The notes under the pieces are model-generated. The model was not told the origin of the DNA, did not search any database, and was given only the letters and a program-made list of their open reading frames with translations. Position numbers and translations under genes: made by a program. This document shows positions 1 to 50,285 of a stretch of DNA of 50,285 nucleotides, in pieces (positions within the stretch are counted from its first letter, which is position 1; each line of letters starts with the position of its first letter). Source of the stretch: a virus. Location of the stretch: the IMG/VR virus record IMGVR_UViG_3300011253_000436, positions 1-50,285 of that record; one strand, given 5' to 3'.

Positions 1-21
1 GCAACCTAAAAAGATTGCTAA
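1..21. repeat. 21-bp terminal overlap marking circular closure (left copy)
   Basis: Identical to 50265-50285. The length and exactness are typical of a k-mer overlap left by an assembler on a circular or circularly permuted genome, rather than a biological terminal repeat. Confidence 0.9.
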
Positions 22-2137
22 GAAAACGGCACAATATAGAAACAAAGGCGGGCTTATGTCTTCTAGCGACGATCTAGTACAAGAAAAAAACGAAGGCGGC
101 TTAGTGTCCGACACTTCTCCTAGAATGGAACGAGCAAGAGAAGCTAAGGAAGAAAGACAGGCATTAGGTGTACCAGAAGACACTACAGTCCAAGACGCAG
201 CTTACTTTGCGGCTTCTTTAGCCCCTGTTACGGGAGAGGCTATTGCTGCAAAAGAGGCACTAGAAAGTTTTGAAAAAGGGGACTACGGCATGGCTACATT
301 GTCTGCCGCCGGAGCCATCCCCTTATTAGGTATGCCCGCACGAGTTGCGGCTAAAGCACTTAAAGCTCCTAAATGGTTTAAGGCATCTGATTCTGTTCCT
401 GACAACATACCGGCTCCTGAAAAAGCACAACTTACTCAAATAAACACTAAGATTTACGATAAAGTAGACTCTTACTTTTCTAAAAATAACACAAAAGGAA
501 AGACACTAGACTACGGTGCAGGGCATGGACATGGGGCTTCTATACTAAAAGCGGACAGCTACGAGCCATTTCCAAAGGATAGATTTGTAGGAGGAAAACC
601 TACATTTTCTTCTAGTGCGGACATACCAAGTGAATCCTACGACAAAATAGTAAACACTTATGTTCTAAACGTAGTTCCTAAAGACGTTAGAGATGGGCTA
701 GTTTCTGAGATGGGTAGAGTACTTAAACCCGGAGGCGAAGCAGTCATAGTCACTAGAGGGACAGATGTATTTGGCTCCAAAGCCCGTCCTGTAAAAGCGG
801 CGCTAGGACCTGAAGACGGTTCTGTAATACTAGCTAAAGGAACCTACCAAAAAGGGTTTACTCCAACTGAATTAAAGGAGTACACTTCCGATATTTTAGG
901 TGAAGGGTTTACTGTAGATATAGTAAATACTTCGGGGACTAGCCCCGGAATTAGATTGACTAAAGCCATAGAAAAACACAAAGGTGGACTTATGTACGGC
1001 AACAAACAAAATAAAAAAATGCATGGCGGGGGCCACGCAAAGAAAGACTATTCAAAATACAAAAAGATGAATATGGGCGGTTACACTGGTGGTATGACTC
1101 AGGCAATGGGGATGAATCCTATGTTTGATGAAACCGAAGAGATGCCACAAATGAACTGCGGTGGGTACATGGGAGGCGGTATGATGTCCGCTGACGTTAT
1201 TGTAGGTATCGACCCTGTTAGTGGCAACGAAATCCCGCTAGGCTCAGACGCTGAGAATGTTAGAGACGATATTCCTGCTATGCTTTCTGAAGACGAATAC
1301 GTCCTTCCGGCTGACGTAGTTAAATGGCATGGTCTAAAGCATATTCAAGAAATGCACGACGAAGCGTCTATGGGTCTAATGTCAATGGCTATGGACGGCC
1401 TTGTGGCTACTGGAGAGCCTGCTGTAAAATCTAAAGATGCAGAGAAAGTTAAGCAAGAATACCGTACTGAAAAGGGATCTAGAAAGACTCCTGAAGGTGT
1501 GGAAGTAGAGCTAACTGCTTACGAAGTAGAAGATAATGCAGATTTAGAAAAAGAAGACGATTCAAAATACAAGTCTAAAGTAAAAGGCAACATGAAAGAG
1601 TATGGTAAGGGTGGTCTTTTAGGCTACGCTGAAGGTGGCCTTGTAGACGACGAAGACCCAGACCCGTATGGTGATTTACTAGACGATGGCTTTGAGTTTG
1701 ATGCTGACATGATGAATGCTGAGATGCTTGAAGAAGTAGCTGCGGAGCAACGTGCTAGAGACAAAGAGCTAGAGCCATATATGCGAGAAGAAAGTCTCAG
1801 TGAAGAAGATGCTGCTGATCTATTTGATGTAGACGAAGACGCGGGCGTTATTGACGTTCCTGATGGCGGTATGGATACTACTCCAGTGTCAGAAGACGAA
1901 GAAATCTCAGAAGACAAAGTAAATAAAGTAGCTGCTGCATTACTAAAGCAAGCAAGCTCATACAGTGGTAGTGGCTCAGAAGGTGCAGCATTTATGTCTG
2001 GCCTAGGCAACGGTGTTAAGATGGCCGAGCTAGGAAAGAAAGTAGGCGACCAGTTAGCTGACTACGAAACTAAAAGTGGTAACAATCCGTTTGGATTCTT
2101 ACGAGACGACAAAGGCTTTTTCCGAAAAAGGGGTTAA
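1..2137 (+). CDS. Virion polyprotein with embedded methyltransferase-like domain (C-terminal part; gene begins at 50068)
   Basis: This frame is open from the first base and joins, in frame, the segment starting at 50068, giving about 777 residues in the circular genome; the ATG at 56 is internal. Order of parts (full-length numbering): basic N-terminus, about 1-80; Ala-rich helical part, about 130-195; class I SAM-methyltransferase-like domain, about 214-389, with motif I LDYGAGHGHG, an acidic turn EPF, YDKIVNTYVLNVVP, and RVLKPGGEAVIV; Gly/Met-rich linker; then a segment with DDIPAMLSEDEYVLPADVV, which I recall from marine podovirus structural proteins; and an acidic C-terminus. KGGL/EGGL hinges separate the parts. 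It sits between portal and scaffold, so a virion or head role is likely. Methylation activity and target are inferred, not shown. Confidence 0.75.
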   Translation, partial: QPKKIAKKTAQYRNKGGLMSSSDDLVQEKNEGGLVSDTSPRMERAREAKEERQALGVPEDTTVQDAAYFAASLAPVTGEAIAAKEALESFEKGDYGMATLSAAGAIPLLGMPARVAAKALKAPKWFKASDSVPDNIPAPEKAQLTQINTKIYDKVDSYFSKNNTKGKTLDYGAGHGHGASILKADSYEPFPKDRFVGGKPTFSSSADIPSESYDKIVNTYVLNVVPKDVRDGLVSEMGRVLKPGGEAVIVTRGTDVFGSKARPVKAALGPEDGSVILAKGTYQKGFTPTELKEYTSDILGEGFTVDIVNTSGTSPGIRLTKAIEKHKGGLMYGNKQNKKMHGGGHAKKDYSKYKKMNMGGYTGGMTQAMGMNPMFDETEEMPQMNCGGYMGGGMMSADVIVGIDPVSGNEIPLGSDAENVRDDIPAMLSEDEYVLPADVVKWHGLKHIQEMHDEASMGLMSMAMDGLVATGEPAVKSKDAEKVKQEYRTEKGSRKTPEGVEVELTAYEVEDNADLEKEDDSKYKSKVKGNMKEYGKGGLLGYAEGGLVDDEDPDPYGDLLDDGFEFDADMMNAEMLEEVAAEQRARDKELEPYMREESLSEEDAADLFDVDEDAGVIDVPDGGMDTTPVSEDEEISEDKVNKVAAALLKQASSYSGSGSEGAAFMSGLGNGVKMAELGKKVGDQLADYETKSGNNPFGFLRDDKGFFRKRG

Positions 2138-2207
2138 GCTAACAGATCGACGGTAAGGGCTACCCGCGATAGCAACACCATTGTGGCCCCCAATAGGTAA
2201 AATCAAC

Positions 2208-2993
2208 ATGGCTAAATATCAAGGAGCATACCGCTCTGAAAAAGAACAACCGGAGCAAGTTAACGTAGCGGAACGACAAGAACCCGCAGCTACTTCGGTT
2301 GAGGAAGAAACATTTAAAAAACGCTACTCAGATTTACGACGGCACTCACAGGCAAAAACAGATGCTGCCGAGGCCGAAGCTAAAAAGCTGAAAGCTCAAC
2401 TAGATGCTGCGACTAAGAAACAAATTAAGTTTCCTAAAACAGACAAAGAGATTAGCGAATGGGTAACAAAATACCCAGACGTAGCAGGAATAATCGACAC
2501 CATAGCACAACGCAGAGCGTTAGAGGCTACGGGTCAAGTAGAAAAGAAAATGGATAGTCTTCGTAAATTAGAGACTAAGATCCATAAAGACAAAGCAGAA
2601 ACGCATCTAAAGGCTATGCACCCTGACTTCGATAAGATTAGACAGGATAAAAAATTCCACGTTTGGGCAGAACGACAGCCTAAATGGGTACAAGAAGCCT
2701 TATATGCAAATGACACTGATGCACTAGCCGCAGCTAGAGCTATTGATTTATACAAAGCTGATTTAGAAAAGTCAATGGCCGCAGCCAAGAAACGAAATAA
2801 AGGCAACAGTGCCGCAGAGTCAGTAACAAGAACTTCAAGTGCTTCACCTAGATCTTCCACTAATAATGGAAGCTGGAGTGAATCAAAAGTACAATCGCTT
2901 ACATCTCAGCAGTTTGATGAGTATGAAGCGGAGATCGAGAAAGCCATTCGCTCTGGCTCTTTCGATTACGATCTTTCTGGTGGAGCTAGATAG
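2208..2993 (+). CDS. Capsid scaffolding / head assembly protein
   Basis: 261 residues, directly upstream of the capsid gene. It is highly charged and helix-rich: Lys/Glu/Ala-rich coiled coil around residues 30-70, a central KFPKTDKEISEW segment, and a low-complexity Ser/Thr/Asn region before a short C-terminal helix (about 230-255). This charge-rich coiled coil with a disordered linker and small C-terminal helix is usual for scaffolds that are expelled or cleaved during maturation. A TTG 27 bp upstream (2181) stays in frame, but ATG 2208 begins the typical MAKYQGAY sequence and is preferred. Function rests on position and composition. Confidence 0.65.
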   Translation: MAKYQGAYRSEKEQPEQVNVAERQEPAATSVEEETFKKRYSDLRRHSQAKTDAAEAEAKKLKAQLDAATKKQIKFPKTDKEISEWVTKYPDVAGIIDTIAQRRALEATGQVEKKMDSLRKLETKIHKDKAETHLKAMHPDFDKIRQDKKFHVWAERQPKWVQEALYANDTDALAAARAIDLYKADLEKSMAAAKKRNKGNSAAESVTRTSSASPRSSTNNGSWSESKVQSLTSQQFDEYEAEIEKAIRSGSFDYDLSGGAR

Positions 2994-3196
2994 TAGCATC
3001 ACCGGATTATCGCACAGACTAGGACCGCATCTGATAAAGCCTACTCCTTGGTCTGTGTTTACCAAAAGTTAAACGGCGTTAGTCACCTTTAGCTAGTGGC
3101 CCCTTCACAGGACACCCACAGAACTGAAGCCCTTTCGTATGTTACCTTTTGCGTTTATCAATGCCCCAACTATATTTCTATTAAGGAGAAATCATC
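2994..3196 (+). other. Noncoding capsid leader with hairpin
   Basis: 203 bp without a convincing gene between scaffold and capsid. It holds an imperfect hairpin at 3013-3057 (CACAGAC/GTCTGTG outer stem, AGGA/TCCT inner stem) and a promoter-like pair (TTGCGT 3149-3154, 16-bp spacer, TATATT 3171-3176). The Shine-Dalgarno AAGGAG lies just before the capsid ATG. It may raise or separate capsid expression; the hairpin lacks a good U-run, so termination is doubtful. Confidence 0.4.
3149..3176 (+). promoter_or_regulatory. Possible capsid promoter
   Basis: TTGCGT, 16-bp spacer, TATATT. The -10 matches 5 of 6 bases; the -35 is weak but shares TTGC and the 16-bp spacing with the promoters before 40742 and 41665. 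The predicted start would give a very short leader at the Shine-Dalgarno site, which counts against it. Confidence 0.3.
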
Positions 3197-4264
3197 ATGG
3201 CATTTAATAAAGCAACGGGCCACGGAAATCTACCTAACGGTAACTTCTCGCCTGTCATTTATTCTCAGAAAGTCCAAAAGGCTTTCCGCAAGTCTTCTGT
3301 TGTTGAAGACATTACTAACACTGATTACATGGGTGAAATTGCTAACTTTGGCGACTCAGTTAAAATTATCAAAGAACCTGAAATTTCAGTAAGCTCTTAC
3401 GCTCGCGGCACTCAGATCCAAACTCAGGATCTAGACGACAGCGAGTTTTCATTAAACATCGACCAAGCTAACTACTTTAGCTTCAAGATGGATGACATCG
3501 AAAACGCTCACTCACACGTTAACTTCATGGATATGGCAACTGATCGTGCTGGTTACAAATTGCGTGACACTTTCGATTCAGAAGTATTAGGTTACGCTTC
3601 TGGTTACGCTAAAGGTGCAGACGGCGTTTGGGCAGTTAACACTGCTACTAACGGTGTTGCAGCTAGTTCTACTGCGGGTACGGATGAGTTATTGGCTGCT
3701 AACAAGCTAGAAGAAGCTACTTTTGGTGGTTCTACTGGTGCAGGTACGGCAATCAAGTTGTCTAACGGTACAGACACTGCGGGTTTCGCTTCTCCATTAG
3801 AAGTTTTGAACCGTATGGCTCGTATTATGGATGTTAACAATATCGACACTGAAGATCGTTGGTTTGTTGCTGATCCTGTGTTCTTCGAGCGTTTAATGGA
3901 CGAAGGTTCTAAGTTTGTAAGTGCAGACTTTAACTTGTCTATGGACGGCGACGGCATTATTGCTAACGGTCGAATCGGTAACGGTTTAATTCGTGGCTTT
4001 AAAATCTACAAGTCTAATAACTTACCTTTCTTGGGTACTGGTCCCGGCACTGAGAGTGACACTGCTAGTTCCTCTAACTTTGGTGTTGTTGTTGCTGGTC
4101 ATCAATCTGCTATTGCTTCTGCACAGCAAATTGACAAGACTGAAACTTATCGTGACCCTGACAGCTTCGCTGACATCGTTCGTGGTATGCAATTGTACGG
4201 TCGCAAGATTCTTCGTCCAGAAGCTCTTGTTACTGCTCGATACCAACTTGCTGCGTCTGCATAA
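3197..4264 (+). CDS. Major capsid protein
   Basis: 355 residues, preceded by a strong AAGGAG 8-9 bases upstream. It begins MAFNKATGHGNLPNGNFSP and continues with YSQKVQKAFRKSSVVEDI and GDSVKIIKEPEI, the N-terminal and axial-domain features I recall in capsid proteins of marine podoviruses. A variable Gly/Thr/Ala-rich region (about 145-190) interrupts the core, and the C-terminus carries DIVRGMQLYGRKILRPEAL, a typical capsid ending. Position after the scaffold, length and strong ribosome site agree. A terminator after the next gene suggests the two are made together at high level. The HK97-type fold is inferred. Confidence 0.88.
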   Translation: MAFNKATGHGNLPNGNFSPVIYSQKVQKAFRKSSVVEDITNTDYMGEIANFGDSVKIIKEPEISVSSYARGTQIQTQDLDDSEFSLNIDQANYFSFKMDDIENAHSHVNFMDMATDRAGYKLRDTFDSEVLGYASGYAKGADGVWAVNTATNGVAASSTAGTDELLAANKLEEATFGGSTGAGTAIKLSNGTDTAGFASPLEVLNRMARIMDVNNIDTEDRWFVADPVFFERLMDEGSKFVSADFNLSMDGDGIIANGRIGNGLIRGFKIYKSNNLPFLGTGPGTESDTASSSNFGVVVAGHQSAIASAQQIDKTETYRDPDSFADIVRGMQLYGRKILRPEALVTARYQLAASA

Positions 4265-4276
4265 GGAGAATAACTA

Positions 4277-4777
4277 ATGGCTACTTTTGACCAAGCTACA
4301 AATATCAACGCAGGCACTCAGCCTGTCCAAACTGGCCGAGGTGTGTACTTCTTAGAAGCAACCATCGACATGGCCGTTGTTAAAGCGCAGAAAACCAGCG
4401 CCTTAGTTGCTGGCGACATCATTCAGTGCATCGACGTTCCTGCTAACACTATGATTATCGGTGGTGGTATTGAAGTCGTAACTGCGTTTGACGCAAGCGC
4501 TGACGGTACTACTTGGAACTTAGGTGTTACTGGTAGTGGCGGTATCGTTACTTCTATCTGTAATGTTGTAGATCCAGAAGATGCTGCTGCGGGTTCTTAC
4601 TTCGGTACAGGAACTGCTGGCGCTTCAGGTACTTTCATTACTGCGGCCAACGACACTGTTGACCTAGAAATGCAAGCAGTAACTACTGCGCCTTCAACTG
4701 GTGTACTACGAATCTTTATCGTATGTATCCCAGTGGATGCTAAATTAGCACCCGGCGTTGCAGCTATCGGATCGTAA
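4277..4777 (+). CDS. Capsid-associated structural protein (possible head decoration)
   Basis: 166 residues, 12 bp after the capsid gene with its own GGAG site, and closed by a rho-independent terminator. Rich in Gly, Ala, Thr and Val, almost without Lys after the first third, and full of alternating beta-type segments (IIGGGIEVVTAF, VLRIFIVCIPV). Such small beta-rich proteins beside the capsid gene in marine podoviruses are virion components. Decoration or head-fibre role is inferred from position; no catalytic motif is visible. Confidence 0.55.
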   Translation: MATFDQATNINAGTQPVQTGRGVYFLEATIDMAVVKAQKTSALVAGDIIQCIDVPANTMIIGGGIEVVTAFDASADGTTWNLGVTGSGGIVTSICNVVDPEDAAAGSYFGTGTAGASGTFITAANDTVDLEMQAVTTAPSTGVLRIFIVCIPVDAKLAPGVAAIGS

Positions 4778-4795
4778 GATAGTGTGACTTAGATT

Positions 4796-4825
4796 GTGGG
4801 CTGGTTCGCTGGCCCACTTTCTTTT
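4796..4825 (+). terminator. Rho-independent terminator after the capsid genes
   Basis: Perfect stem GTGGGC (4796-4801) / GCCCAC (4812-4817) with a 10-base loop, followed by TTTCTTTT. It lies in the 68-bp gap before the adaptor gene and would give a short capsid transcript plus readthrough to tail genes. Confidence 0.8.
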
Positions 4826-4845
4826 ACTTTTAATAGAGTGTAATT

Positions 4846-5901
4846 ATGTCTTTAACATATATGGACCTTTGCAATAAGGTACTTCGACGCATCAATGAGG
4901 TTGAGTTTTCTCAGACTGATTTTGATAGCGCCACCGGATTACACGCAGCTACTAAAGATGCTGTGTTACACGCTATTGCAAAAATAAATTCAGCGGAGTT
5001 TGAATGGCCGTTTAACGCCACTACATATACTCAAACTTTGCAAGCAGGAGTAGAGTCTTATCAGTTTCCTAGTGACTTAAAAACTGTAGACTTTAATTCT
5101 TTTCAAATTCAACGTGACGTAAACTCTGTAGTCATCACTAAGATAGACGCAGATACATTCACTTACCCTTTGCCTATTACTAATTTAGGGAACTCAGTGA
5201 ACTCAGCTACGACAGAGACGTACACAGCTAGTACTGGAGACGCTACAGTAGGTGCTATTAATAATACTTCTAGCACAGCTAACGTAGGAGCTATTATAGA
5301 TATAGCTTCTGCTAGCTTATCTAGTAATGTAGTTACGGTAAACACTTCCTCTGCTCATGGTCTAAACACAAACGACACCGTAGGTATATCTAGCCTTGGG
5401 TTTGATGTTACTGACCCTAATAGCGTTAAAGTTGAAAATTTTAGAACACTAAAGAAAATAGAAAGAGACGAATACTTTAATCATGGCAGAGATGCAGATG
5501 CTAACTCTCTGGCCGCCGGTAGGGGTATGCCCGACCATATATTCATGGATCATGGAGTAGGTTCTGGTTTATCTCAGGATTTGTATTTTGGTATAACTCC
5601 TTCGCCAGACAAAGCGTATAAAGTTAAATTTAATTACTTTGCTGTGCCTTTTAAACTTAGTGCATACAACGATATAACTAAGATTCCAGATAACTTCGAG
5701 CACGTTATAGTAGATGGTGCAGTACACTTTATGTTTACTTTTAAAGAGAACATGGATGCTGGACAGCTAGCATTGATGAGTTTCCAGCAAGGCATCAAAG
5801 AGATGCAGAGCCAACTAATAAATTCATACGAAAGAATTACTGACCGTCGTGTAGCATTTGGTGGCGGCAAGATTGGTATCCAAGTAGCTGACAGGGTGTA
5901 A
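4846..5901 (+). CDS. Head-tail adaptor / tail tubular protein, with an inserted beta module
   Basis: 351 residues. Starts MSLTYMDLCNKVLRRINEVE, then an Asn/Trp-containing helix (AKINSAEFEWPFNATTYTQ), as in adaptor proteins of the T7 gp11 / SU10 adaptor type, and ends in long helices (MDAGQLALMSFQQGIKEM) leading to a short basic tail. Residues about 92-195 interrupt the adaptor sequence with a Thr/Ser-rich beta module (DADTFTYPLP, SSNVVTVNTSSAHGL) that recurs in the gene at 8538. The next gene looks like the tail nozzle, so this is probably the ring between portal and nozzle. Assignment is from order and motif recall. Confidence 0.65.
   Translation: MSLTYMDLCNKVLRRINEVEFSQTDFDSATGLHAATKDAVLHAIAKINSAEFEWPFNATTYTQTLQAGVESYQFPSDLKTVDFNSFQIQRDVNSVVITKIDADTFTYPLPITNLGNSVNSATTETYTASTGDATVGAINNTSSTANVGAIIDIASASLSSNVVTVNTSSAHGLNTNDTVGISSLGFDVTDPNSVKVENFRTLKKIERDEYFNHGRDADANSLAAGRGMPDHIFMDHGVGSGLSQDLYFGITPSPDKAYKVKFNYFAVPFKLSAYNDITKIPDNFEHVIVDGAVHFMFTFKENMDAGQLALMSFQQGIKEMQSQLINSYERITDRRVAFGGGKIGIQVADRV
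5119..5430 (+). repeat. Inserted FCCH-like beta module, copy 1
   Basis: Codons about 92-195 of the adaptor gene. The protein motif DADTFT(Y/V)P and the block SSNV(V/L)T(V/I)NTSSAH recur in the gene at 8538 (8982-9272). It resembles the phage module annotated as ubiquitin-activating enzyme E1 FCCH-like, with its two halves in swapped order. Confidence 0.6.
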
Positions 5902-5906
5902 GTATA

Positions 5907-7664
5907 GTGCCAGATCAAACGCAACAACAAACTGTTATATGCCAAGGGGGCTTAGACAACTCAGAAAATCATCTAGCTCTTTCAGATGGTAAAGAGGGTG
6001 TGGCTGCTCGCTTGGTAAACTACGAAGTAGGTGAGTTTGGTGGCTACCGTAGAATAGAAGGGTTTAGCTATCTTAACCCCACAGGTAACAACAACACCGC
6101 AGAGGATAACTCTACTGTCCCCGGAACAGGGTCTATCTTAGGTGTTTTTGTATATCGTGACTTGTATGATTTAGCGGATGATGTTATTGCTATTAGACAG
6201 GTTTCAGGGCAAAGCTACTATTCTATTTACAAAATGCGAGCCGGTAACACATGGCTTAATATATCTGACGGCGGCAAGCTAAACAATCAATCTAGTCAAA
6301 ACTATAGGCCAACTGCTACTGGTGTAAATAGAGTACATATAACTAAGTTTAACGATGATGAAGGTAACAAAATATGTATAACTGACGGGGTAAACCCTGC
6401 GGTTATCTATTGGAATACTACAGGTGGACATAACTTTCAGCAGATCGTATCTACTGGTAATACAAGCTCAACAGATGCTAATGCGGGAGCACCACAGGGC
6501 AGTAGCGGATCTAACGACGGTTACGGGGGCGACCAAGCCATAAACAAACCTAAATGCTCTGCTTTCTACAAGACTAGCTTATATCTAGGTGGTGACGGTT
6601 CTAACGACCAACCTGCTAGTGTAGTGGCTTATAGTGCGGCTTCGGACATCTACGACTTCTCTGCTAGCGGAGGAGCGGCTCAAATACCCGTAGATGTAGA
6701 CGTAGTTAACATGATGCCTTTCCGAGATGACTTATATATATTTGGTCGTACAGGCATAAAAAGAATAAAGCAAAGTGGCACAGATATTATTGCCGAGAAC
6801 GTCACTAGAAACTTAGGGTGTGTAGCTCCTGACAGTGTAGTAGAGATAGGCGGCGACCTTATATTCTTAGCGCAAGATGGATTCCGTCCTGTAGCAGGTA
6901 CAGCTAGAATAGGCGATATAGAATTAGAAACTTTATCTAAGTCTATACAAAGTGACCTTATACATTTATCTAGCACTTACGATTTAGACAGGATGGTATC
7001 TGTAGTTATCCCATCTAAGGCACAAGTACGCTACTTCCTAAACGCAGCTACTCCTACTGATATTTCTGTAGCAGATGCTCCCGGATTTATTGGTGGACTT
7101 CGTACTGAAGATAACACGACGGGATGGGAGTGGGGCCGCATACAAGGTATACAGGCTAACTGTACAGATTCAGGTTACATAGGAAATATAGAGTACATAG
7201 TACATGGCGACCACGCAGGTAAAATATACCAGCAAGAAATAGGCAGCGACTTCAACGGCGCAGATATTACTGCTATTTACGAAACGCCTTACATTGACAT
7301 GGGCGACCCTCTAGTACGAAAGACTATACGAAAAGTAGATGCTTTCATTAGAGCGGAAGGCACTATGACTATGGGCTTAACTCTAGACTTTGATTACGGG
7401 GACCCTGATCTATTTAGGCCTGCGGATCTATCTTCAATAACTGAAGGTGCTATATCAGAGTTCGGTAGGGCAGGCGTTACTTACGTAGATGATGCCGACG
7501 ACGCTTCTATATTTTTATACGGTGGACAGACTAAACCCGTTTTATCTTATCAAATATCTGGCTCTGGGCATTCCGTTCAGTTTAGATTTATAAGTACAGG
7601 TACGTTTGCCCCTTACTCAATCCAAGGGTTGATACTTAAATTCACGACTTCAGGAAAACAATAA
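5907..7664 (+). CDS. Tail nozzle / stabilisation protein (tail tubular B or P22 gp10-like)
   Basis: 585 residues, GTG start 5 bp after the adaptor stop. Opens with CQGGLDNSENHLALSDGKEG and a conserved GGYRRIEGF, typical of the long tail-tube proteins that follow the adaptor. The body is beta-rich with repeated short blades (DDLYIFGRTGIKRI, GDLIFLAQDGFRPV, TGWEWGRIQGIQ), consistent with a propeller plus nozzle. It ends with beta segments (SGSGHSVQFRFISTG), also typical. Overlap-free close packing with adaptor and fibre genes supports tail function. No enzymatic motif seen. Confidence 0.7.
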   Translation: MPDQTQQQTVICQGGLDNSENHLALSDGKEGVAARLVNYEVGEFGGYRRIEGFSYLNPTGNNNTAEDNSTVPGTGSILGVFVYRDLYDLADDVIAIRQVSGQSYYSIYKMRAGNTWLNISDGGKLNNQSSQNYRPTATGVNRVHITKFNDDEGNKICITDGVNPAVIYWNTTGGHNFQQIVSTGNTSSTDANAGAPQGSSGSNDGYGGDQAINKPKCSAFYKTSLYLGGDGSNDQPASVVAYSAASDIYDFSASGGAAQIPVDVDVVNMMPFRDDLYIFGRTGIKRIKQSGTDIIAENVTRNLGCVAPDSVVEIGGDLIFLAQDGFRPVAGTARIGDIELETLSKSIQSDLIHLSSTYDLDRMVSVVIPSKAQVRYFLNAATPTDISVADAPGFIGGLRTEDNTTGWEWGRIQGIQANCTDSGYIGNIEYIVHGDHAGKIYQQEIGSDFNGADITAIYETPYIDMGDPLVRKTIRKVDAFIRAEGTMTMGLTLDFDYGDPDLFRPADLSSITEGAISEFGRAGVTYVDDADDASIFLYGGQTKPVLSYQISGSGHSVQFRFISTGTFAPYSIQGLILKFTTSGKQ

Positions 7665-7665
7665 T

Positions 7666-8538
7666 ATGGCAGGTTACACACGACAATCAGCTTCCAGTAT
7701 TGCGAATGGCGTAGCTATATCTGCCGTTCCTTTAAACAACGAGTTCAACGCTCTGCTTGCGGCATTTGATGCCTCTTCTGGTCATCAGCATGACGGTACT
7801 ACAGGAGATGCCCCTAAGATTGCGTTAGCTACTTCTGTATCTGGTCTACTTCCGCTAGCTAATGGGGGTGTTGCAGGCCTTAACAATGTGACCACATCTA
7901 ATCCCGGTGTTAATAACGACACAGACGAGAGCTACAATATAGGTAGTTTTTGGGGAAATTCTAATACAGATAGAGGTTACTTGTGTTATGATGCTAGTGA
8001 TGGCGCGGCAGTATGGAAAGAATTAGTACATATCAACGCCGCAGGCAATGCAATAGACCCCGGAGCAGATAACACTGTAGACTTGGGTACTAGCTCTAAT
8101 CAATTTAAAGACCTACACATTAACGGTACAGCTAATATAGATGCTCTTGCAGCAGATGCAGCTACTGTTACAGGCATTATCACTGGTTCTGGTGGTATAA
8201 CTTCTTTTATAAACATCCAAGCGTCGGCTTCTAGCACTGTTTCTGCGAGTACTTTTGCAGGCTACGCTAACAAACGAGTAATCTTAACAGGCAGTACTGC
8301 TGCTACTTACGTTCTTCCTGATGCCGTTGTCGGTGATGTAGGCAAGACATGGGTTATCTGTAACGCTAGTAGTGCTGCTATAACCTTAGATGTAGACACT
8401 AACAGCCAGACTGTAACTAAACTTGTAGGTAGCGCGGCTGCTACCACTTCTGATATAACTATTGCCTCTGGTGGTGTTGTAGATTTAGTTTGTACGGCAG
8501 CAGATAATTATATCCTATACGGTAGTGGTATTGCGTAA
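7666..8538 (+). CDS. Tail fibre / appendage protein
   Basis: 290 residues. N-terminal ...VPLNNEFNALLAAFD..SGHQHDGTTGDAPKI is the common anchoring motif of podovirus and myovirus fibres (a FNAL..AF followed by H-x-HDGTTG). After this come PLANGG and a DNTVDLGTSSNQFKDLHI segment, the usual shaft motif, and a beta-rich end (KTWVICNASSAAITLDVD). The start lies one base after the nozzle gene stop. It probably attaches to the tail tube and mediates or supports host recognition. Receptor specificity is not readable. Confidence 0.7.
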   Translation: MAGYTRQSASSIANGVAISAVPLNNEFNALLAAFDASSGHQHDGTTGDAPKIALATSVSGLLPLANGGVAGLNNVTTSNPGVNNDTDESYNIGSFWGNSNTDRGYLCYDASDGAAVWKELVHINAAGNAIDPGADNTVDLGTSSNQFKDLHINGTANIDALAADAATVTGIITGSGGITSFINIQASASSTVSASTFAGYANKRVILTGSTAATYVLPDAVVGDVGKTWVICNASSAAITLDVDTNSQTVTKLVGSAAATTSDITIASGGVVDLVCTAADNYILYGSGIA

Positions 8539-9362
8539 TGGGAGCGAGTGCGACTGCTTCTGTCGCGGATGTTATAGATAGCTTTAAGTTTACTGCGGGA
8601 GACGCTGGTTTTTCTAATTACGCAGGTGTGCATTACGGTATAGGTACATCCATAACTTCACCAGACGTTACTTTAGGTAAGTTTATAGGTAGCGACCCCG
8701 GAAACCAAGGAAAGATAGTCCAGTGTATGTCTAGCACTTCTGGGTTATTTATTTTACGCATAGAAAGCGATCATTTTGCTACTGGTAGAGATATAGCACT
8801 AGGCAACCCCAGCCATACGTTTGACTACATGGTAGTTAAAGACTCAGCAGGGGTAGAGATAGCCGAGCTAGAAATGCTAGCGTGTTTAGAAAACAACTCT
8901 GCAAGTTCCAATGGTCTCGACTCTAGGCTTTTCTTTTGGGTCAATAATAGTTGGCTAGGCGGAGGAAATAACGCCCGCCCTTATTCCGTTACGGTTACTG
9001 TTGTGGACGCAGATACATTTACTGTTCCCTTAACTTTAACTAGAAAGAATAGAGTAGTTCCTTCTGGTGCTAGTGAAACTTTTACAGGCTCTACGGGCAA
9101 AGTACACAAGTCTACCGACTCTTTAGGTACGTCCGCAGGCACTAGCATAGGTAGCTCAAGTTTATCGTCTAATGTACTTACAATAAACACTAGCAGTGCA
9201 CATGAGTTAACTACCGGAGACACAGTGGATTTATCTCAAATAGGACACTCTAGTTTTGATCCTAACACAATAGAGCAGATTAATTTAACCGGAGGCTACG
9301 GCGGTAGCGCTATGATGGTAGATGGTCAAGATTACACTGTTGAGTTAAGGAATAGATTATGA
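8538..9362 (+). CDS. Tail/fibre-associated protein carrying a second FCCH-like module
   Basis: 274 residues; ATG overlaps the fibre gene stop (TAATG), so translation is coupled. The N-terminal half (about 1-145) is beta-rich and unrecognised. Residues about 149-245 repeat the module found inside the adaptor: VVDADTFTVPL followed by SSNVLTINTSSAHELTTGDTV. The C-terminus is short and acidic to neutral. Likely a virion surface or tail-tip protein from its position and composition. Confidence 0.5.
   Translation: MGASATASVADVIDSFKFTAGDAGFSNYAGVHYGIGTSITSPDVTLGKFIGSDPGNQGKIVQCMSSTSGLFILRIESDHFATGRDIALGNPSHTFDYMVVKDSAGVEIAELEMLACLENNSASSNGLDSRLFFWVNNSWLGGGNNARPYSVTVTVVDADTFTVPLTLTRKNRVVPSGASETFTGSTGKVHKSTDSLGTSAGTSIGSSSLSSNVLTINTSSAHELTTGDTVDLSQIGHSSFDPNTIEQINLTGGYGGSAMMVDGQDYTVELRNRL
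8982..9272 (+). repeat. FCCH-like beta module, copy 2
   Basis: Codons about 149-245 of the gene at 8538. Protein similarity to the adaptor insert at 5119-5430 is clear (17-residue block with four differences), while the DNA has drifted apart apart from the GACGCAGATACATT stretch in each. Confidence 0.6.
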
Positions 9363-9970
9363 GTCATTTGTGTGTGGGGCTGTCGTCTTTACCCGATGAC
9401 GATACCCTTTTTAGATTATTTGAAGATAGCGAAGCTAAGATACGAGAAGGTACACTCCCTCAACAGGCATTGGTAGGTACTACCCAACACGAATTGTTTT
9501 GTACTATACGAAGTGAGATTAGTAAGCACATAACTTCTGGGCAAGCTATAGCCTACCTAAAAGATGGTTATCTATGTTGGATAGGTTGGGGAAGTATACG
9601 GCCATTTAGGAATGTTAAGGCTACTGCATACAATCAAAAGGGTTTTCTCGCAGGGCAAGACTCTGGCGGTAGTAGAGCATATTTATATGGTGCAGATTTC
9701 TGGGATGCCCTAAAGGAGTTCCACGATCTTAACTACGGAGTCAAGTATAAAGCAGTAGGTAGTTATCTTATAAAAGACTCCAGTGCTGCTTTGTTTGAAA
9801 AAGAAGTAGGCACACCAAACCTCTACAATAAAGACACATATTTAATGCGTAGAGTTGCAGAGTACAAAGAAAAGAATCCCCTCGAAGGCATACAGAACGC
9901 CCCAGAGGACATATACCTAGGCCAAGCCGAGTGGTTTGAATATAGAGTAGCAGATATGAGGTTGGCTTAA
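9359..9970 (+). CDS. Unrecognised protein in the tail operon
   Basis: 203 residues; ATG overlaps the preceding stop by four bases (ATGA). Mixed alpha/beta composition with several aromatic stretches (YLKDGYLCWIGWGSIRPF, YLYGADFWDALKEFHDLNYG), unlike the low-complexity fibre genes around it. No signal peptide, membrane segment or metal motif. I considered an acetyltransferase-like fold but see no convincing P-loop-like A motif. Position suggests a structural or host-directed accessory. Confidence 0.6.
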   Translation: MSHLCVGLSSLPDDDTLFRLFEDSEAKIREGTLPQQALVGTTQHELFCTIRSEISKHITSGQAIAYLKDGYLCWIGWGSIRPFRNVKATAYNQKGFLAGQDSGGSRAYLYGADFWDALKEFHDLNYGVKYKAVGSYLIKDSSAALFEKEVGTPNLYNKDTYLMRRVAEYKEKNPLEGIQNAPEDIYLGQAEWFEYRVADMRLA

Positions 9971-9971
9971 T

Positions 9972-10253
9972 ATGGCTTTTAGAGAGTTAGAAAACGTAGG
10001 TATACAGCCTAATTTTTCTAGGGTGACGCAGGGTGTAGGTGCGGTACAAGCCGTAATAGATAGCACTAACTACGCTTACTTGTGGGGTAGCCTTGATAAC
10101 ACTAACTTTGCACTCATAGATTCTTTTGAGGCAAACACACTAAAGATAATTGTGATGCCTCCGTTCATTAAAGCTAGTGGTAGCTCTACTGACCACACCA
10201 CTGCTTTAGGTGGAACTACTAAAGTTCTTCTAGACGGAGATAGGAAACCTTAG
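9972..10253 (+). CDS. Small unrecognised protein
   Basis: 93 residues, one base after the previous stop. Predicted beta-rich (AYLWGSLDNTNFALIDSF, TLKIIVMPPFIKASGSS), no Cys, no membrane segment. Lies between the 203-residue protein and two exported proteins. Possibly a tail or lysis accessory; function unknown. Confidence 0.6.
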   Translation: MAFRELENVGIQPNFSRVTQGVGAVQAVIDSTNYAYLWGSLDNTNFALIDSFEANTLKIIVMPPFIKASGSSTDHTTALGGTTKVLLDGDRKP

Positions 10254-10257
10254 CGTG

Positions 10258-10803
10258 ATGAGATTACTTTTTGGAATAGTGTTGTTGTTGGTATATTTAC
10301 CAACACTAGCACAAGAGCAGCAAGATGCTAATGTAGGAGATTTCGGTTCTAATAACCAACAGTCCGCAGAGACTATAGATAACCGAACTACTACTACAGT
10401 TACACAAGAAGGGACTCCGGTCCAAACAGCAGTAGCTCCTAGCGGGGCTTCTTATAATCAAGACGTATGTACTTTTAGTGGGAGTGCTGGGGTACAGACA
10501 CAAGTATTTGGGTTAGCTATAGGCAAGCCGTTTAAAGATGAGACTTGTGAACGCCTTAAACTATCGAAGCAGCTACAGGCATTAGGCCTAAAAGTTGCCG
10601 CAGTAAGTGTTATGTGCCAAGACCATAGAGTTTGGTGGGCATTATATGAATCGGGAACACCATGTCCCACAAATCAAGGATTAATATCAGATGACGCATA
10701 CTCGTTCTACCGTAACCGCCCTGACACTGTGCCTGATAAGCCTGTGGTCTACAAGCGCAAAGTCGCAAACAGACCTACAGGGCCACACAGCCGTCATAGA
10801 TAG
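10258..10803 (+). CDS. Secreted unknown protein
   Basis: 181 residues from ATG 10258; the codon before it is GTG (10255), an alternative start. The N-terminus MRLLFGIVLLLVYLPTLAQEQ is a clear signal peptide, likely cut after TLA. The mature part starts with a Gln/Asn/Thr-rich disordered stretch, then a domain with four Cys (CTFSG, ETCERL, VMCQD, TPCPT) that could form disulfides in the periplasm, and a basic tail ending SRHR. Its last 113 bp also encode the start of the next exported protein in another frame. Neighbours suggest a lysis or envelope role; this is inference. Confidence 0.65.
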   Translation: MRLLFGIVLLLVYLPTLAQEQQDANVGDFGSNNQQSAETIDNRTTTTVTQEGTPVQTAVAPSGASYNQDVCTFSGSAGVQTQVFGLAIGKPFKDETCERLKLSKQLQALGLKVAAVSVMCQDHRVWWALYESGTPCPTNQGLISDDAYSFYRNRPDTVPDKPVVYKRKVANRPTGPHSRHR

Positions 10804-11488
10804 CCTCATAGGTCCAGAGGCAAACAATTTTATTTCGCAGATGGCAGCGAATATGGAAACGGGAAGTACTTTAATAGTACACCCAGATACAGGCCAACAG
10901 TATCACGTTACTCAAGGCCAATTAGACGCATTTAACCTAGCGTACTCAAAGGCTTTGTCTGAGTCTACACAAGAGCACCTTACTGGTCTATTGCTACAAG
11001 ATAAGATACTAGAGCAGCAAGTTGAATTTGACGACCAGAAAGAGGCAATGATAGAAGAGGCACAGGTTATGGCAACTGTTACCGCTATTGCTGCTGAAAT
11101 AGAGGCTGCCGATGAGTCAACTAAGATCGGTATGGAAAAGTATGCTACTGATAACGATCTGAGAGAGATTAAGCAAGATACTCGTGATAAGTACGCTGCA
11201 AGTATAGAAGGTATGGTAGTAGCTAGTCGTACTAAGAATATGTTAGAGCAGTACGAAGGTACTATTATAGAGTCTACTACTTTTGTTACTCAAATGACGG
11301 GTACAGTACAGGCTTTCTACGACCAAGCTGGAGTTAGTATAGACGGTATGTTTTTAAATCAACTTAACCTAGCTTGGAGTGGCGTACTTGTAGGAGTAGA
11401 AGATGAGTTTTGGACAGACAATGTACATACAGAGATGGGATTTTTTCCTGACCCTGTAGCCCCAGTATACGAGGTAATACCACAATGA
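10691..11488 (+). CDS. Second secreted protein, overlapping the first by 113 bp
   Basis: 265 residues. MTHTRSTVTALTLCLISLWSTSAKSQ reads as a signal peptide cut after STSA. The mature protein is acidic and mostly helical (long runs such as DDQKEAMIEEAQVMATVTAI and SLIGPEANNFISQM), with no Cys. The frame overlaps the last 113 bp of the upstream gene, in the +1 frame; both frames are biased toward sense, and the signal peptide itself lies inside the overlap. Function unknown; two exported proteins upstream of holin and endolysin suggest spanin-like or cell-envelope work, but no lipobox is visible. Confidence 0.65.
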   Translation: MTHTRSTVTALTLCLISLWSTSAKSQTDLQGHTAVIDSLIGPEANNFISQMAANMETGSTLIVHPDTGQQYHVTQGQLDAFNLAYSKALSESTQEHLTGLLLQDKILEQQVEFDDQKEAMIEEAQVMATVTAIAAEIEAADESTKIGMEKYATDNDLREIKQDTRDKYAASIEGMVVASRTKNMLEQYEGTIIESTTFVTQMTGTVQAFYDQAGVSIDGMFLNQLNLAWSGVLVGVEDEFWTDNVHTEMGFFPDPVAPVYEVIPQ

Positions 11489-11928
11489 ATGCAGAGCAAA
11501 TAGGAACGTGGATCGGCATAGCTTCCGCTCTAGGTGGAGTGGCTATGTCTTTTGCCACAATGGAAGAAAAGATTTCTCAGCTAGAAGGTTCTATGTCTGA
11601 GATCTACAATGTAGAAGAGATCCGTACTATGGAGAAGCGACTGACTACGTTAGAAGTTACTCAGTCTAATAGTGACGTAGGTCGTATTTCTTCAACTATA
11701 GCAACCTTGGAAGGAGAAATTAAAAATGTTAACCAAACTATTGAGCGACTTGAAGGCACTGTTAGTGGGCTTCAAAACCAAGATACAAGCGAAATACAAA
11801 GCGGCGTTAGTGTTAATCAAAGCCGAATATCATCTTTGCAAAGCACGATTGAAAGGCTTGAAGGGCAAATTACGCGCCTTAGTTCGAGACTAAACTCACT
11901 AAAAAACAATAGTAATCCACTGGGGTAA
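11485..11928 (+). CDS. Membrane-anchored coiled-coil protein (spanin-like candidate)
   Basis: 147 residues; ATG overlaps the previous stop (ATGA). One N-terminal hydrophobic segment (about 5-25, IGTWIGIASALGGVAMSFA) is followed by an almost continuous coiled coil with repeated IERLEG(T/Q) units to the C-terminus. This topology matches inner-membrane spanins or phage tail-tip coiled coils. It sits five genes into the first lysis block, before the holin. Spanin role is an inference from topology and position. Confidence 0.5.
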   Translation: MNAEQIGTWIGIASALGGVAMSFATMEEKISQLEGSMSEIYNVEEIRTMEKRLTTLEVTQSNSDVGRISSTIATLEGEIKNVNQTIERLEGTVSGLQNQDTSEIQSGVSVNQSRISSLQSTIERLEGQITRLSSRLNSLKNNSNPLG

Positions 11929-11931
11929 GTT

Positions 11932-12222
11932 ATGCCTAAGAAAAAAGACCCACGTTTAGCTAGGGCAGGGGTATCAGGCTTTAATAAACCTAAGCGTACC
12001 CCAGATCACCCTAAGAAGTCCCACGTTGTTGTGGCTAAAGAAGGGGACAAGATTAAGACTATTCGCTACGGCGAGCAAGGTGCAAAGACAGCAGGTAAAC
12101 CTAAGAAGGGCGAGTCTGCTGCTACAAAAGCCAAGCGTAAGTCTTTTAAAGCACGACATGGCAAAAATATAGCTAAAGGCAAGATGTCTGCGGCGTATTG
12201 GGCCGATAAGAGTAAATGGTAA
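11932..12222 (+). CDS. Small basic conserved phage protein (DUF6321-like)
   Basis: 96 residues, strongly basic. The start MPKKKDPRLARAGVSGFNKP and the ending KGKMSAAYWADKSKW are, from memory, those of a family found in many marine phages (DUF6321). Lys/Arg-rich with few hydrophobics, so nucleic-acid binding is plausible. It lies three bases after the coiled-coil gene and before the holin. Actual role unknown. Confidence 0.7.
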   Translation: MPKKKDPRLARAGVSGFNKPKRTPDHPKKSHVVVAKEGDKIKTIRYGEQGAKTAGKPKKGESAATKAKRKSFKARHGKNIAKGKMSAAYWADKSKW

Positions 12223-12226
12223 ATAT

Positions 12227-12706
12227 ATGAATTTTAGTGCAATTAAAAATGTAATAGGGGCTATTGCTCCTACTCTAGGGACTGCTTTAGGTGGTCCATT
12301 AGGCGGTACTGCGGCTCAAGCTATCAGTGCTGTATTGGGCTGTAAGTCCGACCCTAAGTCTATTGAAACTGCTATGCAGTCTGCTACCCCTGAACAGCTA
12401 GTAGAAATTAAAAAGGCTGAACTAGACTTTGAGACTAAGCTAGCAGAACTAGAAGTAGACATTTTTGCTTTAGAAGCTAAAGACGTACAGGATGCACGAA
12501 AGGCTCACAAAGGGGATTGGACTCCTCGCATTGTAGCTTTAGTATCTTTACTCGGCTTTGTAGGCTACATATTCATGGTAACTATCCAGCCGCCTGACGC
12601 TAACTCTGACACTATCGTTAGTTTAGTTTTAGGTTACTTAGGAGGTGTAGTTAGTTCTATTACTTCTTTTTACTTCGGTGCGAGTCACAAACCAGATGAT
12701 AAATAA
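12227..12706 (+). CDS. Holin (three-TM, GTA-holin-like)
   Basis: 159 residues. A hydrophobic Gly/Ala-rich N-terminal segment (APTLGTALGGPLGGTAAQAI), a charged helix (about 60-95) and two strong C-terminal membrane segments (RIVALVSLLGFVGYIFMVTI and TIVSLVLGYLGGVVSSITSF). This arrangement with KGDWTPRIVAL matches the 3-TM holin family described for gene-transfer-agent release. The next gene, a T4-type lysozyme, starts inside its last codons, so pore formation and endolysin release are coupled. Would act in the inner membrane. Confidence 0.75.
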   Translation: MNFSAIKNVIGAIAPTLGTALGGPLGGTAAQAISAVLGCKSDPKSIETAMQSATPEQLVEIKKAELDFETKLAELEVDIFALEAKDVQDARKAHKGDWTPRIVALVSLLGFVGYIFMVTIQPPDANSDTIVSLVLGYLGGVVSSITSFYFGASHKPDDK

Positions 12707-13112
12707 ACAAAGATTAGTAGAGCAGCTAAAGATACACGAAGGCGTAAAGCTAAAGCCGTATCACTGCACTGCGGATAAATTAACAATTGGTGTAGGCAGG
12801 AATCTAGACGACGTAGGTATATCTGAAGAAGAGGCATCCTACCTTTTAGAAAATGATATTAAGAAATGCCAAGAGCAGTGTACCGCTCAGTTCCCTTGGT
12901 TTGCAGGACTAACTCCCCTACGACAAGAGGCCATTATAAACTTAGTGTTTAACATGGGTATTTCTAAATTCAAACAGTTTAAGAAAACAATTGCTTATAT
13001 ACAAGACGGTCAATTCGACCAAGCCGGTGCTGAGTTACTGGATTCTAATTACGCCCGACAAGTGGGCCAAAGATCAACAGACGTAGCTAATCAGTTAGCT
13101 CAGGAGAAATAG
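12696..13112 (+). CDS. Endolysin 1, T4-type lysozyme (GH24)
   Basis: 138 residues from ATG 12696, which overlaps the holin by 11 bp; an upstream GTG (12678) is less likely. Catalytic layout E15-x8-C24-x5-T30 (HEG ... YHC ... TIG) matches the E/(D or C)/T signature of T4-like lysozymes. Conserved NLVFNMGISKF and the C-terminal DSNYARQVGQRS segment (a Q-x-x-R-x-x-D-type substrate motif) agree. Cleaves the glycan backbone of peptidoglycan. No signal peptide or membrane segment, so it needs the holin. Confidence 0.88.
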   Translation: MINKQRLVEQLKIHEGVKLKPYHCTADKLTIGVGRNLDDVGISEEEASYLLENDIKKCQEQCTAQFPWFAGLTPLRQEAIINLVFNMGISKFKQFKKTIAYIQDGQFDQAGAELLDSNYARQVGQRSTDVANQLAQEK

Positions 13113-13114
13113 AA

Positions 13115-16100
13115 ATGGCAGTAACTTGGAGTTATCCACAAAGTAGTGTAAGAGGTCCCGGCGGTTCGGAGAGAACCACTTCGGCCCCTATGACAGGTAC
13201 ATGGACTTCTGACACCAGAACAACTGAAGCGGGAACCCCATACACTATTCCGGGGTTCACTAGAAGCAAAACTATAAAGTACATCAAGCCATACGCCAAA
13301 ATGGGTGCACCGTACTATTACCCGGACCATACGCAAGCCGCACAAGGTAGGGCAGATTTAACTGCGGAGTATGAACAATACGCCCTAAGTTTCGCGCAAC
13401 AAGCCGAACAAGGGGACCTCGGAACCGCAGTCGCTAATGCCGCTCAGGCAACTATAGAAAATCAAGACTTCCTAGCCGGACAAACTCAAGAGTTCATAGA
13501 CCAAGAAACAATTAGCCCAAACGAAACTAACCAGTTCTTTGAAGATATAGCTGCCGCGTACAATCCCGGTGAGAATCGTGGAGATTTCTACGATAGAAGT
13601 GTGGCAGATCAGCAGACCTCTTTGGATTATTATCAATCGCAGACAGGCTTCGAGGCAGGTAATCTAGACGCTACTGTACAAGGCCAAGTGCAAATTAGAG
13701 ACGACATTTTAAATCAAACTGTCTCCCTAGCATCACAAGATGTAGCTAACGCATTGACTCTTTTAGGGGCTATGGGAATAGACACTTCTACTATGGAAGC
13801 GGTGACTAATCCGGACGGTACTATTAGCTACACTACTCCAGAAGGACAGGATCTAAGCTCAGTTATCTCTGCCCTAGGTACATCTTTAGGGACAAAAATA
13901 GACGAAGCTGGTGCAGCCAACCTAGCAGCATTAGGTTACGGTGGAGAAGGTCAAGACGATCTATTCACAGACATAGGTAGAATCCAAACTACACTAGGCT
14001 CAGGCTTAGATATGAGTGCAGTTACTGGTGCAGTTAGTAAAGGCTTTACGGATCAACAGTCCTACCTTTCCGGTCAGTTCGGGGACATTGCAGGTGATAT
14101 TTCTGGAGTAGGCGGACAGGTAACTGACGTACAAGCTACTGTAGACGCGGTAGAGACTGCGGTGGGTGCGCTAGATACCCGTCAGCTAGACATGGTTACT
14201 AAACTAGATAACTTAGGTGTAGATACTGACGCAATTATCGCCGCAGTAGACGCAGTACAAACTACGGTAGACCCTCTAGGTGCTAGGGTTACAGACTTAG
14301 CGCAAGACACTGCTCGAGGTATCTCAGGCTTAGGTGGCGACGTTTCGGATCTTTTCGGCGGCCAAGACACCACTTCACAAGTAGTCGATGCAGTATCTAC
14401 TCGACTGTCTTCGGATTTAGGCGTAGGAGACTCTAGCTTGTCTTCTATTGCATCTAGTATAGCTACTGTAGGCGAAGCTCAGACAGACGACCAGAAAGTA
14501 TTGGTAGACCAGATTGGTCGAATACAGACTGGCGTTACCAATATGGATAACGCAATAAAAACTAACATCGACGACGAGTTTAAAAACTTAATGACGGTGT
14601 TTGATTCAAATGGTCAGTTAATTACTGATTTTACTAACGCTGCCGGAGAAGAAGTAAAGGCTCAGTTAAACGATGACGGTACTTTAGTAGTATCTACTTT
14701 AACTCAATTAGGGACGGACGTAGGTAACATAGATCTTTCTAGTTTAGATACTATGAAAACCTCTATTGACGCTGCTGCCAGTTCCTTTGATACTGCCGAA
14801 AGTGCGTTAGGCTCTTTTACTTCTTTTGAGACTAAAAGTGCCAATGACCGAAAAGCCGTACTGGATGCTATTAAGGCAGATAGTACTGCGTTAGATACTT
14901 TAATTAGCACTGGTATACCTCAAACTATTAGCACAGGTTTAGCGGACTATAAGTTAGAAGTTGGAGCTAACGATGAGCTTTTAATTAGTAACCTAGCTGA
15001 AGCAGTAGGATTCGACCAAAGTGATGTGGCTTCTGCAACTGCTGCTGCTGTAGGATTTAACCAAAGCAATTTAGTAAGCGCCTTAGACACTGCGGTTGCA
15101 TACGACAGTGCGGCCTTAGTAAGTGCCATTGGCTTTGACCCAACTCAACTTACTTCCGACATTGCTTCTTCGGTAGGGTACAGCCCTAATGCTCTATTAG
15201 ACAAGATTGAACTACTCCAACCTGAAGTATTAACTACTCAAGATTTAAGTAACCTTAGTACGCTGACTGTAGGCGACTTACCTACAGCAGGCTCTATTGC
15301 GGAGGCAGTTAGCTACGATCCGGTAGACTTACTGGCTAAAATAGCCTCTGGTCGTCCAGAAACTTTAACTACAGATGACCTAACGGCACTAAGTACATTA
15401 ACTGTAGAGGACTTGCCTGTAGCTCCTACTACCACAGAAATTGCAGGTGCAGTGAAGTTTGATCTCAATAAACTAGAAACTAACTTAGCTAATGGCGCTT
15501 TAGATGTCGATGACCTATCTGCGTTAAGCACCTTAACTGTAGACGATTTACCTACTGCGGGAGAAATTGCAGGGCAGGTAGACTACGACCCAGAAGATCT
15601 CCTAGCTAAAATTAAATTAGGTCAACCAGAAGTATTAACTCAAGAAGACCTGTCTGTACTTAGCACATTAACTGTAGAGGACTTACCTATAGCCCCTACT
15701 GCTGCTGAAGTTGCCACCGCAGTTGATTACAATCCTACTGAGTTAACTAGCGACTTTACCACTGCTATCACAGACAGCCAAGAGGCACTATCGGAGTTAC
15801 AAGCAGGACAGACTACTACTATAAAGGGTGCGATTGGTACTTACCAAGCTGCGGTAGACGACGAGGGTACTCTTTTAGTATCTGCGTTTAACAATCTAGA
15901 TGGCTCTATTATCGCCTTAGATACAGAAGTAGGTAACATAGATGTTAGCAGCTTAGATACTATCCTAAGTGGCGTACAAGCTATCCCAACTACTGCCCTA
16001 TCGGCTCAACAAGTAACTGACGCTGTAGGGTACAACGCACAGGATCTGTTAGATTCTATCGCCGAAGATGCTTTAACTGACGCAGATTTAGTTAACCTAA

Positions 16101-17236
16101 GTACTCTTACCTTAGATGATATTCCGGCAGCAGGGGAAATTGCCGGAGCAGTTAACTACGATCCTGACGCTTTGATGACTCGTATTAAAGCCGGTAAAGC
16201 CGACGACCTTACCGCAGAGGATCTAACTGCGTTAAGCACTTTAACTACAGACGATTTATCTGATTTAGCGACTCAGGATCTACTAGGTAAAACTTTTGCG
16301 ACTGCTACCCAAGCTAACGCTTCAGTACAAACATCGCTAGGCCCTATAAGCGGAATCAGCACTAACATAGATAATCTACTATCCGCTGCGGACGCTGATG
16401 CTACTGCAAACAGCTTGCGGGATAATGCTATTGCAGATTCTCGCCAAGATGTATTGACCGCGTTGAGCCAAGATGAAGGGGCTATGCGGGCTTTGTTTAG
16501 CCAACAGACTGTGGACATACAAGGTGAGCTAGGGGACTACAATGTACGCATAGACAGCGAAACAGGGAGCATAGTAGCCAGCCAACTAAGCACACAGACC
16601 AGTGATATGTCTGGGCTTATAGACACCGCTACGGGCACTTTACTTGAAGATTCTGCTACTGGCCTCACTGCGTTAGAGCAGGACATTCTAGATAGCAAAA
16701 ACGATCTATACACTACGCTTAACACTTCCTTCACTAACGAAGGCGAATTAATCACTAATGCAATAAACGCTAACGGTGACGATATAACAAGAGTATTAGA
16801 CGATCAAGGTACTCTTACGGAGACCATAACAGACGTAAATGGCATAGTTCAGGATACCGTAGTAACTAACCTCAGCAGTATAATGGACGACACTGGTAGA
16901 ATTAACACTACTGCGCTTGAGATTGCCGCTGATACAAACGCTGAAAGCATATTTAGTACAATGAAAGAAGTATTCGACGATCAAGGCCTACTGAAGACCG
17001 AAGAGTACGATAGGTTTAACAACTTAATTGTTCGGGAGTTTGACGAAAATAACGATATACTAGAGCGGTACTACAACGCAGACGGTACTTTATCTAGTGA
17101 AAGGATACTTGGACTAGAAGAGCTACTGTCTTCTCTTTTCCCAGCCGCTCCTTTGGCAGAAGCTGGGGAACTGACCGGCGCTGACAGAAGATTCCTACAA
17201 GGATTTAGAACGCAAGGCTTGATGTCAGGCGTATAA
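13115..17236 (+). CDS. Giant repeat-rich virion protein
   Basis: 1373 residues, AGGAG site 9 bases before ATG. Residues 1-150: Gly/Pro/Tyr-rich start and a helical part. The rest is low in Cys/Trp/Lys and made of coiled-coil and beta-solenoid-like stretches rich in Asp, Ala, Thr and Leu. Six copies of an LSTLT(V/L/T)(x)D(L/I)P-type unit lie at codons in 15178-15735 and 16024-16270, spaced about 44 residues, between YDPxxLLxKI-like units. Likely a tail fibre/spike or injected protein from size and repeats; no enzymatic motif seen. Start and stop are clear, with the second lysis block just downstream. Confidence 0.7.
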   Translation: MAVTWSYPQSSVRGPGGSERTTSAPMTGTWTSDTRTTEAGTPYTIPGFTRSKTIKYIKPYAKMGAPYYYPDHTQAAQGRADLTAEYEQYALSFAQQAEQGDLGTAVANAAQATIENQDFLAGQTQEFIDQETISPNETNQFFEDIAAAYNPGENRGDFYDRSVADQQTSLDYYQSQTGFEAGNLDATVQGQVQIRDDILNQTVSLASQDVANALTLLGAMGIDTSTMEAVTNPDGTISYTTPEGQDLSSVISALGTSLGTKIDEAGAANLAALGYGGEGQDDLFTDIGRIQTTLGSGLDMSAVTGAVSKGFTDQQSYLSGQFGDIAGDISGVGGQVTDVQATVDAVETAVGALDTRQLDMVTKLDNLGVDTDAIIAAVDAVQTTVDPLGARVTDLAQDTARGISGLGGDVSDLFGGQDTTSQVVDAVSTRLSSDLGVGDSSLSSIASSIATVGEAQTDDQKVLVDQIGRIQTGVTNMDNAIKTNIDDEFKNLMTVFDSNGQLITDFTNAAGEEVKAQLNDDGTLVVSTLTQLGTDVGNIDLSSLDTMKTSIDAAASSFDTAESALGSFTSFETKSANDRKAVLDAIKADSTALDTLISTGIPQTISTGLADYKLEVGANDELLISNLAEAVGFDQSDVASATAAAVGFNQSNLVSALDTAVAYDSAALVSAIGFDPTQLTSDIASSVGYSPNALLDKIELLQPEVLTTQDLSNLSTLTVGDLPTAGSIAEAVSYDPVDLLAKIASGRPETLTTDDLTALSTLTVEDLPVAPTTTEIAGAVKFDLNKLETNLANGALDVDDLSALSTLTVDDLPTAGEIAGQVDYDPEDLLAKIKLGQPEVLTQEDLSVLSTLTVEDLPIAPTAAEVATAVDYNPTELTSDFTTAITDSQEALSELQAGQTTTIKGAIGTYQAAVDDEGTLLVSAFNNLDGSIIALDTEVGNIDVSSLDTILSGVQAIPTTALSAQQVTDAVGYNAQDLLDSIAEDALTDADLVNLSTLTLDDIPAAGEIAGAVNYDPDALMTRIKAGKADDLTAEDLTALSTLTTDDLSDLATQDLLGKTFATATQANASVQTSLGPISGISTNIDNLLSAADADATANSLRDNAIADSRQDVLTALSQDEGAMRALFSQQTVDIQGELGDYNVRIDSETGSIVASQLSTQTSDMSGLIDTATGTLLEDSATGLTALEQDILDSKNDLYTTLNTSFTNEGELITNAINANGDDITRVLDDQGTLTETITDVNGIVQDTVVTNLSSIMDDTGRINTTALEIAADTNAESIFSTMKEVFDDQGLLKTEEYDRFNNLIVREFDENNDILERYYNADGTLSSERILGLEELLSSLFPAAPLAEAGELTGADRRFLQGFRTQGLMSGV
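15178..16270 (+). repeat. Internal LSTLT repeats of the giant protein
   Basis: Tandem and interrupted units of about 130-135 bp encoding LSTLTVxDLPxA followed by VxYDPxxLLAKI. Copies lie near 15255, 15387, 15522, 15657, 16095 and 16227; DNA copies have diverged but the protein pattern is constant. Confidence 0.65.
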
Positions 17237-17249
17237 GGATATATAATTG

Positions 17250-17519
17250 ATGGCCTCTCCCGACCGCCTAGACAGAATAGAATCAAAACTTGACCGCCTT
17301 TCCGAGGTGGTCATTCAACTAGCCCGCATTGAAGAACGTATGGACACCGTATTTCGTCGTATGAGTAACTACGAGAAAAACAGTCTAAACGATCAATCTC
17401 GTATTCGCAATCTAGAATCTGAAGTACAAGACAATAAGGCAAAAGCTGTTTTTGGCGAGAGGATTTTCTGGTTGGTAGTAACCGCCAGCATCAGTACTCT
17501 CTTTTATTTTCTAAGGTAA
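17250..17519 (+). CDS. XhlA-like coiled-coil membrane protein (second lysis block)
   Basis: 89 residues from ATG 17250, with AAGGAT 9 bases before; the TTG codon just before it is an alternative. Begins with an amphipathic coiled coil (LDRIESKLDRLSEVVIQLAR, then NLESEVQDNK) and ends with a single membrane segment FWLVVTASISTLFYFLR. This order is that of XhlA-type haemolysin/holin partners beside endolysins. Directly followed by a second endolysin. Helps membrane attack or anchors the lysin; inferred from topology and position. Confidence 0.6.
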   Translation: MASPDRLDRIESKLDRLSEVVIQLARIEERMDTVFRRMSNYEKNSLNDQSRIRNLESEVQDNKAKAVFGERIFWLVVTASISTLFYFLR

Positions 17520-17524
17520 AAACT

Positions 17525-18253
17525 ATGAATATCCCAAACTCAGTATCCCCAGAAGGCATTGCCCTAATTAAACGCTTTGAAGGTTGCCATAAAGTCAACC
17601 CAGATGGCAGCTATCGTTCGTATCGCTGTTTATCAGGTAAGTGGACTATAGGATTCGGGCATACTCAGGCAGTTCGCTCTGGTATGTCTGCTAGTCGAGA
17701 AGTGTGTGAAACCTATCTAGAAGAGGATATGCGTAAAGTATGTGCTCAGATTAAGCAGATAGTAAGTGTACCGTTAAGCCAACCTCAGTTAGATGCTCTA
17801 GCATCCTTTGTGTTTAACGTAGGGTTAGCTGAGTTTAAGAAGTCTGTACTACTCAAAAAACTTAATCTAGGGCAGTACTATTCAGTACCGTCTGAAATGA
17901 CTAAGTGGAACAAAGCTAAAGTAGATGGTGTCGTAACTGAACTATCAGGATTAACTCGCAGAAGGGCAGCAGAAAGCTCTCTGTGGGCTTTAGAAGGGGA
18001 CCTAGGGGAGTTGGAGCCAGTAATGCCTCAACGCCCTCAGATAGCTCCTTTGGCATCTCTAAGCCGCTCCAAGACTATTTGGGGTGCATCCTTCGCAGCA
18101 GCCGGTGTGTTGTGTGCAGAAGTAATTGAACGAATACACTCATTGGCATCTTACTCAAGTGCTGTTGGTTATGTGTGCGTAGCAGTAGCCTTGTGTGGAT
18201 TAGGCACAGTAGCGTACTCAAGAGTAAAAGACCATAAAGAAGGAATACATTAA
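17525..18253 (+). CDS. Endolysin 2, GH24-type lysozyme with C-terminal membrane pair
   Basis: 242 residues. Lysozyme domain about 1-155: E19 (KRFEG), C35 and T41 (CLSGKWTIGFGHT) in an E-x15-C-x5-T layout, FVFNVGLAEFKKS, and LSGLTRRRAAESSLW, the typical endolysin end. Then a Pro-rich linker and two membrane segments at about 184-200 and 211-231, followed by a YSRVKDHKEG basic tail. From memory similar tails occur on some alphaproteobacterial and phage lysins. It could tether the enzyme or act as its own pore. With the gene at 17250 it forms a second, separate lysis unit. Confidence 0.82.
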   Translation: MNIPNSVSPEGIALIKRFEGCHKVNPDGSYRSYRCLSGKWTIGFGHTQAVRSGMSASREVCETYLEEDMRKVCAQIKQIVSVPLSQPQLDALASFVFNVGLAEFKKSVLLKKLNLGQYYSVPSEMTKWNKAKVDGVVTELSGLTRRRAAESSLWALEGDLGELEPVMPQRPQIAPLASLSRSKTIWGASFAAAGVLCAEVIERIHSLASYSSAVGYVCVAVALCGLGTVAYSRVKDHKEGIH

Positions 18254-18268
18254 AGGTGAATAATAATA

Positions 18269-20167
18269 ATGGCTAATACCGTAGAATCAAGAACAAGTGG
18301 CCTCCCTGCGGCCTCCACTAACTTTAACGACTTAGTAGGGGCATCTAACACTACTGCTAGTACTGCTCTAGGGGGTTTAGGTGCGCTTAGTAGTGACGCT
18401 AAACAAAGCGAAAACCCTAACCTGAGAAATACAGCAGCAGAGTTTAGGCAGCTAGAAACCATAGGCGGGCTTACTGCGGATCAAACTGCGGCAGGGTTAG
18501 TTACTGGTGCTGTAGATATTATACGAGACGACCAACGTCTAGCAGGCAACATCCCGACTATAACTGGCGGACAGATTCAATCAGGTCTACTAGACTCAAC
18601 CGACCCTAGATACTCTTTAGACCCTACTGCGGGAGCTATAGACATTGCGGTTGCTCCTGCGGCAGAAACTATACAAACTCAAGACTCTAGAACTGGGACA
18701 GAAGGGCAGTATGACGTTGCTTCTTCTGTAGATGCGGTAGAAGACGTTTTAGCTGTAGGTGCGGAAGGTACTCTCAGTGAAGACACCGTTATTGACGAAG
18801 CTGCCCAAATAGATATAAGTGCTACTGCTAGAGGGGAGACTGAGTTAGGGGACGCATTAGACGACCATGTAAGTTACGACATTGCTAATGTAATAGACAC
18901 CAGTACTGTAGCAGGTAAGCTACTAGCAGACGAGCTGGGCGAAGGTAACTACATAGATTCTAAAGCCACTATTAAAGGGCAGTTAGATATACTAGCTAAA
19001 GACTTCACTGACTCTAACGGTAATCCTGTCATCCCTACATGGGCAGCTAGCAGTTATCGCGGTGTTAATCGTATGATGGCATTCAAAGGTGTATCTGGTA
19101 CTGCGGCTATGGCTGCTGTGTCTGCTGCACTAATGGAATCTTCATTAGATATAGCTAAAGGGGACTCTAAGTTTTTCGAGACTATTACCTTACGAAATCT
19201 AGATAATGCCCAACAGACTACTATAAATAGAGCTAACGTGCTGTCTAAATTGGAGATAGCTAACTTAGATAACCGACAGGAAGCCTTAGTAACTAACGCC
19301 AAATCCTTCTTGGCTTTAGATTTAAAGAATCTAGACAATGACCAGCAAGCAGAGTTAGTGAATGCAGAAATGCGCTCTCAGGCAATCTTTGACGAAACTA
19401 ATGCGGTAAACATCCAACGCAAGTTTGAAGCCCAGACTGAAGTTGAGCTAATGCAAACATACGACACTTTGAAAGTAGAAGTGGATCAGTTTAACGCTAA
19501 CCAAAGGCAGGCCCACGCTGAGTTTGTTACTAATACAGACCTAGCTGAATCTAAATTTAATGCCGACCTAGCTAACCAACGAGAGCAGTTTGAAATAAAA
19601 AACCAGCTTTTGATAGATGATACTAATGCTAAATGGCGACAAGATATTACTTTAACCAATACAGAAATGGCGTTTACCGCAGCAGCTACTGACATTAAAA
19701 ACTCTCTAGCTATCTCGGTAGAAGGTTTGAACCGTCTCTGGGACCAAGCAGACGCTGCGTTCGATTATCTGTGGAAGGCTACTGAAAACGAGTTAGATAG
19801 ATCGTCATCTTTATCGCAGACTATTATCTCTGGTGAGTATGGGGAGTCTGCTTCTAAAAGAGATGCGGCGGCAAGAAAGTCAGCAGGTAAATCGTCTATG
19901 CTAGGTTCTATAATAGGTGGCATCATCGGGATAAGTGATCGTCGCCTGAAGAAAAACATTAAGAAGGTTGGGCGTAACCTCGCAGGTTACGGGTATTACA
20001 CTTGGGAATGGACCGACGAAGCTCTAGAGTTAGGGGCAGCACAATACGGTACTGAAGGGGTTATTGCTCAAGAGATACAAGAAGTATACCCAGAGGCAGT
20101 AATTACTAACCTAGATACTGGCTACCTAATGGTTAACTACTCTTTACTGGAGACTAAAGCAGCATGA
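18269..20167 (+). CDS. Coiled-coil virion protein ending in an S74 chaperone domain
   Basis: 632 residues. Residues 1-260: Ala/Thr/Asp-rich, unrecognised. About 300-450: long helical coil containing 22-residue repeats that begin NLDN (three copies, 19188-19380). The end (556-632) is an intramolecular chaperone, Peptidase_S74: SDRRLKKNIKKVG, GYGYYTWEW, GVIAQEIQEVYPEAV, YLMVNYSLL. In known S74 proteins the chain is cut just before that Ser after trimer folding; here this would release 77 residues. The protein is therefore probably a trimer. Neighbouring genes look like internal or tail proteins. Confidence 0.75.
   Translation: MANTVESRTSGLPAASTNFNDLVGASNTTASTALGGLGALSSDAKQSENPNLRNTAAEFRQLETIGGLTADQTAAGLVTGAVDIIRDDQRLAGNIPTITGGQIQSGLLDSTDPRYSLDPTAGAIDIAVAPAAETIQTQDSRTGTEGQYDVASSVDAVEDVLAVGAEGTLSEDTVIDEAAQIDISATARGETELGDALDDHVSYDIANVIDTSTVAGKLLADELGEGNYIDSKATIKGQLDILAKDFTDSNGNPVIPTWAASSYRGVNRMMAFKGVSGTAAMAAVSAALMESSLDIAKGDSKFFETITLRNLDNAQQTTINRANVLSKLEIANLDNRQEALVTNAKSFLALDLKNLDNDQQAELVNAEMRSQAIFDETNAVNIQRKFEAQTEVELMQTYDTLKVEVDQFNANQRQAHAEFVTNTDLAESKFNADLANQREQFEIKNQLLIDDTNAKWRQDITLTNTEMAFTAAATDIKNSLAISVEGLNRLWDQADAAFDYLWKATENELDRSSSLSQTIISGEYGESASKRDAAARKSAGKSSMLGSIIGGIIGISDRRLKKNIKKVGRNLAGYGYYTWEWTDEALELGAAQYGTEGVIAQEIQEVYPEAVITNLDTGYLMVNYSLLETKAA
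19188..19380 (+). repeat. 22-residue coiled-coil repeats (hendecad pairs)
   Basis: Three units starting NLDNAQQ, NLDNRQE and NLDNDQQ, exactly 22 codons apart, i.e. two hendecads per unit. Suggests a straight parallel trimeric coil. Confidence 0.6.
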
Positions 20168-20391
20168 ATTTAAACACAGCATTTAAACGAAGTATATCCC
20201 GTTATTTAGACGGGGTTGGGGTAAAGGAAATAGACAACGCTAGCGAAGAGCCATTTGTATTCACTTTAGATACGTTAGAAGCTATTGCAGATACAGTATT
20301 GGAAGATAAACGTACTGCTAAGAAAAAAGCAGATAAGAAAAAGAAGCGCAATAAAAAGAAAGTCGAGGAGCTAGATACAGATGAGGAATAA
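20164..20391 (+). CDS. Small Lys-rich protein
   Basis: 75 residues; ATG overlaps the S74 gene stop (ATGA). N-terminal half is neutral; the C-terminal third is a Lys/Arg run (KKKADKKKKRNKKK) ending in an acidic EELDTDEE. No known family recognised. Translational coupling and overlap with the next gene support that it is real; a virion or assembly role is assumed from context. Confidence 0.6.
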   Translation: MNLNTAFKRSISRYLDGVGVKEIDNASEEPFVFTLDTLEAIADTVLEDKRTAKKKADKKKKRNKKKVEELDTDEE

Positions 20392-20953
20392 AAAGTATGC
20401 CGCAATAGACGGCCCTATCCCCGGCGAAAACTTAATCTCCGACGAAAGAAACTACCCTTGGAGAAGAGCACCTGACTACGCAGATCTAAACGATGCTATG
20501 GAATTTCTCATAGATAGCATATCAGAGAAGCCTAAGTTATTTGCAGTTTTAAATGCGCTAGAAAATGAAATAACAGTGGCTCAGTTTTCTCAGACAATAG
20601 TAATGAGTGCCATGACTCAAGGTAGATTTACCTTAGACTTTGCCCTTCTTTTAGCGGGGCCTCTAGCCAAGTACATCTCTATATTAGCTGAAGGCTACGA
20701 CGTAGATTATGACATGGGCGTAGAAGAAGAGTACACATTCTATCCTAAACAACTTGTGGATGCTTCTCAGTTAGATTTCGATACTGAAAAAGAAATGAGT
20801 ACCATCACTGAAGACGAAGAAGAAGACGTTAATGAAGAGGCCAGAGAAGGTTTGATGATGGCTATGAGAGAAGAGCCTGCTGAAGTAGCCTCTGAGGAAG
20901 AACAAGACTCCATGTTGGGGTATAACAAAGACGAAGACGAGGAGTTAGTATAA
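20381..20953 (+). CDS. Conserved virion-associated protein of marine phages
   Basis: 190 residues; ATG lies 11 bp inside the previous gene. Starts with IDGPIPGENLISDERNYPW, the PIPG-x-L-T/S-x-E-x-x-x-x-W pattern I recall from small structural proteins of cyanophages and roseophages. A hydrophobic central helix (LDFALLLAGPLAKYISILAEG) and a very acidic C-terminus (DEEEDVNEEAREG, KDEDEELV). Between the S74 protein and two large internal-type proteins. Function unproven. Confidence 0.65.
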   Translation: MRNKKYAAIDGPIPGENLISDERNYPWRRAPDYADLNDAMEFLIDSISEKPKLFAVLNALENEITVAQFSQTIVMSAMTQGRFTLDFALLLAGPLAKYISILAEGYDVDYDMGVEEEYTFYPKQLVDASQLDFDTEKEMSTITEDEEEDVNEEAREGLMMAMREEPAEVASEEEQDSMLGYNKDEDEELV

Positions 20954-23112
20954 TGGCTGCACCAGACGTATATTCAAGTTTTATGAGCGGGTTCTCCGAG
21001 TCATACGGCATGGCTTCTAAAATGAAAAGTGAAAGAGAAAAGAGCGCCTTAACTAAAGCTGCCACATTGGTATCTGGGGTAGACGATTGGAAAGAGGTCA
21101 AAGCTGACCGAGATCTTATGTTGACTCAAGCTCAACAGATGGTGGAAGAGTTAGATTTAAGCAAGGACGGCACTAACGCTGCTCTAAAAGAAGTATATAA
21201 AAGACTAGAGGCCAACCAAACTTCAAAGGAAAGATACAAAGTAGTTAAGGAATCCCTAGTAGATTCTGGAACTACCTCCTTTAGCCTAGATCCGAATTAT
21301 AAACCAGAAGAAACTGAAGTGGATGCCCAAACAGAAGAGGCTATTCCGGGAGTTAAAAACCCAGATAACCAACTTACTCCAGAGAAAAAGGAAGTAGTGG
21401 ACACTGGGCTAGGTAAAGTAGTAGAAGAGAGAGACGTACCCGATAACACTGAAAAAGGCTCGAAAATAAGTAAGTTTCTAGGTCTGTTCGATGGGCAAGG
21501 TAGGATAGATGCTCGTGCATTAGAAGTAGCCTCGGATGCTGTAGGGGGTGATGACATCCTTTCTGAATACAGAGCGTATCAAACTACAGGGAAGCTACCT
21601 ACTCTAGCTGAGTTTGCGGATTTACCTGACGACGTTTCTATTGTTGTAGGCTACTCAACGCCTCTAGGTAAGGGTTGGACAGTGGAGAAAATAGCAAAAG
21701 ATTTAGGTACTGCTGAACAGGCTCACGCTTTCCTAGCTACCTTAAAAGGCCCTGAACATGAAAAGGCTAGGAAGTATCTGGTCGAGTACGCAGCTAGCGT
21801 AAAAGATTCGAATAGCCTATACAATATATCTATGGGGGTGACTAAGCCTGACGAAATTAGGAATGCGGCATTGTTCGAAGCTAAAGTAGAAGCCGGTATA
21901 CTTCGTGCTACCGATGGGAAGCCTAATTTAGATACTTTCGGTGGTATTTTCAAGGCTTGGGAGAAAGCAGATAGAGAAATAGGCCTAAGTTACGCGGATA
22001 GCACTAAAGGTAAACTGCTTGCCGGAGCCACCACTCCAGTACTGGCGGAACAAGCTAGAGGGCAGATAGACTCATTAGTAGCAGCAGGCGAGCTTACAGA
22101 AGAGGAGGGGGTAGACTTAGACACCACCCTCTCCGATCTAAAAGAAAGTATGATTAAAGTTAAATCCGCCGAGGCAGAAGCTACTAAAAATCCTACTTCG
22201 TATGTAGACAGAAAGAAAGCTAACATAATACTAGCAGACGGCACTGCTGTAGGTGTAGGTAGCATAGACACCAATGGTGATTTCAGATTACATGGAAAGA
22301 AACTGGAAACCACCGTTAACGGGCAGTCTTATTTTGCAGTGAGCGACGACGAGCTTTCTCGTTTTGATACCGTATCAAAGGAGATTAAAGGTTTTAATAC
22401 TAAGTTACAGGGCCTTAACAGCGCCTTAGTTAGAATGAATAAAATGTCGAAGCTAGTTGAGAGGACGGGGGGTGATGTACTTACAGAAGCAGCAGGAATA
22501 TCCCAAGGCCTTACTATGTTCTCTAAGTCTATGGATTTCTTCCTTGAAGCAGGGCTGTCCGGTAACGGTCCTATCGACATAAAAAATGTGTACACCGGTA
22601 TGGATGGAAATACACAAGGAATAATCACGGATATGCTAGGGTTGGAAATCCCCAAGCTAAGTGCGGATGCAGCTAGGTTTGCTTCCCTTAAAATACAGGC
22701 GGCATATGCCTTAGCTCAGGCACTTGGGCAGGAAGGTAAAGGTCTTTCGGATACGGATTTAGCTTTGCAGCTAAAATCTATAGCAGGCACAAGCAACCCT
22801 GCTGCGTTTCAGGATATGCTCCACAGTATAGTGGATAATGTATATAAAGGAGTAAGGACGGAGAAGAAGGCCTACTTGGATAAATTTAAAAGTAATTTCA
22901 TTAGAAGTGAATTAGTAGACCTACAGCCCCAGATAAAGGATGACTATATCCGATCAACTTTAGCTCCTTCTAGCCAGACTTACTTGGATGCGGCATTAGC
23001 TTATACCGCAGGAACCGAAGCTATTACCCCTGTCACTGACCCTAAAGAAGAGACCAAAGACGAGCTAGACGCAAGGCTCAGAGCCAAATATGGGCTACCC
23101 CCGAAAAGCTAA
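20953..23112 (+). CDS. Large internal-virion-type protein 1
   Basis: 719 residues; ATG overlaps the previous stop (TAATG). Mostly helical, Lys/Glu/Ala-rich, with MAAPDVYSSFMSGFSESYGM at the start and an acidic, Pro-containing linker about 110-165. No enzymatic motif visible. Size, gene order (after tail parts and before a 1176-residue protein) and helical composition fit the ejection/internal core proteins of podoviruses, which enter the cell with the DNA. Assigned by position only. Confidence 0.6.
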   Translation: MAAPDVYSSFMSGFSESYGMASKMKSEREKSALTKAATLVSGVDDWKEVKADRDLMLTQAQQMVEELDLSKDGTNAALKEVYKRLEANQTSKERYKVVKESLVDSGTTSFSLDPNYKPEETEVDAQTEEAIPGVKNPDNQLTPEKKEVVDTGLGKVVEERDVPDNTEKGSKISKFLGLFDGQGRIDARALEVASDAVGGDDILSEYRAYQTTGKLPTLAEFADLPDDVSIVVGYSTPLGKGWTVEKIAKDLGTAEQAHAFLATLKGPEHEKARKYLVEYAASVKDSNSLYNISMGVTKPDEIRNAALFEAKVEAGILRATDGKPNLDTFGGIFKAWEKADREIGLSYADSTKGKLLAGATTPVLAEQARGQIDSLVAAGELTEEEGVDLDTTLSDLKESMIKVKSAEAEATKNPTSYVDRKKANIILADGTAVGVGSIDTNGDFRLHGKKLETTVNGQSYFAVSDDELSRFDTVSKEIKGFNTKLQGLNSALVRMNKMSKLVERTGGDVLTEAAGISQGLTMFSKSMDFFLEAGLSGNGPIDIKNVYTGMDGNTQGIITDMLGLEIPKLSADAARFASLKIQAAYALAQALGQEGKGLSDTDLALQLKSIAGTSNPAAFQDMLHSIVDNVYKGVRTEKKAYLDKFKSNFIRSELVDLQPQIKDDYIRSTLAPSSQTYLDAALAYTAGTEAITPVTDPKEETKDELDARLRAKYGLPPKS

Positions 23113-23132
23113 AACCCAATAGGATACCTTAA

Positions 23133-26100
23133 ATGTCTACAAAAAAAGAACAAGATATACAAGAGTTACTAAATAGATACGCATCCACAGGTGACGAAGA
23201 CTATCTGACGTTAGCTAAGGACCTTGATGCTGCTATGGGTACTGTAGAACCGCCCAAAGAATTACCTACTCCTACCATTGGTATGTACGAAGGTATGACA
23301 ATGGAGCAGCAACAGGGTCTATTTAAGCAGTACCAAGATGACCCTCGTGTACGCAAAACGGGGCCACTAGGTCTGCCTGTAGGAGAGGATACTTTCTTAG
23401 GTGAGCTAGCGTTTGTGGATGCAGAAGGGCAGTCGTATAAAGTACCAGAGCCTACCGCCGGAAAGGTAGCAGGCACAGAGGTAGATTTTCGTCCTGACAC
23501 TGCAACTGTTGTAGGGCAGACTATGCTTCGTAATGTCCCCGCTAACGCAGCAGATACGATAGGTACTCTATTTAGAGTAGCGGGTCAGTCGCTAAAAGAA
23601 CAAGAGGACCAGTCTGCTCTAGGGGGTGCTGTAGGGAGCGGGTTAAATACTGTAGGTGACGCACTAACTGGGTTTGCGGACGCTATACCTAAAGTAAAAG
23701 CAGGAGACGACATTAGTGATTCTGTTACTGTAGGTCTAACTGAGTTTGGTTCAGGGGGTGTTTTTGTCGCAGGCCTACTTAAAAACCTAAGTGGGACCAT
23801 GGTAAAGAATACAGGTAAGGTTATCGCTGTAGAAACTGGAGGGGTATCTACTTTAGGAGTAGACGTAGACGACGGTATTGTCGTGGGGGAAGACTCTCTA
23901 GTAGGCCTCGATCTAGATCCCTTCGGTGCAAACGAAGAAGGTATATCCACAGACCAAAAGATCTTACGTCAGAAGCTAAACTTAGCAGTAGACGGTTCGG
24001 GCTTTGCTAAAACTCTGGAAGGTGCAATAGCGGTAGCCCCTAAAGTAGTTAACTTTATAGGGGGTACATTGCGTACAGTATTAAAATCCCCAACTAAAGA
24101 AGGTATGCAGGAAGGGGTAGTAAAAGATTTAGTAGATACTATAGCTAGTGTTAACCCTGAACCCGGCTCTAATATAGTAACTCACCGACAGATACTGGAC
24201 GAAGTTATACGTTATTTAGATGAAGGGGACCCTTCTACAGTTAAGATACTTTTAGACGAAGGGGAAGACCAAGTTGAGTTAGTACTTAACACACTACAGA
24301 CCTTAGAAAGAAACCCTGCATTCTCAGACGCTACTAGACAGCAGATCCGTAATATGATGGATGGTGTACGAGGTAGAGCAGAAGTACAAGTATCCGAAGC
24401 TAAACAAGTATCTCAATTAGAAAGTGCAGTTACAGATAAAGCGACTACACTAGGAAAAGAAGGCACGTCTCCTAGAGGAACAGCGGAAGCACTTACAGGG
24501 GCCGCTAGAGAAGGCGATCTGGCTACTGGAGTCAAGGAATTAGAGCAGTTGGAAGCCGCAAAGGCTGGAGCGGAGTCTAAGGTAGCAGAAGAGATTCTAC
24601 AAGGCCTAGACGCAGTTCCCACTACTAAACTACAAGAGATTATTGCGTCTGCTAAAAAGATGGGTATTGTAGGTTTACAGAATCTAAAGAACAAAACTCA
24701 AGAGCAGGTATCGGAGTCGCTGTTTAATACTTGGGTTTCCATGACTACTCGTAAAGATGAGCTATTCTCCAATGTTAAAGGTGGCGACATAAGCGATCCT
24801 GAAGGAGTAGAAACCCTCATAAACGCTTTAGACAAAGTAGAGGGATTAGACCCTCAGAATGCACTAAAAGCTAAGACGGGTATACAGGAAACTCAACTAG
24901 AAAAGTTAATTGCCTTAAAAAAACCTAGAGTACTAGAAGCTGCTACTGAAGACACCCCAGAAGTAGTAGAAACCGCTGAAGAAGTAGCTGAAAGATTAGT
25001 AGAATTTTTTAGAAACAACTCTGAGTTTGATTTAGGTTACTTTTTTAGAGAGATACGCCCTCAACTTGCACAACAGGTCGATTCTATTCTAGGCCCTAAT
25101 GGTCCTATCAATAAAGACGCTGCAATTCCTATGCGATCTTTCATTCAATTCCTAGATTCTCAGATGGACTCTCTTGCTAAACAAGGCGACGAGGTAGGGG
25201 TAGCTGCAAAAGAAGCTATGGAATACTTTAAGGGTCCGTATGCTACTTACTGGAGAGATGGCCCTCTAAAAGATTTAGGTAATCTATACCGACAGACCTC
25301 TACTATATCAAAAGGTAAAGAGGCTGTAGAAGAAGCGGTAGACGAGGCTTCTGGGCAAATGCCGTTAGGTATAGCCGATGAAGCAGCCGGAGACCCCACT
25401 GTTGCAGTAAAACAGCCGGTAACTCAGGCCGAAGAAACTATACGCTCTGTGCAAGAGATTATATCTAGCCCAGAAAGATACCTTAGCTTCGAGCAAGTAG
25501 CTAAACTCATGGATGAAGCAGGGGAAGGGGCCGGTGATCTACACGATTTAGTGTATGTAGATCTAATTTCATCTCTACAGGTGGCCTTGAAGACACAGGA
25601 AGCCGGTACGAGCACTGTACCTGCCCTTTTAGAGAGAGTACGCCAGTATGCGTCTACTTTAATGAAGTCTGACCCACAGAAAGCCCAACAGTTAGATTCT
25701 CTTCTCGATTCTCTGGCAGACAACACCTTAGACGTTGCACAGCTATCTAGAAAGATAGAAGACGCTAGGGTTGCAGCTAAATCTAACCAAGAAGAGGCTT
25801 TAGATGGCGTTCTAGGGCCGTTTCTACGCAGACAAGGCCTAGATGTTGCCCCTACAGCAAAGCCCAGAGAAGCGCTTAACAGAGTGCTTCAGAGCACCGA
25901 GTTAGTTGAATTAGAAGACTTAGTAGCTGCCGCAAGAGCCACAGGCAACCCTAAAGTGTTGAAGGGTATACAATCAGAGTACTTAAAACTTCTACGAGAT
26001 AAGATATTCGTTAAAGGTGGGGCTACCGCAGCTAAGGGACGTAAGGCAAGTCTTGCTCAGATTGAGACCGGCTTCGACGACCCTAGAGGATTGATGGGGG

Positions 26101-26663
26101 AGAAGCTGAGGATTATGTTTGCTGACGACCCTCAGTACGTTGAAGGGTTAGGGGCTTTAGCTACATTTATACGAGACCAGCAGAAGGTAATGCAGTCTGC
26201 TAAATCTGCATCAGGTAGGTCTGATACAGCAGAAGCCGCAGCCAGAACTGGGACTATAGCTCAGATAGCAGCCTTAACTACTACAATAACCGCTACTTTA
26301 GGTAGGCTAAACCGTAAGGCTGCGGTAGCAGGTAACATAGGCGGCGGTATCATAAGAGGGAAAGCAGATGAAGTACTTAGCGATCCAGACGTTGCTAGGA
26401 TATTTGGGCAGCTAATAATGGACCCTCAGCTATTCTCTAGCACCTTGAAGTCTATTCGCCAGAAAGAGTTAGTCTCAAAGGTAGTTAACGTAGAGACCTT
26501 AGTAGGCATACTGACCGCAGGTATACGAGGTAACATATTCGGTGGCAATGCGGAGGCTCTAAGCCAAGAAGAACTGACTGCCCTTGCTATGCAACTGTCG
26601 GATGACATTGAAGCAGATCCAGATACTACAGACCAACAAACAGAAGAGGCACTTAGCAAGTGA
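23133..26663 (+). CDS. Large internal-virion-type protein 2
   Basis: 1176 residues, 20 bp after the previous gene. Helical with Gly-rich hydrophobic stretches (GGVFVAGLLKNLSGTMV about 205; IAQIAALTTTITATLG about 1050) that could insert into membranes after ejection, as expected for trans-envelope channel proteins. Begins MSTKKEQDIQELLNRYA; ends in an acidic tail (DDIEADPDTTDQQTEE). No lysozyme or transglycosylase motif found. Function inferred from size, order and composition. Confidence 0.6.
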   Translation: MSTKKEQDIQELLNRYASTGDEDYLTLAKDLDAAMGTVEPPKELPTPTIGMYEGMTMEQQQGLFKQYQDDPRVRKTGPLGLPVGEDTFLGELAFVDAEGQSYKVPEPTAGKVAGTEVDFRPDTATVVGQTMLRNVPANAADTIGTLFRVAGQSLKEQEDQSALGGAVGSGLNTVGDALTGFADAIPKVKAGDDISDSVTVGLTEFGSGGVFVAGLLKNLSGTMVKNTGKVIAVETGGVSTLGVDVDDGIVVGEDSLVGLDLDPFGANEEGISTDQKILRQKLNLAVDGSGFAKTLEGAIAVAPKVVNFIGGTLRTVLKSPTKEGMQEGVVKDLVDTIASVNPEPGSNIVTHRQILDEVIRYLDEGDPSTVKILLDEGEDQVELVLNTLQTLERNPAFSDATRQQIRNMMDGVRGRAEVQVSEAKQVSQLESAVTDKATTLGKEGTSPRGTAEALTGAAREGDLATGVKELEQLEAAKAGAESKVAEEILQGLDAVPTTKLQEIIASAKKMGIVGLQNLKNKTQEQVSESLFNTWVSMTTRKDELFSNVKGGDISDPEGVETLINALDKVEGLDPQNALKAKTGIQETQLEKLIALKKPRVLEAATEDTPEVVETAEEVAERLVEFFRNNSEFDLGYFFREIRPQLAQQVDSILGPNGPINKDAAIPMRSFIQFLDSQMDSLAKQGDEVGVAAKEAMEYFKGPYATYWRDGPLKDLGNLYRQTSTISKGKEAVEEAVDEASGQMPLGIADEAAGDPTVAVKQPVTQAEETIRSVQEIISSPERYLSFEQVAKLMDEAGEGAGDLHDLVYVDLISSLQVALKTQEAGTSTVPALLERVRQYASTLMKSDPQKAQQLDSLLDSLADNTLDVAQLSRKIEDARVAAKSNQEEALDGVLGPFLRRQGLDVAPTAKPREALNRVLQSTELVELEDLVAAARATGNPKVLKGIQSEYLKLLRDKIFVKGGATAAKGRKASLAQIETGFDDPRGLMGEKLRIMFADDPQYVEGLGALATFIRDQQKVMQSAKSASGRSDTAEAAARTGTIAQIAALTTTITATLGRLNRKAAVAGNIGGGIIRGKADEVLSDPDVARIFGQLIMDPQLFSSTLKSIRQKELVSKVVNVETLVGILTAGIRGNIFGGNAEALSQEELTALAMQLSDDIEADPDTTDQQTEEALSK

Positions 26664-28717
26664 TATACAGTCTAACGTACAACCCCACAGCAGAGGATCA
26701 CGATACTCTTACTCTAAAGGGTGACGGTGCTATAGACTTTGAAGCCGCTAGTACTATCTTAATAAAAGATAACGAAGCTAGTGCCTTAGTTATAAAGGAA
26801 GGTGTGAATTCTTACCTGACACTTAAAACTACAGACTCTTCTGAGCAAGTAACTATACACAAAGCCACTCGTATAGCGGGAGACTTGAAGGTAGAAGGAG
26901 GGGCTTCAGGTGGAGTTAACTCTACTTCTACCCCAGTTATAGACTTGTATCAAAACGACTATCCCGCAGGCGACGATGGAGACATCTTAGGTAAAGTTAA
27001 GTTTACTGCACACAATGACAATGGGCTAACTCCAGAGACTATTGAATACGGCTCTATGTACGCCGAAATAATAGATGAAACTCCGGGGACGGAAGACGGC
27101 TCGTTACACTTCGGTGTGCAGACAGCAGGCTCCTTAGCTGCAACTGTACTTACTTTGAATGGCACAGTATCTACGCTAAATACTCCGTTAGTAATTAACA
27201 GTGATTACATGGAATTAGTAAGTACACAAACGTCTTCACAAGGAGAAATGCCAGTCCTTTCTTTGTACCGTAATAATACTACGGATATATCAGATTCAGA
27301 CGACATAGGTTCTATACGGTTCTTTGCTACTAACGAAGATAACCTAAAGTGCTTTTACGCAGGGATATACGCAGATGCTATAAAGCAAGACGACGACGGA
27401 GCGCATCAAGGAGCCATCAGGTTTCATTTAGCAGACGGAGGCGGTGGGGCTACTAGTTTTGGTACTGTAACTACTTCTATAGCGGGGGACGAAGACCCTA
27501 TAATGTCTCTGTTTAAGTACGGCTTATCTATGTCGCCTAACAATGATTTTATTCTAGGGCAGAACGGGGTACTTACTTTCGAGGGAGCTACCTCAAACAG
27601 CAATGAGACTCACCTTTTTTGCGTAGATCCTACTAATAATGACAACACTATCCTGCTCCCAGATGCTAGTGGCACAGTAGTATTAAAAGATAGTACAGAT
27701 ACGCTAACTAACAAATCTATAGCAGCAACTCAGTTAACCGGCACAATAGATAACGGTAGGCTACCTGCTGCTGCAACTAATATCACTTCTGTAGGTACGT
27801 TAAGTGGCTTGACTACTGGCGCTACTACAGTTAACGGTGCGCTTACCGTCAACAATGACTACATGGAACTGAGAGGAACTAACGATGGGGGGGATAACAC
27901 CTTACCGCTTTTGTCTATCTTTAGAGATGTTGCTGTAGCAGGGGTAGGGAGCGATCCTTTAGGTGGTATAGTGTTTAGTGGGCGTAACGAAGACGACAGG
28001 AAGGTCTCTTATGCCTCTGTCTATGCTGTTAGCTCTAACCAAGCCGATGATGGGGAACACGAAGGGGGGAGCATAGCCTTTACTGTTGCCGATGGCTCTG
28101 GTGCAGTAGATCCTTTTGACGACTTCAATAACGGAGAATTTGACACAGGGCATTCGGTAGTCCTTAACGCAAGCTCTACTAGGCTACAGACTTCGGGGTA
28201 CTTAGAGAGTACAGAAGGTAGGTTATTACTAGGCTCAAAACAAAATATACACAGTAGTGCGTTGCAAGGGGACGCTGGACAAAGTAGCTATGACCTGCAT
28301 ATGCCTGAAAGTAAAAGAGCTAAAGTTATGCAGATAGGCGGCATAGGCCCGTTTGATGCGTGGATTACAGGGAACCAATCCGTAGCTCAGATGATACAAT
28401 ACCGAGGCCAGAACATGATTATAGTGTCAGGCGGAGCACTTGAATTTGAATTACCCGCTTGTGCAGCATCTTCAGATATTAGTACAACTACCTGCAATAT
28501 AGGCGACATTTTTCAGATAAGTAACGCTGCTGGAGGCGCTTTAACTATAGACAGAGATGGTAGTGGTACAGCCCAAACGATATACCATTTCCCTAGCTTA
28601 ACGCTTACTCCGTTTACTAATAACCCTACGTTAGCTGTCGGTGGCACCATGATGCTACAAGCAGTAGCCGCTAATGTTTGGATGATATTTAACGACTCAG
28701 GATTATCAGATGCCTAA
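26660..28717 (+). CDS. Tail fibre with three-fold sequence repeats
   Basis: 685 residues, GTG start in a GTGA overlap with the previous gene. Contains LTNKSIAATQLTGTIDNGRLPAA and SVGTLSGLTTGATTVNGALTV, standard fibre shaft motifs. A unit of about 100 residues recurs three times, marked by (V/L)(L/I)(D/S)(L/I)(Y/F), then DDG/EDGxxHxG...F and a loop: about codons 90-165, 180-270 and 390-480. Ends in a beta-rich knob (PACAASSDIS, GGTMMLQAVAANVWMI). Likely a trimeric side fibre and host-binding protein; receptor unknown. Confidence 0.7.
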   Translation: MIYSLTYNPTAEDHDTLTLKGDGAIDFEAASTILIKDNEASALVIKEGVNSYLTLKTTDSSEQVTIHKATRIAGDLKVEGGASGGVNSTSTPVIDLYQNDYPAGDDGDILGKVKFTAHNDNGLTPETIEYGSMYAEIIDETPGTEDGSLHFGVQTAGSLAATVLTLNGTVSTLNTPLVINSDYMELVSTQTSSQGEMPVLSLYRNNTTDISDSDDIGSIRFFATNEDNLKCFYAGIYADAIKQDDDGAHQGAIRFHLADGGGGATSFGTVTTSIAGDEDPIMSLFKYGLSMSPNNDFILGQNGVLTFEGATSNSNETHLFCVDPTNNDNTILLPDASGTVVLKDSTDTLTNKSIAATQLTGTIDNGRLPAAATNITSVGTLSGLTTGATTVNGALTVNNDYMELRGTNDGGDNTLPLLSIFRDVAVAGVGSDPLGGIVFSGRNEDDRKVSYASVYAVSSNQADDGEHEGGSIAFTVADGSGAVDPFDDFNNGEFDTGHSVVLNASSTRLQTSGYLESTEGRLLLGSKQNIHSSALQGDAGQSSYDLHMPESKRAKVMQIGGIGPFDAWITGNQSVAQMIQYRGQNMIIVSGGALEFELPACAASSDISTTTCNIGDIFQISNAAGGALTIDRDGSGTAQTIYHFPSLTLTPFTNNPTLAVGGTMMLQAVAANVWMIFNDSGLSDA

Positions 28718-28973
28718 CATACAAGACTTACTAGATAGTGGTGATTTTGCAGCAGCTTTAGCAGCCGCAGCAGAAACTTATGTAGGTAAGATGCGAAGAA
28801 TAAGGAATGACTTACTTAAAGAAAGTGACATAACACAACTAGCGGATGCACCTCTTACAGACGCTAAGAAAGCAGAGTGGGTTGCTTATAGGCAGGCTTT
28901 GCGTGATATGCCGACCACTAACGCATCGGCAACCACATACGAAGAGATTACTTGGCCGGAGAAGCCTGCTTAA
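28710..28973 (+). CDS. Tail assembly chaperone-like small protein
   Basis: 87 residues; ATG sits 8 bp inside the fibre gene. Key pattern RRIRNDLLKESDI-x-QLADAPLTDAKKAEW-x-x-YRQALRDMP and the end TWPEKP match the Phage_tail_APC-type small proteins that follow fibre genes. It is the last plus-strand gene; its last 26 bp overlap the 3' end of a minus-strand gene. Possibly aids fibre folding. Confidence 0.7.
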   Translation: MPNIQDLLDSGDFAAALAAAAETYVGKMRRIRNDLLKESDITQLADAPLTDAKKAEWVAYRQALRDMPTTNASATTYEEITWPEKPA

Positions 28974-29127
28974 CTCTAATAACGTCAACTCGTACATTTT
29001 CAACGTCTTCGTTAATAGGTTCTGCTTCGCCCTTTATTAGTTTCTTACGAGCGTCGCTTTTGTTTCTTGCTTCTACTTCCCATACACTCTTAACAATGGC
29101 AGTAGTAGTTATCGTGTATTTATCCAT
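28948..29127 (-). CDS. DpnD/PcfM-like microprotein A
   Basis: 59 residues from ATG 29127; that ATG lies inside ATGGATAA, which contains the stop of the upstream gene, so coupling decides the start. Sequence MDKYTITTTAIVKSVWEVEA then KSDARKK: beta-beta-alpha pattern with (Y/W)xVxA before a helix. The same pattern is seen in genes at 37746 and 42676. Function unknown; the last gene of the leftward arm. Confidence 0.6.
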   Translation of the reverse strand: MDKYTITTTAIVKSVWEVEARNKSDARKKLIKGEAEPINEDVENVRVDVIRVKQASPAK

Positions 29128-29275
29128 TCTCACTTAACCCCATTGCCTGTCTATACATTTCATCTTCATCTACTACCGGAGGAAGATTGGTAGCAGGCTT
29201 TGGGAGATACTTACCGTACTTCTTATTGAACTCCCTGATTGCTGCGTCGGGTATTACTATTTTTTCTTCGTTCAT
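29120..29275 (-). CDS. 51-residue unknown protein
   Basis: Too short for a 60-residue cutoff. Starts MNEEKIVIPDAAIREFNKKY and ends ENG, with GAGGAAG 6 bases before the ATG. Acidic, helical start then a Pro-containing acidic tail. Its first 53 bp lie inside the previous small gene in another frame, and its end overlaps the next start, so it is one link of a coupled chain. Confidence 0.55.
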   Translation of the reverse strand: MNEEKIVIPDAAIREFNKKYGKYLPKPATNLPPVVDEDEMYRQAMGLSENG

Positions 29276-29378
29276 TTTTCACTTCCTCTTTTTTCTTTTC
29301 TTTCTTACCAAAAATAGAATCAAAGTTACTGTTAAAGGTGTCCTTGTTGTATGGACGAGGTGTAGAGCCTTTAGACAT
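29223..29378 (-). CDS. 51-residue conserved small phage protein
   Basis: MSKGSTPRPYNKDTFNSNFD followed by SIFGKKEKKK. The pattern GS-x-PRP ... F-x-x-x-FD-x-IFGK is, from memory, common in small phage proteins of unknown role, which supports the reading. AAGGA lies about 8 bases upstream. The C-terminal half is very basic and shares its DNA with the next gene in another frame. Confidence 0.6.
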   Translation of the reverse strand: MSKGSTPRPYNKDTFNSNFDSIFGKKEKKKEEVKNERRKNSNTRRSNQGVQ

Positions 29379-29395
29379 TACGGATTATCCTTCTA

Positions 29396-29551
29396 TCACA
29401 TTATCGCACAGCTACCTAACATAGATTTGTACACGATAATAAAGAAAGTAGCCATCAAAAGATTAGCCCCCCAAAACCAAGCAAACATTTCAAAGGTGTC
29501 TTTGTTTCCTTTAATAAAGGATTTAACCTTAGCCTTTTTAGTCTTTGTCAT
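29396..29551 (-). CDS. Small membrane protein (51 residues)
   Basis: MTKTKKAKVKSFIKGNKDTF then a single hydrophobic stretch (FAWFWGANLLMATFFIIVYK). The start forms a TAATG overlap with the preceding gene. Basic N-terminus and one membrane segment: an inner-membrane protein, possibly host-modifying. No family recognised. Confidence 0.55.
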   Translation of the reverse strand: MTKTKKAKVKSFIKGNKDTFEMFAWFWGANLLMATFFIIVYKSMLGSCAIM

Positions 29552-29733
29552 TACCAGTTTACTCCAAACCAAATACCAACGCCATGAACAATACCCACAG
29601 GAAACATAAACGCGCCAGCAATAAGTAAAAGATACTTAGCGTGGATAAGACAGTGAATAATGTGAGTAAACCATGCCCCTACGGACGTTATCATTAGTGC
29701 TAATGCAATGTATACCGAGTTTTCTTCGCTCAT
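29551..29733 (-). CDS. Small two-TM membrane protein
   Basis: 60 residues from ATG 29733, chosen because it forms an ATGA overlap with the upstream stop; the frame also has an ATG at 29745. Two hydrophobic segments (SVYIALALMITSVGAWF; YLLLIAGAFMFPVGIVHGV). Unknown role in the membrane. Confidence 0.55.
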   Translation of the reverse strand: MSEENSVYIALALMITSVGAWFTHIIHCLIHAKYLLLIAGAFMFPVGIVHGVGIWFGVNW

Positions 29734-29966
29734 CGTTTTTCCCATTTACGTTTGTGCCTAGGTTTATTCCTAGGGGCTTCTTTGAATTGAGTAGGCTTAC
29801 CGCCCTTACCATTTAGAAAGTCTATGTTCTGATAGTAGGCAGCAGAGAATCCTCTGTGCCATTCTAAGTCTGTCATAGAGTCTCGCTTAAAGGGGCTAGA
29901 CATCAACCCCTTCACGAAACAGTTATAACCCCATTGATACGCCTTTTGAAGTCGTTCTGCTTTCAT
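29730..29966 (-). CDS. RMF-like small protein (ribosome-modulation-factor fold candidate)
   Basis: 78 residues. MKAERLQKAYQWGYNCFVKG and SPF(K)R ... EWHRGFSAAYYQN resemble the ribosome modulation factor pattern: A-x-x-x-GY...G, a CP(Y/F)-like turn (here SPF), then W-x-x-GW/GF-x-x-A. The C-terminal 20 residues are basic. RMF dimerises and silences ribosomes; whether this protein binds ribosomes is inference. ATGA overlap with the next gene. Confidence 0.45.
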   Translation of the reverse strand: MKAERLQKAYQWGYNCFVKGLMSSPFKRDSMTDLEWHRGFSAAYYQNIDFLNGKGGKPTQFKEAPRNKPRHKRKWEKR

Positions 29967-30154
29967 TAAGTGCTTCCACTTTGTTTTTTATTGCTTTGTT
30001 TAGCGGCTTCGTACTCTGCACTGGACTGGACTGCAATGTAGTCGCAGCCATTATCAATAACCAATCTGCAAAAGTAGCCTAACACTTCCCCTTCGGAGTT
30101 GTGTACGGGTTCCAGTATATGCCCACAAGTAGGACATGGGGTCATTGCTGTCAA
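29966..30154 (-). CDS. Zinc-ribbon-like small protein, TTG start
   Basis: 62 residues. C7-PT-C10 and C29, C37 (CPTCGHILEP ... YFCRLVIDNGC) form a possible Cys4 ribbon. The frame opens with TTG 30154, 7 bases after a perfect AAGGAGG and overlapping the upstream TGA; the ATG at 30145 is too far from that site, so TTG is preferred. Probably binds nucleic acid or a partner protein; unknown. Confidence 0.6.
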   Translation of the reverse strand: MTAMTPCPTCGHILEPVHNSEGEVLGYFCRLVIDNGCDYIAVQSSAEYEAAKQSNKKQSGST

Positions 30155-30519
30155 ATTTTAGCCTCCTTCATTAACTCTATCATTTTCTTTGCGTACCAGA
30201 TAGCTTTATCTGCATTCTCAGAGGAAGAGCCTTTGTTCATCAGCCTAGCTCCGGTGTACTTAATAACATTACCATGACAGTAGTTAATAGCACCCTCAGT
30301 ACCGAGTACGTCGATAATGTAATCTATGGTTTCTATCTCACCTTTAGTGTAGTGGGCAGGACTGTTTACCATGTCTTCTTCAACCTTTTGGATTGAATCG
30401 GATGGGGAGGGGTTAGCTTTTACCCTAACAGAATCCCAGTCTGCGGGAGTGGCATCGTCAATAGATTCTTTAGGGCTTTGCCACTTCTGTACATGAGGGG
30501 AAGTGTAGCTTGTTGTCAT
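30151..30519 (-). CDS. DUF3310 protein (T7 gp1.7-like)
   Basis: 122 residues. VNSPAHYTKGEIETIDYI, YCHGNVIKYTGARLMNKGSS and ENADKAIWYAKKMIELM are the hallmark pieces of DUF3310, the domain of T7 gp1.7, a nucleotide kinase. The N-terminal 45 residues are variable. Likely phosphorylates nucleotides for replication or is a homolog lacking activity. Sits in the nucleotide/DNA arm beside endonuclease I. Confidence 0.85.
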   Translation of the reverse strand: MTTSYTSPHVQKWQSPKESIDDATPADWDSVRVKANPSPSDSIQKVEEDMVNSPAHYTKGEIETIDYIIDVLGTEGAINYCHGNVIKYTGARLMNKGSSSENADKAIWYAKKMIELMKEAKI

Positions 30520-30887
30520 TACTTATCTCCTTTTGGAGTTCTGTCTTCGGGGAAAATAGATACTACGGGCTGGCCTTTTGTAGTCTTCTTCTTACTCTTT
30601 TCCTTACTACCCCTTTCTCGTAGCTCTTCTATAATATCCTCTGCACCTTCAAAGAAAGATAACATAGATGCTTCACCTAAGTCTTGGACGTACTCTAACT
30701 TTATCTGGAGCAGCGTAGATATGCCATGCTGCAAGCTAGCTAGCCATTCGTAGATCTCGTCATCGAGACTATCAGTAAGAGTGTGGGACGAGCGTATAAC
30801 TAAGTCGTCGCCCGTAGAGGAAAGGATTATAACTACAGAGTCGTCTGCAACGTGGTAATTATAGTCGGGGGGATTGGGTATAGGCAT
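30519..30887 (-). CDS. Unrecognised protein
   Basis: 122 residues; its TAA overlaps the ATG of the DUF3310 gene. Acidic first two thirds with SLDDEIYEWLASLQHGISTL and a long helix (FFEGAEDIIEELRERGSKEK), then a basic Lys-rich tail. No family recognised. Conserved position between endonuclease I and DUF3310. Confidence 0.55.
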   Translation of the reverse strand: MPIPNPPDYNYHVADDSVVIILSSTGDDLVIRSSHTLTDSLDDEIYEWLASLQHGISTLLQIKLEYVQDLGEASMLSFFEGAEDIIEELRERGSKEKSKKKTTKGQPVVSIFPEDRTPKGDK

Positions 30888-30889
30888 TC

Positions 30890-31336
30890 TTACGCACCTC
30901 TTATTTTTTTAATGATTCCTAGGGATTTTCTGTTTACTTTCTCTCGCATCCATTCTTCAGGTATTAACTTAGACGCATGGAGAAAGCCGTTCTTCTCAGC
31001 CCACATACAAACTGTGGTCTTACTTCCTTTTCTAATTTTAGTAGACTTACTGTGGAATACAAACCTAATATCTAAATCAGGGAACTGCTCTCGAATTAGT
31101 AAGTGCTTCTTCCGGTCATCAGAAACAAAGATACCTTTGGACTCTATGACTATACCATTGGGTAGACAGAAGTCAGGGGTATACGTTTTGTTTTGAGCAG
31201 GCCATGTATACGGTATCTTAAATGGTTCGTACTCTGCTTCACAGCCGCACTCCTCTAGTTGGTCATATATCTTAGCCTCAAGGCCAGATCTAAATCCTCT
31301 AACAAAGGCGGCTCGGTTAGCCGGTGCAGGTCTCAT
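30890..31336 (-). CDS. T7-type endonuclease I (Holliday junction resolvase)
   Basis: 148 residues from ATG 31336 (TGATG overlap; a TTG is one codon upstream). FRSGLEAKI, NKTYTPDFCLPNG, VIESKG, DDRKKHLLIREQFPDLDIRFVF and KLIPEEWM follow T7 gp3 along its whole length. Catalytic residues fall at E20, D55, E65 and K67, the same numbers as in T7 endonuclease I. In T7 it resolves branched DNA and degrades host DNA. GAGGAG site 6 bases upstream. Confidence 0.93.
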   Translation of the reverse strand: MRPAPANRAAFVRGFRSGLEAKIYDQLEECGCEAEYEPFKIPYTWPAQNKTYTPDFCLPNGIVIESKGIFVSDDRKKHLLIREQFPDLDIRFVFHSKSTKIRKGSKTTVCMWAEKNGFLHASKLIPEEWMREKVNRKSLGIIKKIRGA

Positions 31337-31497
31337 CAATACTCCTCTTCACATATAGCAAAAATAATAATACATATTAACGCGACAGGCAGTGCTAGCT
31401 GTACCGCTTCAAGATCCTCAAATACAAAGTGTATACCTAACATAATTAAGGTAGCTGCGATAAAGGAGGCCAGTATTTTTTTAGTTAATTGACTCAT
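31336..31497 (-). CDS. Small two-TM membrane protein
   Basis: 53 residues, too short for a 60-residue cutoff. MSQLTKKILASFIAATLIML then a second hydrophobic stretch (LALPVALICIIIFAICEEEY). ATG 31497 lies 17 bp inside the nuclease gene and its stop overlaps the endonuclease I start. Unknown role; coupling supports it. Confidence 0.55.
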   Translation of the reverse strand: MSQLTKKILASFIAATLIMLGIHFVFEDLEAVQLALPVALICIIIFAICEEEY

Positions 31498-32365
31498 CTA
31501 TTCCGTACTCCGTATACCAATAGTGTTTAGGGTTTTGTGCTTTAGTAGTAGTAGCAGGTAGAAACTTAGCTTCAGGCCAACAGGACTTCATGTAGGGGCA
31601 GAAGGTACAAGTCATAGGGACTTTCATACTTCCCGTAGGCTTCTTTCCTCTAGTGGTCTCTACTTCGGCCTTAAAGCACTTCTTAAACGGAGCGTCACTG
31701 AATACCAAGTCTACCGTATCAGCCATCTCTCGTCTTTGTTTGGCGAGGTCTACTTCATCTAGTTCAGCACCAACTATGGTAACTTCACCAGTAGACTTAT
31801 TAACTACTACCCAACCACCTGCTTCTTTACCTTGGGCATCAGAATAGCCTACCATCTGCTTCATGTAGCCAAACGGATCGTCTTTCTTTAGCCCTGATAT
31901 ACCATTACGCCACTTGTTGTTGAAGGCGTATGGAGAGCAGCTCTTAGTATCGAATACAGCATTGTCGATATGAATATCGTCTTGGCCTTTTATGGTTCTG
32001 TTGTTTATCTTTAACTTTACGTCTTCTTTGCCGCCAGTGATGTTTAACCCGGCTGCTTTAAGTAGGACTTCCATAATACACTCGGTAGCATCACCTAGCA
32101 TCATTTTGACTATAAAGTTGTACTCATTGCGGGAACGTGGTGCGCCTTCCTTCTCTCTTTGTAACTGACAAGTAGGCTTTCCGATATTAGACATTCGGAT
32201 TCTAAAGTCTTCTTTGGGGCGGGGTGCGAGTTGTTTTCGGAGGCAATCTTTAAACATCTCGCCGGACTCTTCTATCCAATCATCGTCAATCTCAACAGGC
32301 TCCGAATTGGAGAGCCTGTCAAGACATAACTTTAACTGAGCCTCTAAGAGTTCAGCGTTAGCCAC
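31481..32365 (-). CDS. Cas4/RecB-like PD-(D/E)XK nuclease with Fe-S cluster motif
   Basis: 294 residues, GTG start overlapping the previous TAA. Nuclease core: GDATECIMEVLL (E95), KGQDDIHI (D129), FDTKS (D139, K141), KQMVGYSDAQ (Q170, Y174). Four Cys frame the core, C66 and C253-x2-C256-x5-C262, the AddB/Cas4 [4Fe-4S] layout. Likely a 5'-3' or dual-polarity DNA exonuclease for replication, recombination or host DNA breakdown. Next to a possible ssDNA-binding protein and endonuclease I, as in phage recombination modules. Confidence 0.8.
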   Translation of the reverse strand: MANAELLEAQLKLCLDRLSNSEPVEIDDDWIEESGEMFKDCLRKQLAPRPKEDFRIRMSNIGKPTCQLQREKEGAPRSRNEYNFIVKMMLGDATECIMEVLLKAAGLNITGGKEDVKLKINNRTIKGQDDIHIDNAVFDTKSCSPYAFNNKWRNGISGLKKDDPFGYMKQMVGYSDAQGKEAGGWVVVNKSTGEVTIVGAELDEVDLAKQRREMADTVDLVFSDAPFKKCFKAEVETTRGKKPTGSMKVPMTCTFCPYMKSCWPEAKFLPATTTKAQNPKHYWYTEYGIDESIN

Positions 32366-33179
32366 TTACTAAGTCGCCGGCTAGAGCACTTTCAATATCC
32401 GCACCAATACTATCACTTTCAGCATTAGCCCGCATAGCTTCTTCGTAAGAGCGATTTACCTGCTCGTTCTCACCTTTAACGTACTCTAGTACTACTTGCA
32501 TTGCATCAACAGTGTCTTGATCTAAACCTAGAGGAGACATAAAGTCTACGTCGAAGTCCATCACAAAGTAAATTACACTGCCTTCTTTCTTTTTAACCGA
32601 AGATATTTCACATTCGTAATTGTAAATCTGCTTGTTGGCCGGTAACTTATCTACTACTTGGCGACCAAATGGCATAAAGTTAGCACCCTTCAGGCGTATA
32701 CAGCAGCCTACAGGTCCTACAGTTACTTCTTTACCATCAGCAGTCTTACCAGTGTACTCCACAATACCGTACAGCATACGGAAACAAGTAATGGATTTAT
32801 ACAGAGGCTTTTCTTCGGGATGCTCGGCTAGATACTTACTAGAAGGCTTACCGCATCGTAGAGTACCCTTCTGGTCTCTAGCTTCTTTATTGAAGTTAGG
32901 GATCATCAAAGTCTTATTGACCAGTTTGCTTTCTTCAAGATCAAAGTCTAGCCATTGGTAGTATTGAGCGATAGGCTTAAACTTAACTTTCTCAGCATAC
33001 ACAGGCTCTTCTTGGTCAGTGAGCATGAATGTACCTTTCTTTAGTTGACGCTCAAAGTCGTCCTCTTCAGAATAGTTTAGTTTAAGTACAGGGATTCGGT
33101 CTGTAGTTTCTTCAACTAGACCGAGGGATTTTGCTAGTGCGCGTTCATCTTCTGCGCTGATTGTTGCTAGTTCAGACAT
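32358..33179 (-). CDS. Putative ssDNA-binding / recombination protein
   Basis: 273 residues, AGGAGA site before ATG. A central beta-rich core (YKSITCFRMLYGIVEYTG, NKQIYNYECEISSVKKKEG, GSVIYFVMDFDVDF) and a long acidic C-terminus. Equivalent genes in related phages sit between polymerase and the Fe-S exonuclease. An ssDNA-binding role is inferred from this and from the OB-like beta pattern; no diagnostic motif is visible, so it could be another replication accessory. Confidence 0.45.
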   Translation of the reverse strand: MSELATISAEDERALAKSLGLVEETTDRIPVLKLNYSEEDDFERQLKKGTFMLTDQEEPVYAEKVKFKPIAQYYQWLDFDLEESKLVNKTLMIPNFNKEARDQKGTLRCGKPSSKYLAEHPEEKPLYKSITCFRMLYGIVEYTGKTADGKEVTVGPVGCCIRLKGANFMPFGRQVVDKLPANKQIYNYECEISSVKKKEGSVIYFVMDFDVDFMSPLGLDQDTVDAMQVVLEYVKGENEQVNRSYEEAMRANAESDSIGADIESALAGDLVSG

Positions 33180-33220
33180 TATTGTCTCCTATTGATTATG
33201 GATTTTGGATTATACTACTA

Positions 33221-35347
33221 TTAATTAAGATGTGCAATATCAATTTCTTCTTGCTCAAGCCAATCTTTACCTACTTGTATTTCTATATCCAAGGGTAGAC
33301 CAAAGGTATAGTCGTACCTAGTTTGGATCTCTTCACCTACTTCGTACATAGCCCAGTGCAGAGCCTCTACTACCTTATCTAGCTCATCTGGAGCACAATC
33401 TACAACGATAGAATCGTGTACAGATAAGATTATCTTAGATACAAGGTTAAGCTCGTTGAACTTTCGTAAAGCTCTCACACAGGACAATGGAACAATGTCT
33501 GCTGTAGCGAAAGACTGTACAGGGAAGTTTTTTATCTGGGTAGCATTACTAACGCCCCCATTCTTAAAGCGTTTAACATCGGGGAACTTAAACTGGCGGC
33601 CTGATGGTATAGTGATAAGTGTATCTCTAAGTACGCCGGTTATTAGTTCGTCGTGCCAACTCTTTAAACCTTTATATATGTTGAAGTATTCATCGAAGTA
33701 AGCCTTTATGTGCGGAGCTTCTCCCATCCCCATACCACCGTACAGGGGAGCAAAGGTATACGCTTTGGCTGCCTGTCTCTCGTCTTTAGTTATTTGAGAT
33801 TCAGGTTTACGGTTAATGATGCTAGCAGTCTGCCTATGAACGTCCTTACCTTTAGTAATATCACTTATCACTTGTGGGTCTTTAGATAGTTCACCGGCAA
33901 CCCTAAACTCTAGACCGCTAAAGTCAGCTTCTATAATGCTACCACCTTCAAAGCGGGACACTACACAGCTACGGACAGGGAACTTACCGCCCTTCGGTTG
34001 GTTTTGAAAGTTAGGGTTAGAGCTAGATAGCCGCCCAGTCTTAGTTCTACACTGGTTAAACTGTGCGTGTAGCAGACCGTCGCTCCTAGTCCATGTTTCT
34101 ATACCATTAACGAAACTATCTAAGTAAGTAGAGATGGCATTGAGTCTCATGTAACCCTCTAAGAACTCTACCGCCTTATCCTTACCGCTAGCCTTAGCTT
34201 CGCCCACCAGTCTTTTTATCGTGACCTTACTGGTTGAGAACCCATTAACGCATACGTCTTTAACGCCTTGAGGAACCATACCAAAACCGGCAGTCTCTTT
34301 TGTCTGTACTAACAAGTAACCTCTTCCGTTACACACAGCGCAAGTACTAGCTTTTTTATACGGCTCACCATTCTTTTTAGTCTTTAGATACTGGCCTCTA
34401 CCTTTGCAAGTTACACAGTGCTCTGCTTTAGTCTTCTTAGCTACTTTAGTTGTGCGTCTAACGGCCTTAACAAACGCAGCAGGGGTCATCTTAGGCCTAA
34501 ATAAAGGTCTGCCTCTAGGGTTGTAGCCTAGGTTGAACACTTGTTTGTGTTCTCCCTTATTAACGAAATCCCTACTATATATTACCGTTGACATATCCTG
34601 ACCACTGGCTAAATTAACCGGCGTGTCGCCCATAACATCTTCAGTAAGAGCCTGTAACCTAGCCTCTATCTCTTCTTTCTCAGCTAAGTAGTCCTCTTTT
34701 ACACTGGCTAACCGTTTTTGATCTATGAATATACCATTCTCTTCCATGTTCACTAAGAACAATAGAAACTCATTCATTAGATCTAACGTAGGCTTCAGGC
34801 CTTCATTCTCAGGTAAGTCGTAGTCCTTGCATTGGTCTACATATATCTCTGCACAAGAGATTACATCTGCATCAGCGTACTCAATGACAGTGGCTAAGGC
34901 TATCTCCTCAAAGCCTACACCAGATTTAAACTGGGCATCTACTAAGTCAGACTTCTTCAGGGATACTCCTCGTCTCTCTGCCGTTTTAGACAAAGATTTA
35001 GGTATCATCTGGCCTCGGTCAATGACGTACTCCCCTATCATAGTGCAGTAGCACTTCTCAGGTAAGACAAAACCACTACCTTGCAGGGCTAAGATGTCGA
35101 ACTTGGCATTGTGAGCTACTAAAAGGTCTGCACCATCAAGCGCTTCTTGCAATTCTACAGGGCAGTCCGGTACTTCCTGTTCGTTATGGTAAAAGATAGC
35201 TCTCTTAGGCTCTCCCACAAACTCTGTGCCTTCCATCATATGCCAGTGGGCAGACACTAATTTGTTCTTCGGATGAAACGGAGCGTTATCTATAACTCCA
35301 TTCTCTCTCTGTACAGTTGTTTCACAATCTATAATAATCGTCTTCAT
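33221..35347 (-). CDS. DNA polymerase, family A, with inserted DnaJ-type zinc finger
   Basis: 708 residues. 3'-5' exonuclease about 1-180 (D7, E9, D84, and D159/D161 in YADAD). Zinc finger about 308-345 with two CxxCxGxG repeats, C311/C314 (CVTCKGRG) and C336/C339 (CAVCNGRG), i.e. half a DnaJ central domain. Polymerase: TGRLSSSNPNFQNQP, motif A ADFSGLEFR (D475), motif B R524-K528-F532, motif C SVHDS (D645). F532 equals E. coli position 762 (Phe). This architecture is, from memory, that of HMO-2011. It replicates the genome with the helicase and primase nearby. Confidence 0.95.
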   Translation of the reverse strand: MKTIIIDCETTVQRENGVIDNAPFHPKNKLVSAHWHMMEGTEFVGEPKRAIFYHNEQEVPDCPVELQEALDGADLLVAHNAKFDILALQGSGFVLPEKCYCTMIGEYVIDRGQMIPKSLSKTAERRGVSLKKSDLVDAQFKSGVGFEEIALATVIEYADADVISCAEIYVDQCKDYDLPENEGLKPTLDLMNEFLLFLVNMEENGIFIDQKRLASVKEDYLAEKEEIEARLQALTEDVMGDTPVNLASGQDMSTVIYSRDFVNKGEHKQVFNLGYNPRGRPLFRPKMTPAAFVKAVRRTTKVAKKTKAEHCVTCKGRGQYLKTKKNGEPYKKASTCAVCNGRGYLLVQTKETAGFGMVPQGVKDVCVNGFSTSKVTIKRLVGEAKASGKDKAVEFLEGYMRLNAISTYLDSFVNGIETWTRSDGLLHAQFNQCRTKTGRLSSSNPNFQNQPKGGKFPVRSCVVSRFEGGSIIEADFSGLEFRVAGELSKDPQVISDITKGKDVHRQTASIINRKPESQITKDERQAAKAYTFAPLYGGMGMGEAPHIKAYFDEYFNIYKGLKSWHDELITGVLRDTLITIPSGRQFKFPDVKRFKNGGVSNATQIKNFPVQSFATADIVPLSCVRALRKFNELNLVSKIILSVHDSIVVDCAPDELDKVVEALHWAMYEVGEEIQTRYDYTFGLPLDIEIQVGKDWLEQEEIDIAHLN

Positions 35348-35589
35348 TCTTCATCTCCGAATGTACCTGTAAATTGAATTACAAAGCGGTTAGGGCAGAG
35401 ACCTAGTATGTTGTATGCAATCCAACTAACAGAGTCCTCTTCGCTCATATCGTCTCGCTCCATAAAGAAGTCCACCATCTTGTAGTAGTCATAAACTAGC
35501 CACATATTCTGGTCAACACCTACTACACAAGAGTCTAGCCCAGTAAGTATTAACGCTCTAGGGTCTAAATCTTCTCGATATACTTGCAT
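35344..35589 (-). CDS. Small acidic protein in the replication operon
   Basis: 81 residues. Starts in a TAATG overlap with the helicase and stops in an ATGA overlap with the polymerase. MQVYREDLDPRALILTGLDS, then a mixed alpha/beta acidic sequence ending FGDEE. I recall similar small proteins with an ALILTGLD-x-C-x-xG start in other phages, but no function is known. Confidence 0.6.
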   Translation of the reverse strand: MQVYREDLDPRALILTGLDSCVVGVDQNMWLVYDYYKMVDFFMERDDMSEEDSVSWIAYNILGLCPNRFVIQFTGTFGDEE

Positions 35590-36836
35590 TATTCAGTGTA
35601 CCTCGAACGATAGGGGTCTATCCTACAGGTTATAGTGCCATGATAGCCATTCAATTTATTCTTACCTACAGTAATGAATCTAGACACGTTATCTTCGTCG
35701 TCCCCAGAGTCTCCCGTAGTATCATCGTCGTACTTGCCTATACCAAAAACAAGGTCTGCTTCAGCAAACTTACCTATTTTACTGCCCTCTGCATCAAAAG
35801 GCGTGACTCTCGTTCTACCAGAAGCACTGGCATTAGCTTGAGATACACCAATGATGGCACAATTCTGCCTCTTGGCTACCTCGCGTAACTGTAAGTACAA
35901 CTCTCTAAGTTTATGGTGGTTAGCCTCAAACGCCCCACTTACCGCTACCTTGTCGGCTTGGTCAATAAAAACAACGTCAGGCTTTATAGACTGTATGTGA
36001 GCCTCAAGAGTACTTATATCCCAACCCTGACCATTCCTGAAGTCCAACTTACGGTACATATCATGTGCCTTGTAGAGATCTACTGCGGCCTTTAGATTCT
36101 TAGGGTTACCTTCTAGCTCTTTCTGAGTAAAGCCAGTGTAGGCGGTGACTGCTCGTTTTTGGTGTTTAGTGTGAGCTTCCTCATTACAGACGAATAAACA
36201 TTTAGCACCTTGGGCAGCAAACCCGTCTGGTGCAGCAGCTAAAGATAAACAAAATGCAGTCTTACCTGTTTCAGGGGTAGCTAAAACTACAGCAAACTCC
36301 GTAGCGCCTATGCCGTAGACTTTACGACTTAATGTACCTATATTAAATTGCCATCTACCTTCGTCTGATTCGTTAGCTATTAACTCCTCTAAATCAAACT
36401 CTTCGTAGTCTGCCACTTCGTCAGGCGTGAACCCGTCTGCAAGCCTCTCTAGATAAGAAGTCAACCGTATGAATCCGTCGTAGTTGCCTTCGCTTATCTC
36501 TAAGCCTAGGTTAGCAATTTTACGTCCCGCTTCCCTTTTCCATAGACCAGATAGGACATCTCCGGCAATCTCAGGGGACAGAGGGTCGGACAGGCCAATA
36601 TCCTCAATTAAGGACGCTATCATGTCTGTTTCAGCCTTAGTGGCTACAGGGTAGGATTCTTTGTACAGGTGGAGTAGGGAGTGAGTGCTTAAATCTTGCC
36701 CGTATTTGTTGTGGGCAGTGGTGATTAAGCTATATAAAGTGTTTAGGTCTCCTTCCCAAAGGTGAGCGGCTAAACGGGATTGGTTGGTGCTATAAAAATC
36801 ATGGGACAAAAGGTTCTTAAATAAACTGAGAGACAT
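35589..36836 (-). CDS. Replicative DNA helicase (DnaB/RecA-like)
   Basis: 415 residues, GAGGA site. N-terminal helical part about 1-160; ATPase core from about 170. Walker A is ATPETGKT (186-193): the first Gly of GxxxxGKT is Ala. Walker B VVFIDQAD; sensor GVSQAN; arginine-finger-like KNKLNGYHGT near the end. Unwinds DNA ahead of the polymerase as a hexamer. Separate from the primase gene, unlike the fused T7 gp4. Confidence 0.85.
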   Translation of the reverse strand: MSLSLFKNLLSHDFYSTNQSRLAAHLWEGDLNTLYSLITTAHNKYGQDLSTHSLLHLYKESYPVATKAETDMIASLIEDIGLSDPLSPEIAGDVLSGLWKREAGRKIANLGLEISEGNYDGFIRLTSYLERLADGFTPDEVADYEEFDLEELIANESDEGRWQFNIGTLSRKVYGIGATEFAVVLATPETGKTAFCLSLAAAPDGFAAQGAKCLFVCNEEAHTKHQKRAVTAYTGFTQKELEGNPKNLKAAVDLYKAHDMYRKLDFRNGQGWDISTLEAHIQSIKPDVVFIDQADKVAVSGAFEANHHKLRELYLQLREVAKRQNCAIIGVSQANASASGRTRVTPFDAEGSKIGKFAEADLVFGIGKYDDDTTGDSGDDEDNVSRFITVGKNKLNGYHGTITCRIDPYRSRYTE

Positions 36837-36913
36837 TTCTGCGTCCTCGCTAATGGGTTAAATTGTAAGTATACAAACAGGCGGGTGAGTATACAGCCTA
36901 GCTTTGTATAGGG

Positions 36914-37684
36914 TCAAGTAGATAGAAAGTCGGACACCTCACTTGCATCTAAATGCTTCAAGTCTAAGCCATTGAGGAACTTAGTGCGGACGTTAGTATA
37001 TCCGTCCAGTTGTCGGGATAACCGTAGGCCTTTCTTACTGGCATCCTTATCTAAACAGACAATGACATTCTGATACTTAACTGCTTGCATCTTCTGTGTC
37101 CGGTCTAGGTTAGTGCCGAGTAAGGCTAGTCCAGTGTACTCATGGCTAACTGCACAGGCAGACGGGGCATCTTCGACTATTACCGCAGTATCCGCGTAAA
37201 CTCCCGTACTAGAGACTACAAAACAACCAGTAGTATCTCCGTAGGTACGCCACTTAGGTATCTTTCCGGTTATAGACCGACCAACGTAGCCTTTCCCCTC
37301 ATTCATACCGAACAGAATCCTATCTTCTGCCGGTGAATAGCGTATTTCTACTCGGTGGTTAAGGTGAGCATCTAAGCAGTGAGACTTAGCTAGCCAGTCT
37401 ACTAACAACGGACGAGAATCCACTGCTACTAATGTGTCCGGTATACCGCTCTTACACAATACCTTTGGTGGTGTATTGTGTATAGCATTAGATAGCTCTA
37501 CGCTAGTTCTATCAGTGCGTAGGCTTCCTCTAACGGTACAGGTAGCCTTAAAACAATTCCAAAGGAGTCTACCGTCCCTACGGGTGACGTACAGCTTAGA
37601 ACGCCCTCCACAATAGGGACAGTTTAACTTAAGGGTCTCATCAGGGGCTATGGACAGGCCTCTAACAAAATCAGCCTCTCTCAT
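36914..37684 (-). CDS. DNA primase (zinc ribbon plus TOPRIM)
   Basis: 256 residues; ATGA overlap with the preceding tiny frame. N-terminal zinc ribbon C22-x2-C25 and C43-x4-C48 (CPYCGG ... WNCFKATC). TOPRIM: VIVEDAPSACAV (Glu) and VIVCLDKDASKKG (Asp-x-Asp). It is short compared with DnaG (no helicase-binding tail); resembles the primase half of T7 gp4 (about 260 residues). Lays RNA primers for the polymerase. Confidence 0.9.
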   Translation of the reverse strand: MREADFVRGLSIAPDETLKLNCPYCGGRSKLYVTRRDGRLLWNCFKATCTVRGSLRTDRTSVELSNAIHNTPPKVLCKSGIPDTLVAVDSRPLLVDWLAKSHCLDAHLNHRVEIRYSPAEDRILFGMNEGKGYVGRSITGKIPKWRTYGDTTGCFVVSSTGVYADTAVIVEDAPSACAVSHEYTGLALLGTNLDRTQKMQAVKYQNVIVCLDKDASKKGLRLSRQLDGYTNVRTKFLNGLDLKHLDASEVSDFLST

Positions 37685-37749
37685 ACCTCATGCTCTAGCA
37701 TATATTCAAGGACAGCAATTAACCTAACTTTAAATTCTAAATCCGTCAT
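37681..37749 (-). CDS. Tiny coupled ORF (22 residues)
   Basis: MTDLEFKVRLIAVLEYMLEHEV. Both ends form ATGA overlaps (start with microprotein B stop, stop with primase start). Could be a leader that couples primase translation, or a microprotein with one amphipathic helix. Supported only by spacing. Confidence 0.4.
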   Translation of the reverse strand: MTDLEFKVRLIAVLEYMLEHEV

Positions 37750-37934
37750 AACAGGCGCTCCTCTTCAGTTACTTTCCTAACATTAAATACGCTTTGCTCA
37801 GTTAGCAGGTCATACTCACATACATCATCAAATACGCCCTCTCTAACCATAGAAACGGCTTCCTCTTCACTATCCGCAGTAACCACATAGGTTACAGGGG
37901 TATAGTTGGTAGCAGTTACTTTATACGTCCCCAT
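37746..37934 (-). CDS. DpnD/PcfM-like microprotein B
   Basis: 62 residues. MGTYKVTATNYTPVTYVVTA followed by DSEEEAVSMVREG and ... VRKVTEEE: beta-beta-alpha-beta with the same frame as the genes at 28948 and 42676. Overlaps the previous gene by 14 bp. Unknown function. Confidence 0.6.
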   Translation of the reverse strand: MGTYKVTATNYTPVTYVVTADSEEEAVSMVREGVFDDVCEYDLLTEQSVFNVRKVTEEERLL

Positions 37935-38217
37935 TATACATTCCTCCGGTTGCAGGCGTTAGCAGGGTAGCTACTTCTTCTTCAGAAATAGGAATGTCGT
38001 CACTACCTAGTGCCTTATCAGAGAATAAACGTAGTTGGTGGAGCACTTCTTGGTCGCTATAGCCTCGCTCCATAGCATTATCACCAAAGGCTAGCTCGTA
38101 GACTGCTTCGGTGAATCTATAGGCTTGATATAGGCTTCGTTCTAGGATATGTACGTCGCGGGTTAGCTTCTGTACATCGTTAAGGAGGGTTTCAGTTGGT
38201 TCTACATACTTAGTCAT
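37921..38217 (-). CDS. Unrecognised early protein
   Basis: 98 residues. Helical start (ETLLNDVQKLTRDVHILERS) then a long acidic part ending MYNGDV; no motif. Upstream of microprotein B with a 14-bp overlap; separated from the next upstream gene by 79 bp that holds a GC hairpin. Confidence 0.55.
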   Translation of the reverse strand: MTKYVEPTETLLNDVQKLTRDVHILERSLYQAYRFTEAVYELAFGDNAMERGYSDQEVLHQLRLFSDKALGSDDIPISEEEVATLLTPATGGMYNGDV

Positions 38218-38261
38218 GGTTATAGCCTCTAGTTAAGGTATTAAGGGTTATATAGGGTATC

Positions 38262-38278
38262 GCCCCCGCAAGGGGGGC
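38262..38278. other. GC hairpin in an early-operon gap
   Basis: Stem GCCCCC (38262-38267) / GGGGGC (38273-38278), 5-base loop, in the 79-bp gap between genes at 37921 and 38297. On the plus strand it is followed by TTATTTAT, so it would best stop transcripts running rightward, against the genes here. On the minus strand it lacks a U-run; it may be an RNA-stability element. Confidence 0.45.
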
Positions 38279-38296
38279 TTATTTATATCATGGATA

Positions 38297-38644
38297 TTAA
38301 ACGGTGTCAATCGACCCGTCAGGATACAGTTCTACACCGTCGCCCAAATAGACAGGAAAGCCGTCTTCTACGCAGAGATCATTATACATCTCTACATACT
38401 CGTCGGTCTCTCCTTCAGTGTCTTTTTTAGTTTCACTTTCCTCCGTAAACGGGTTGGTCATCTTTTTGAGCAGTTCGTTAAGCTCCTGAATGTATTTTTC
38501 CGCCTCCTCCATAGTAAGAAAGAAGGCTGCCGATGCGTCATTTAAAGCATCTAAACCCTGAGTATACTGCCACTCTAAGTCTTCAATATAACTCATTACT
38601 GCCCCAATAAGATTATCTTCTTGCAGTTCGTCGAGATTTAGCAT
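38297..38644 (-). CDS. Unrecognised acidic protein
   Basis: 115 residues from ATG 38644, chosen because AGGGGAG precedes it and it overlaps the upstream stop; an upstream in-frame ATG at 38680 lies deep in the previous gene. Helical first half with AMSYIEDLEWQ-like content, KYIQELNELLKKM, and a very acidic second half ending SIDTV. Unknown. Confidence 0.5.
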   Translation of the reverse strand: MLNLDELQEDNLIGAVMSYIEDLEWQYTQGLDALNDASAAFFLTMEEAEKYIQELNELLKKMTNPFTEESETKKDTEGETDEYVEMYNDLCVEDGFPVYLGDGVELYPDGSIDTV

Positions 38645-38892
38645 GGCTCCCCTCCACTGAGAGCAAACATAAGCTCCCACGCTACGTCTGTAGCTTCTAG
38701 CCTGACCATTTCAGAGCTAACGTCAGTCTCGCCGTTACGGACTCTGTAGCCAACGATACGCAGCTTACCGGCATCGTCGGTGAACATATTTAAGTCGAGC
38801 GTGACCCCATTCAAAGACATCTCAAACCATTCGTCAATAGACTCTGGCTCTAAGGACACCTCATTGGCGCATTTAGGACATACTTTAATCAT
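38638..38892 (-). CDS. Small CPKC-motif protein
   Basis: 84 residues. MIKVCPKCANEVSLEP gives one zinc-knuckle-like pair (C5, C8); further Cys occurs only at the end. Then EWFEMSLNGVTLDLNMF and a beta pattern GKLRIVGYRVRNGE. Strong AAGGAGAGAG before the ATG. Unknown. Confidence 0.5.
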   Translation of the reverse strand: MIKVCPKCANEVSLEPESIDEWFEMSLNGVTLDLNMFTDDAGKLRIVGYRVRNGETDVSSEMVRLEATDVAWELMFALSGGEPC

Positions 38893-38946
38893 TTCTCTCT
38901 CCTTAATTCATACAATTTAAGTTAGTGTTATTGCTAAGTTGACTGA

Positions 38947-39267
38947 TCATAACGAACCACCGCTGGCGTGCTTATCATTCCAGCGGTTGTTTACTAGTGT
39001 TCGCTTGTTATCCTGTATTATATCAATGGCGCATTGGGTGGCGTTGAATAGCTCGCGCTTAGTCTTTGCCTTATAGACTGTAATACTTTCTAAATGCGCG
39101 CCTATAATAAGCCATTGCCTTAACTCATAATAAGCACCTAATTGTATTAGGTATTTACCGCGTTCCGGTATATCGCTATGTATAGACTCCTGTAGCCTAT
39201 ATTCACTCAATACATTTAGCTCTCGCGCTTGTGCGTGCAAATTGATGATTTTAATTCTATCACTCAT
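38947..39267 (-). CDS. Unrecognised protein
   Basis: 106 residues from ATG 39267 (ATGA overlap with the previous gene). Helical (RIKIINLHAQARELNVLSEY; LIQLGAYYELRQWLIIGAHL) with a basic end. No family recognised. Confidence 0.55.
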   Translation of the reverse strand: MSDRIKIINLHAQARELNVLSEYRLQESIHSDIPERGKYLIQLGAYYELRQWLIIGAHLESITVYKAKTKRELFNATQCAIDIIQDNKRTLVNNRWNDKHASGGSL

Positions 39268-39569
39268 AATTGTACTCTCCATACTGTTTTTAATTCATCT
39301 TTGGTAGCTAATTGGTGGGTGGTAGCCCCGTTCACCTTGCCCCGATATACCCGTAACTGATTAGGAGCAAAGTTAGGGTTAGTAGTGTGAAAGTACACTT
39401 GAAAGTTCACCACTAGATCCAGTGGGTACTTGCCTTGCTTATACGCTTCGCAGTAGGTATCCAGTATCTTCTGGCTATGCTTTATGCCTCTACTGATAAA
39501 GTTAGCAGCGCGTGAGCCGTAGTGGCTCCCGTCTGCGTAGTAAACGTCAAAGACGCAATAGTTATTCAT
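39264..39569 (-). CDS. Unrecognised protein
   Basis: 101 residues. Rich in Tyr/Asn: NNYCVFDVYYADGSHYGSRA, then a basic middle and VWRVQL end. Beta-rich, no known motif. Its stop overlaps the next ATG. Confidence 0.55.
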   Translation of the reverse strand: MNNYCVFDVYYADGSHYGSRAANFISRGIKHSQKILDTYCEAYKQGKYPLDLVVNFQVYFHTTNPNFAPNQLRVYRGKVNGATTHQLATKDELKTVWRVQL

Positions 39570-39571
39570 TT

Positions 39572-39718
39572 TTAATCCTCTACAGTGGTGTAGTACTTGA
39601 GTTTATCCGAAGCTATCAACTCCGTTAGGTGAGCATACAGTTGCTCTTTTAATTGCGCGTCACTCTCAACATCAAAGGGGTCAAATTCAAATTTAATTAC
39701 TACTTTTTGTAAGTCCAT
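39572..39718 (-). CDS. 48-residue small protein
   Basis: MDLQKVVIKFEFDPFDVESD then AQLKEQLYAHLTEL and a short end. Too short for a 60-residue cutoff; placed exactly between two genes (3 bp after one, 2 bp before the other), with GAGGTGA before the ATG, so it is likely real. Unknown. Confidence 0.5.
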   Translation of the reverse strand: MDLQKVVIKFEFDPFDVESDAQLKEQLYAHLTELIASDKLKYYTTVED

Positions 39719-39721
39719 TAC

Positions 39722-40027
39722 TCACCTCGCCAAATCAAAAAAGTCGCCGTCGATAATATCTTGCTGCACCTCTTCTAGTAGCCACTCTAAGTGCGCGTCT
39801 AAGCTAAACTCAGGATCAACTACTACGGCGCTCTTGGGTATGTAAACTGACTTTTCTTCGGCGGTACTAACCGAACCCCGTTCGGCAATGATGCTATTAC
39901 CTAGAAAATAGACGTTACATTCTAGCCAGTCTTTATCTCCGGCCTCAGTAGCTATTTCTACCTCAAAAATAGGTAAGCAGTCTGACTCGTTTAGTTCCGC
40001 TTGCAGCTTTTTTGTGTGAATGTGCAT
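39722..40027 (-). CDS. First gene of the leftward arm, unrecognised
   Basis: 101 residues. MHIHTKKLQAELNESDCLPI, beta-rich centre (WLECNVYFLGNSIIAERG) and acidic helical end (HLEWLLEEVQQDIIDGD). No motif. Being first after the divergent gap, it may be an immediate-early host-takeover protein; this is inference. Confidence 0.55.
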   Translation of the reverse strand: MHIHTKKLQAELNESDCLPIFEVEIATEAGDKDWLECNVYFLGNSIIAERGSVSTAEEKSVYIPKSAVVVDPEFSLDAHLEWLLEEVQQDIIDGDFFDLAR

Positions 40028-40331
40028 TTTAGTACTCTCTCTCGATTAATAGGATCTCTCAACGAATACAGAGTATCTCTTGCCACTATTTGTATGTCTA
40101 ATTTACTTCGTGAATGTAAGGTATTCATTAAAATGATAAAGGTGAGCTAACTACATACGGTTTAATCGTGAAGTACACAATATAAGGTAAAAACATAGCT
40201 AAATCAGGTAGTTACGTTACAAAAATAAGACACTTAACTACAACACACCCCGTTTTTCGCACTAATACTTGCTTTATGGGTGAACTACGTTTAGTCTAGC
40301 CGCCTTACTTAAATCGGACGGAGCACCAACA
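40028..40331. other. Divergent intergenic region (304 bp)
   Basis: Separates the leftward early arm from the rightward moron array. AT-rich, no ORF. It should hold the early leftward promoter, but I see no clear -35/-10 pair on the minus strand; the best, TTGTGT-N17-TATGTA near 40180-40150, is weak. On the plus strand a TTGC promoter for the next gene ends near 40297. Confidence 0.5.
40269..40296 (+). promoter_or_regulatory. Possible promoter of the 68-residue gene
   Basis: TTGCTT (40269-40274), 16-17-bp spacer, TTAGTC/TAGTCT. Weak -10, but the -35 context ACTTGC and spacing match the clearer promoters at 40680 and 41582. Confidence 0.35.
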
Positions 40332-40538
40332 ATGCCAACAGACTACGAACTTATGCAAGCAAAGAAGAGCGGGCGTGATGAAAGCCTAAAAGTACTGAAC
40401 ATGAACACAACTGAGCTAACCGCTCTGGTGAGCTACTGTTACACCTTAACTCATGGCGATAAGGCTATTTTTAAGGATAGCGTGACCCCATTAGACGTAC
40501 TGGGTGAGCTAAAAGATATAACGCGGGTGAACGCGTGA
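40332..40538 (+). CDS. Small unknown protein of the moron array
   Basis: 68 residues. MPTDYELMQAKKSGRDESLK, TTELTALVSYCYTLTHGDKA and IFKDSVTPLDVLGELKDI: mostly helical, no motif. Between a weak promoter and a clear terminator at 40620, so a single-gene unit. Confidence 0.55.
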   Translation: MPTDYELMQAKKSGRDESLKVLNMNTTELTALVSYCYTLTHGDKAIFKDSVTPLDVLGELKDITRVNA

Positions 40539-40619
40539 ACTAGCTATAGACAACGGGTGAGCCTTGCTATATAGTATCCCCTAAATTAAAGCACCTTGAG
40601 TGCTCTCTCCCCCCCTCAT

Positions 40620-40646
40620 GCCGGCCTAATCCTCCGGCTTTTTTTT
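40620..40646 (+). terminator. Terminator after the 68-residue gene
   Basis: GCCGG (40620-40624) / CCGGC (40634-40638) stem followed by eight T. A second small hairpin AGCAC/GTGCT (40590-40604) lies upstream without a U-run. Confidence 0.8.
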
Positions 40647-40679
40647 GCCTGACTGTTTTATCGTATATAAAAAAAATAC

Positions 40680-40707
40680 TTGCAATTACTTTGCATGGTG
40701 CTAGTAT
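40680..40707 (+). promoter_or_regulatory. Sigma-70-like promoter of the cysteine-cluster gene
   Basis: TTGCAA (40680-40685), 16-bp spacer, TAGTAT (40702-40707), 34 bp before ATG 40742. Confidence 0.6.
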
Positions 40708-40741
40708 TTAATCTCATCTTAATAAACGGGAGTTATTAAAT

Positions 40742-41422
40742 ATGAATTACTCATTGCATCAACCTAGCACCGGCAACAAGGTTTCCCCCATATACCGAAC
40801 GTATTCTCATAAAGACACTTGCCCCAATACTTGCCCATTAAAGGCCGGCGGCGGCTGTTACGCTGAAAATTTTCACACTAACCTACATTGGGATAAGGTA
40901 ACCAAAGGCGAGCGCGGCGTTAACTGGGATTCATTCCTTGAAGCTGTCGACGATATACCGCGCCGGTCAACTGTACGTCATAACATAGGCGGCGACCTGC
41001 CACACAATAGTGGCGCGATAGATTCCGATAATATGGCCGCGTTAACTAAGGCGATAACTAGTCGCAATAAAACCGGCTTCACTTATACGCACCACCAACT
41101 AACCGAGCACAATACCGCCGAGTTATTAAAGGCGAATAAAGCCGGCTTCACTGTTAACGTGAGCGCCAACAATACCGCCGAAGCTGTCCGGATACATAAG
41201 CATACTGGTTTACCGGTTGCAACCTTGCTTCCAATGGATGCGCCTAACGTCCAAACTATAGACGGCGTTAAAATTGTGGCTTGTCCGGCGGAAAAGTCAA
41301 AGCGCGTGACTTGTGCCACTTGTGCGGATTCTTTTTGTGCGGCGCGTGAACGTGATTTTATAGTAGGTTTCCGCGCTCATGGCTCAAAAAAGAAAAACGC
41401 CGACCTTATAGCTAGCGCGTGA
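40742..41422 (+). CDS. Cysteine-cluster protein (DUF7227-like)
   Basis: 226 residues. N-terminal CPNTCPLKAGGGCYAENFH (C28, C32, C40) and C-terminal CPAEKS...TCATCADSFCAARE, then FIVGFRAHGSKKK. This CP-x-x-CPL...GGCYAE start and C..C...C / I-x-F-x-x-HG end is a pattern I recall from phage and plasmid proteins (DUF7227); the Cys groups probably bind Fe-S or zinc. I considered radical-SAM Gp37/Gp68-type proteins, but the Cys spacing differs. Codons are GCG/GCC/CGC/GGC-rich, unlike the rest of the phage, with its own promoter and terminator. Function unknown. Confidence 0.6.
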   Translation: MNYSLHQPSTGNKVSPIYRTYSHKDTCPNTCPLKAGGGCYAENFHTNLHWDKVTKGERGVNWDSFLEAVDDIPRRSTVRHNIGGDLPHNSGAIDSDNMAALTKAITSRNKTGFTYTHHQLTEHNTAELLKANKAGFTVNVSANNTAEAVRIHKHTGLPVATLLPMDAPNVQTIDGVKIVACPAEKSKRVTCATCADSFCAARERDFIVGFRAHGSKKKNADLIASA

Positions 41423-41485
41423 GCGTGAGCAATTTAATACCGTATAGGTGAGCGTGAGCATACAAAACAGATAATAAGGCCGTAT

Positions 41486-41512
41486 TAATAGTGCGGCTTT
41501 TTTTTGCCTTTA
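41486..41512 (+). terminator. Terminator after the cysteine-cluster gene
   Basis: AAGGCCG...GCGGCTT stem with AT-rich loop followed by eight T and GCC, the same ending as at 43397 (GCGGC + T8 + GCC). Confidence 0.7.
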
Positions 41513-41581
41513 ATATCATACATATACGCGCCCGCGCCCGCTCTTTATAGGGTTTTTTTTGGTTTATTCGTATGGATTAAC

Positions 41582-41609
41582 TTGCAATATCCTTAGCAGC
41601 TACTATACT
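41582..41609 (+). promoter_or_regulatory. Sigma-70-like promoter of the DUF932-like gene
   Basis: TTGCAA (41582-41587), 16-bp spacer, TATACT (41604-41609). The -10 matches 5 of 6 consensus bases. Confidence 0.65.
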
Positions 41610-41679
41610 AACTAGGCTTAATTAATAAGCGCCGGTTTACCGCGCCGGATTTTCGCGGCTTTAAATGGGATTAACTATA

Positions 41680-42657
41680 ATGAAATACACTAACCAAACT
41701 AATAACGTATTAAACCTTTTTGCTAACGATTCAGAAAACGCGCCGGCAATTAATCTGCCATGCTTAGATGATACCGGCTTTAATGCTGAGTTCGATTCCG
41801 TCCGACGGGATAGCACCGGCGAATTGATAAGCCGCGACGATCTACAAACAATTTGGCGCGGTGATAATGGCGCATACCTTGGTCATGCAAAGGGGCGCTA
41901 TCACATAGTCCAAAATGCTAGCCTATTCCAAGCGCTTAATGAAGCCGCTAAAAATACGCTAAATGTCCGCGAGATAGAAAGCGCTATTCTAACCGAAAAG
42001 ACTAGCGACGACGGCGCTTTCTCTAGCGTTCAATACCGCATTCCCGCAATGCGCGAAACCATTGGGTATGCCAACGGTAATCACACTGAAATAGATTTTA
42101 CTATCGGTTTTATTAATTCCTTTGACGGTAGCACGTCCGTTAAAATGCGCTTCGGCTGCTATGACCTTGTATGCCTTAACGGTTTAGTGCTCGGCGAATT
42201 TGAACAAGCTACAGGCCGCCATACAGCCGGCATCAATATCGCTAGGCTGGGCGCTTTTATTGCAGATGGTATAACCGGTTATAAGAATAATATCCGCGCC
42301 ATTAAAAATATGGCCGCGTCTCCTTTAACTAAACAACAGGCGCATCAATGGCTATTGGATAACGTAGGCTGCAAAGCCGGCGAAGGTAACGAAAAAACGC
42401 TGAACCGCCTAGGCGAATCGCTCTATAATCAGTTTAAGTATGAAGCGACAAGCGCGGAATTTAATCGCGGTTTTAATGTATTTGCTTTACATAGTGCACT
42501 AACGTACTACGCTAGCCATAACGATGCCGATAGCGGCTTCACTGTACGCGCTAGCGGTTCAAGTGATAACGAAGCGAAAAGCCTAGACAAGCGCGGCGAA
42601 AAGGTGCGCCGTCTAATCAGTCGCGATTCGTTCACCGATTTAGTCATAGCGGCTTAA
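41680..42657 (+). CDS. DUF932-like protein (plasmid/phage accessory)
   Basis: 325 residues from ATG 41680 (ATAATG context; in-frame ATG at 41665 is an alternative). Contains WRGDNGAYLGHAKGRYHIVQN, ...FTIGFINSFDGSTSVKM and CYDLVCLNGLVLGEF, the core pattern of the DUF932 family found on plasmids and phages. Role unknown in general; often in accessory or anti-restriction-like neighbourhoods. Codons rich in GCG, CGC, GGC and GCC differ from the late and early genes. Own promoter; its last codons are repeated after the next gene. Confidence 0.7.
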   Translation: MKYTNQTNNVLNLFANDSENAPAINLPCLDDTGFNAEFDSVRRDSTGELISRDDLQTIWRGDNGAYLGHAKGRYHIVQNASLFQALNEAAKNTLNVREIESAILTEKTSDDGAFSSVQYRIPAMRETIGYANGNHTEIDFTIGFINSFDGSTSVKMRFGCYDLVCLNGLVLGEFEQATGRHTAGINIARLGAFIADGITGYKNNIRAIKNMAASPLTKQQAHQWLLDNVGCKAGEGNEKTLNRLGESLYNQFKYEATSAEFNRGFNVFALHSALTYYASHNDADSGFTVRASGSSDNEAKSLDKRGEKVRRLISRDSFTDLVIAA

Positions 42658-42664
42658 CTGTTAA
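42647..42664 (+). repeat. 18-bp direct repeat, left copy
   Basis: TAGCGGCTTAACTGTTAA at the end of the DUF932-like gene; identical copy at 42871-42888, after the microprotein gene. Confidence 0.85.
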
Positions 42665-42675
42665 GGAGGTGGAGT

Positions 42676-42852
42676 ATGAGTAAGTGGTATAAGGTAACAA
42701 CAGTGTGTGAAGTGTACACAGACTATGTTGTGTGGGCGGATAGTGACTACGATGCGCGCATAAAAATGTACGACCAAGAGCATACGTATGAGGGCGATGA
42801 GTATGGCTACAAGAATGAAGAAGTAACTGATGTAGTGGAGGTGGGTAAATGA
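42676..42852 (+). CDS. DpnD/PcfM-like microprotein C
   Basis: 58 residues, just under a 60-residue cutoff. MSKWYKVTTVCEVYTDYVVW then ADSDYDARIKM and VTDVVEVGK: the same beta-beta-alpha-beta pattern as genes at 28948 and 37746. A perfect AAGGAGGT is 5-8 bases before ATG. Its A/T-rich codons differ from the flanking array, and an 18-bp direct repeat flanks it, so it looks inserted behind the DUF932-like gene. Confidence 0.65.
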   Translation: MSKWYKVTTVCEVYTDYVVWADSDYDARIKMYDQEHTYEGDEYGYKNEEVTDVVEVGK

Positions 42853-42870
42853 GCAACAATTATCTAATCT

Positions 42871-42888
42871 TAGCGGCTTAACTGTTAA
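42871..42888 (+). repeat. 18-bp direct repeat, right copy
   Basis: Identical to 42647-42664. It encodes the end of a ten-codon frame that mimics the DUF932-like C-terminus, then a terminator follows. Confidence 0.85.
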
Positions 42889-42890
42889 CC

Positions 42891-42918
42891 GGCGGCGCTA
42901 ACATAGGCCGCCTTTTTT
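42891..42918 (+). terminator. Terminator after microprotein C
   Basis: Stem GGCGGC (42891-42896) / GCCGCC (42907-42912) and six T. Confidence 0.8.
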
Positions 42919-42948
42919 CTCTCTCTTATTAATACGGATTAATTAAAT

Positions 42949-43362
42949 ATGAATACTCAAACTTTTATAGAAACGGGATCAACCTTATCGCTCACAATAG
43001 ACGGCGGCTCACTTGAAGTACGCGCCGGTGCTACTGATGCGTTTTTGTCGCTATGGTTAGATTGCGACGACGCTAGCGAATCCCGCAATAATTTAACTGG
43101 CTTTATTCGCGCCAAGGAAGCCAGCCTTAATAACGTCATGCGTACTGGCGGTTTTAGCGTTTTGGATTATAACCTAGGCGAATTTAATCTAAGTGAGTAC
43201 GATTGCCGAGTAACAATACCGGCCATTTTATTGTGGTTTCATGGTCGCGATTTTAACGACGAATTAAACCGGCTGCATAATGTATACAGTGAGTTCGCGC
43301 CGGCAATTGACTTAACCGGTATAACTTTGCCCCACCCATGGCGGCCAATATCGGCGGGGTAA
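42949..43362 (+). CDS. Unrecognised protein of the moron array
   Basis: 137 residues. Beta-rich start (STLSLTIDGGSLEVRAG), DAFLSLWLDCDDASESRNN and VTIPAILLWFHGRDF. No known family. GC-rich codons as in the two array genes before it. No clear promoter between the upstream terminator and its ATG, so it may rely on readthrough. A strong terminator follows. Confidence 0.6.
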   Translation: MNTQTFIETGSTLSLTIDGGSLEVRAGATDAFLSLWLDCDDASESRNNLTGFIRAKEASLNNVMRTGGFSVLDYNLGEFNLSEYDCRVTIPAILLWFHGRDFNDELNRLHNVYSEFAPAIDLTGITLPHPWRPISAG

Positions 43363-43396
43363 TTATTAACCGCTATCTTTGCTAGCTGTACCATTT

Positions 43397-43424
43397 AGCC
43401 GCCTTAATTGTGCGGCTTTTTTTT
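43397..43424 (+). terminator. Terminator closing the moron array
   Basis: Perfect stem AGCCGC (43397-43402) / GCGGCT (43412-43417), 9-base loop, eight T and GCC. Confidence 0.85.
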
Positions 43425-43680
43425 GCCCTATTGTTAGCGGCTAGGTAAACGTGTAGGCCGTCCGGTAGTATAGGCCGGTAGGGTAGATTAAAGTTATTCT
43501 TTTTGTTAGCTGTAGGGTGCACTCACGCGCTCTCACACTCGCCCGCCGGTATTGTCTACCGCTAGAATTCCCTAAAATAAACCGCGCATTATTCCCACAA
43601 TATACCCGTTCGATATACCGTTAGATGAATTTAACGCGGACGCTAGAAAGGCCGTAAACGTAGGCGGGGCGCGGCTTGCA

Positions 43681-43710
43681 GGGGCGGGATTGGGACAGGG
43701 GGGGTATGGG
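43681..43710 (+). other. G-quadruplex motif
   Basis: Five G runs on the plus strand: GGGG-C-GGG-ATT-GGG-ACA-GGGGGGG-TAT-GGG, loops of 1-3 bases, which fits the standard quadruplex rule. Isolated in a genome that is otherwise poor in G runs. Confidence 0.7.
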
Positions 43711-43791
43711 CGTTAGCGTATACAAGGCTGTACATAGATTAGAAAATACGAACTGTAAAGGTCAGGAGCACAGAAAGGACGGCAGGGAGGC

Positions 43792-43820
43792 TTGACGGGC
43801 TGTCAATAAGGTGGTATATA
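43792..43820 (+). promoter_or_regulatory. Sigma-70-like promoter of the late arm
   Basis: TTGACG (43792-43797), 17-bp spacer, TATATA (43815-43820). The -35 matches 5 of 6 bases. Lies 87 bp before the first gene of the late arm. Confidence 0.7.
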
Positions 43821-43906
43821 GTGCTTTTAGTGGGCAACTGCTAAACGCTACTAGTACCTGCACAGGGGGTATTGGTTAGATACTACAAAGGAATACACAC
43901 TCACCT

Positions 43907-44269
43907 ATGAACGATAAGGGCCAACAAGTAGAACTAGAGTTAACCGGGACAGACTTTGATCTGACAGTACCAGTATACGTGGAAGCAGATGCTGAATTAG
44001 ACCAAGCGGGCGATATTAACATGGTCATGTATATGTTTGTAGGTGACAGTGATGAAGCCTGCTCAGAAAACCGAGTATCTCTTACCCAGATCTTTAACAG
44101 GTGGGTAGATCACTATTTAACCACAGAGGTAGGGTACAATCATCTGTATTCTCTGTCGGATTCGTTACGAGAGATTGCTAATAATATGCAAGATGCGGCC
44201 AACAGTATTAAGGAGTTGACGATCCCGGTAGAAGACTATGAGGATGATGTAGATGAATACATGGAGTGA
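43907..44269 (+). CDS. Unrecognised acidic protein
   Basis: 120 residues. MNDKGQQVELELTGTDFDLT, a central segment NMVMYMFVGDSDEACSENRVS and a helical acidic end (SLREIANNMQDAANSIKEL ... DDVDEYME). First gene after the promoter; overlaps the HNH gene by 17 bp. Unknown. Confidence 0.55.
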   Translation: MNDKGQQVELELTGTDFDLTVPVYVEADAELDQAGDINMVMYMFVGDSDEACSENRVSLTQIFNRWVDHYLTTEVGYNHLYSLSDSLREIANNMQDAANSIKELTIPVEDYEDDVDEYME

Positions 44270-44672
44270 GAAAGAATTAAGCCAGTATGACCCACAAGAC
44301 CTACTAGATTTCTGTATTAAGCAGAAATTGTCTACTTCCCTAGCTCATATCAAGTATAAATGCCAGAAAGATGGTATTCCGTTTGATTTAGAGCTACTTG
44401 ACCTAGAACCATACCCTGTATTCTGCCCTGTATTGGAAGTAACGCTGGATTGGACCAAGGTTGGGCAGGGATCTTCTAACTCTAGCCCGTCAATTGACCG
44501 TATAGACCCTAAAATGGGGTACGTTAGGGGTAATTGTAGGATAATTAGTGCAAAAGCCAACCGATTAAAGAACGACGGTACGGCTGAAGAGTTCATTTCA
44601 GTACTTAAATACATGAAAGATAACGAAAATGGCTACGATCTATGCCCTCCAAGGCAAGATAAACTATGCTAA
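44253..44672 (+). CDS. HNH-endonuclease-like protein
   Basis: 139 residues. SPSIDRIDPKMGYVRGNCRIIS and AKANRLKNDGTAEEF are the central and C-terminal parts of the phage HNH family (...SPSLDRID...GYV.GN...N.LK...). The first Cys-x-x-Cys pair is incomplete: only CPVLEV precedes it. HNH proteins beside terminase support packaging in some phages; here it is three genes from TerL. Nicking activity is plausible, not shown. Confidence 0.7.
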   Translation: MNTWSEKELSQYDPQDLLDFCIKQKLSTSLAHIKYKCQKDGIPFDLELLDLEPYPVFCPVLEVTLDWTKVGQGSSNSSPSIDRIDPKMGYVRGNCRIISAKANRLKNDGTAEEFISVLKYMKDNENGYDLCPPRQDKLC

Positions 44673-44716
44673 TTGTAAAATAATTAACTAATTTGAATTA
44701 AATAGCAGTTTAGGTA

Positions 44717-44745
44717 TTGACTTTTAGTCATAAACATGATATTGT
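44717..44745 (+). promoter_or_regulatory. Sigma-70-like promoter of the packaging genes
   Basis: TTGACT (44717-44722), 17-bp spacer, TATTGT (44740-44745). The best match to consensus in the window. Confidence 0.7.
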
Positions 44746-44813
44746 TTTAATATCTTTTATAGGATATGTAATAAGTAAATTTCCTGTAAGATATATAGTA
44801 TAATACATAGAAT

Positions 44814-44829
44814 AGTTATCTAGATAACT
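44814..44829. promoter_or_regulatory. 16-bp perfect palindrome
   Basis: AGTTATCTAGATAACT, self-complementary, about 70 bases downstream of the -10 box at 44740; a natural binding site for a dimeric regulator. Confidence 0.5.
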
Positions 44830-44883
44830 TACTATATATATACTAATAAAATAATAAGATATTTACACTAAAAGGGGATACCT

Positions 44884-45213
44884 ATGGCTATGAATCCTAC
44901 TAGCCGTTCAGTCAAGAAAGGCTTGCCTGCCAGAATGAAAAAGCCTACTAAGAGGCCTGCACCTACGGCAACTCCGTCTGCAAGACGGCGGCCAATGGCG
45001 GCTCCTAAAGCCCAGCCAGCAGCACCTCGTCCTGTAGCTAGACGACCAGCACAGCCTACTCAAAGAGCTATGCCACAATCTATGCCTACAGCAAGACCTA
45101 TGGCGCGTCCAGCGATGCAGCCTAGACCTACTATGACAAGACAGCCTGTACAACGTCCTGCGGTTAGACCTACAGCGAGACGACCAGTACAGCCTACTCG
45201 AAGAATGCGATAG
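44884..45213 (+). CDS. Pro/Arg-rich, acid-free basic protein
   Basis: 109 residues, AAGGGG site. 21 Arg, 6 Lys and about 24 Pro, with no Asp or Glu and no aromatic residue. Short units of the type (A/Q)RP(A/T/V) and RRPxQPT repeat along the chain. Extremely basic and disordered; likely binds DNA or RNA, or condenses DNA during packaging. Directly before the terminase. The opposite-strand frames are mirror artefacts of this codon pattern. Confidence 0.6.
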   Translation: MAMNPTSRSVKKGLPARMKKPTKRPAPTATPSARRRPMAAPKAQPAAPRPVARRPAQPTQRAMPQSMPTARPMARPAMQPRPTMTRQPVQRPAVRPTARRPVQPTRRMR

Positions 45214-45216
45214 CTT

Positions 45217-45606
45217 ATGGCTGACGAAAAGAAATACACTGAGAAGCAAGAAGCCTTCCTAGAAGCCCTGTGTGGCGACGCTAGAGGTTCCATAAGAGAA
45301 GCTATGAACATAGCGGGCTATTCTTCTCAGACACGCACTAAAGAGGTCGTAGAGCCTCTCAAAGATGAAATTGTAGAACGAGCTAGTACGATGCTTGCAA
45401 TGAATGCCCCTAGAGCGGCTTTTTCGTTGACAGGTGTCCTAGTAGACCCTTCTCAGGTGGGAGCCAGAAATGCTGTTGCGGCTGCAACGCAGGTACTAGA
45501 TCGTGTAGGTCTGGTTAAAAAAGAAAAGATAGAAGTGTCTACCTCTACTGGTGGCATCTTTATCTTACCCCCTAAAGAAGTCGTGAATGAGCAAATGGAA
45601 GAATAA
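45217..45606 (+). CDS. terS: Terminase small subunit
   Basis: 129 residues, 3 bp after the basic protein. N-terminal EKQEAFLEALCGDARGSIRE and AMNIAGYSSQT is a small-terminase helix-turn-helix start; then a long helix (NAVAAATQVLDRVGLVKKE) and a C-terminal tail GGIFILPPKE that typically contacts TerL. Overlaps TerL by 20 bp. Recognises the packaging site; which site is not visible here. Confidence 0.75.
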   Translation: MADEKKYTEKQEAFLEALCGDARGSIREAMNIAGYSSQTRTKEVVEPLKDEIVERASTMLAMNAPRAAFSLTGVLVDPSQVGARNAVAAATQVLDRVGLVKKEKIEVSTSTGGIFILPPKEVVNEQMEE

Positions 45607-47443
45607 ACCAAAAACAAAGTCTGCGTCTAGGCCGCCTTTTGGCTACGCAGCCGACCCAAATAACAAAAATGAATGGGTCCCTCACGAAGCGCTTTTAGAA
45701 TTACTCGAAGAAGCGTTTCTTTTTTTGGACAATGGAAACTCCCTTAGAGAGACTGCCAAGTGGCTATCTGAAGAGGGAGGTAGAAAAATATCTCACCAAG
45801 GGTTATCTACCAAGTGGGCGGAGTCACGCAAAGACGTAGAGACTCCACGAGATAAACAACTGGCTACTAGAAAGAAACCGACTACTAGAGCCGAGAAGAA
45901 ACAAGCCAAACTAACCACATCAGTAGCTGCTAAGAAAAGATCATTAATAGCTGCGGAGAAAAAGCTAAAGAAAGCTAAGGGCATAAAGGAGACTACTCCT
46001 GAGAAGCCCGAAGGGTTGACTGGCACATCTACAGCAATACCACAGAATCAAGATATAATCTTTAAGCCTAACGAAGGCCCACAGACTGATTTCTTGGCTT
46101 CTGTAGAACGAGAAGTGTTGTACGGTGGTTCAGCGGGGGGAGGTAAGTCTTACGGCCTACTAGCCGACCCCATGCGTTACTTCGGTAACAAAGTATTTAA
46201 CGGATTGATTCTTCGTCGTACAAATGATGAACTACGGGAATTAATCTGGAAGACTCAGGAGATATACCCAAGGGCGTATCCCGGAGCCAAATGGCAAGAG
46301 CGTAAGTCTCAATGGGTATTTCCCAGTGGGGCTAAGTTGTGGTTAACCTACCTAGAGCGTGAAGAAGATGTACTTCGTTATCAGGGTCAGGCTTTCTCAT
46401 ATATAGGGTTTGACGAATTAACTCAACACGCTACCCCCTTTGCATGGAACTATATGCGTTCTCGTTTGAGAACAACAGATCCAGACTTGCCTGTCTTCAT
46501 GCGGGCTACCACCAACCCCGGAGGCCCCGGACATGGTTGGGTTAAGCAGATGTTTATCGACCCTGCACCAGCAGGTAAGGCATTCAACGCTAGAGATTTA
46601 GAAACAGGGGAAGAGTTACTTTATCCTGAAAGTCATGCTAAGGCAGGACAACCACTGTTTCAACGACGGTTTATTCCAGCAACACTAAAGGATAATCCGT
46701 ACTTGTACGAAGAAGGTACTTACGAAGCTAACTTGTTATCTTTGCCAGAAGCGCAGAGAAGACAGTTACTTGAAGGTGATTGGGCTATAGCAGACGGAGC
46801 AGCATTCCCAGAGTTTAGACCTCACTTACATACTATTGAACCTTTTGAGATACCGAGCGATTGGAGAAAATTCAGATCGTGTGACTACGGTTACTCAAGC
46901 TACTCAGCAGTACATTGGTTTGCTATAGATCCTTCTTACGAGACTTTGTATGTATACAGAGAGTTATACCTTTCTAAGCATACAGGTAGAGATTTAGCTC
47001 AGGCGGTTATGGTAGAAGAGCAAGATGAATCTGTATCCTACGGGATACTGGATTCTAGTTGTTGGCATAACCGAGGGCAGATAGGCCCCTCAATAGCAGA
47101 AGAGATGATTGCTATGGGGTGTCGATGGAGACCCTCAGATCGTTCCACAGGTTCTAGAGTAGCGGGTAGAAACAGGTTACATGAGCTATTGAAGGTAGAT
47201 GAAACTACCGAGACTGCTGGTATTGTGTTCTTTAACAATTGCAGACAGATCATAGCAGACCTACAAACTATACCTACTTGCCCTAAAGGCTCGGACGACA
47301 TTGATGTACGTTATAAATCAGACCATACTTATGATTCTATTAGGTACGGTATTATGTCAAGGCCAAGATCTGGCTCGCCTTGGGATACAAGAAGTCCCCC
47401 ACCGAACAGGTGGCAACCATCAGATAACACGTTTGGATACTAG
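45587..47443 (+). CDS. terL: Terminase large subunit with N-terminal recombinase-like helical domain
   Basis: 618 residues. Residues about 15-75, PPFGYAADPNNKNEWVPHEA ... GNSLRETAKWLSEEGG, resemble the recombinase domain that follows serine-recombinase catalytic domains; I recall it also in other marine TerL proteins. Then a basic linker (80-150). ATPase: Walker A GGSAGGGKS (180-188), Walker B YIGFDE (D276, E277). Nuclease: Asp-rich motifs SCDYGYSSYSAV, GILDSSCW and DHTYDSIRYG. Packages and cuts the genome at the portal. Confidence 0.92.
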   Translation: MSKWKNKPKTKSASRPPFGYAADPNNKNEWVPHEALLELLEEAFLFLDNGNSLRETAKWLSEEGGRKISHQGLSTKWAESRKDVETPRDKQLATRKKPTTRAEKKQAKLTTSVAAKKRSLIAAEKKLKKAKGIKETTPEKPEGLTGTSTAIPQNQDIIFKPNEGPQTDFLASVEREVLYGGSAGGGKSYGLLADPMRYFGNKVFNGLILRRTNDELRELIWKTQEIYPRAYPGAKWQERKSQWVFPSGAKLWLTYLEREEDVLRYQGQAFSYIGFDELTQHATPFAWNYMRSRLRTTDPDLPVFMRATTNPGGPGHGWVKQMFIDPAPAGKAFNARDLETGEELLYPESHAKAGQPLFQRRFIPATLKDNPYLYEEGTYEANLLSLPEAQRRQLLEGDWAIADGAAFPEFRPHLHTIEPFEIPSDWRKFRSCDYGYSSYSAVHWFAIDPSYETLYVYRELYLSKHTGRDLAQAVMVEEQDESVSYGILDSSCWHNRGQIGPSIAEEMIAMGCRWRPSDRSTGSRVAGRNRLHELLKVDETTETAGIVFFNNCRQIIADLQTIPTCPKGSDDIDVRYKSDHTYDSIRYGIMSRPRSGSPWDTRSPPPNRWQPSDNTFGY

Positions 47444-49651
47444 ATGCCTATAATTGAAAAGCCACAAAGCTCACAAGATTTAGAGATAGACATTGACTCT
47501 ATTACGGACGAACTGTTCGCCCTAGAAAAAGAAGACAATGAAAAGTACGGCAATCTAGAAGGTTGGATTAGAGACCGTTTCAGTGCTGCTTCAGAGAAGC
47601 GTGATAGCGACGAACAGCGTTGGCTACAAGCATATAAGAACTATCGAGGTGTGTACGGTGACGACGTTAAGTTTACCGACGCTGAGAAGTCTCGTGCCTT
47701 CATTAAGATCACCAAGACCAAGGTACTAGCTGCTTACGCTCAGATTGTAGACGTTTTGTTTGCAGGTTCCAAGTTTCCTATTGCAATCAACCCTACAAAG
47801 AATCCTATCAGTGACTCTCCTAGTGCTGTCTATTTCGATCAGACAGAGCTTACTGAAGAAAACATTGCATCTAAAGTACCTAACCCTGCTACCGGCAAGC
47901 CGGAAAAGACTGAGCCTAAAGGGCAAAAGAATAACCGAGCCAGACCTTCTCGTCTTGACGACCTTGGTCCTTACTCTGAATCTTTATCCAGAGTTGGTGA
48001 CGATCTAAATGTAGGCTACGGACAGACCCCCACATCCGCTACTTTTGAGCCTTTAGTTAAAGCTGCTCGAAACATGGAGACTCGTATACACGATCAACTA
48101 GAAGAAAGTGAAGCATCTAAACACCTTCGTAATACTTCTTTTGAAATGTGTTTGTTTGGTACAGGTATTCTTAAAGGTCCTTTTGCCTTTGACAAAGAGT
48201 ACCCACGATGGACAGAAGAAGGGGATTACGATCCTATCTACGAAACCGTACCTCGTGTAGAGTCTGTTTCTATTTGGGATATTTACCCTGACCCTGACGC
48301 ACATAATATGTCTGAGGCAGAGTACGTTATTCAACGTCATCGTATGTCTCGTTCTCAATTACGAGCACTTAAAAAGCGCCCATACTTTATAGACGATGTT
48401 ATCGAAGAGTCTATTCAAATGGGGCCTTCGTACAACTCAGAGTATTGGGAAGACGTACTAGAAGACAACGAAGTTACTAACCAAACTAACCGCTACGAAG
48501 TGCTAGAGTACTGGGGCGTATTAGATTCAGACTTAGCAGAAGAAGCAGGTTTAGATATACCGGCTAAACTAGCAGATAAAGATCAAGTCCATATTAACGC
48601 ATGGGTGTGTAACGGTAAGATACTACGATTAGTTCTTAATCCATTTACACCTTCTCGTATTCCGTATCACGCAGTCCCTTACGAACTAAACCCCTACTCT
48701 TTCTTTGGTATCGGTGTAGCTGAGAATATGGAAGACACCCAGTTACTTATGAATGGCTTCATGCGTATGGCTATTGATAACGCTGCTCTATCATCCAACT
48801 TACTTATTGAAGTAGATGAAACTAATTTGATTCCCGGCCAAGATATGTCTATATATCCGGGTAAGATATTCAGACGACAAGCAGGCGCTCCGGGACAGGC
48901 TATATTTGGCACTAAGTTCCCTAACGTAACTAACGAGTGTATTGCTATGTTTGATAAGACTCGTCAGCTTGCAGATGAATCTACCGGCATACCTTCGTAC
49001 TCTCATGGTATGACTGGTGTTATGGGCGTAGGCCGTACTGCTTCTGGTATGTCTATGCTTATGGGTGCAGCAGCACAGAACATTAAGGCTGTTGTACGAA
49101 ACATAGATGACTATCTATTAGGTCCTTTGGGTAAGAGTTTCTTTGCATTTAATATGCAGTTTAAGTTTGACCCTGACGCTAACGGGGATCTAGATGTAGA
49201 AGCTCTAGGTACAGAATCTTTGATGCGTAATGAGATTCGCTCTCAGAAGTTAATGCAGTTTATGCAGACTGCCCAGAATCCTAATATGGCTCCTTACGTT
49301 AAGTACGATTACGTTCTTCGTGAGATTGCAGCCTCTATGGATTTAGATGAAGATAAGATTCTAAACGACCCTAGGGAAGCAGAGATCCAAGCTAAGATGT
49401 TAGCGGACTATCAGAAGGTACTCATGGAGAATCAACCAGAGAAACCTGAAGCGCCAGAAGGACAGCAAGATCCTGCTGCAATACTAGCGGCTCTTATGGG
49501 TGCTCAAGGTGGTCAAGGTGCTCCTCAAGGAGGCCCACCACCCGTATCTGATCCAACAGGTATAGGCGGCCAAGTACAGCCCGGTGCTGCTCCAGAACCC
49601 GGTGCTGCTGGCTTTTCTGCTAACACTGGTGAAGGACAAGCTCCTCAGTAA
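47444..49651 (+). CDS. Portal protein
   Basis: 735 residues, directly after TerL stop. Contains RWLQAYKNYRGVYG, KTKVLAAYAQIVDVLFAGS, a central YIQ/VIQRHRMSRSQLRALKK, SFFGIGVAENMEDTQLLMNG and ...TGVMGVGRTASGMSMLMGAA, all typical of podovirus portals; C-terminus is long, Gly/Pro/Gln-rich. Forms the dodecameric ring for DNA entry and tail attachment. Confidence 0.85.
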   Translation: MPIIEKPQSSQDLEIDIDSITDELFALEKEDNEKYGNLEGWIRDRFSAASEKRDSDEQRWLQAYKNYRGVYGDDVKFTDAEKSRAFIKITKTKVLAAYAQIVDVLFAGSKFPIAINPTKNPISDSPSAVYFDQTELTEENIASKVPNPATGKPEKTEPKGQKNNRARPSRLDDLGPYSESLSRVGDDLNVGYGQTPTSATFEPLVKAARNMETRIHDQLEESEASKHLRNTSFEMCLFGTGILKGPFAFDKEYPRWTEEGDYDPIYETVPRVESVSIWDIYPDPDAHNMSEAEYVIQRHRMSRSQLRALKKRPYFIDDVIEESIQMGPSYNSEYWEDVLEDNEVTNQTNRYEVLEYWGVLDSDLAEEAGLDIPAKLADKDQVHINAWVCNGKILRLVLNPFTPSRIPYHAVPYELNPYSFFGIGVAENMEDTQLLMNGFMRMAIDNAALSSNLLIEVDETNLIPGQDMSIYPGKIFRRQAGAPGQAIFGTKFPNVTNECIAMFDKTRQLADESTGIPSYSHGMTGVMGVGRTASGMSMLMGAAAQNIKAVVRNIDDYLLGPLGKSFFAFNMQFKFDPDANGDLDVEALGTESLMRNEIRSQKLMQFMQTAQNPNMAPYVKYDYVLREIAASMDLDEDKILNDPREAEIQAKMLADYQKVLMENQPEKPEAPEGQQDPAAILAALMGAQGGQGAPQGGPPPVSDPTGIGGQVQPGAAPEPGAAGFSANTGEGQAPQ

Positions 49652-49887
49652 TGGATACTAATGTAGCACGTTCAGTCTTACCTTTCGTAAACGATGTCCA
49701 TCACTATGAGGGATTCTTATCTTACGTAGAGTGTAGACTAGACATTCTCCGTAGCTTCTTAGAAAAAGAAAAAGATATAGACAGAATACGAGAGATTCAA
49801 GGTTCTATAGCAGAACTCAAGCGGCTTCGTACATTGAGAGATGAGGTACGGGGAACCTTAGAGAACGAGAGAAAACATGGCAGCTAA
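49651..49887 (+). CDS. Small coiled-coil protein
   Basis: 78 residues, TAATG overlap with the portal stop. Mainly helical (SYVECRLDILRSFLEKEKDI, REIQGSIAELKRLRTLRDEV), a helical-hairpin protein. Position after the portal suggests an assembly role; unknown. Confidence 0.55.
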   Translation: MDTNVARSVLPFVNDVHHYEGFLSYVECRLDILRSFLEKEKDIDRIREIQGSIAELKRLRTLRDEVRGTLENERKHGS

Positions 49888-50068
49888 AAAGAAAGCTAAG
49901 TCTACCGTAAACGCAGCAGGCAACTACACTAAGCCTACGATGCGTAAGACTCTTTTTAATAAGATAAAAGCTAGTACTAAGGGCGGTAAGGCGGGACAGT
50001 GGTCCGCTAGAAAAGCCCAGATGTTAGCTAAACAGTACAAAGCTAAAGGCGGGGGCTACAAGTCGTAA
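49877..50068 (+). CDS. Small basic conserved marine-phage protein
   Basis: 63 residues; ATG 11 bp inside the previous gene. MAAKKKAKSTVNAAGNYTKP, KGGKAGQWSARKAQMLAKQY and KAKGGGYKS; I recall this NAAGNYTKP...GQWSARKAQMLA pattern from marine phage proteins. Very basic; probably a virion or DNA-associated component. Confidence 0.65.
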   Translation: MAAKKKAKSTVNAAGNYTKPTMRKTLFNKIKASTKGGKAGQWSARKAQMLAKQYKAKGGGYKS

Positions 50069-50285
50069 TGGCCTTAAAGAAATCACAAAAGTCTTTAAAG
50101 GATTGGACAGACCAAGATTGGAGTACTAAGTCTGGTAAAAAGTCTTCTGAGACTGGAGAAAGGTATTTACCTAAGTCTGCTATAGATTCCCTTAGTTCGC
50201 AAGAGTATGCAGCTACTACTAAGAAGAAACGAGACGACAGTAAGAAAGGTAAACAACACTCTAAGCAACCTAAAAAGATTGCTAA
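50068..50285 (+). CDS. Start of the virion polyprotein (continues at 1-2137)
   Basis: 72 full codons, no stop before the window end; joined through the 21-bp overlap to the frame ending at 2137. MALKKSQKSLKDWTDQDW, KSGKKSSETGERYLPK, SLSSQEYAATTKKKRDDSKK and KQPKKIAKKTAQYRNKGGLM: a basic domain that I recall at the start of marine phage structural proteins. TAATG overlap with the previous gene decides the start. Confidence 0.75.
   Translation, partial: MALKKSQKSLKDWTDQDWSTKSGKKSSETGERYLPKSAIDSLSSQEYAATTKKKRDDSKKGKQHSKQPKKIA
50265..50285. repeat. 21-bp terminal overlap (right copy)
   Basis: Identical to 1-21; see the left copy. The reading frame is continuous across the junction, which supports true circularity of the assembly. 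Confidence 0.9.

Follow-up and report, generated by a model that had tools for sequence, protein, structure and literature searches.

A predicted methyltransferase within a swappable cassette of a capsid-block protein from an HMO-2011-type podovirus

Introduction

Polyvalent proteins, as treated in the sections of Iyer et al. 2017 (PMC5512222) used here, are large multidomain phage proteins that combine unrelated enzymes and are predicted to act at entry. Those sections count ART-PolyVal, LPD38, and LPD23 among the partner domains and rank the LPD36-adenine-methyltransferase-SNF2 type third in prevalence among polyvalent domains. They also hold a precedent for a methyltransferase that travels with the particle, the virion-borne adenine methyltransferase DarB of phage P1. 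A second point of comparison is the HMO-2011 type of phage, for which a DnaJ zinc-finger insert in the DNA polymerase is a known feature (PMC6918029). Here we describe a methyltransferase (MTase) domain within a 777-amino-acid protein, encoded on a 50,285-nt stretch of viral DNA that was analyzed whole and is called the window.

Results

The window comes from an HMO-2011-type podovirus, an ocean bacteriophage of a common type. This assignment follows from the gene order (portal, variable protein, capsid) and from a DNA polymerase whose DnaJ-type zinc-finger insert carries the CXXCXGXG motif. The gene for the 777-aa protein sits between the portal gene and the genes for a phrog_13678 protein and the major capsid protein:

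45587-47443, + strand: terminase large subunit
47444-49651, + strand: portal protein, upstream of the 777-aa gene
50068-50285, + strand: codons 1-66 of the 777-aa protein, its basic N-terminal region (codons at 50068-50264; the final 21 nt repeat window positions 1-21)
2-2137, + strand: the other 711 codons of this protein and stop
2181-2993, + strand: phrog_13678 protein, scaffold-like by position
3197-4264, + strand: major capsid protein, downstream
33221-35347, - strand: DNA polymerase with CVTCKGRG and CAVCNGRG, two CXXCXGXG DnaJ-type repeats between the exonuclease and polymerase parts

The two contig ends overlap by 21 nt, and the reading frame runs from 50068 to 2137 across their junction, with 711 aa visible within positions 2-2137. 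The junction is real, because IMG/VR contig L021 carries the whole 777-aa protein as a single unbroken ORF (5446-7776; 711/711 shared residues identical), and an end-join artefact is thereby ruled out. The N-terminus of the protein is also present in L021, L022, L101, and L102. The homologous genes of HMO-2011-type phages are annotated as hypothetical proteins, and a full-length AlphaFold model was unusable (pLDDT 43). An earlier reading of the DNA letters alone (the sequence-only reading) called the product a virion polyprotein, a label that its gene position suggests.

Other parts of the window hold further features of note. Residues 13 to 66 of the terminase match the integrase family phrog_95 (E=3.6e-4), possibly a recombinase-like domain fused to the terminase. 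Two ORFs that read as lysozyme-like (12678-13112 and 17525-18253) flank a 1373-aa protein (13115-17236) with no match in a PHROG search, and the ORF at 40742-41422 encodes a cysteine cluster, CPxxCPLK...GGCYA.

The predicted layout of the 777-aa protein is a basic N-terminus, an exchangeable cassette composed of a hydrophobic hairpin and the MTase, and a conserved C-terminal segment:

44-62, + strand: left border repeat AAAGGCGGGCTTATGTCTT, encoding KGGLMS, where identity to L101 ends
62-969, + strand: swappable cassette (hairpin and MTase), with 341 unrelated nt in its place in the near-isogenic L101
194-364, + strand: hydrophobic hairpin (DAAYFAASLAPVTGEAIAA...GDYGMATLSAAGAIPLLGMPARVAAKALK) upstream of the MTase, a feature of cargo-bearing and not of cargo-less proteins
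404-970, + strand: class I SAM-dependent MTase domain, from Pfam, conservation, AlphaFold, Foldseek, and dN/dS
about 506-535, + strand: motif I, LDYGAGHGHG
about 560-571, + strand: motif II, YEPF
about 653-679, + strand: motif IV position, NTYVLNVVP
about 752-760, + strand: TRG
about 848-859, + strand: QKGF
980-998, + strand: right border repeat AAAGGTGGACTTATGTACG, encoding KGGLMY; identity to L101 resumes just before it
1193-1405, + strand: conserved C-terminal segment of HMO-2011-type phages (DPVSGNEIP..NVRDDIPAMLSEDEYVLPADVVKWHGLKHI)

Several lines of evidence identify the MTase domain. The sequence-only reading had placed a class I SAM-methyltransferase signature at residues 214 to 389 or so; residue 214 does correspond to window nucleotide 443, the motifs it quoted are present, and the borders prove slightly wider (residues about 200-389, nucleotides about 404-970). 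The region matches Pfam Methyltransf_23 at E=9.2e-8, which exceeds the gathering cut-off, and also contains RVLKPGG. Structure prediction, which that reading had proposed as a check, gives a class I Rossmann-like alpha/beta fold: an AlphaFold2 model of the domain built with 35 homologues has the class I elements (pLDDT 90.7, pTM 0.87). With this model, Foldseek reached E<=1e-3 for 861 PDB chains. The best 50 of the 861 are SAM-methyltransferases, led by METTL6 (E 4.7e-9) and followed by toxoflavin N-methyltransferases and peptide or natural-product methyltransferases. These best neighbours have TM-scores of about 0.5-0.68 at ∼15% sequence identity.

The domain is also strongly conserved. Loss of the motif I glycines in all relatives had been named as a sign against an enzyme, and both G48 and G50 are kept in 35/35 homologues, as are D44, E62, N97, R126, and Q157-K-G-F160. 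Altogether, 28 columns are invariant in this alignment at 40 to 50% identity, including SAM-binding positions, such as those of the GxGxG-like motif I loop and the acidic motif II residue that follows strand 2, and residues particular to the subfamily (TR..D, E145, QKGF, EL). The dN/dS ratio is ∼0.12 against the 83%-identical domain of L022 and 0.07-0.14 in the other usable pairs; the pair L072/L091 was left out because its coordinates were wrong (28% identity). The E-values, structure prediction, and dN/dS together rule out a chance motif as the source of the signature. The domain is apparently an active SAM-dependent enzyme, as predicted from sequence and model, of a phage-specific subfamily.

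The cassette has been exchanged as a unit. Between L101 and the window, the flanks are 97.5% and 94.6% identical at the DNA level, and each cassette border falls at one of two nearly identical repeats, AAAGGCGGGCTTATG and AAAGGTGGACTTATG, both encoding KGGLM. A GG-linker follows the MTase domain in 16/39 cases, where about 5.6 are expected, which is suggestive only. Scans with the C-terminal segment recovered 139 unique proteins with N-terminal parts of 12 to 1470 aa; the MTase is fused in 3/114 unique proteins from such scans and is thus a minority cargo. The 57 non-MTase cargos of the HMO-2011 slot include Hydrolase_2 (9/57), PF25735 (9/57), LPD23 (5/57), DUF7178 (2/57), and ART-PolyVal (2/57), as well as CHAP and NLPC/P60. 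A comparable swap, independent of that in L101, is seen in cluster C mycobacteriophages, where LinStu, HyRo, and Specks carry PF25735 at the position of the Bigswole MTase. PF25735 (Phage_L5_gp82) occurs both in mycobacteriophage head-protease proteins and in HMO-2011 slots (L252, residues 557-674; L253; L254; L128). With the MTase and PF25735 in both slots, two unrelated phage groups use the same cargo repertoire.

The hairpin upstream of the MTase occurs almost only in proteins with cargo. Its profile matches 42/98 MTase proteins and 33/87 proteins with other cargos (75/185 together), 0/66 cargo-less proteins, and 3/753 other ORFs, all three of which end just upstream of a C-terminal-segment ORF. 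Because the profile was seeded from the same cargo and MTase proteins, only its specificity is informative, and the hairpin is absent from 56/98 MTase proteins. Where present, it may aid translocation. In the close relatives L022 (4372-7824) and L031 (4600-8844), HExxH zincin-like stretches (HEYQH, HEYTH) also lie upstream of the MTase.

A profile-style scan found relatives of the MTase subfamily on at least 279 viral contigs, of which the best 80 were retained. Cellular genomes yielded seven loci in about 85,000, the 72,556 plasmids scanned yielded none, and 12 of 50,697 isolate phage records carry the domain. From these counts, the subfamily is essentially phage-specific. The isolates, which include CRP-3, CRP-738, Bigswole, Myrna, and HTVC103P/104P, infect roseobacters, SAR11, Microcystis, and mycobacteria. 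In the MTase tree, a single clade of HMO-2011 MTases is rejected (p-AU 9e-5), which supports transfer between phage groups. This result depends on two tree rows: without L055 and L033, the single clade is not rejected (p 0.23). The tree therefore does not demonstrate a separate acquisition by the window's own lineage.

Discussion

The predicted fold, conservation of the SAM site, purifying selection, gene position, exchange at precise borders, and recurrence in unrelated phages are all directly supported. Beyond these, we consider it fairly probable that this head-block gene encodes a modular 777-aa protein of polyvalent type whose MTase is packaged, injected, and active early in infection on something other than DNA bases. 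The protein would be packaged in or on the virion and enter the cell together with the viral DNA, helped by the hydrophobic hairpin and, in relatives, also by a fused wall hydrolase. In the first stages of infection, the MTase would then methylate a protein, an RNA, or a small molecule of the host or the phage, for counter-defence or host take-over, and would not act on DNA bases.

The relatives point toward the particle. In 53/95 of them, the MTase gene adjoins a portal, capsid, or terminase gene that can be recognised by comparison with the window. In mycobacteriophage Bigswole, two segments precede the MTase, one matching a head maturation protease (8.7e-19) and the other endolysin-like; the homologue in Rhodococcus phage E3 is annotated as a prohead protease; and the gene beside the one for MTase-bearing gp97 of Myrna encodes gp98, a minor capsid protein (PMC7150772). 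The MTase of pelagiphage HTVC104P precedes a lysozyme with a match to an "internal virion lysozyme motif" (5e-9), that of CRP-3 follows a cell-wall hydrolase (Hydrolase_2), and others are fused with ART-PolyVal, LPD38, or LPD23. CRP-3, MD07, L046, L051, and L073 each combine at least two unrelated effector or enzymatic domains in a polypeptide; in the window protein, a single enzymatic domain is recognised. It is with these polyvalent-domain and head-protein partners that a delivered, polyvalent-type effector fits. DUF7178 is another recurrent MTase partner (15/98 loci, e.g., L003 5677-8181, L005, L002, L014, and L004 5645-7156). Its invariant K...TVDTH resembles HhH-GPD glycosylases, and comparison with solved structures gave no convincing match to such an enzyme.

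Could the MTase instead act inside the producing cell, as an ordinary late protein that serves assembly or host take-over and is never delivered? Some MTases are indeed stand-alone ORFs of 193-250 aa, CRP-738 has separate ORFs for MTase and C-terminal segment, and L101 likewise separates cargo from C-terminal segment, so covalent fusion is not essential. Sister phages also carry separate, unrelated methyltransferase genes near their capsid genes, apparently of other subfamilies (CRP-345 gp61, L020 8162-8863; CRP-9 gp51, L018 8541-9071). Our literature search found no virion proteomics covering the 777-aa protein or any MTase homologue, whether from HMO-2011-type phages or Myrna (gp97), a point in favour of an intracellular role. 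Against it, relatives of the MTase are fused time and again to partners that typify particle-borne or injected proteins: a head-maturation protease, wall hydrolases, lysozyme, and polyvalent ART/LPD domains. We regard a purely intracellular role as unlikely.

As for the target, the MTase would most likely act on a protein, an RNA, or a small molecule. The nearest characterised folds act on tRNA, peptides, and small molecules, and ∼15% identity cannot fix the substrate. The sequence-only reading had included incoming DNA among the targets, and this is the part that does not hold up well. The motif IV position reads N-x-x-V-L-N-V-like in homologues rather than the [DNS]PP[YFW] of N6-adenine and N4-cytosine amino-methyltransferases; the domain has zero cysteines and hence no PC motif of a C5-cytosine methyltransferase; and neither a target-recognition domain nor an SNF2 helicase was recognised as a partner. 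These features make DNA-base methylation unlikely, and the domain is not of the LPD36-adenine-MTase-SNF2 type. What stood of the polyvalent-type effector proposal is a conserved MTase in a modular capsid-block protein, with polyvalent and head-protein partners in relatives.

An injected enzyme that methylates the bases of the incoming genome, as a DarB-like anti-restriction enzyme, would suit a location among head genes, and the domain has weak similarity to PADLOC mad2 and to TIGR04096, a putative methyltransferase family associated with DNA phosphorothioation (8/10 members match over most of the MTase domain, the best at 7e-8). The missing DNA-methyltransferase motifs and partners speak against such an enzyme, as do the best structural neighbours, which are non-DNA methyltransferases (tRNA-modifying METTL6, toxoflavin N-methyltransferases, peptide methyltransferases). 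The window domain itself scores 16 bits against TIGR04096, far from the 150-bit curated cut-off, and a genome search returned no TIGR04096 match in the window; we treat the relation to TIGR04096 and mad2 as a lead only. We therefore hold a DarB-like role to be quite improbable. A catalytically dead SAM-fold insert, kept as spacer or scaffold, is very improbable indeed: other regions of the protein do receive low-confidence structure predictions, but SAM-site and subfamily polar residues stay invariant at 40-50% identity under dN/dS of 0.07-0.14, and the cassette is sometimes absent altogether and so is not a required spacer.

Returning to the delivered, non-DNA MTase, a more ambitious version is possible and, to us, tentative. 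The MTases would form a phage-specific, virion-delivered family that modifies a host protein, RNA, metabolite, or defence component as the DNA enters. They would be one kind of effector module among several that can replace each other (MTase, PF25735, ART, DUF7178, and others), placed behind a translocating hairpin and exchanged among unrelated phage families at short repeats that encode GGLM linkers. If the variable half is a slot for injected effectors, then swapped cargos in near-identical phages would make virion-borne effector function directly testable. If the proposal is true, phages would carry out non-DNA methylation at entry, an activity we did not find described for phages in the literature we consulted.

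How does this locus compare with known systems? With HMO-2011-type phages (Qin et al. 2022, PMC9038755; CRP-1/2/3, PMC6918029) the window shares the portal-to-capsid order, the polymerase insert, and the C-terminal segment; the main text of PMC9038755 makes no mention of a methyltransferase. TIGR04096 is a family of 478 positions with unproven function, whereas the window MTase sits among phage capsid genes. DarB is similar in having a methyltransferase domain in a virion-linked protein, but it is an EcoKI/TaqI-like N6-adenine MTase with an SNF2 helicase, while the window MTase lacks NPPY and helicase and belongs to another subfamily. The closest likeness is to polyvalent proteins, and it lies in the MTase relatives, with their ART-PolyVal, LPD23, and LPD38 domains, zincin-like HExxH stretches, and wall hydrolases. 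The MTases discussed in the sections of PMC5512222 used here are of the adenine-MTase/SNF2/LPD36 type, unlike that of the window, and we found in those sections no description of an exchangeable cassette bounded by GGLM repeats. Polyvalent, virion-borne effectors are an already known kind, and the window MTase is a variant of it.
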